32,502 nt of DNA. Source: Halostagnicola kamekurae. Lineage in GTDB: Archaea; Halobacteriota; Halobacteria; Halobacteriales; Natrialbaceae. The notes beneath the pieces were generated by a model. It made no database searches. It saw only the letters and a list, made by a program, of their open reading frames with translations, and was not told the origin of the DNA. Positions 1-32,502 of the stretch are shown piece after piece (within the stretch, counting starts at the first letter, position 1; every line of letters begins with the position of its first letter). Where the stretch lies: positions 1 to 32,502 of the forward strand of contig NZ_FOZS01000012.1 of assembly GCF_900116205.1 (NCBI RefSeq), in the 5' to 3' direction. The translations under genes and the position numbers were made by a program.

Positions 1-480
1 GGTGTCAACCGGTCACGGAAAGCCGTTCACGACTGGGTGCAGAAGGCAAATCTACAGCCCGCTAGCAACGCAAGTCCGGATCACGTTGCGCTCGACGAGA
101 CGGTGATCCGAATCAATGGCCAGCAGTTCTGGCTGTACGCCGCTGTCGATCCCGAGACGAACGAATTTCTGCATTTACGGCTGTTTACGACGACTACGAC
201 GGCATTGACGCAACGGTTTCTGCGAGAGCTTCGTGAGAAACACGACGTTGAGGACGCCGTGTTTCTCGTCGATCACGCACACCATCTAGCGGCTGCATTG
301 CAACGAGCCGGGCTCCGATTTCGATCCGAACGACACGGAAATCGGAACACTGTCGAACGTGTCTTTAGAGAAATAAAACGGCGGACTTCTTCATTCAGCA
401 ATAGCTTTAGTCACGTCGATCCAGCGACCGCCGAAACGTGGCTACAAGCCTTTGCCGTCTGGTGGAATTCGCGTAACTAA
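1..480 (+). mobile_element. IS6-family transposase, 5' end outside the window
   Basis: The reading frame is open from base 1, so the gene begins upstream. What remains is the DDE catalytic half of a haloarchaeal IS6-type (ISH14/15-like) transposase, about 159 codons. The catalytic triad is visible: Asp in LDET (bases 94-96), Asp in LVDHA (271-273) and Glu in NTVERVF (355-357). The segment RFRSERHGNRNTVERVFREI is characteristic of the haloarchaeal branch of the family. The frame ends at TAA 478-480 with the usual aromatic-rich C-terminus (WLQAFAVWWN). No clear terminal inverted repeat was found just downstream, so the right end of the element was not located. Family assignment is from recognised motifs; whether the copy is active cannot be judged from this part. 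Confidence 0.85.
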
Positions 481-485
481 ACACG

Positions 486-1024
486 ATGCTTTTAACCTCT
501 GAACAGTGGTTAGTACTCGTGACATTGGCATACGTGGTTCTCACTTTCCAGCTGGTCAAAGAGACGAAAAAAGCTCGTGAAGATGACCGACAACAAGAAA
601 TCAATCGCCAGAAACGGGAGTAGAGAGTCTCAGAAGGGCTCTTTTAGCAGAGATTGGACAGAATCTGAGTAAATTAAATAATCTTGACACTAGTCGGACT
701 AACATGGAATTTGGTGCAGATGTGTTTTATAGTAATATTTATCTGAATAACACAAATGGAATCGGACTGTTAACCCCATCAGAAGCGGAAGCAGTGGTTG
801 AAGCGTTTACCGAACTTATCGAGAATCAGAAATTGATACGAAAGGGACTAGAGATTGATGACAACCGGCATGGAAAAGGTTCTACTGCTATCTCCAGTAG
901 GCGGTTCAAAGACCTTCAAAGAAAGTTAGAGCAAGCTCGTGACGAACTTCAAGGCTGCACCGATTCTAATCCTTTGGAAGACCTAACCCAGAGGGATGAG
1001 GATGCGATGGAAGTTCGTTTGTAA
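486..1024 (+). pseudogene. Frameshifted membrane-anchored protein, paralogue of the next gene
   Basis: Two pieces form one broken gene. The first (486-623, 45 aa) is a transmembrane segment (WLVLVTLAYVVLTFQLV) followed by a charged stalk (KETKKAREDDRQQEINRQKR). The second is open in another frame from before base 620 to the TAA at 1022-1024 and reads SLRRALLAEIGQNLSKLNN, then DVFYSNI and GIGLLTPSEA. The intact neighbour has the same order: a membrane helix, a charged stalk, NLRQAFLIELNEISS, TIVYESN and QIGILTADEA. A single frame change near 612-623 would rejoin the two pieces. An alternative is two small genes, the second starting at ATG 704, but the continuous similarity across the junction favours one gene with an indel. 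Function unknown. Confidence 0.6.
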
Positions 1025-1153
1025 TCTCAGACGATGTACTGTTCATTCTATCCACAATCATCTTCAATAATACAACAGTAACATGTTGGCAATATCGTGC
1101 AATCATATCTGCCCCGTCATCAAATTTTTCCAGTACACTCTGGATTGACTTGT

Positions 1154-1870
1154 ATGGAAAATTTGAATCCAGATTCAGGCGCAGAATGGGTGAATTACGT
1201 TGTGTTCTTGGTGATTGGGATGACTCTGCTGGTATTCGGGGGAGCGTTCTATGAACTGCTTGGTGACATGCTAATGGGGGATCTCCAAGCTGCGGATCAC
1301 CTAGCATCTATTTTGTCCGCATTTGCGACAATAGTCCTAGTTGCTGTAACAGGATGGTATGTTAGTTTGACCTCGAATTTAGTAAGCCAAACAGAGAAAC
1401 AACGACAGCAGGAAAGGGAATTAGAAATTTCGAGACACGAGACGCGGAAGCAAAATCTAAGACAAGCATTCCTCATTGAGCTTAATGAGATCTCGAGTAC
1501 ATTAAGGGAAATTGCTAAAAGTGGAGAAGATAATCAAGTCACTCCTAATAAGTATCTGGATGTTCTAATGCCAACAATTGTCTACGAGTCAAATGCAGAT
1601 CAGATTGGGATTCTAACGGCAGATGAAGCGACTTCCTTGACTAACATCTACACTCAATTACTCCACCTCCGCGGTTTGTTAGAGTCATACAGTGAGATCA
1701 AGGAAAAAGATGATCTAACCAGGGATGAGAAGGCCAAAAAAGAACTTACCGAGTCTCTTGGCTCTCCAATGGCGGCTATTATCCTGAATGAAATAGAAGA
1801 AGTTGAAGACCTAATGGTGGAAGAAGTAGAAGAAGCGAGGACAATTGACCAATTGCCAGAAGCACTTTAG
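1154..1870 (+). CDS. Membrane protein with two N-terminal helices and a cytoplasmic coiled-coil domain
   Basis: This 238-aa protein is not a recognised named family. It has two hydrophobic segments near the N-terminus (YVVFLVIGMTLLVFGGAFY and ILSAFATIVLVAVTGWYV), then a highly charged stalk rich in Gln, Arg and Glu (EKQRQQERELEISRHETRKQ), and an acidic helical C-terminal domain of about 140 residues. The C-terminal half resembles the broken gene just upstream, so this is a local duplication. ATG 1154 was chosen because it lies just before the first hydrophobic segment; an in-frame GTG at 1097 would add 19 residues of weak character. Coding here is less GC-rich than in the island genes. Such anchors with a coiled-coil tail occur in haloarchaeal accessory regions, but no function can be stated. 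Confidence 0.6.
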   Translation: MENLNPDSGAEWVNYVVFLVIGMTLLVFGGAFYELLGDMLMGDLQAADHLASILSAFATIVLVAVTGWYVSLTSNLVSQTEKQRQQERELEISRHETRKQNLRQAFLIELNEISSTLREIAKSGEDNQVTPNKYLDVLMPTIVYESNADQIGILTADEATSLTNIYTQLLHLRGLLESYSEIKEKDDLTRDEKAKKELTESLGSPMAAIILNEIEEVEDLMVEEVEEARTIDQLPEAL

Positions 1871-2067
1871 AAGAAAACAGAAATATAGACGATCTAACTC
1901 TGCGTCTGACCTAAAGTGTACGACGATTTTCTTTCACTTCTCTCTCAAAAGCAGTGTCCGAGAACTACTGTAAAGTCGGACGAAACGAGCCTGATTTCAG
2001 TCTGAGTACCGCCGAAAAAGCTAGGTTCCTATCCGTTTTTGTCCGACATGCAGGCAAACCGGACACC

Positions 2068-2655
2068 ATGAATCTGCAACAGCATGAGAACCGCGACGAT
2101 ATGAAGGTCTGGCTCAGCCAGAACGAAGTAGAACAGTTGCTCGATGCTGCCGACGGAACTCAGCAGCGGATCGCCTTTGCGCTCGGTGCGCGCTGCGGGC
2201 TCCGTTCACACGAGATACTCAACGTCGCTCCCGAGGACATCGTCAACACCGACGCCGGGACGATACTTCGAGTCTGGCACGGAAAGGGTGATAAGTTCCG
2301 CGAGACACCCGTCCCGCGTGATCTCGCGACGACCATCCGCACGGTCGACGACGTTCGCGATGCATCCTCGAGCATGTCGCTCGTCGAGATCGCGAGTACG
2401 CGCTCGCTTCGGCGGTGGGTGCGATCGACTGCCGACGAACTGCACAAGGAGACCAAAGACGCCGGCTGGTCACACCTCGGTTTCCACGATCTCCGACGGA
2501 CCTGGGCGACCGCGCTAGCGTCTGCTGACGTTGATCCATTGCTTGTATGTGACTGGGGAGGGTGGAATGATCTCGAGACATTTCTAGAACACTATCGGGG
2601 TAGCTACAGCCCTGAAGCACAACGGAGAGAACGGGAGAAAGTGGAATGGCTGTAA
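2068..2655 (+). CDS. Short tyrosine recombinase (phage-type integrase)
   Basis: This is a compact catalytic domain of a tyrosine recombinase (195 aa from ATG 2068). The catalytic residues are readable: the first Arg in RCGLRSHEIL, Lys in HGKGDKFRETPVP, the HxxR box in FHDLRRTWAT, and a C-terminal stretch WGGWNDLETFLEHYRG with Trp at the usual His/Trp position and Tyr in HYRG as the nucleophile. An N-terminal core-binding domain is almost absent, as in many small haloarchaeal recombinases. The frame is open back to GTG 1954, but the extra 38 residues have an unlike composition. The gene could have served an element integrated near the left end of this window. It lies about 3.3 kb from the tRNA-Phe fragment, on the other side of it from the defence island, so it need not be the island's own integrase. 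Confidence 0.75.
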   Translation: MNLQQHENRDDMKVWLSQNEVEQLLDAADGTQQRIAFALGARCGLRSHEILNVAPEDIVNTDAGTILRVWHGKGDKFRETPVPRDLATTIRTVDDVRDASSSMSLVEIASTRSLRRWVRSTADELHKETKDAGWSHLGFHDLRRTWATALASADVDPLLVCDWGGWNDLETFLEHYRGSYSPEAQRREREKVEWL

Positions 2656-2751
2656 CTCCACTGCCAAACTCTGGGTTGAAAAGATAGAGTTTAAAAATTC
2701 GATTCAAAGTAGCCTTCACAATTTTGTACCTCCCTTATAGTAGTAGTACTA

Positions 2752-3812
2752 ATGAGCGTTCAGGAACTCAACACCGTAATTTCAAAGCTGAAAGAGAGGG
2801 ACTTTGAGAGGGAGGAAGAACTCAGGTCTTTACTACCGGAGTTTGTGGAAGCATTAGAGTATGATTCTGAGAACTTATTTTTCGAAATGTCGATTGAGAT
2901 AGAAAGCATTCCCGAACCATCTGAGCCGGTCCCAAGTCCTACGGTTGATGCTGTAATCAAATCCAACTCTCGATCACCTCCTTGGATGGTGATTTCTGTT
3001 CAATTGATGTATGAACCAGTACGCTTTCCGGGACATCGGGGTGAAATGGCTCGAATCGAGGAAGAACGTCTGCGAACGATCTATGAAAATACCCCTGTAG
3101 AGCAGGCTATTATCTTCTCTAATGAACTAATCACATATATATCAGAAGGGGATTTTTCAGGAATATCGATTAATGATTGGACGGGATCCAGCAAGACATT
3201 ATATGAGTCTCTGAAAGCACCAGATTCTCTTCCTCACCAAGAGTCCATATCAACCGAAGAAGAACACAAGGGTACTGTAGAATCAACTCATTTTGAGATA
3301 GATCTTGATGAATATCAAACTACCCTCAATAAGGTTGAAAATGCAGAGTCCTCTCCAGAGAAGGGTGAAGCGTTAGAAGAATTATCTACCCTTCTTTTCA
3401 ATAGTATATCTTTTATGAACGTGAGAAGAAGAAATCTCAGGAATTCGTCATCAGAGTTAGATGTTATAGTGGAGAACAACCAGTCAGACAACAATCCTCT
3501 CAAAAACTATGATCGGTTTATTCTAATTGAGTCAAAAAACTGGAAAAAGCCCGTAGGAGCTAGCTATGTTCGGGATTTTATAAGTAAAATCCGTTCTATT
3601 CAAGTCGATTTGGGAGTGATAGTAGCCCCAGAAGGAATTACTGGAAAAAGGGTGAAGACGCAGTAGATGAGTTGAACAAATGCTACCAAAATAGCGGAAT
3701 AGTTGTGGTCGTTGTTGATAGTAGTGATCTACAATCCGTATTAAATGGAAATAGCTTCTATAAAATATTAGATAATAAAATATTCCATAGGAGATTTAGG
3801 AAAGTAACATGA
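2752..3812 (+). pseudogene. Mrr-like restriction endonuclease, broken by a one-base slip in an A-tract
   Basis: The first frame runs from ATG 2752 to TAG 3664-3666 (304 aa). Its C-terminal part is an Mrr-like nuclease domain: EKGEALEELSTLLFN, then Asp237 in SSELDVIV and Glu260-Ser-Lys262 in FILIESKNW, a D-x22-E-x-K site of the PD-(D/E)xK type. The match stops abruptly after EGITGK. One more A in the run at 3645-3649 would continue the frame as KGEDAVDELNK, then IVVVVDSSDLQSVLNG, to TGA 3810-3812, giving the last helices and strand expected of an Mrr fold (about 353 aa in total). The N-terminal half resembles nothing I recognise. The gene is AT-richer than the island genes, suggesting separate acquisition. 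It is a decayed gene, a phase-variable one or an assembly error; a programmed slip is less likely because the heptamer is not canonical. Confidence 0.7.
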
Positions 3813-4281
3813 AGGCATAATTGGTTTTAGTTGTATTCGGACAGCGACTGAGATTTCTCGGACGGTCGCCGAGAGCGGCGACTTTGATCTTGTCGAGGTA
3901 GTTGGTTCGCCTCAAGAGTTCTGATCAAACAATCGTCTACTGGCTACGGACACCTATTCCCGGATAACGAGATTAATGGCATCACTTGCGTCAAGAGTTT
4001 AACGCTATTCGTCCCTGCCGCAGAGGAGTGCGAAACTATTGATGTCCAATGGATCAAAGTGGTATTCTGTGATTTCAACAGGACTGAACGAGATATTTCA
4101 CGAAACTCACATCCCCTGCTAGATTCCCTGTTAGGGGTGTCCCTAAGGGAGACCTCATCAAAACACATTCCTACATCTGCGGGCAGAACCCCACGGGGGT
4201 GGACACCGATTCTATGCAGAAAGAAGCAGAGTTTGCTGGAAAACAGCCCATCTAGATAGTGTTGCCACTAGCGAGATCGTT
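3813..4281. other. Non-coding stretch with remnants and short hairpins
   Basis: No convincing gene is present. At about 3835-3924 a short plus-strand frame ends IRTATEISRTVAESGDFDLV and then EVVGSPQEF before TGA; it looks like the last 35 residues of a lost gene. At 4085-4205 there are small hairpins, including ACCCC-ACG-GGGGT near 4188-4201 and CCCCT paired with AGGGG around 4112-4137. These could be subterminal structures of a vanished insertion sequence. Neither idea is strong. Confidence 0.3.
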
Positions 4282-5916
4282 TCAGCGGAGGTGCTGCCAC
4301 GCAACGGATGCAAAGGATTTCGTATCAGTTTCGTCGATCGATCGGAGCCCAGAGTCGATCTCCTTCTTGTAGCGAATCTTGGCCATCCGATAGCGGTCCT
4401 CGGGCATGTCAGCCGCAGTCCAAAGATCGTACCCTTCGCGGATCTTTCGCCTGATGTCATCGACGACGCCGAATTCTAAGCGAAGCGCGTTTCCATCACG
4501 ATCACGAATATCGATATCGTGTTTTGCGGCCCACGCGATGAACGCGCTCGTCGACTGATCGAGACCTCGTTCAGCCGCTTCAATCGCTTTGGCACCGGCT
4601 TCTGCGGCTCGTCTCGTCGCTTCTCTGGCCTCTGTCACTGCATCATGGACGAGATCGGCGATGTACTTCGACCGAAGAGAGACCTTCCCGTATTCCCGTT
4701 CAACTAGTTCCGGGATCGTGTTGAGGGCTCGGCGAACACTCCCTGGATGTCGGTCTGTTTCATCAGCAATATCTTGCGGACTTACCTCGCCTCCATCAGT
4801 TATGAGAAATTCAAGGGACTCCCATGCTGTCGGAGCGATCCCATCCGCAAGATGTTTGATAACGACGGACTCTTGGCGGTGTTTGATCTGAGTGAAATCC
4901 AACTCGAGAACATCACGATCTCGATCCGAGTCTTCAGCTTGGAAGTATGCATCTGTGACGTAGGTGCCGATTCCTGATTGAAGTGGAAGACCAGCTTCGG
5001 CGAGTACGCTAAGAAGCGTCTCCTCGAGTTCACGATTGAGTCGGTCAATATCAGCCGGCGATGCATCGAGCTGCTCGTTCCAGAACGAACGCTGATAGGA
5101 TACGCCAACTTTGGGATGGGCTATGGAGCGGTTGCTGTCGAGACTGACTGCATGCTGTGCGTAGTAGTGCTTCACTTCCTTCGGTAGTTCGTGCGATGGA
5201 AACGCCTCACGGACGCGATGCGGGCCGAGAGTGGCCGTGTGATAGTATCCAGGTCGATCCCGCCCATCTTCATCACTGTCGTACTGAACGAGCTTCCGTC
5301 GTCCTGTGCGGTCGTTCTCGAGTAAGTGACCCAACTGAGCGATCGGACCGTCTCGAGCGTGCACCGATCCACTCTCGTCCTTGTAGATGCGTACATACCG
5401 TTCCGCATCCAAGATCGTCGAGAACTCGTGTAGTTCATCGAAGTATCGGCTATTGACACCGACCACTCGCATCGCGTGCTGGATCAACGGATGGTAGCAA
5501 TCGAACTCGAAGTTCGAACCCTGAACATGGAGATTCACGCCTTCATCGAGATTGTCGGGGACAGAAATTTCTCCGCCGTGCTCGCTTCGCATTCCCTGCC
5601 AGCGCGGAGCGAGATGGACGTGGAACGACCGTTCACCGACGATATCTTCCTCACTCTCGACTCGAAGATCAAATTCGCGCATCTCTGCGAGCCGAAACTC
5701 GGTTCCAGTGGGAAGTTGCTCACCTGGGTGCTCGAGTCCTGAATCCCGATAGGATAACGTCACTCCCCACTCCTCGTCATCAAATTCGAACGAAGCGTGC
5801 TGGCTCCCATCACCGTCTTTGATCCGACGATCGCATGCAAAGAACGGATCGAGACCATGCTCGGCGAAGAGGAAGTGAGCCGCGAACTCGTGGGGCGCGG
5901 TCTCGATCAGTTGCAC
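4282..5916 (-). CDS. Haloarchaeal protein of unknown function (DUF7845-like) with a winged-helix segment
   Basis: This is a 544-aa acidic soluble protein that begins at GTG 5916. A strong Shine-Dalgarno sequence (GGGAGGTGAG) lies a few bases upstream on the minus strand and fixes the start. I recognise the general look of a haloarchaeal accessory-region family (probably DUF7845), but no reaction is known to me. The N-terminal two thirds are beta-rich with many His and Asp residues. Around residues 365-425 a winged-helix-like segment is visible (ISPQDIADE-type helix, then HPGSVRRALNTIPELVER). After this comes an alanine-rich amphipathic helix (TEAREATRRAAEAGAKAIEA) and a C-terminal helical end. 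It may be a DNA-binding protein of a mobile element. It starts only 85 bp from the tRNA-Phe fragment and reads away from it, so it probably belongs outside the defence island. Confidence 0.55.
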   Translation of the reverse strand: MQLIETAPHEFAAHFLFAEHGLDPFFACDRRIKDGDGSQHASFEFDDEEWGVTLSYRDSGLEHPGEQLPTGTEFRLAEMREFDLRVESEEDIVGERSFHVHLAPRWQGMRSEHGGEISVPDNLDEGVNLHVQGSNFEFDCYHPLIQHAMRVVGVNSRYFDELHEFSTILDAERYVRIYKDESGSVHARDGPIAQLGHLLENDRTGRRKLVQYDSDEDGRDRPGYYHTATLGPHRVREAFPSHELPKEVKHYYAQHAVSLDSNRSIAHPKVGVSYQRSFWNEQLDASPADIDRLNRELEETLLSVLAEAGLPLQSGIGTYVTDAYFQAEDSDRDRDVLELDFTQIKHRQESVVIKHLADGIAPTAWESLEFLITDGGEVSPQDIADETDRHPGSVRRALNTIPELVEREYGKVSLRSKYIADLVHDAVTEAREATRRAAEAGAKAIEAAERGLDQSTSAFIAWAAKHDIDIRDRDGNALRLEFGVVDDIRRKIREGYDLWTAADMPEDRYRMAKIRYKKEIDSGLRSIDETDTKSFASVAWQHLR

Positions 5917-6000
5917 CCGCGCTCACCTCCCGTACCAGCATCGGCGAAGAGACCCCTGAGTAGGGGGTATGTCGTTACGGCATGTAAACCAAGAAGGCTA

Positions 6001-6029
6001 TGCCGCCTCCCGGATTTGAACCGGGGACA
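6001..6029 (-). other. 3' fragment of tRNA-Phe, candidate attachment site
   Basis: Read on the minus strand, this is the T-arm and acceptor 3' strand of a tRNA: the pairing arms CCCGG and CCGGG around the loop TTCAAAT, then AGGCGGCA. From memory it equals the last 29 nt of haloarchaeal tRNA-Phe. The sequence before it (6030-6075) does not form a D-arm, an anticodon arm with GAA, or the 5' acceptor strand GCCGCCT. Such orphan 3' ends mark the far border of elements integrated by tyrosine recombinases into a tRNA gene. By orientation the insert should lie at higher coordinates, with the restored tRNA at its other end. Confidence 0.75.
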
Positions 6030-6378
6030 ACGTGAGATGGCCATGAGTCCGAGTGACCTACTGGCGAGGGGGATAACACACTGCTTCCCAGTTCATAGAT
6101 CTCGTGGGATAAGGACGGTTTCAGTTTCAAAAGTTCGGGTAGGGCGTAGGGCCTATATTCCCTTCGGAAAGCTATGAGTGTCCCGTTGGTGAAATTTAGA
6201 TGCCCTAACATACCAAATTGGCATTGGTGAATCGCTAGATGACGGCGACTTCTGGCACTAACTCAGGCAGTTCAATTTATCACCCTTGGACAATTCGGCT
6301 TCAAGTTCTAGCGAATCTCTGCTGGCGGAGTGGTTGTGCTCATTCACAGGACAATTTGAGATGCGGTGCTAAAGCAAG
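6030..6378. other. Intergenic region at the island's left edge
   Basis: No gene is seen here. It holds the first bases inside the presumed integrated element, then the truncated small inverted-repeat element described separately (6220-6349), and runs into the xseA promoter. Confidence 0.5.
6220..6349 (+). repeat. Truncated copy of a small inverted-repeat (MITE-like) element
   Basis: This 130-nt segment lines up without length change with 32166-32295. It begins GGCATTGGTGAATCGCTAGA (the other copy has GGCTCTGGTGAATCGCTAGA) and shares CTTGGACAATTC, CGAATCTCTGCTGGCG and CTCATTCACAG in the same order and spacing. The last 49 nt with the right inverted repeat are missing, so the copy is dead. It sits just upstream of the xseA promoter. 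Confidence 0.7.
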
Positions 6379-6388
6379 TATTTTAGTA
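6379..6388 (+). promoter_or_regulatory. TATA box of xseA
   Basis: TATTTTAGTA is centred about 28 bp before the ATG at 6412. This is the spacing expected for a haloarchaeal promoter giving a leaderless transcript. Confidence 0.5.
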
Positions 6389-6411
6389 CCGACACAAACA
6401 GGTACAGCGTA

Positions 6412-7833
6412 ATGGGTGTCAACTCGAGTGGTGATGAGGATACTACAACCACCCTTGAGACACATCAGGAAACACTCAACACAGACAACATCACGTTCGT
6501 CGACGCTCTCAACAGCGAAATTAGCACGGTCCTCGAGAATACGCCCAATCTTCAGTACGACTACGTTCTTGGCGATGTCTCCGACTATGGTGTTTCCGGA
6601 AACGGACATGCACACTTCGATCTCGTTCACGAAGACTCTACGATCCACTGTGTAATCTTCAGCCATCGACTCCATTCGTTCGACATCACGATCGATGACG
6701 GGACGCACATCGCAGTCAAGGGAGAACTGTCGTATTACGCAGCAAATGGCAGTGTCTCACTTATTGTAGAGGACTTTGTCGAAGTCGGAGAGGGGAACTA
6801 CCAGCAAACGTACCAAGAGAACAAGCGAATTCTCGAGGAAGACGGCCTCCTGAGCGAGAAAACAAAGCAATCACTCCCCGAGTTCCCTCGGCGGATCGGA
6901 CTCATTACGAGCGTAGACAGCGATGCCCGTGAAGATGCCGTCACAAGCATTCATAGTCGCCATCCTGACGTAGATCTCGTCATCAATCATACGACCGTCC
7001 AGGGTGACGATGCGATGTTGTCGATGATGCAAGCGATCAGCGAACTCGATGATAATGCCCGCATCGATGTGATCGTGCTCACTCGTGGTGGTGGATCAGA
7101 AAAGGACCTTCGCGTATTCAACGAGACACCGCTTTGTCGAGTAATTCACAATACCACGACACCATTTGTTGTCGGTGTCGGTCACGAGAACGATCGGACA
7201 CTGGCTGATGAGGTCGCAGACAAGCGCGTCATGACGCCGACATACGTAGGCGAGATCGTACCCAAAAAAGAGGAACTCGAAACCGAACTCAGGGACGTCA
7301 CTGATCGGTTGGACCGTGTATACGAACGAACTGTCCAGACTGAACTCAAGGCGACTGTGGATAATCTGGATACTGCTTACGAACAGCAGGTTGACAGCAA
7401 CCTCACTACGTTTTCAACAGACCTCGATCACGCATTTGAAGCACTCACGTCTGAACGGCTCACGGCGCTTGAAACAGAACTCAAGCATGCGCTGGAATCC
7501 TTCGAACAGCAAAAATCCCACGAGAAAGAGAAAGTTCGGGAGCTCACGGGGCGATTGAACAGTGCATACCAGCGGACAGTCCAGACACACCTCGAGGGAA
7601 CAGATGAGAGGCTCGACAACGCCTACAAACAGCATGTAACCAGCGAACTCGCTACGTCCTCAGCAGACCTCGATTACGCACTAGAGTCCTTCGAACAGCA
7701 GAAAGTCCACGAGGAAGAGAAAGAAGCAGTTGCGCAAGAGTACAGCGAGTCACAACGCCGGCAGCAGATCACGATCGCCGTACTCGTGATTCTCGTGTTG
7801 CTGTTGCTCGGCATCCTTCTGTTAAACCTATGA
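6412..7833 (+). CDS. xseA: Exonuclease VII large subunit, membrane-anchored variant
   Basis: This 473-aa XseA homologue is the catalytic subunit of exonuclease VII, which digests single-stranded DNA. An N-terminal OB-fold spans roughly residues 20-120. The catalytic domain follows, with FPRRIGLITSVDSDAREDAV, VLTRGGGSEKDL (RGGGS at 225-229) and VGVGHENDRTLADEVADKRV (about 252-272), all hallmark XseA blocks. The coiled-coil region contains a duplication: YERTVQTELKATVDNLDTAY recurs as YQRTVQTHLEGTDERLDNAY, and ALESFEQQK occurs twice. Unusually, the protein ends in a single hydrophobic helix (ITIAVLVILVLLLLGILLLN, about 453-472), so the C-terminus should sit in the membrane where bacterial XseA is soluble. 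A TATA-like box lies 28 bp upstream. The stop overlaps the start of xseB. Confidence 0.88.
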   Translation: MGVNSSGDEDTTTTLETHQETLNTDNITFVDALNSEISTVLENTPNLQYDYVLGDVSDYGVSGNGHAHFDLVHEDSTIHCVIFSHRLHSFDITIDDGTHIAVKGELSYYAANGSVSLIVEDFVEVGEGNYQQTYQENKRILEEDGLLSEKTKQSLPEFPRRIGLITSVDSDAREDAVTSIHSRHPDVDLVINHTTVQGDDAMLSMMQAISELDDNARIDVIVLTRGGGSEKDLRVFNETPLCRVIHNTTTPFVVGVGHENDRTLADEVADKRVMTPTYVGEIVPKKEELETELRDVTDRLDRVYERTVQTELKATVDNLDTAYEQQVDSNLTTFSTDLDHAFEALTSERLTALETELKHALESFEQQKSHEKEKVRELTGRLNSAYQRTVQTHLEGTDERLDNAYKQHVTSELATSSADLDYALESFEQQKVHEEEKEAVAQEYSESQRRQQITIAVLVILVLLLLGILLLNL

Positions 7834-8030
7834 GCGACACACCAGACATCCCAGACGATGCATCGATTTCAGAGAAGACAGAGCGCCTCGAAGAGATTAT
7901 CGCACAGCTCGAGGATGGAGAGGTCTCCCTCGAGCGAGCAAATGAACTTCACACGGAAGGAACTCGTCTTTTAGAAGACTTGAGAGAAGACTTAGATATT
8001 GGCGACGGGGCAATCACTGAAGATCGATAG
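7830..8030 (+). CDS. xseB: Exonuclease VII small subunit
   Basis: This 66-aa XseB homologue starts at ATG 7830 within the ATGA overlap with xseA, so the two subunits are translationally coupled. The two-helix core is typical: ERLEEIIAQLEDGEVSLERA followed by NELHTEGTRLLEDLREDL. In bacteria several XseB copies wrap the coiled-coil arms of one XseA chain. The partner's arms are duplicated here and tethered to the membrane, so the stoichiometry could differ. The length is normal for the family. Confidence 0.88.
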   Translation: MSDTPDIPDDASISEKTERLEEIIAQLEDGEVSLERANELHTEGTRLLEDLREDLDIGDGAITEDR

Positions 8031-8382
8031 CCTCGGAGTTAACATCGAACCTGAACGGATCCGTACCAAGTCAATCTGTTCGTCTACCTGCTTGATTAAG
8101 AGCAGAAAGTGCCGTAGAACACTTCTTCCGGTGTTGATTACACCCGGATACGTGGCTATATCGTGATTGCCTTTGGAGCCCAACCTGGTGACGAGCCACC
8201 ATCGAAATCGAGCAAGTTCAGAAGAACGTCGCGTTTACGAGTATTGTCGATAGCGACCCGCGAGCGCTGTGAAAGTCCAGCCAGATAGCCGGGAACTTGA
8301 TCTGTTCTCTTAATCTGCTTACGCCGGTGATCTTTATGCGCCAGTTAGAGTGAGGTGCATACTTGTGTGCCTCGAGGCACGA
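8031..8382. other. Intergenic region without a clear gene
   Basis: No supported gene in 350 bp. A 21-codon plus-strand frame ending in VQKNVAFTSIVDSDPRAL at about 8265-8270 could be the tail of a lost gene, but it has no upstream continuation. TTTATG at 8333-8338 may be the TATA element of the next small gene. Confidence 0.3.
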
Positions 8383-8788
8383 ATGAGTACAAATCGATCA
8401 CCCGAGAGCGACCCGAATCGAGATAGCCCGACAGACGAGTATACAAGCGACCGTGACCGCAACTATCCAGAAGATGTTGCCCGACTGAACGGATACGAAC
8501 TCGTCGCAATCAACGAGTGGCTGCCAGGTATGGAACCAACACCGTACGAACTCAATCTCACTGATGGCTACGAGTATCGGACACGCTACTGGCGTTGCAG
8601 GAGGTGCGGCCAAGAGCACAACCATCGCGACGAGTTCACCACCCCCTTCGAACAACCCCCAGCCACCGACCGCACTCGAGGCAGGTGCCTATTCAGTCGA
8701 CGACCCACGAACTCGCCGTGCACTGAACGAAGGGCTAGATATCCGCTTTGGGGCAGTGGGTCCGATTTACGAGGGTCTGTCTTGGTAA
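8383..8788 (+). pseudogene. Small zinc-finger protein with a frameshift
   Basis: From ATG 8383 the frame encodes an acidic leader, NYPEDVARLNGYELVAINEW, and a CRRCGQEHNHRDEF motif in which two Cys and nearby His residues could bind zinc. After TTPFEQPPA it turns into low-quality Arg- and Ser-rich sequence. In the next frame protein-like sequence begins at the same place: QPPTALEAGAYSVDDPRTRR, then ALNEGLDIRFGAVGPIYEGL, ending at TAA 8786-8788. One extra base in the C-runs at 8640-8660 explains this. The repaired protein would be about 134 aa. It ends 8 bp from the end of the convergent dpdA-like gene, so the two reading frames are tail to tail. Function unknown; the indel may be real or an assembly error in a homopolymer. 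Confidence 0.5.
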
Positions 8789-8796
8789 TTTCTCGT

Positions 8797-11700
8797 TTAA
8801 TACTTCTCGAAGGCCATCTGAGTAGCTTCCTCCTCAACACGACGACAGAGGCCCTCAATCGCTTCTGGTTCCAGTGATTCGATTCTGTCTATACGGTGTG
8901 CGAAATTCTTCATATAGTGTCCTTTCAACCCGACTACAATTGTACCGTGGTTTTTCGCGTCTTCTGTGCGTGCAGGCACTGACACGATATTATCGAACTG
9001 GTCATCGACGAGTTCCCGGTTGAAGACTACTCCAATACGGTCAGAACGAACGTTCTGAACCATATTATCGATGTCAATGCTGGTATAGTAATCTTTCCCG
9101 AGAGTGAAGAAGACTACATCGTAGTCTGATTGGTTGAGCACCTGCTCTAAGTCGTCCTGAATGCTGAGTTGTTTAGATCGTTCCCTGATGTCGGTAACGC
9201 CCATCGAACTGAACGTCACTTCGTAGGGTGGCAACGGTTCGTCCTCAGAAACGAGGCCGAAGCCTGCACTTATGAAGTACCGCCCAACATCGTGCCCTTC
9301 CCCTTTGAGTCGTCTAATCGCTTCTTTCACGAACTCCTGCTGTCGTCCCGTGTAGAGATCCTTGGCGTTGATTCCAGGAACATTATTTCGCTCTAATAGC
9401 TCTTCTCTCGAGAATTGGAGCGTCTCTTCATCATCGAAGACAGGTGCACCTTCCGGGAAGTTCTTCGAACCAGAGCATTGGTCGATTACCAAAATATCGA
9501 GCCCATCCTGGACATTGATTTTGGGAGGGTGAGGCAAGAAGTCGTCTCCAGCTATGTAATTCTCTCCGCACGCCTCCAAGGCACTCTGTCGTAGTTTCGA
9601 AGGGTCTTGGAACGTCTGAATTGTACAATCGTTTTGCTCCACGGCATCTACGACGTGCTCGTCGATTTCTCCGTCAGGTGTGTGGAGGAACACCTTCTGG
9701 TACCGCTTTGCTTGCTGACCAAGGTTTTCAGCCATGCGACTTCGGGCAAGCGAAACGCCGGAGGGAGTATCGCTCCACCACTCACGTACACCACTAGCAT
9801 CTAGAACGCCAACTTCAGCAACAGGGAGATCATGTACTTGCTGCCAGAAGTCCGGGTGTTTGGCTCGCAGGTAGTCCTCAACAGTTTCGTAACTGTTCAG
9901 AGATGCCGTTCCTCGAGTCCCGATGAGGATTTTCGGTAGTTCATCGGTAAACTCATCATAGAACCGTCGTGTGTTGTGGAACCCTCGTCGACGGTTGCGA
10001 TCGTTACCACGGAAGATACAGACCTCGATACTATTCTCGATACAGATCGAGCAATCGCACTTATCCCAAGGCCGGTTTTGCAGTGTTCGCTGGTACTCTT
10101 CCAAGAGGTCTTCGTCGCCGATCCACGTCGCATAATCGCGAACGGCAGTCCAAATCGCGTCGTAAGCAGTTTCAGGATCGTCGTTTTCCAGAATGGTAGT
10201 CATACGCGGGAAATCCTCGAACTCCCGTTGCACGAGGGTTAGTAGGTCAGCGTACTCATCAAAGTCAACTGGATCTTCGGGATTGTCCTTTTGAAGGAGT
10301 TTGACCAGTTTTTCCCACAGATTGTCCCTGAGCTTCGTCTGGAGTTCTCGGGTATACTCGAAGTCATCTCTGAAGGCTGTTTCAACCTCCTCAAGCAGAG
10401 CAGTTCCCTGAGACAGAGAAACATCATATTGCTCGTCGTGACGATGTTCACGGAGATACTTTTCGAGGGCCGTCGTTACTCTCGGGGAACGTCTGAATTG
10501 TTGTTCTGCGGTAGTTAGTAGATCATCGTATTCGTCGAAGCTAACCGGATCTTCTGGATCATCTTTCCGAAGAAGTTTGACCAGTTTTCCTCGAAGGTTG
10601 TCGCTGAAGCTCGCTTGGAGCTCTCGAGCGTACTCGAAGTCCTCTCTAAAAGCGGTTTCAACTTCTTGGAGTAGAGATGCGTCGTATTGCTCGTCGTGAC
10701 GGTGTTGACGCAAATATTCTTGAGTGGCCGGAAGGACTTCTTCTGCTTTCTTTTGCCACTCATAGAATGCGTCAACGATAGACTCCCCAGAATCGTAGGC
10801 TCTCAAGGCTGCTAACGTTTCGCGGCCGCGAAGGGACTTCTCTACGGCCTCTGCAAGAGAATCACGGTTAGATGGGTAACGCACTCGAATCGCGTCGTAT
10901 CGCTCGTCGTTGTCAAGCCGGTAATTCTGGCCTCCGGTCCATGCCGAACGGAGCATACTCGCACTATCGAAACTGGTCATCCCCGATCGACCGACCGTCT
11001 CGAATCCTTCACTCTTCGCAAACCCGAAAACGTGTGAGTCAATGCGAGTGTCGTTCTCGCGTTCAAACTCCTTTGCAGTCTTTCCGACGCCCTTCACGAT
11101 TTGCCTGACGTCGTGGATGGGGCTGCCAGCGACGCCACCGATACCGAGATAATCGTATCCAATGTCGAGAACTTCCTCCGCGGCCTCGATATACGTTTCC
11201 GGGTTCCAGCCCTGTATCGCTACCATTAGCCGGAACGGGTAGTTATCTTGATGGTACAGGTCGTACATCTCCTGAGCGTTCCGGAGAGTGAGCTTGTAGC
11301 GGAATGCTGCGTCATCCTCTCGGTACACAGCTCTGGGATCGCGAGCTAATCGCGCAAGTACCGTATCGACATCGCCTTGGAAGTCTTCTGGAGCAAAGGC
11401 CTCGACGTCCTCCTTCGATTGAGTACAGATTGACGGTTCGTACTCCTCAACATAAGTAGGCCATTCATGGGGCCACTCGTCGGCCATCAAATCGACGACA
11501 TCAGTCAATGCATCGGGGATGTCACCCTTTTTGAAGTCGGTGTGGAAAGCGCGTTCGTCGAGATACAGTCGGCCCTTGTCTTTCCCCGAACCCAAAACGA
11601 GGTGATCGATAGTAACGCCGACTGTGACTTCCAGTGTTTCGTAGAAGTCGAGCATCTCGGCGTTCCCGTATGGAGGGAACGGGAGTGACTTGTAGCCCCA

Positions 11701-11976
11701 CGCGCCGCAGTCGCTGATCGTCGGAAGCCATTCTGGAACGGACAACACCGGATCATCGTAGACCCCGTACTCGGCAAGACGATCTGCCTTGCGAGTCGTC
11801 TCTTCAACCTGCTCACGCGAAATTAGCACGCCATCAATTGGGGTTGTGTCGCGTTCGAAAATATCCCAGATGTAATCTAGATCTCGCTCCTGACGGTCGA
11901 GAGTAGAGAGTTCGTCGTGCCGGAAATCGTAGTGGGAATCAACCGCATCGTCCCACTCAGGAACGTAAAATCTCAC
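8797..11976 (-). CDS. dpdA: DpdA-like DNA 7-deazaguanine transglycosylase with YaaA-like C-terminal domain
   Basis: This 1059-aa protein (GTG start) is related to tRNA-guanine transglycosylases. TGT landmarks in order are: SDCGAWG (Asp89, matching the DSGGF box), LGIGGVAGSP (about 277-286), FGFAKSEGFETVG then MTSFDSAS (Asp337 in the place of the nucleophile), and a zinc site Cys640-x-Cys642-xx-Cys645 with His667. Between the nucleophile and the zinc site is a tandem repeat of about 85 residues (about 415-499 and 500-595), each with EYLR/KYLR-HRHDEQYD and LVKLL-KD-PEDPV. The C-terminal third (about 825-1010) is YaaA/DUF6884-like: VIDQCSGSKN, DLYTGRQQEF, FISAGFGLVSEDEPLPPYEV. Known DpdA proteins replace guanine in DNA by preQ0. 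The neighbours match dpdG to dpdK, which supports DNA rather than tRNA as substrate. An archaeosine TGT is the main alternative, but the gene is too divergent and sits in a defence island. Confidence 0.82.
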   Translation of the reverse strand: MRFYVPEWDDAVDSHYDFRHDELSTLDRQERDLDYIWDIFERDTTPIDGVLISREQVEETTRKADRLAEYGVYDDPVLSVPEWLPTISDCGAWGYKSLPFPPYGNAEMLDFYETLEVTVGVTIDHLVLGSGKDKGRLYLDERAFHTDFKKGDIPDALTDVVDLMADEWPHEWPTYVEEYEPSICTQSKEDVEAFAPEDFQGDVDTVLARLARDPRAVYREDDAAFRYKLTLRNAQEMYDLYHQDNYPFRLMVAIQGWNPETYIEAAEEVLDIGYDYLGIGGVAGSPIHDVRQIVKGVGKTAKEFERENDTRIDSHVFGFAKSEGFETVGRSGMTSFDSASMLRSAWTGGQNYRLDNDERYDAIRVRYPSNRDSLAEAVEKSLRGRETLAALRAYDSGESIVDAFYEWQKKAEEVLPATQEYLRQHRHDEQYDASLLQEVETAFREDFEYARELQASFSDNLRGKLVKLLRKDDPEDPVSFDEYDDLLTTAEQQFRRSPRVTTALEKYLREHRHDEQYDVSLSQGTALLEEVETAFRDDFEYTRELQTKLRDNLWEKLVKLLQKDNPEDPVDFDEYADLLTLVQREFEDFPRMTTILENDDPETAYDAIWTAVRDYATWIGDEDLLEEYQRTLQNRPWDKCDCSICIENSIEVCIFRGNDRNRRRGFHNTRRFYDEFTDELPKILIGTRGTASLNSYETVEDYLRAKHPDFWQQVHDLPVAEVGVLDASGVREWWSDTPSGVSLARSRMAENLGQQAKRYQKVFLHTPDGEIDEHVVDAVEQNDCTIQTFQDPSKLRQSALEACGENYIAGDDFLPHPPKINVQDGLDILVIDQCSGSKNFPEGAPVFDDEETLQFSREELLERNNVPGINAKDLYTGRQQEFVKEAIRRLKGEGHDVGRYFISAGFGLVSEDEPLPPYEVTFSSMGVTDIRERSKQLSIQDDLEQVLNQSDYDVVFFTLGKDYYTSIDIDNMVQNVRSDRIGVVFNRELVDDQFDNIVSVPARTEDAKNHGTIVVGLKGHYMKNFAHRIDRIESLEPEAIEGLCRRVEEEATQMAFEKY

Positions 11977-12178
11977 AGATTCTATTCACCGTCTTACGCT
12001 AAGTTGGTTCCTCCTTATGAATCTCCCCAATCCGGTCGAGATCCGCGCCGGGAAAAGCCTCGCCGTGTCTAGAGAAGGAAAATGTTGTTAGCTAGTTTCA
12101 CACGCAAAACACATCCGATTAACTGAAACCGTTGCAAACAAGTGATACGAAGAAATCGCATATCAGGTACTACAGGAA
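11977..12178. other. Gap between the CARF regulator gene and dpdA
   Basis: This 202-bp stretch contains no gene. On the minus strand TTCATAAGG near 12014-12022 is a weak TATA candidate for dpdA. The regulator gene upstream points the same way, so read-through into dpdA is also possible. Confidence 0.3.
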
Positions 12179-12829
12179 TTAGAAGACGTTAATATCGATA
12201 GCGAGACGTCCTTCTTCCGTAGAATATACCATCTTAGACTTACCATGTTTTTCGGCACGGACAAATCCTCGTTCTTCGAGCTCGCTAACGTGACGGGCGA
12301 CAGTGCTCTTCGCGACATCGAGTGTGTTCGAGATAAACGTCAGTGACGTCTCCTCATCAACGTCGACAATCGTCTCAAGGGTCTCAACAACGGAATCGCT
12401 TAAGGGGTCCACGAAGTTGGGGATCTGAATCTCTGAGACGGATCCGGTAATATCACTGAACTGGAGAACTGTATCGATAGCATCGCGTGAGAGAAAGGCG
12501 GAGAATGCGACGGGGAGATATATATCTCGTGCACCTCCACCAAGAACGAGGACGACGTCGTCGCTTTCGGATTCCACCCGATCGATGCTACGACGAATAC
12601 CCTCGTAGAAGTCTTCGGGATCGAGTGCGACCGAATCAACGGTGACATTTGGTTGTAGTTCGGTAACCATTCGACGTACGTCCTCACGTGCCTCGTTCGA
12701 CCGGTCATTTTCGCCGTCATCCGCTGGGTGTACCAGAGCGATTTCGTCGCCCTCTTCAAGTCCGTGGGTGAGTACTGGTCGCGTGACACGGGTACTGTCG
12801 AATCCGATCGTCGCGATGAAGGTAGTCAT
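12179..12829 (-). CDS. CARF-HTH transcription regulator (Csa3-like)
   Basis: This 216-aa protein pairs an N-terminal CARF (CRISPR-associated Rossmann) domain with a C-terminal winged helix. The CARF part begins MTTFIATIGFDSTRVTRPVL, the usual first strand and phosphate-loop helix, and includes the second nucleotide-facing loop LGGGARDIYLPVAF (about residues 100-113). The winged helix reads SNTLDVAKSTVARHVSELEE, then RGFVRAEKHGKSKMVYSTEE. This is the architecture of Csa3, which binds cyclic oligoadenylates in CRISPR-Cas loci. ATG 12829 was chosen over the frame opening at 12955 because the conserved CARF start follows it directly and a TATA box sits 28 bp upstream. No CRISPR array or cas gene is visible here. 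Its position between dpdA and the divergent operon suggests it controls one or both. Confidence 0.82.
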   Translation of the reverse strand: MTTFIATIGFDSTRVTRPVLTHGLEEGDEIALVHPADDGENDRSNEAREDVRRMVTELQPNVTVDSVALDPEDFYEGIRRSIDRVESESDDVVLVLGGGARDIYLPVAFSAFLSRDAIDTVLQFSDITGSVSEIQIPNFVDPLSDSVVETLETIVDVDEETSLTFISNTLDVAKSTVARHVSELEERGFVRAEKHGKSKMVYSTEEGRLAIDINVF

Positions 12830-12852
12830 TCGTGTCATCGTATCGGATGTCC

Positions 12853-12862
12853 CATATAAAAC
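12853..12862 (-). promoter_or_regulatory. TATA box of the CARF regulator
   Basis: The minus strand reads GTTTTATATG, centred about 28 bp before ATG 12829. It is a strong haloarchaeal TATA element and implies a leaderless message. Confidence 0.6.
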
Positions 12863-13178
12863 GGTGCTGTTGCACGACAGTAGAACAGTACCATCTTGTT
12901 GTACCAATTTGCAATAGTTGATTAAGGCGTCAGGCCAGTTAAGACGAGGAATCACAAAGACTTTAGCTAGAAAAGCAATTTGGTTTCATAGATCTACAAT
13001 CCACTCAGTGAATACTGGTACACTGGAATAGATATCACTTTAACAGAAGTTCTAATGCGATGATACCCCCTCTCAAAAACACGAGTAAACCAAGCGAAGT
13101 TACCGCGGCCAGCGATTGACCGATGTACCGACATCAGAACATGGTTGCCACGACACATAGTGGAAACACTGTAATAGG
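12863..13178. promoter_or_regulatory. Divergent control region between the regulator and the dpd operon
   Basis: This 316-bp stretch lies between two divergent transcription units and must hold the operon promoter. CAGTG-N10-CACTG at 13006-13025 is an imperfect dyad that could bind a dimeric winged-helix protein. CACATAG near 13155-13161 is a weak TATA candidate 20-25 bp before ATG 13179. On the minus strand a short frame reads SLAAVTSLGLLVFLRGGIIA near 13050-13115, perhaps the tail of a lost membrane gene. Confidence 0.35.
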
Positions 13179-14042
13179 ATGACTACAGGACACTGGTATG
13201 AACGGTTCGACGACTCAGAACCGATTCAACTCGTCGATATAGTCCATACGAGAACGCCGACGATCGTCGTCAGGGACTCGCAGTTACAGAAGCGACGGAA
13301 ACAGGCGCGAGCACAACTTCGTTCTCTTCCGCTCTTTCAGTCGCTTGGGCTGAATCGAGTCGTTCATACTGATCTATGGGACAACGAGTATAGCCCGATT
13401 GATTACGAGCACATCTCGAGTGAAGACGCAGATCCTGAAGAGGTTGAGTTCCCCCTCGTGCACGTGGTTACGCAGGATGGTATCCTCGAATACGGCGAAG
13501 AGGACCTCGTTCGTCGACTTATAGAGCGTTCACTCGATGAGGGCGGACAATACGTCCTGATCACGGACACCACAGCACCACAGACACCGAACTACACAAA
13601 AAAGCCAGGTCGGTCTGTCGTGGATGACTTTCCAGCTATCGCAGTCCGCGATTACGCCTCGCTGGCGAACTCGTTCGGGGAGGATGTCCTTGGCGGACGA
13701 TCGCGGATCCCCGTGGTCGACACTCGGAACGTGTTCTTCCACGCCGCGTCAGCGATCCACGATGAGGCAGGCGCTCCGGCGGACAGCATCGAAGCGGTGT
13801 TCGACTACACTCAAGCACCGACCGATAGCCCGGTGTGGGATTCGGCCCGCTACTTCCTCGAACACGACCTCGACAACGTGCTCGAGGACTACGCAGACCA
13901 CATCCGTGAAGCCCTCCGCTCGTGGATGGAAAGGGGAGACACCCAGCGGGTCGCCAACCACATCCTAGAGGTGCTTCGGGTCTGCGACTACGATGCATCG
14001 ACTCTCGAAAATTATCGACAACGAGACGCCAAATATCGATGA
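13179..14042 (+). CDS. Unknown first gene of the dpd-like operon
   Basis: This 287-aa acidic soluble protein is not in a family I recognise, and it has no evident counterpart among the bacterial dpd genes I know. An N-terminal half with beta strands (EPIQLVDIVHTRTPTIVVRD, EFPLVHVVTQDGILEY) is followed by GGQYVLITDTTAPQT, which has a Rossmann-like strand and loop. The C-terminal half is helical (SARYFLEHDLDNVLEDYADH, IREALRSWMERGD). No nuclease or nucleotide-binding motif is certain. The start is ATG 13179. The stop overlaps the next ATG by ATGA, so it is translated with the downstream genes and is probably a dedicated part of the system. It could be a sensor or an assembly factor; this is speculation. 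Confidence 0.7.
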   Translation: MTTGHWYERFDDSEPIQLVDIVHTRTPTIVVRDSQLQKRRKQARAQLRSLPLFQSLGLNRVVHTDLWDNEYSPIDYEHISSEDADPEEVEFPLVHVVTQDGILEYGEEDLVRRLIERSLDEGGQYVLITDTTAPQTPNYTKKPGRSVVDDFPAIAVRDYASLANSFGEDVLGGRSRIPVVDTRNVFFHAASAIHDEAGAPADSIEAVFDYTQAPTDSPVWDSARYFLEHDLDNVLEDYADHIREALRSWMERGDTQRVANHILEVLRVCDYDASTLENYRQRDAKYR

Positions 14043-14929
14043 CTGCCACCTACAAGACGAACGACAACAAACCGAAGCAAGATCTCGTAAACTACTCGAC
14101 GGTTCGCGTCCCCGAATTACGGCTCATCTATCGTACCCTCGAGGCTGCTGGGGGCGAGTCAATAAACGTGTCCACGCTCAAGGACGCGATAGTACCGAGC
14201 GACGACAACGGCTCGAAGGACGCCGACCATCTCGGAAGGTGTCTTAAATTCCTTCGTGCGATCGATCTCCTCGAACGTCCGGAGGACCGCATGGTCTCAC
14301 TGCTCAATAAGGATGTCTATCCCAACCTTTCGTTCGAGCTTCGGTTACTCTACCACTTGAACCGTCAGGAACATCCACAGGATCACATTGTGGAGGCCCA
14401 GCGCGTTGCCTTCGAGTTTGCCTCGAAGACAGTCGAGCGTGAGCGTCTCATAACTGAATTCAATAACGAGGTGGAGCACATTAACTGGAATAAAACGAAA
14501 ATAAATGGCTGGTATCATCTCCTCGAAGGCATTGGCGTATTGTCGTACATCGATTCTCGAGAGTTGGTGCTGTCGCCGCGGCCAGCGCTGCTGTACGAAC
14601 TCCTCGAGACTTTCCGAGATGAGGAGAACTCGACCGACTTCGGCGCCGCGGTCGGCTGGATTGAGGACAAGTTCCTTAGCGTCCTCACGACCCGCCCTGG
14701 GACGCCGAGGCTCCATCAGGGTGTCACCGACACACTGCAAACCCTGATGGATGAGGACTACGTCGACGTGCGCGGAATGTCAGATGCGAATAACGAGGTC
14801 GTACTGCCTTCGACACACTCCCGAAACGAGGAACCAAACGTGACGAAGTTCGAATTGAACGACTGGCCGGAGGAACCGCCCGCAAGCAAACGCTATCTTC
14901 TCGATCGATTCACGGAGGTGGACGCATGA
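14039..14929 (+). CDS. dpdG: DpdG-like winged-helix protein
   Basis: This 296-aa protein starts at ATG 14039 inside an ATGA overlap; longer upstream frames are shadows of the preceding gene. It appears to hold two winged-helix-like modules: one near residues 20-90 (VRVPELRLIYRTLEAAGGES then LGRCLKFLRAIDLLERPEDR), the other around 155-200 (INGWYHLLEGIGVLSYIDSR then ELVLSPRPALLYELLE). The tail is acidic. In the Salmonella-type cluster dpdG comes directly before dpdH and has no known enzymatic motif. The same size and place are the main reason for this name. It could be the DNA-recognition partner of the ATPase encoded next. Confidence in a winged-helix protein is higher than in the gene symbol. 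Confidence 0.6.
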   Translation: MTATYKTNDNKPKQDLVNYSTVRVPELRLIYRTLEAAGGESINVSTLKDAIVPSDDNGSKDADHLGRCLKFLRAIDLLERPEDRMVSLLNKDVYPNLSFELRLLYHLNRQEHPQDHIVEAQRVAFEFASKTVERERLITEFNNEVEHINWNKTKINGWYHLLEGIGVLSYIDSRELVLSPRPALLYELLETFRDEENSTDFGAAVGWIEDKFLSVLTTRPGTPRLHQGVTDTLQTLMDEDYVDVRGMSDANNEVVLPSTHSRNEEPNVTKFELNDWPEEPPASKRYLLDRFTEVDA

Positions 14930-17900
14930 GCGAATATCCTATCGACTGGTCTGACGACACCGTTCGACAGTACCTGACTGCGGAGGCGCACCAGAAGTCC
15001 AAAGAAGAGTTCGAACGCACCCATATTGACATCGACAAGCTCAGGGCAGACTATCTCTTTCCCCATTCGACGAACGACGAGTTCGTCACACAGGAGGAGT
15101 TCCGCGATGCGATCCTGAAGTCGAACACCAAAGACGATAATCGAATATTCATCCTTCGCGGGGAGACCGGAAGCGGGAAGAGCCAGTTGTGTCAGTGGCT
15201 TGAGTACCAGATTGGGCACGATGCTACCACTGGAATTGACGATACGCACGTCGCCCTGCACGTCTCTCGGAGCGAAACACGCATCAAGGACATCGTCGAG
15301 ATCCTCACAGAACCGCTCGAGATGGATGTCAACGTCCGCGACGTCGGTGGGCTCGACCCCGAGAAGGTCGCAAACGCGATGCTTGCAAACCTCGAAGCAT
15401 ACAACCCGATGCTCGAGTCGTTCACAGAGGAGGAGATCCAGGCGCTCGTCGAGGATCGTCCCCAGAGCACCGATCTCCGAGGTATCCTCGAGGAGAACGT
15501 CCGCGAGTACCAGGAAGCGGTCCTCAGTGACGACGAGGAGGACATTCCGGAACTCATCACGGAGGATGACTACCGCGACCTCTCGATAGCGGCGTTTGGA
15601 ATGGCGGAAGGCGGCGACACTATCTTTCCGGCACTCCAGAGTTTCATCGACCAGGAACTGTCCAGCAAACTCGGCGTCGGCGATTTCCAGCAACGGCTCA
15701 AGGAGATCTCCGAGGAGTATGTCGCCCAGGGGCTCCGTCCGGTCTTGATTTGTGAAGACCTCACAACGTTCAGCGTACTTAAGGAGCAGTTGCTAGATCA
15801 CATCTTCCAACTCGACAGCGGACACTACGATGTGGTGCTCGGGTGGACGACTGGTTGGGAGAAGGACAACGTCGACACAGCACTGGGGACGAATGAGGAC
15901 GCCCAGACGTACATGAAAGACCGGGCAGAGGGGTACCTCAGCACGACTGACGACACCGGACAGGCGTACTTCCTCACGGACGATGTCACTGTCGAACTGA
16001 CGAAGCAGTACCTCTCGGTCATTCGTGAGGACTCGGCGGTAGCGGCTGACACCGAGATCCCAGAGGCGGACTTCGACGGGCTCTATCCGTTCAACGCGGA
16101 GCTCGTCAAACGTGCGTACGAAAACCTCATTCAGGACGGGAACGAGCGACGGACACCGCGACTCCTCCTCATGCGAATTGTCCGGGAGTGCTTGACATCG
16201 ACAAAACCACCCTTCGAAGCGATCGACGGGAACCCATACGTCAAGCAGTTCCCGACGCCCATATCGCTGGACTATCCCTCTGAAGTCCAGTCGATAGTGA
16301 AGTGGTATGGTATCCCGACCGCTGAGGGGAACATGCGGGTACCCCAAAGCGTGTTTGAACTTTTCGACATCCCCATTCCTGAACGGACGGGCCAAGTGAC
16401 TGAGACTGACGTGGTCTTTGACTCGGACATGGGGTCGACGCCGGACTTTCGACTTCGCCAGATCGACGGACAGATCGAACCCGGGGCAACAATCACGGTC
16501 GAAGCGCTACTGAACGACCGTCCGGAACCGGACGTCGAGGTGACTCTCGACGGATCCACCGTCGGCTACACCAGCGATGATGGGCGGCTGTCAGTGACGC
16601 TTCCTAACGAAGAAGGCGAGGTGGTGATCGGCGGTGAGAAAGCGAACTTGAACGATACACTTGATCTCGCAGTCGGGACGGACTCACTTGCGCTTGTCCC
16701 GACACCGTCCTCACCGAACGAAGGCGAGACGGTGCAACTCACTGCACGTGTCAACGGTGAACCGACCGCAGACGTCTCCGTCGAACGTGATGACGAAGTG
16801 CTCGGGACGACTGGGGAAGGCGGGACTATTGAACTCACTGCTGACGATCCCCCCTCTATGAGCCTTGCCGCCGAGTACGAAGAACTCGAAGACGAAATCA
16901 ACGTCCAGATTGCGGGGACCAAGATCTATCCGGTCGAGACTGATTACGGAAGTGAGACAGTCGACGAATACCGCTTCGACTACCAGCAATGGGTTTCGAA
17001 CGGTGAAGAGTACGCCAGTTCCACGATATTGCGGGACGGAACTGCCGAACTACTTGAGGAGTGGTACGATCCGACCCGCCTCGCCAACCCCAACTCATCG
17101 ACGCGAGGAACGAAAGGGATCTACTACACTCGCGGTAGTCAGATTCCTGTCTCACTACAGGGGGTTGACGAACGGACAGGCATCAGTATCGAACTCTCGT
17201 TTGGCTCTGAGTACGATCAAATCTACGAGCCGTTGTTCTGGCACGGGATCAGTGCTGACGGTGAACTCCCCTACGAGGACCGCTATGATCTCAACTACGG
17301 ACTACTTCGTAACTGGGCCGACGACTCCGTTGCCGAGTTCAAACAGGGGATGCGTGAGCGCATCGAGGACTGTTTCGAAGGCTGGACCATCGAGGAATTT
17401 GTCGTCGTGGCACAGTATCTCCTCATCAACGCAGAACGAGGAGAGACTGAACTGACACGTGACCTGATGTTCGAGTCCTACGGAATTTCGAATGATTACC
17501 CCCATCCATTCACGAAACGCTTCGATAGAAATAACTCCTTCTTCGAAGCTTTCCAAGGCCTGACCAATCAGAGCAGCCTTCCAACCGACCTCGCAAAAGG
17601 ATTCTTCAAGATCAAGGAGAACTTCGTGGACGCCAAGCGATTGAACGAGGCCTATGGGGCAGTTGCCAATGACCTCGAGACATACCTCGAGGAAGCGATG
17701 TTTATCGACAGCGACGGCCTTCCGGATGCGTATAAGGTTGGATCAACGCGTAAAAAGGCTACAACCAAGCTAGCATCTGTCCTTGAGTACGTAAGAGTCT
17801 ATGCACAGGAACTCAATGGACTCGGTCCGAACAACGTTGAGTACATCACCGATACTGTAGAGAAGATAGATACTTGGTACGACAAGAGCCACTCGCTCCA

Positions 17901-18291
17901 CCAACTCCAGGAACTGTATGACGAGTTGCTCGAAATCATTGGCGATCTCGATGTGAACATGCGTAACACGTGGGAAAAGCAGCGGAAGTGCCTCGAGAAA
18001 AAGGACCGATTCCACCTTGGTTCGTTTGCGAAGGATATCGAGCAGTTCCGAGAAGTTGAGTCCGCAAGCGGACACGAACTCATTGGACTGATGCACGAAT
18101 TTGAGGAAAGTCGGGAAACGGCCGCTGAGTGGAAAATCTACGAGGCTATCAGCGAGATGATCGAGATCGCGCAGAACGCCGATGTTCCTGAGATTGACAA
18201 CGAACGAGAGAGCGAAGTCAAGAATTCCGAGGAGTTCCGCGCTCTCATCGCGACGCACGACGAGATCGCCAACATCATCGGAGGTGAGTGA
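14926..18291 (+). CDS. dpdH: DpdH-like large ATPase with tandem Ig-like inserts
   Basis: This 1121-aa P-loop ATPase has Walker A GETGSGKS at residues 79-86 and a Walker B-like strand RPVLICEDLTTF near 270-281. The N-terminal 450 residues form the ATPase and its helical lid. Residues about 515-660 hold two beta-sandwich modules of Ig or carboxypeptidase-regulatory type (EPGATITVEALLNDRPEPDV and SPNEGETVQLTARVNGEPTA), a fold normally seen in secreted or surface proteins. No signal peptide or membrane segment is present. The C-terminal 450 residues are helical. The start overlaps the previous stop as ATGA. In bacterial dpd clusters DpdH is the large ATPase preceding dpdI and dpdJ; position and size agree. 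It probably powers or gates the restriction complex. Confidence 0.7.
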   Translation: MSEYPIDWSDDTVRQYLTAEAHQKSKEEFERTHIDIDKLRADYLFPHSTNDEFVTQEEFRDAILKSNTKDDNRIFILRGETGSGKSQLCQWLEYQIGHDATTGIDDTHVALHVSRSETRIKDIVEILTEPLEMDVNVRDVGGLDPEKVANAMLANLEAYNPMLESFTEEEIQALVEDRPQSTDLRGILEENVREYQEAVLSDDEEDIPELITEDDYRDLSIAAFGMAEGGDTIFPALQSFIDQELSSKLGVGDFQQRLKEISEEYVAQGLRPVLICEDLTTFSVLKEQLLDHIFQLDSGHYDVVLGWTTGWEKDNVDTALGTNEDAQTYMKDRAEGYLSTTDDTGQAYFLTDDVTVELTKQYLSVIREDSAVAADTEIPEADFDGLYPFNAELVKRAYENLIQDGNERRTPRLLLMRIVRECLTSTKPPFEAIDGNPYVKQFPTPISLDYPSEVQSIVKWYGIPTAEGNMRVPQSVFELFDIPIPERTGQVTETDVVFDSDMGSTPDFRLRQIDGQIEPGATITVEALLNDRPEPDVEVTLDGSTVGYTSDDGRLSVTLPNEEGEVVIGGEKANLNDTLDLAVGTDSLALVPTPSSPNEGETVQLTARVNGEPTADVSVERDDEVLGTTGEGGTIELTADDPPSMSLAAEYEELEDEINVQIAGTKIYPVETDYGSETVDEYRFDYQQWVSNGEEYASSTILRDGTAELLEEWYDPTRLANPNSSTRGTKGIYYTRGSQIPVSLQGVDERTGISIELSFGSEYDQIYEPLFWHGISADGELPYEDRYDLNYGLLRNWADDSVAEFKQGMRERIEDCFEGWTIEEFVVVAQYLLINAERGETELTRDLMFESYGISNDYPHPFTKRFDRNNSFFEAFQGLTNQSSLPTDLAKGFFKIKENFVDAKRLNEAYGAVANDLETYLEEAMFIDSDGLPDAYKVGSTRKKATTKLASVLEYVRVYAQELNGLGPNNVEYITDTVEKIDTWYDKSHSLHQLQELYDELLEIIGDLDVNMRNTWEKQRKCLEKKDRFHLGSFAKDIEQFREVESASGHELIGLMHEFEESRETAAEWKIYEAISEMIEIAQNADVPEIDNERESEVKNSEEFRALIATHDEIANIIGGE
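18279..18287 (+). promoter_or_regulatory. Shine-Dalgarno site deciding the dpdI start
   Basis: GGAGGTGAG lies at the very end of the dpdH frame and ends 6 nt before ATG 18294. This ideal spacing favours ATG 18294 over the overlapping GTG at 18288. Confidence 0.55.
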
Positions 18292-18293
18292 CA

Positions 18294-19037
18294 ATGTCAT
18301 CGAATATCGAAAAAACAGTCGAAACGCTACGGTCGAAGGCTGATAACTATCAGGATGCAACGAACTTTGAGGCTAAATTAGAGGAGAACACCGGGACTGC
18401 GTCGACGCTGAAGACATCTCTCGACGGACTTCGGAATCGAATGGAAGAGGTCGAACGACTGAACGACATCTACACGCGGGTCTTCGATCGTGACACGCCT
18501 GAAACGGTCAAAGACGCACGTCACCAGGCGCGTCAGGTCCTGGACCGGACCGCAGACGACTACTGGAAGTTGATCAACGAGGACCGAAGCGAACAGTACA
18601 CGGCCAAGGTCCAGACCGCAAAGTCAGAGGCCGACGATGCGCGAAACCTCCTCCGGACGGAATTGAACGAGATTCAGACCGCTTGGCGGGACGATATCCG
18701 GGCAGCACGGCGGATTCAGACGTTGATGCCTGACTCTCGGGAGTCGTCCCAGTTGCTCAACGACATTGAGGAGTTCGTCGACAACCGTATGTGGGACGAC
18801 TCCGCCGACATCAACTCACTGCAGGGAGAATGGCAGGGACTCGAGAAGAAGTGGGACGACGGTGTTGTAAGTTGGGACGAACTGCAGGACCGGTACGCTC
18901 TCAGCGACGCCACAATCGATCGCCTGAAACGGCTCGCACAGGGGGAGAAAGTGTCATTTAGTAAACTAGATGGTGGCGTCGTGGAGGAACTGATGAACGT
19001 CGACGAATTCCGCGACGTACTCGAGGTGACGCTGTAG
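18294..19037 (+). CDS. dpdI: DpdI-like coiled-coil protein
   Basis: This 247-aa, almost fully helical protein has long heptad-like stretches: TLKTSLDGLRNRMEEVERLN and then DARHQARQVLDRTADDYWKL, KVQTAKSEADDARNLLRTEL. A short globular C-terminal part (VSWDELQDRYALSDATIDRL, then SKLDGGVVEELMNVDEF) looks like a small helical bundle. There are no catalytic motifs. The name rests on its place between the DpdH-like ATPase and the DpdJ-like helicase and on its small size. It is likely a structural linker of the complex. The next gene starts two bases after the stop. Confidence 0.6.
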   Translation: MSSNIEKTVETLRSKADNYQDATNFEAKLEENTGTASTLKTSLDGLRNRMEEVERLNDIYTRVFDRDTPETVKDARHQARQVLDRTADDYWKLINEDRSEQYTAKVQTAKSEADDARNLLRTELNEIQTAWRDDIRAARRIQTLMPDSRESSQLLNDIEEFVDNRMWDDSADINSLQGEWQGLEKKWDDGVVSWDELQDRYALSDATIDRLKRLAQGEKVSFSKLDGGVVEELMNVDEFRDVLEVTL

Positions 19038-19039
19038 GA

Positions 19040-22000
19040 ATGGAGAATCCAACTCATCGCGCCACAGAGGCCGTTAGCGCTTACCGGAACCACTTCGTCG
19101 GCCGGACGGGCCCGGCTGCACGAAGCATTGCGAACCGTCAGGAGCGACTCCTCGAGGATCCCGACGGCCTGGTAAACGTTCGTGGGCCGTACCTCCAGGC
19201 GCTCGACGTGCCCAACTGGAGCGACGAGTCCTGGCGGTCGTTCGCTTCGCGAGTGGGACTGAATCCACTCATCAGGAAGACGTTCGACGATTTGGGGTTT
19301 CGGCGCCTGTACGACTTCCAAGAGCGGAGCATCGAATCGATCCGTGACGGCCACGACACCGTCGTCACGGCAGCCACAGGTCGAGGGAAGACTGAAGCAT
19401 GGCTAATCCCGATCCTTGATCGCATCTTAGAGAAGAAGCGTCGCGGCGATGGGGATGGCACAACCGCGACGCTAATCTATCCAACGAAGGCACTGGCGCA
19501 GGATCAGTTCAAGCGATTAGTCCAGTATCTCTACCGAATTAATGAGCAGTGGCCGACGAACCAGCAGATCACGATTGGGATCTATGACGGCGATACGCCA
19601 ACGAATATGAGCGCGAACGCCCAGGGGTATCTCGAGTCGTCATTCAAATACACCGAATGTCCCGGTGCGAATGAGGATCTCGAGAAGTGCCGAAACTGTC
19701 GTCAGGGCGTTCACGTCCACAACAGCGGGCAGTCTTACGAACTTCGCCCGGAGAAGCGTCAGTGCACGGATGACGTACCACTCGATTTTATCCGATTAAC
19801 CAAGCACTCGATCCTTACTGAGGGCGTCGACATCCTGCTGACGAACCCAGATACGATCAACATGAAGCTCGTGAACGTCAACGCACCTGACGAACACGAG
19901 ACCTTCGTGTACGATCCCGAGTTCCTCGTGTTCGACGAGGTACACACCTATGACGGGTTGTTCGGGAGCTATACCGCCACGCTAACCAAGCGAATGCGCG
20001 CCCTCCGCGAGGATCGCGGGTGCGACGACCTTCAGGTGATCGCCAGCAGTGCGACCGTAGAGAACGACGTCGAACTGTTCCAGCAGATCAGCGGCGCAAC
20101 GAAAGTAGAACACGTCGACGAGCAGTCTCGTTCCCTTGACGCACCATCGAAGGCAAGCATGCCGTCGGCGTTCACGGAGTCGACGCTTGCGGAGGAGGAT
20201 TTACTCTCGTTCGCACGCGGGAAGCGAACTCCACCGTTGCTGGCTGACATCGACTTCGACATCGACGCGCAAGCACACGATGACGACCGGTTACTCGAAC
20301 TTCTGGGCGACCACCTTTTCGACGCCATCGCCAACGAGGGCGCGGACACGTCGCCTGTCGTTGCCACTTTCCGAGTACTGCACGACGAACTCTCCTCTGA
20401 ACCCCAGACCTACGAGGAGTTTCTCAAGTGGATTGCAGGGGAGTTTGACTTGACCGAGACTGAGGCCGAACGGGTGCTGGATAATTTCACCATCCTCGGG
20501 ACGTTCTCCGGTCTCCTTGAGAACCGAACGCACCTCTTCTCGTGGCCAATTGACGGCTTCTACGCCTGTTCCGCCTGTGAGGCGGTGTACTCCGCGCCAC
20601 AGGAGACCTGTCGGAACTGTAGTAACGGTTTCGTCACTCGAAGCACGTACTGTAGCCGCTGCGACGACGAGGCGTTGGTCGCGTGGTTTTGTCCGTCGTG
20701 TGAGCAACTGGATCCCTACATCCCGATCGAGGAGGGTGAACGCCGTACCGACGAGGAACATCACTGTCAGCGCTGTCTGGCGGCCCGCGATGAGGAGGTA
20801 CGCTCGCTTCGGGTTACCTTTCAACCGACACTCGAGTGTGAGTCCTGCAGGGAACGGACGACGCGGTCGACGAGGGGATCCTGCTCCGAGTGTGCGACCA
20901 ATCTCGTCCATGTCGGACCGGACCAGTACCGATGTCCAAATCCCGGTTGCGAGTCGAGCGTCGAGTATGACCCCGGCTGTCCCGACTGCGGCGGAGACCA
21001 GCGACCGGTCACGGGCGACGGTCCCGTCGACTGTCCCGGCTGTGGGCAATCGCATGAAGGGGCCGTGCCGGCAACCTGCGATTGCGGACGATCTCTGACA
21101 CAGACGCGGTTACTCCCCTGGGTGTGTCGGAAAGACTCCTGCGACCGAGAGTACTTCGGTGATCCACCTGACACCTGCCCTTGCGGGTCATACACGTTTG
21201 CACGCGCGGGACTGTTCGAAGTACTCGCCGACTCGTACTGTGAGTCCTGCGAAACCAGCACCGTGGGAGATCCGACCTGTGACTGCGACGGGCCTGTCAG
21301 GACGCGAGAGACACCCTTCCAGGCCTATCAGACGGTTCAGCCAGACGGAGGCGTGCGAGCGGCGAGTTCGTTCTCGAGTGTTGCGCCCTGCACGCACCAG
21401 GGGCTGAACTACAACACGGATCGCCGGTACGACGAACTCGTTCGAGGGCCGGGGAACCTCGCGGTGACGACCAGCCAGTATCTTCTCCGACGAGTCGCCG
21501 ACGAAGAGGGGCACAAAGCGGCCAAACTCCTCTCGTTTGCGGACTCCCACCGCGACATGAAGGAAGTCAACCGTGACTTCTCAGAGCCCGAAGCGGCGAC
21601 GCTGATGGACCAGACGTTGGTCGAGGTCACTCGTCGGCACGAACCATGGATCGACGCTGAGACCGTCCTTGACGGCGCGATGGAACTGATCGAAGACCTC
21701 GGCAACGACCTGAAACCGCCTCAGGACGTTCGCGGGGTAGCCTTCGATATTGCCGAGGAACTCGTCGATGCCTCAAGACGGCACATGGACACCGAGGAGG
21801 CGGTCCGGGATCGACTCCGGCGCCGGCTGTATCCCCACAGCTATAGCGGTCGGTACGGGGAGTTCGGAGGTGCCCTCGCTGACGACGGACTAGTCGATGT
21901 CCGCCTTGATCCGGTCGTTCGCACGGAACTCTCTGCCGAGGAGCAAGGGATTGTGCAGGAACTCGTCAAGAACGGCTCTGGATGTTCGATCGAAAAGATC

Positions 22001-24544
22001 GATCCACCGGCCACGTCAACGGACGTTCGTGCCATCGTGGACGACCTCGATGATCGGCACGTGCTCGAGGCGGACGACGACTACGTCGAGTTCGATCCGA
22101 GTGCACTAGAGGCGACGCTCGCGGGTGACAGCGATGACTTGTATTACAGGCCGTCGAACGGCAGCTACGAGCAGACCATCGACGCGCAGTTCGGTGGACG
22201 AAGCGGTGACGCCGTCCCCTCGAGTGTATCAATCGATGCACTGGCAGACTCGGAGCACCCCCGGTTCACCGCTCGCGCGTACCGGACGACATACTCGCAG
22301 CCCCGCATGCTCGTTGGACAGGTCTACCACGGGATGACCGAGAAGAAGGAACGGCGCGAACTCGAGTACCTCTTCCGCGAAGGGAACCAGCCCCACTTTC
22401 TCTCGACAGGGCCAACGATGGAACTCGGCGTCGATATTGGCGACCTCGACGCGCTATTGCTGTACGGCACGCCGCCGAATATGAACGCATATCTGCAGCG
22501 AATCGGTCGCGCCGGACGAGACTCCGGATCCTCGCTCGTGCATTCGGTCAGCCAGCGCAACCCCATCGACTACTACTACTACGAGCAACCAGCGGACCTG
22601 ATGGCCGCTGATCCGCAACCGGTCCCGCTCAAGGAGTACAATGAGGAGGTGCTCCGAGTCTCGCTGACGTGGGGCGTACTCGATTACGTCGCCGCGAACT
22701 TCGTCGTCCCGTGGGAGGTTGAGCGGCGCGGCCAATACGCATCGGTCAGTGGCGGTGGCGAATTCGAGCATCGTCAGCCCTCGTCCGACGACGATGCCGC
22801 AAAACTGACCCATGCGATGTCGGCACGGACGAAGGAACTCGGGCTACAGTCTCGGAACTCGAAGCTAGCCGCGCTAGGGACGGTGGTCCACGACTATGAC
22901 CGAGAGATCCGAGAGCATCTCGAGCGACTGTTGGATCACCAGTACTGTGCCGAGTGCAACCGCAAGTACGACCGCGACGCCGACCGCGAGACCTGCGTCG
23001 ACGATAACTGCTCGGGCGACCTCCACGACGCGCTGTCGGAGTTCGAGCACTTGATCGACGAGGCAGTCGAGCGGTTCGACGAGCGGTTCATTGACCATTA
23101 CGGTGAGTACCGTCACGAACTCGAGGACGAACTCGAGAACGTCCAGCGCCGCTGGAGGGACCTCAAACGTGATCGTCGCCGGGCGAGTTCCGGCGAGGAG
23201 GCACGACGCATATCGGAGGAGCGTGCCACGCTCGCCGACCGGAAAGAAGCGCTCAGACGACGACTGGACCAGATCGAACGCATGTCATATCTCGACTTTC
23301 TGCGCGAGTCGCGCCAGAGTCGCTACGCGTTCAACATGCGGAGCGTGACGAATAACGTTGGTGTCGGCCTCGTCGACGCGGATGAGGACGGCTACTGGAC
23401 CCGTAGCATCGGCGAAGACGACGGGCGGTCGATGCGGATGGCGATCAGCGAACTTCACCCTGGATCAGCGTACCTCGACGGCGGCGACGCATACGTGGTC
23501 TCCCAACTCTCGACCGACGAGTTCGCGTCGTCAGAACTTCGCGAGCGCGTTCGACGCAGCCAGGCGAGTGGACTGGCTGAGGAGTACGTTTGCCCTGCCT
23601 GCGGAGAGAGTCATGAGGATCCTGGGGATGCCTGCAACTGCGGCAGCGACGTGGACCTCCAGCGGCGTCGGTTAGTCGTCCCCGAGTCGGTGCGGGCCCA
23701 CCGGTCTGATCTCCTGATGTCGGCAGACGGCAATCCTGCACGGACAATGTATCGGGAGCAGTCAAACGAGATCCAGAACACCTACGCCGAGCGGAAGACT
23801 GAGGTCCTCGAGTTCAACTCGGCCAAATGCTTCGATCTAACGGGCGAAGACGGCGAGCAACTGGGCACTGTCGAGTACGGAAGCATCGACGTATTACTCC
23901 ACACGGATAGCTTCCGTGCGAAGTACAAGTCTGGCGAAATGGACGGCGAGACGACACCGTTCATGCTTTGTGGCGACGATGACTGCCCCGGGGTCGTCTA
24001 TCGGGACGAGGATGACCAGTTGCACTGCAGCGCGAACGCAGACCACGGCCCTGCACACGACACTGGCTACGAACTGGTCCGACTCGGCTACGAGTACCAG
24101 ACTGACGGGATTCGCGTCGATCTGGATGACACTGCCGAGGCGCACACGTTAGTTCATGGGTTCCGAGTTGCACTCCAGTATCTCGGTGGTGTAAGCATCC
24201 GCGAACTCTCGGAGGTCGTCCACGGTGACGGCGTCGTTGACCTGTTCGACGCCCAGGAGGGCGGTGCCGGGGTGACCGGGCTGTTGTTCGAGAGCGGCGA
24301 CGGACGGGAGAATTTCGAGCAGGCAATTTCCCTTCTTCGCGAGCACTTCCAGTGTGACTGTGACGACGGCTGCCCCCTGTGCCTCTACCAGTACGGTTGC
24401 GACACACACAACCGGGGGAGTTCCTTCGATCGCGAGGGGTTATTCGAACGCCTCGATCAGGCTTCAACGGCTGTATTAGCAACTGACGGCGGCACAGGTA
24501 TTGTGCGAACTAAACCGAACGAAGACATCCAAACTGACACATGA
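19040..24544 (+). CDS. dpdJ: DpdJ-like zinc-rich DUF1998 helicase, first copy
   Basis: This 1834-aa superfamily 2 helicase has a Q-motif Gln in YDFQERSIES (94), Walker A ATGRGKT (112-118), YPTKALAQDQ (147-156), a DEVH box (299-302), and SSATV (336-340). A cysteine-rich region of about 250 residues (about 508-760) follows, built of many CxxC pairs such as CSACEAVY, CRNCSNG, CSRCDD and CPSCEQ. The second RecA domain has LSTGPTMELGVDIGDLDALL and QRIGRAGRD (about 1152-1160). The C-terminal DUF1998 domain has TLVHGFRVALQYLGG (from about 1702) and the four-cysteine signature CDCDDGCPLCLYQYGC (about 1772-1787), as in MrfA and DISARM DrmB. Helicases of this type probably translocate along DNA to find or deliver a target. 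The downstream gene is a full paralogue. The stop overlaps it as ATGA. Confidence 0.78.
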   Translation: MENPTHRATEAVSAYRNHFVGRTGPAARSIANRQERLLEDPDGLVNVRGPYLQALDVPNWSDESWRSFASRVGLNPLIRKTFDDLGFRRLYDFQERSIESIRDGHDTVVTAATGRGKTEAWLIPILDRILEKKRRGDGDGTTATLIYPTKALAQDQFKRLVQYLYRINEQWPTNQQITIGIYDGDTPTNMSANAQGYLESSFKYTECPGANEDLEKCRNCRQGVHVHNSGQSYELRPEKRQCTDDVPLDFIRLTKHSILTEGVDILLTNPDTINMKLVNVNAPDEHETFVYDPEFLVFDEVHTYDGLFGSYTATLTKRMRALREDRGCDDLQVIASSATVENDVELFQQISGATKVEHVDEQSRSLDAPSKASMPSAFTESTLAEEDLLSFARGKRTPPLLADIDFDIDAQAHDDDRLLELLGDHLFDAIANEGADTSPVVATFRVLHDELSSEPQTYEEFLKWIAGEFDLTETEAERVLDNFTILGTFSGLLENRTHLFSWPIDGFYACSACEAVYSAPQETCRNCSNGFVTRSTYCSRCDDEALVAWFCPSCEQLDPYIPIEEGERRTDEEHHCQRCLAARDEEVRSLRVTFQPTLECESCRERTTRSTRGSCSECATNLVHVGPDQYRCPNPGCESSVEYDPGCPDCGGDQRPVTGDGPVDCPGCGQSHEGAVPATCDCGRSLTQTRLLPWVCRKDSCDREYFGDPPDTCPCGSYTFARAGLFEVLADSYCESCETSTVGDPTCDCDGPVRTRETPFQAYQTVQPDGGVRAASSFSSVAPCTHQGLNYNTDRRYDELVRGPGNLAVTTSQYLLRRVADEEGHKAAKLLSFADSHRDMKEVNRDFSEPEAATLMDQTLVEVTRRHEPWIDAETVLDGAMELIEDLGNDLKPPQDVRGVAFDIAEELVDASRRHMDTEEAVRDRLRRRLYPHSYSGRYGEFGGALADDGLVDVRLDPVVRTELSAEEQGIVQELVKNGSGCSIEKIDPPATSTDVRAIVDDLDDRHVLEADDDYVEFDPSALEATLAGDSDDLYYRPSNGSYEQTIDAQFGGRSGDAVPSSVSIDALADSEHPRFTARAYRTTYSQPRMLVGQVYHGMTEKKERRELEYLFREGNQPHFLSTGPTMELGVDIGDLDALLLYGTPPNMNAYLQRIGRAGRDSGSSLVHSVSQRNPIDYYYYEQPADLMAADPQPVPLKEYNEEVLRVSLTWGVLDYVAANFVVPWEVERRGQYASVSGGGEFEHRQPSSDDDAAKLTHAMSARTKELGLQSRNSKLAALGTVVHDYDREIREHLERLLDHQYCAECNRKYDRDADRETCVDDNCSGDLHDALSEFEHLIDEAVERFDERFIDHYGEYRHELEDELENVQRRWRDLKRDRRRASSGEEARRISEERATLADRKEALRRRLDQIERMSYLDFLRESRQSRYAFNMRSVTNNVGVGLVDADEDGYWTRSIGEDDGRSMRMAISELHPGSAYLDGGDAYVVSQLSTDEFASSELRERVRRSQASGLAEEYVCPACGESHEDPGDACNCGSDVDLQRRRLVVPESVRAHRSDLLMSADGNPARTMYREQSNEIQNTYAERKTEVLEFNSAKCFDLTGEDGEQLGTVEYGSIDVLLHTDSFRAKYKSGEMDGETTPFMLCGDDDCPGVVYRDEDDQLHCSANADHGPAHDTGYELVRLGYEYQTDGIRVDLDDTAEAHTLVHGFRVALQYLGGVSIRELSEVVHGDGVVDLFDAQEGGAGVTGLLFESGDGRENFEQAISLLREHFQCDCDDGCPLCLYQYGCDTHNRGSSFDREGLFERLDQASTAVLATDGGTGIVRTKPNEDIQTDT

Positions 24545-27500
24545 GCTCACGAGACGACACGATCGAACTCGCAGAACAGACGAAGCGAGCGTACGCAGAA
24601 CACGTCGTCGCGTCCGGCCAGTCTCGGGTCCTCCGAGACGTCATCGACCGGTACGCGGAGACGGACGCCGACGAACCACTGGAGGAGGCAGTAACCTCGT
24701 TCACGCGGACACGAGGCCCCTTCCTCCAGGCGCTGGACCTCCCGCGACGGGGCCCCGACTGGGAGTCTTTCGCCGACAAAGTTGACCTACACGAGGATAT
24801 CGTGCGTACGTTCACCGAGGCCGGGTTCGAGCACCTCTATGAATTCCAGGCCGAGACAATCCGGTCGGTCCTCAACGATGACCACACCTTGGTGACCGCG
24901 GGGACCGGCCGAGGAAAGACCGAGAGTTGGCTCGTCCCGATCCTCCAGTACATCTGTGAGGCAAAAGCTGGCGACCATCCCAACCATCCACCACAGAGCG
25001 TCAAGTGCATTCTGACCTATCCAACAAAGGCGCTCGCACAGGATCAGCTGAAACGTCTCATCGAGTACCTCTACGAACTTAACCGAAACCGAACGGGGAC
25101 CGATCGCATCACGGTCGGCATCTTCGACGGTGACACGCCCCAGAACGACCCGCAGGAGTTCGAGTACCTGCAGACCGCCTACAAGTTCTTCGAGTGCCCC
25201 TGCGAACACTGCGACGGTTCGCTGACCGTCGAGCGGACCGAGGACGAGCGGTTCCGCGTCGACCACGACGCGACCGGGACACCGGAGGTCGATCTCGACT
25301 TTATTCGTCTTACCCGCGACGAGATCGTGACCGAGGAAGTCGACATCCTTCTGACGAACCCCGACACCGTCAACTACCGGTTGTTCAACGTCAACGAGAC
25401 CGACGAGCAGTCGGCGTTCGTTGAGCAGCCGCGATTCGTCGTCTTCGACGAGATTCACGAGTACTCCGAGCTGTTCGGCGCGTTCACCACCGGGCTGATG
25501 CGACGCTACGCCCGGTCGCGACAGGAACTGCTCGACAACGACGCCATCGAGGACGATGATCTGCAGGTGATCGGTGCGAGCGCAACCGTTTCGAATCGTC
25601 GAGCCATCTTCAACCGAATTCTGCCGTTTACCGACCCGGAGACGTCGGTCGTGACCGAGAATCCGCAAACGCTCGACGCGCCGATGCCGACGACCGTTCC
25701 GGAGGCGTTCCGTTCGGACGCACTCGATGTCGAAGCGTTCGGGCAGGCGCTAGCCGACGGCAGTGAGTTGGGCCCAGTCGGTGAGAGGTTGCTTGCGATC
25801 ACTAACGTCAACGTACCCGACGACCCGACACCGACAACCGCGCTTCGCCGGGTCGAGGACGCTCTCTACGAGCGGTTGCTTCACGGTGGGGGTGACGATC
25901 TCGACTTCGTTCGGGCGCTGTATGCTGAACTCTACGAGGATCCGCAGGAACTCGATGGACTGACCGAGACGATTGCCGCCGAACTCGACGTCGAGGAATC
26001 AGTCGCCACGACGATCCGAGAGAACTTCGTTGCCATCGGTCAGCTAGCGGGCGTCCTCGAGAGCCGGGTCCACCTGTTCTCTTGGCCCATCGACGGATAC
26101 TACACTTGCCTGCACTGCGGGACGGTCTACGACACCCCCCGGAGCCAGTGTGTGGAGTGCGATCACCACTTCGTGACGAAATTCTCCTACTGCCGACACT
26201 GCGGGGAGGAGGCTTTGGAGTCCTGGTTCTGTCCTGCCTGTGAACGCCTCGAACCGCTCACGGTGACGTCCTCGGATGGACGATTCGAGTACTTCGATGT
26301 CCAGACCTGCAACTGCGACGAGGGGACCGAGAGCGAGACGGACATGATCCGCACGCTCTGGCGGCCATTCTACGAGTGCTCCGAGTGTGGTGACCGACAG
26401 AACCTCGACCGTGTGCGGCGGTGTACGTCCTGCGACGCCGAAGCACCGATGGTGCTTACGGATGATCGCAAGGCCTACGAGTGTACCAACCCCGACTGCG
26501 GTGCACGCACCGAGGCGACGGGCACCCACGAGTGCCAGTCCTGTTCGCACGAGGACCTCCACCCGCTCGTCGACGACACCCTCTACTGCGACGAGTGCGA
26601 CGAGACCTACCCCGACACTGCTGGGGAACGCTGCTCCTGCGGCGGCGCCCTGCGACCCAAGCGCTTCCTTGGCTGGCAGTGCAGCGGCGAAGACTGTGAC
26701 GCGGTCTATCTCGGCGAGGCCCCGCGGACCTGCGAGTGCGGAAAGCGGCGGTTCGCCCGCACCGCGCTGTTCGATCTCGATCGCGTCTCGCAGTGTCAGT
26801 CCTGCGAGCGCGAACTGTTCCCAGGACGGGAGTGCTTCTGCGATGACCCCGACATGAAGACCGTGCCGAAGGGATACAGGACCTACAAGATGGTCGATGA
26901 GCGCGGTTCGGTTCGCTCACCGACTGACTTCCCGGGGGCCGTACCCTGCTATGACAAGGGGAAATCGTACTCGAAGCACCGCCGCTACGAGTCGATGCTC
27001 CGTGGACCGGGCAACACTGCCGTGACTTCTTCGCAGTACCAGCTTCGGGCGTCGGCTGATCCCGACGACTCTGAGACGTTCGAGCGGGCCAAACTGCTCT
27101 CGTTCGCTGACAGTCAGAGCGACATGAAGGAACTGGCTCGGAACTTTGAGGACCCAGAGACGTCGCTGTTCTTCAGTCAGTTGACTGTCGAGGCCCTCGG
27201 GGAAGCCGACAACGACTGGGCGTCGCTCGCAGAACTCGGTGACCGTGTCTGGGCGGCCGTCTCCAAGTACGAGGAGATGCTGGAGACATCAGCTGACGCC
27301 CATCGCTCACCACTCGAGCGACGACTGACGGCGTACGACGAGTCCCTCGAGCGTTACGTCCGCGACGAGGTAGCTGCACGCCTGCTGTCCGGTCGGTTCA
27401 ACAACCGCCGCCGAACACCTCGTCTCTCCAAAAACGGGTTGGTCGACATCCGCCTTGACGTCGACATCTCGTCGCTCGACGAGACGAAGCAGAAACTGCT

Positions 27501-30030
27501 CGCCGAGTTTCACAGCCAGAGCACGCACTACGTCTCCACACTGGCCGAGGAGATCGAGGGTGCGGGCCATCATGTCGAAGAACTGGTCGATGAGGGTGTC
27601 CTCGAAAAGCGAGATACGGACGGGAACATCGTCGTGGCACTAGCGCCCGATGCCGTCGAGATCGCGCTGTCCGATGAGTCGACACCGGTCAAGTACGACC
27701 CGGCAGCAGAGAGGTTCTACACAACGTTCGAACTGGCCTGCCGCGACGTTGAGTCCGACCTTGTCTCGTTCACCGACGACTATGTCGCACGGTCGGAGTT
27801 CTCCCATCCTCACTTTGATCGACTGGCATACCGTATCGACTCCTCAGACCCGATGATGTTGCTCAGCGACTCATACTTCGGGCAGACGGAGCGAGCTGAT
27901 CGGCGCCGTCTGGAGTACCAGTTCCGTGAGGGACGACATCCTAACTTCCTCTCGTCAGGGCCCGCGATGGAGGTCGGCGTGGACATCGGCGATCTCGACT
28001 CGCTGTTGCTGTACGGGACACCCCCGAACACGAACTCGTATCTCCAGCGTGTGGGACGGGCCGGGCGAGACTCCGGATCCTCGCTCGTGCACTCGGTCAG
28101 CCAGCGCAACCCCATCGACTACTACTACTTCCGGCGGCCAGGAGAACTCATTCAGTCGGAGGCCCAGCCGGTGCCACTGAATGAAGTGAACCGTGAGGTC
28201 CTCCAACGGTCGCTCACATGGGCGGTCCTCGATGCGATAGCGGCGACACGGTGGATACCGTGGCGCCGCGAGATGAGCGCAATGAATGATCTATTCGTCT
28301 ACGAAGAGGACGACGAAATCACCTCCTGCGCCGAGAAATCCCGTACAGACGTGACATTCAGCACGCTCTTAGCAAACGGATGTGGGCAACTCCAGCCCGG
28401 AGCATCCATCTCGCCCCTAGAGGCGTTACGCGAAGTGGTCCAAGAGGACACCGACGACCTGCATGAGTATCTTGCCGATATCGTGCGATTCAGCCCCTGC
28501 GACCGCTGCGGTCGCAAGCACGAAGCGGGGTATGAGGGCCCCTGTGCCGCCGACGACTGTGACGGCACGACGGTGTCGCTGCTCGATGAGTACGACGACC
28601 TCATCGCGGACGCTCTCGAGAGTTTCGAGCGGGATATTGTCGATCGGTACGTCGAGTTCGAGGACGGACTCTACGAGGAACTTGATCGCGTGGAGGACCG
28701 CATCAGCGATCTCCGGCGATCCTCCCGAAGCCGGCGACGCGGGCGGCGAGGCGACGAGTCGGAAACGGATCAGCGGGAGGAACTCGATCGACTTCGGGAT
28801 CGCCGGACACGTCTGGACGAGTTCCTGATGCGACTCGAGAGCATGCAGTTCCAGACGTTCCTGAATCGGTACAGTGACGCCGCGTTCAGTCTTCGATCAG
28901 TCTCAGCCAGTGTGACCTACGATCTCATCGGCGATGGGTTCCAGTCGGCGACCAATGGCGAACTCGACCGCGACCGTCAGATAGCGCTCTCGGAACTCCA
29001 TCCCGGCGCAGCGTATCTCCACGGCGACGACGAGACCTACATCGTCACCGAAGTCGTCGAGGACTCACACATGACTCAGGAAGTCCGGAAGAACGTCCCA
29101 GACGAGGCGGTTTGCCCTCGGTGTGGCGAGATCGAAGATATCGACGCTTCGCACTGTGAGCACTGCGGTGAGCGCCTGAAGCGACTCGAGACCGTCGTCC
29201 CGCGGCGCGTTCGGGCCTACAAGGACAGTCTCCCAATCGATCGCACAGCAGACGGAGGCGCGTTGACGTCCGCGGCGGTCTACCAAAGTCAGCAGGAAGA
29301 GATCCAAAACACGTACGCACCCGTAGATGATGAAGCAGTGTCGTTCGAACCCGCTGCGAGCCGTCAATTCCGCATTGTGACCGATAGCGGGGACCAAATC
29401 GGGACGCTGGAGCACGGGGACCTTCATCTCCGATCGTCGTCGACCCAATTCTTCGCCACGTACAAAGGCGGCGGTTCGGACGGACTCCCGACCGTCTTCG
29501 AACTCTGTGACCGCGATAATTGTTCTGGTGTAGTTGCGCGCACCGACGACACCGCTTACTGCCTGCAAAACCCCGAACACGATGTCAGTGATTCGAAAGC
29601 CATCCGCCTGGCCACAGAGTTCGAGACTGCTGGCGTCCGATTGCAAATGTCCTCCGAGGAACTCGAGCACACGCTCGTACACGGGTTCCGTGCGGCGCTG
29701 CAGTACATTGGCGGTGTCGGAGTCAGGAAAGTTCCCGAAACGATTGAAGAGGAAGGTACGTTCGTCTACGATGGTGATGAGGGTGGAAGCGGCATCAGCG
29801 TCCTCCTGACCCGGGGCTCCGATGGCGATATCGATGGGAACTTCCAGCGGGCGATGGAAATCATCTCCGAGACGTTGGACTGCGACTGTGAGGGCGGTTG
29901 TCCGTTCTGCCTCTACCAGTATGGCTGCACGAATCACAACGACCCCGACACCTTCGCCAAAGAACAACTCGTCGACCTCCTTGAGGAAGGACTCCGACTT
30001 GAGCCCGTCGACGGAGGGTCAGATGAGTAG
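24541..30030 (+). CDS. dpdJ: DpdJ-like zinc-rich DUF1998 helicase, second copy
   Basis: This 1829-aa paralogue of the preceding protein has the same architecture from end to end: YEFQAETIRS, GTGRGKT (121-127), YPTKALAQDQ, a DEIH box (about 302-305), the CxxC-rich middle (CLHCGTVY, CVECDHHF, CRHCGEEALESWFCPACERL), LSSGPAMEVGVDIGDLDSLL, QRVGRAGRD, and the C-terminal DUF1998 Cys cluster CDCEGGCPFCLYQYGC (about 1781-1796). All helicase motifs appear intact in both copies, so neither looks like a dead duplicate. Outside the motifs the two differ in most positions, so the duplication is old. They could form a heterodimer or act on opposite strands. The gene begins in an ATGA overlap and its last bases overlap the next start. 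Confidence 0.78.
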   Translation: MSSRDDTIELAEQTKRAYAEHVVASGQSRVLRDVIDRYAETDADEPLEEAVTSFTRTRGPFLQALDLPRRGPDWESFADKVDLHEDIVRTFTEAGFEHLYEFQAETIRSVLNDDHTLVTAGTGRGKTESWLVPILQYICEAKAGDHPNHPPQSVKCILTYPTKALAQDQLKRLIEYLYELNRNRTGTDRITVGIFDGDTPQNDPQEFEYLQTAYKFFECPCEHCDGSLTVERTEDERFRVDHDATGTPEVDLDFIRLTRDEIVTEEVDILLTNPDTVNYRLFNVNETDEQSAFVEQPRFVVFDEIHEYSELFGAFTTGLMRRYARSRQELLDNDAIEDDDLQVIGASATVSNRRAIFNRILPFTDPETSVVTENPQTLDAPMPTTVPEAFRSDALDVEAFGQALADGSELGPVGERLLAITNVNVPDDPTPTTALRRVEDALYERLLHGGGDDLDFVRALYAELYEDPQELDGLTETIAAELDVEESVATTIRENFVAIGQLAGVLESRVHLFSWPIDGYYTCLHCGTVYDTPRSQCVECDHHFVTKFSYCRHCGEEALESWFCPACERLEPLTVTSSDGRFEYFDVQTCNCDEGTESETDMIRTLWRPFYECSECGDRQNLDRVRRCTSCDAEAPMVLTDDRKAYECTNPDCGARTEATGTHECQSCSHEDLHPLVDDTLYCDECDETYPDTAGERCSCGGALRPKRFLGWQCSGEDCDAVYLGEAPRTCECGKRRFARTALFDLDRVSQCQSCERELFPGRECFCDDPDMKTVPKGYRTYKMVDERGSVRSPTDFPGAVPCYDKGKSYSKHRRYESMLRGPGNTAVTSSQYQLRASADPDDSETFERAKLLSFADSQSDMKELARNFEDPETSLFFSQLTVEALGEADNDWASLAELGDRVWAAVSKYEEMLETSADAHRSPLERRLTAYDESLERYVRDEVAARLLSGRFNNRRRTPRLSKNGLVDIRLDVDISSLDETKQKLLAEFHSQSTHYVSTLAEEIEGAGHHVEELVDEGVLEKRDTDGNIVVALAPDAVEIALSDESTPVKYDPAAERFYTTFELACRDVESDLVSFTDDYVARSEFSHPHFDRLAYRIDSSDPMMLLSDSYFGQTERADRRRLEYQFREGRHPNFLSSGPAMEVGVDIGDLDSLLLYGTPPNTNSYLQRVGRAGRDSGSSLVHSVSQRNPIDYYYFRRPGELIQSEAQPVPLNEVNREVLQRSLTWAVLDAIAATRWIPWRREMSAMNDLFVYEEDDEITSCAEKSRTDVTFSTLLANGCGQLQPGASISPLEALREVVQEDTDDLHEYLADIVRFSPCDRCGRKHEAGYEGPCAADDCDGTTVSLLDEYDDLIADALESFERDIVDRYVEFEDGLYEELDRVEDRISDLRRSSRSRRRGRRGDESETDQREELDRLRDRRTRLDEFLMRLESMQFQTFLNRYSDAAFSLRSVSASVTYDLIGDGFQSATNGELDRDRQIALSELHPGAAYLHGDDETYIVTEVVEDSHMTQEVRKNVPDEAVCPRCGEIEDIDASHCEHCGERLKRLETVVPRRVRAYKDSLPIDRTADGGALTSAAVYQSQQEEIQNTYAPVDDEAVSFEPAASRQFRIVTDSGDQIGTLEHGDLHLRSSSTQFFATYKGGGSDGLPTVFELCDRDNCSGVVARTDDTAYCLQNPEHDVSDSKAIRLATEFETAGVRLQMSSEELEHTLVHGFRAALQYIGGVGVRKVPETIEEEGTFVYDGDEGGSGISVLLTRGSDGDIDGNFQRAMEIISETLDCDCEGGCPFCLYQYGCTNHNDPDTFAKEQLVDLLEEGLRLEPVDGGSDE

Positions 30031-31996
30031 AGACGTAGACGACGCTGCGACGCTCGCAATTGAGAATCCGACTCGGCTCTGGGGTGTTTCGCCTGAGAGC
30101 ATCTACGCCGCCCTTGATGCGACCGCCCGCGGCCAGTCCGTAGAGGCCGCTCTCACCCGGTACCGACGGGTCGAACTGGCTGCCACAAACGAGGAGCGTG
30201 AACTCGAAATCCTCGTCTCGTTGCATAGACAGCTGTTGGTTGACCTTGGACTCGTCGACGCCGAAAAGGAGTCGACAGCAGATGTTGGCACGATCTCGGA
30301 AGTCGGCGCGCTCGTCCTGTGCGTCGACGAGCCCCGACTTCTCCTGCAAACACTCGCCGTCGCCAGGTGGCGGAGCGCCCGCCGCCTCCTCCGGGAGTGT
30401 CTGGTAATCGACGGTGAACTACCTAGGAAGGAGTACGACGGACTGCTCCGCAACGATTGGGAGGAAACCATCTTAACTCCCCTACTCGGTTCGTTCGGAC
30501 TTCTGACTGTGTATCCGACTGGCGTGGACATCGCCGAACCGACTTCGGAAGCGGCACTCGAGGCGTACGACTCGATCTCGACGGACATTGCGAGGACATC
30601 GCTCTACCGTCATGTGCTCTCATCGGCAATGAATTTCGACGCCGTGACAGCAGCGGACCTCACGGATAAACTCCTTGACGCTGAACCTGACGGCGAGGTC
30701 GATACTGCAAACGTAATCGGGACGCTCGGAGAGGGGTACCCCCGTGCAATCGACCGTAATGCGATTCTTGAGGCGGCAAGCGAGGTGCGGGTAGAGTATG
30801 AGCAGTTGATCCAGCGATACCGCCGCTTGGCAACCAGTAATGTCTCGGTGCCGGAGCGAGCGGACGAGGTTTCTCGAGTCACGTCTGAGGATGTCGATCT
30901 GCCTTCCACTATTGCGTCGGTCGACGCAGTCTTGGATCTGGTCGCGACGATCACTGACGGCGACCTCGACCGGATCGATGCGGACTACGTCACCGACGCC
31001 CTCGACGCTGAACCATACGACTGCTACCGCGTGTTAAACGATGTTCCCGGACTCGAGTGCGAACTCGCGGATGAGACCATCGAAGTAGCGTGTGTTCCAT
31101 CCGACGTTGCTGGGATGAGTCGTCACGACGAGTACGTCGAGTACCTGTTGGATCAGCATGCGACCGTCTCACAACGACTCGAATCGCTTTCGGATTCGGA
31201 GTTCGAACTCGAGGGACGATACACTGACTCAAACCTTGTCGATCGCCTCGATCGGCTCCAGGATCGGCAAGTTGCGCCGACGTACTTCGTGTACACGCTG
31301 ATCGATCCCGAGTCCCTTGGTGAGGAGACGATGGACGACTACGTCGGCGATTCCCGAGGTCTCCGCCGCGAGCGTGCGCGTCTCCAACGGTGGCACGAAG
31401 ATTATCCGAGTAGCCTTCGGTCGTATACGGCGATGACTGACCGTCTGTTCAGTATGGGACTAGAGGATGACTTGGAACACCGCGTTGTTCGGATCATGAC
31501 GCCGTTCGACGACGATACGTTCAGTGAGTACGCCGCACAACTGCGGCGCCTCCTGGAGCACGGCTTCGAACTCCGCCTACTCACTCGGCATACGAAAAAG
31601 ACCTGGGAGTGGCGTCGTCTCCGGGACAACCTGCTCGCGCAACTCGAATCGAACCGCGACAACGTCCGTATCCGGACCTACTCGCGCTTCAAGACTCATC
31701 AGCAGATCACTCACGACACAGACCTCCACGACCTTAGCGAGGTTGGTATTCACGGCAAACTCCACGTCATCGGCGCCCCCGACGAGGGTGCCGCACTGCT
31801 CGGCTCGGCGAACTTCATGGAGAACAGTTATCACTGGAACCCCGAGTGTGGCGTCTACACTGAGCAGTCCGCGTTCGTCGATAGTGCCACCGAGTTCTTC
31901 GATGTCGTCTGGGACATCGCCGAAGCCGACCAACTCTCGCTGGAGCGTTTACAGGAGATTCCTGAACGGCAGTTTATTCCAAGTTATTACAGTTAG
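30023..31996 (+). CDS. dpdK: DpdK-like phospholipase D family nuclease
   Basis: This 657-aa protein carries one PLD-type catalytic motif near the C-terminus: HGKLHVIGAPDEGAALLGSA, with His577, Lys579 and the following GSAN block. Such single-motif proteins form the active site as dimers, as Nuc does; DISARM DrmC is an analogue. The spacing from Lys to Asp is longer than in the classical HKD motif. The N-terminal 450 residues are helical and unassigned. ATG 30023 was chosen because GGAGG sits 5 nt upstream and the start overlaps the helicase stop by 8 nt; the longer frame from 29822 is a shadow. It is the last gene of the operon and probably the effector that cuts DNA lacking the modification. 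Confidence 0.75.
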   Translation: MSRDVDDAATLAIENPTRLWGVSPESIYAALDATARGQSVEAALTRYRRVELAATNEERELEILVSLHRQLLVDLGLVDAEKESTADVGTISEVGALVLCVDEPRLLLQTLAVARWRSARRLLRECLVIDGELPRKEYDGLLRNDWEETILTPLLGSFGLLTVYPTGVDIAEPTSEAALEAYDSISTDIARTSLYRHVLSSAMNFDAVTAADLTDKLLDAEPDGEVDTANVIGTLGEGYPRAIDRNAILEAASEVRVEYEQLIQRYRRLATSNVSVPERADEVSRVTSEDVDLPSTIASVDAVLDLVATITDGDLDRIDADYVTDALDAEPYDCYRVLNDVPGLECELADETIEVACVPSDVAGMSRHDEYVEYLLDQHATVSQRLESLSDSEFELEGRYTDSNLVDRLDRLQDRQVAPTYFVYTLIDPESLGEETMDDYVGDSRGLRRERARLQRWHEDYPSSLRSYTAMTDRLFSMGLEDDLEHRVVRIMTPFDDDTFSEYAAQLRRLLEHGFELRLLTRHTKKTWEWRRLRDNLLAQLESNRDNVRIRTYSRFKTHQQITHDTDLHDLSEVGIHGKLHVIGAPDEGAALLGSANFMENSYHWNPECGVYTEQSAFVDSATEFFDVVWDIAEADQLSLERLQEIPERQFIPSYYS

Positions 31997-32165
31997 TCGT
32001 TCTTGCTAACTTCTCTTCAACCGTCCTCGAAGGATCCTGGATGGTTCGGGGTGGATGTATGAACTGATGAAGGACCAGACACTTCCATACTTTTCGAAAA
32101 CCGCCCCAAATTGAGGGAATCGGAAATAGAACGGTGATTAGCAGAGTAATCAAAAAGAAATCTTT
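31997..32165. other. Region downstream of the operon
   Basis: No gene is seen. The pyrimidine-rich stretch just after the dpdK stop (CTAACTTCTCTTC, about 32005-32020) may serve as a terminator. A-rich sequence leads into the small inverted-repeat element. Confidence 0.3.
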
Positions 32166-32344
32166 GGCTCTGGTGAATCGCTAGACTCCGGCGACTTTCA
32201 ACTCTATATCAGGTGCTCGATGCACTACTCTTGGACAATTCTGGCTTCAGTTTCCCCCGAATCTCTGCTGGCGAAACGATTGGACTCATTCACAGTGCCA
32301 CTATGTAGGTCCAACCCAACGCCCTATGGCGATTCACCAGAGCC
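32166..32344 (+). repeat. Intact MITE-like element, 179 bp with 16-bp inverted repeats
   Basis: The left end GGCTCTGGTGAATCGC (32166-32181) is the exact reverse complement of the right end GCGATTCACCAGAGCC (32329-32344). The interior has no useful frame. The first 130 nt match 6220-6349 in the same orientation, so this is a dispersed non-autonomous transposable element. No certain target duplication was found on the flanks. Confidence 0.75.
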
Positions 32345-32383
32345 GAGATATTTCACGACCGTATACAGACCCTCTCATAGCCC

Positions 32384-32502
32384 GTGAGCGCTGAAACTGG
32401 CTCGAACCTAATGGACGACGAGCTCTACGTATCCGGTATTGAACCAACAAAACATCTCTTGGGGTACACACTCTTGGCGACGTTCTTAGAGGGACGTCCC
32501 AG
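32384..32502 (+). CDS. Start of an unidentified gene, 3' end outside the window
   Basis: An open frame from GTG 32384 (MSAETGSNLMDDELYVSGIE, then PTKHLLGYTLLATFLEGRP) runs to the edge of the window. An in-frame ATG at 32411 is the alternative start. GATATTT near 32347-32353 could be its TATA box. Thirty-nine codons are too few to identify it. Confidence 0.4.
   Translation, partial: MSAETGSNLMDDELYVSGIEPTKHLLGYTLLATFLEGRP

What the first reader, a model, noticed from the sequence alone, without database searches (positions are those of the whole stretch)
12179..12829. CARF-HTH (Csa3-like) regulator embedded in a DNA-modification defence locus without CRISPR
CARF domains sense cyclic oligonucleotides made during a CRISPR type III or CBASS response. 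Here one sits upstream of the modification gene and divergent from the restriction operon, with its own strong TATA box. It would let a signal from another defence system switch this one on, or keep restriction off until DNA is modified.
Basis: partly seen in the sequence, partly recalled or inferred. Interest (0 to 1): 0.78.

Follow-up and report, generated by a model that had tools for sequence, protein, structure and literature searches.

The report
CARF switch gene beside haloarchaeal restriction operon
In salt-loving archaea the same family of nucleotide-sensing gene switch sits head-to-head with two quite different antiviral systems, CRISPR type I-B and a DNA-modification/restriction system, although almost none of these genomes carries the Cas10 enzyme thought to make its signal, so what the switch senses is an open and testable question.

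Summary
Window 12179-12829(-) encodes a 216-aa CARF plus winged-helix protein of the Csa3 family (NCBIfam, Pfam and PADLOC models; AlphaFold pLDDT 91; best PDB matches are Sulfolobus Csa3). Its neighbours match BRIGADE (Bell et al. 2025), a Dpd/ARMADA hybrid reported only from halophilic archaea.

CARF travels with the effector operon, not with DpdA. It stands divergently at the operon's head in 27 of 35 loci found in 391 Halobacteria genomes. Other relatives stand in the same divergent place beside type I-B cas operons (37 of 66 loci examined). A palindrome, ACYGTTGC-N8-GCAACRGT, lies just upstream of CARF's own promoter in most BRIGADE loci and, weaker, in many I-B loci; its N8 spacing and position resemble Sulfolobus CAPPa.

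The proposed Cas10 signal is not supported: the Cas10 palm domain was found in only 2 of 391 genomes, never in this one or another with the operon. Only 10 of 35 carry Cas1 and about 5 a CD-NTase, though this genome has one.

Best reading: a locus-specific, self-regulating, probably ligand-gated switch for the restriction operon. Direct control of that operon, its sign and the ligand are inferred. In eight loci CARF is absent; two of these have a TFB gene there instead.

The parts
12179..12829 (-). CARF + winged-helix regulator, Csa3 family, 216 aa
12854..12863 (-). TATA-like element of the CARF promoter (GTTTTATATG), 25-34 nt before the ATG
   Evidence: sequence
12866..12889 (.). Putative operator 1: dyad GCTGTTGC-ACGACAGT-AGAACAGT, 13/16 to consensus ACYGTTGC-N8-GCAACRGT, immediately upstream of the CARF TATA/BRE
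12895..12918 (.). Weaker second dyad (12/16), conserved in the 92-93% relatives
12128..12135 (-). Perfect half-site GCAACGGT between CARF and DpdA; kept in G292, not exact in G386; suggestive only
8797..11976 (-). DpdA (TGT-like DNA base transglycosylase) fused to a DUF6884/DpdC-like C-terminal domain, 1059 aa
   Evidence: NF041059 271 bits (cutoff 200), PF21818 30.2 bits
13179..14042 (+). First effector-operon gene, 287 aa, family unknown
   Evidence: conserved in 35 genomes; no family match; model pLDDT 64, no fold match
14039..14929 (+). Second effector-operon gene, 296 aa, family unknown
14926..18291 (+). DpdH-like NTPase, 1121 aa
   Evidence: NF041065 73.7 bits (cutoff 450), AAA_22
18294..19037 (+). 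247-aa coiled-coil protein, in the place of DpdI (position only)
19040..24544 (+). YprA/DruE-like helicase 1, 1834 aa
   Evidence: PADLOC DruE 3.6e-39, DpdJ 2.7e-35
24541..30030 (+). YprA/DruE-like helicase 2, 1829 aa, 37% identical to helicase 1
30023..31996 (+). PLD-family nuclease, 657 aa
   Evidence: PF13091 30.8 bits, DrmC-like

Best explanation
The gene is the dedicated transcriptional regulator of a BRIGADE-type modification/restriction locus. It belongs to a haloarchaeal branch of the Csa3 family that is shared with type I-B CRISPR loci. The likely mechanism is this. A CARF dimer binds a palindrome (ACYGTTGC-N8-GCAACRGT) next to its own BRE/TATA and so controls its own transcription, and from the shared intergenic region also the divergent operon (two YprA/DruE-like helicases, a DpdH-like NTPase and a PLD nuclease). 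A phosphate-bearing nucleotide bound in the CARF dimer pocket changes this activity, so that costly effectors are raised during infection or stress. Shown here: family, fold, conserved divergent position, conserved dyad, and absence of the Cas10 palm domain from genomes with the operon. Inferred: DNA binding, control of the operon (no dyad was found at the effector promoter itself), ligand gating, and sign of regulation. The ligand is unknown; it is not a Cas10 product in these genomes.
For: Family and fold. Divergent position at the head of the same operon in 27 of 35 loci, with CARFs as low as about 35% identical to this one. Other relatives stand divergently beside cas6-cas8-cas7(-cas5) operons in 37 of 66 loci; the BRIGADE CARFs cluster on one side of a branch, though with weak support (37/85). 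Dyad near CARF's start: mean 13.6/16 against 8.8 (sd 0.2) in dinucleotide shuffles, none of 200 as high; consensus-free palindrome test z=9.5 at spacer 8. Spacing and place match CAPPa (TCCCN8GGGA upstream of BRE/TATA) in Sulfolobales (PMC8699464). Pocket residues G9, F/Y10, D11, GGG(A/V)R101 and D126 invariant or nearly so in all 27 BRIGADE CARFs. Cas10 palm2 in 2/391 genomes, none with the operon.
Against: No expression or binding data. No dyad match above shuffles beyond 180 nt from CARF, so none at the effector TATA. Eight of 35 operons lack CARF, so it is not essential to the system. F14 of Csa3Sso, which stacks on cA4 adenines (PMC8844856), is Arg in all 27 BRIGADE CARFs, so cA4 itself may not fit. 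S. solfataricus Csa3a bound DNA non-specifically and independently of cA4 in vitro (PMC8699464), so ligand gating cannot be taken for granted. The consensus was drawn from the same loci on which it was scored, and these are related by descent.
Confidence: 0.66

Rival explanations
1. Cross-talk: the CARF senses cyclic oligonucleotides made by another defence system in the cell (type III CRISPR or CBASS).
For: Csa3Sso binds cA4 (PMC8844856, PMC8699464); the cA4 motif 2 (small-small-G-x-R) is kept; this genome has a CD-NTase on contig C6.
Against: Cas10 palm2 in 2/391 genomes and in none with the operon. SMODS over the cutoff in only 5 of 35 genomes with the operon. The CD-NTase here has its own neighbouring CARF-like regulator (HFX_2341_N, 74 bits). 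F14 is Arg.
Confidence: 0.13
2. Timing device: like the C protein of a restriction-modification system, it delays or balances restriction relative to modification and needs no ligand.
For: An operator next to its own promoter and a divergent effector operon. In this locus it is co-directional with and upstream of DpdA, with a half-site between them.
Against: CARF is tied to the effector operon, while DpdA's place varies from adjacent to about 28 kb away. The same regulator type serves CRISPR loci, which need no such timing. The ligand pocket is invariant.
Confidence: 0.15
3. Passenger: a relic of a displaced type I-B CRISPR locus without a role in the BRIGADE system.
For: Close kinship with type I-B CARFs; 8 of 35 operons lack it.
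Against: Kept in 27 of 35 loci across many genera with invariant pocket and DNA-contact residues and a conserved dyad; no cas remnants beside it in the window.
Confidence: 0.05

Closest known systems
Csa3a (Sso1445) of Saccharolobus solfataricus, type I-A CRISPR regulator
   Same: CARF + wHTH order, fold (TM about 0.76), G9, F10, D/N11, G96 and R98 of the cA4 pocket; N8-spaced palindrome just upstream of BRE/TATA (CAPPa, PMC8699464)
   Different: About 20% identity; F14 is Arg; E122, which weakens cA4 binding, is Ser/Gly; half-site sequence differs; stands by a restriction operon; no Cas10 in the genome
Csa3-type CARF regulators of haloarchaeal type I-B CRISPR loci
   Same: About 29-40% identical, same divergent position, related but weaker dyad upstream of the CARF gene
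   Different: Divergent partner is cas6-cas8-cas7 instead of the BRIGADE operon; pocket more variable (positions 10, 11, 14, 97, 100)
BRIGADE systems (Bell et al. 2025, PMC12458937)
   Same: DpdA-type modification gene, two DruE/ARMADA-like YprA helicases, PLD nuclease, halophilic archaea
   Different: A CARF regulator is not mentioned in that paper's main text (the word occurs only in the reference list; its supplements could not be read)
Canonical Dpd (7-deazapurine in DNA) systems
   Same: DpdA, DpdH-like NTPase, YprA-family helicase, PLD nuclease in a similar order
   Different: DpdH and DpdJ equivalogue cutoffs not met; two DruE-like helicases instead of one DpdJ; CARF regulator
HFX_2341 (DUF6293) of Haloferax mediterranei (PMC11434293)
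   Same: CARF-like + wHTH haloarchaeal regulator in a host without Cas10; ligand also unknown
   Different: A separate family (PF19810 hit here is 23.6 bits, below its cutoff of 30); vertically inherited global regulator, not in a defence locus

Membership tests
Csa3 (CARF-wHTH transcription factors) | N-terminal CARF Rossmann domain and C-terminal winged HTH of Csa3 type | tested here: met
   TIGR01884 79.5 bits over residues 4-205 (cutoff 60.2); Foldseek top hits all Csa3
Csa3 (CARF-wHTH transcription factors) | cA4 binding motif 2 (small-small-G-hydrophobic-R) | tested here: met
   GGGAR at 97-101; 27/27 BRIGADE CARFs keep G99 and R101
Csa3 (CARF-wHTH transcription factors) | cA4 binding motif 1 (hydrophobic-G-F-N/D-x-polar-F) | tested here: not met
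   IGFDSTR: all but the last residue; F14 is Arg in 27/27. This motif concerns ligand type, not family membership
Csa3 (CARF-wHTH transcription factors) | Location in a CRISPR-cas locus | tested here: not met
   No cas gene recognised in the window; 37 relatives do lie by cas operons. Location is an association, not part of the family model
cOA signalling with type III CRISPR | Cas10 with palm/cyclase domain in the genome | tested here: not met
   PF22335 absent from this genome and from all others with the operon; controls ring
BRIGADE type II | Two YprA helicases, both ARMADA-like | tested here: met
   Both score highest with DruE models, above DpdJ; no YprA tree was built here
BRIGADE type II | The two YprA helicases nearly identical | tested here: not met
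   37% identity; the wording may refer to architecture, so filed as BRIGADE-like, nearest type II
BRIGADE type II | 7-deazaguanine cluster and PLD or PD-(D/E)xK nuclease | tested here: met
   DpdA 271 bits (cutoff 200), PLDc_2; preQ0 genes are not in this window but lie in some relatives, e.g. G257
BRIGADE type II | BrxA-like insert after RecA1 | not tested
Canonical Dpd | DpdH and DpdJ equivalogues | tested here: not met
   DpdH 73.7 of 450 bits, DpdJ 110.7 of 800 bits

The most novel reading that the evidence does not exclude
Haloarchaeal Csa3-type CARFs sense a ligand that is not a Cas10 cyclic oligoadenylate: for example c-di-AMP, a 7-deazaguanine nucleotide, or a product of the BRIGADE machinery or of viral attack. 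One such regulator type then serves both adaptive (type I-B CRISPR) and modification/restriction immunity through the same kind of operator.
Probability: 0.3. Interest if true: 0.85.

Novelty: new variant of a known kind. Interest (0 to 1): 0.56.

Why it matters
CARF regulators are usually read as receivers of Cas10 signals. Here one regulator family occupies the same divergent place beside two unrelated defence systems in a class of archaea where Cas10 is almost absent. That makes the nature of the CARF ligand outside type III CRISPR directly testable in culturable species (Haloferax gibbonsii, Haloarcula vallismortis) and gives a first regulatory handle on BRIGADE systems.

Tried and rejected
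Type III cOA cross-talk: rejected for this genome by the Cas10 search. CARF as partner of DpdA: rejected, because the position of DpdA relative to CARF varies. Identity of the 287-aa and 296-aa first operon genes: no convincing Pfam, NCBIfam or PADLOC match; the low-confidence model of the 287-aa protein gave no usable fold match. A second operator at the effector TATA: not found beyond 180 nt from CARF. Other operators in the genome: 24 one-mismatch matches against 14 in the reversed-pattern control, none followed up except the one at the CARF promoter. Searches failed on wrong ORF starts, since corrected. (PF06250) was a placeholder used only to learn that the genome is held. The 2020 CARF classification paper is not held.

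Full report
What is there. The minus-strand ORF 12829-12179 encodes 216 aa. Three libraries agree on a Csa3-type protein: NCBIfam TIGR01884 at 79.5 bits (cutoff 60.2), Pfam Csa3_N at 53.1 bits (cutoff 27) plus a C-terminal winged helix, and a PADLOC CARF3 model at 6e-62 over its whole length. By single sequence the PDB shows only HTH and chance matches. A 28-sequence profile finds Csa3 at 5e-9, and the AlphaFold2 model (pLDDT 90.9) finds Csa3 structures 2wte, 6wxq and 6w11 first (TM 0.72-0.77).

Neighbourhood. Downstream of CARF on the same strand lies DpdA fused to a DUF6884/DpdC-like domain (8797-11976). In the other direction runs an operon of seven genes: two of unknown family, a DpdH-like NTPase, a coiled-coil protein, two YprA/DruE-like helicases (37% identical to each other) and a PLD nuclease. 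The equivalogue cutoffs for DpdH and DpdJ are not met, so this is not a canonical Dpd system. It fits BRIGADE (Bell et al. 2025, PMC12458937), described as a Dpd/ARMADA hybrid found only in halophilic archaea, nearest to type II. In that paper's main text the word CARF occurs only in references; its supplements could not be read.

Conservation. P0001 has relatives in 65 of 391 Halobacteria genomes, DpdA in 56 by my count of TGT-domain hits, and both in 31 against 9 expected (Fisher p=2e-13). Gene maps show why. CARF stands divergently at the head of the same seven-gene operon in 27 of the 35 genomes that have its first gene. DpdA lies anywhere from next to CARF (this genome, G292, G386) to about 28 kb away. 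CARF therefore belongs with the effector operon. Named examples include Natronomonas sp. CBA1123, Halorubrum distributum, Haloferax gibbonsii and Haloarcula vallismortis.

The other relatives. Of 66 CARF loci examined, 37 stand divergently beside cas6-cas8-cas7(-cas5) operons, several with translated CRISPR repeats visible alongside; two have neither partner. I call these type I-B from gene content and general knowledge of haloarchaeal CRISPR; no subtype caller was run. In a maximum-likelihood tree the BRIGADE CARFs lie on one side of one branch, but with weak support (37/85), so one or two recruitments are both possible.

Loci without CARF. Eight operons lack it (G010, G030, G120, G222, G233, G257, G273, G304). 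In G030 and G233 a TFB gene (TFIIB repeat, 65 and 54 bits) stands upstream instead; in G257 preQ0 genes (by sequence resemblance); in G010 and G273 a UvrD-like helicase (by sequence resemblance). CARF is thus a common but replaceable controller.

Putative operator. A dyad, consensus ACYGTTGC-N8-GCAACRGT, lies 29-60 nt upstream of the CARF start (here 12866-12889), directly upstream of or overlapping the BRE next to the TATA box. In 21 chosen BRIGADE loci (near-copies left out) the mean best match is 13.6 of 16 against 8.8 (sd 0.2) in dinucleotide shuffles. A palindrome test that does not use the consensus gives z=9.5 at spacer 8, the highest of 16 spacers tried; even spacers share a centre and are not independent. 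G251, G263 and G173 match poorly. Type I-B loci show a weaker form (mean 11.1 against 9.0). The consensus was built from the loci it was scored on, and they are kin, so the fixed position and the consensus-free test carry more weight. In Sulfolobales the Csa3a-associated palindrome CAPPa is TCCCN8GGGA, also just upstream of BRE/TATA (PMC8699464). A second dyad occurs further upstream in the 17-locus clade, but none near the effector TATA. Direct control of the effector operon is therefore inferred from position.

Ligand. Csa3Sso binds cA4 through motif 1 (hydrophobic-G-F-N/D-x-polar-F) and motif 2 (small-small-G-x-R) (PMC8844856). BRIGADE CARFs keep motif 2 in all 27 and motif 1 nearly so except F14, which is Arg in all 27; E122, which weakens cA4 binding, is Ser or Gly. 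The pocket thus looks fit for a phosphate-bearing ligand, but not necessarily cA4. The Cas10 palm2 family was found in 2 of 391 genomes, neither with the operon, while five control genomes ring. Cas1 is present in 10 of 35 genomes with the operon, and SMODS CD-NTases over the cutoff in 5 of 35, this genome among them. No single known second-messenger enzyme tested fits all. c-di-AMP, which PMC11434293 raises as a candidate for the related regulator HFX_2341, is a general candidate not tested here.

Verdict. The proposed type III signal is not supported. The regulator is of a known family in a setting I did not find described; its ligand is the open question.

Noticed in passing
genome contig C6 55839-60783 (L194 5839-10783): Mre11-like ORF, then a 1160-aa Rad50-like ORF whose C-terminus (1041-1112) matches the last part of Cas1 (71 bits), then a Cas2-like ORF and a CRISPR array: a fusion, a deletion remnant or an assembly chimera.
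   Followed up: partly
genome contig C6 577-3740 (L192): A CD-NTase (SMODS, 71 bits) beside a 308-aa protein with a weak TGT-like match and a divergent HFX_2341-like CARF regulator; possibly an undescribed CBASS-like cassette.
   Followed up: partly
L142 5974-6972 (G030) and L146 8842-9801 (G233): TFB (TFIIB-repeat) genes stand where CARF usually stands at the head of the same operon, suggesting a dedicated general transcription factor as alternative control.
   Followed up: partly
genome contig C13 9906-19091 (L193): This genome has its own cas operon (cas6, cas1 and Cas3-, Cas4- and Cas2-like ORFs) without a divergent CARF of this family; the upstream 363-aa ORF has no Pfam match.
   Followed up: partly
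window 1-480 and contig C6 start: The same transposase sequence lies at the ends of both contigs, so the assembly is broken at an insertion sequence and the true left neighbour of the window is unknown.
   Followed up: no
window 13144-13167: Dyad GTTGCCAC-N8-GTGGAAAC just before the first operon gene, partly kept in G292, G386 and G251; could be a leader hairpin or another site.
   Followed up: no
window 6412-7833: 473-aa protein resembling the large subunit of exonuclease VII with a hydrophobic, membrane-like C-terminus (read from sequence only).
   Followed up: no
window 1954-5916: Integrase-like ORF, an Mrr-like endonuclease just under the Pfam cutoff, and a DUF7845 protein: probably further mobile or defence genes.
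   Followed up: no
L209: A contig labelled as a Spirochaetaceae MAG carries haloarchaeal-type cas genes and CARF; probably misbinned.
   Followed up: no
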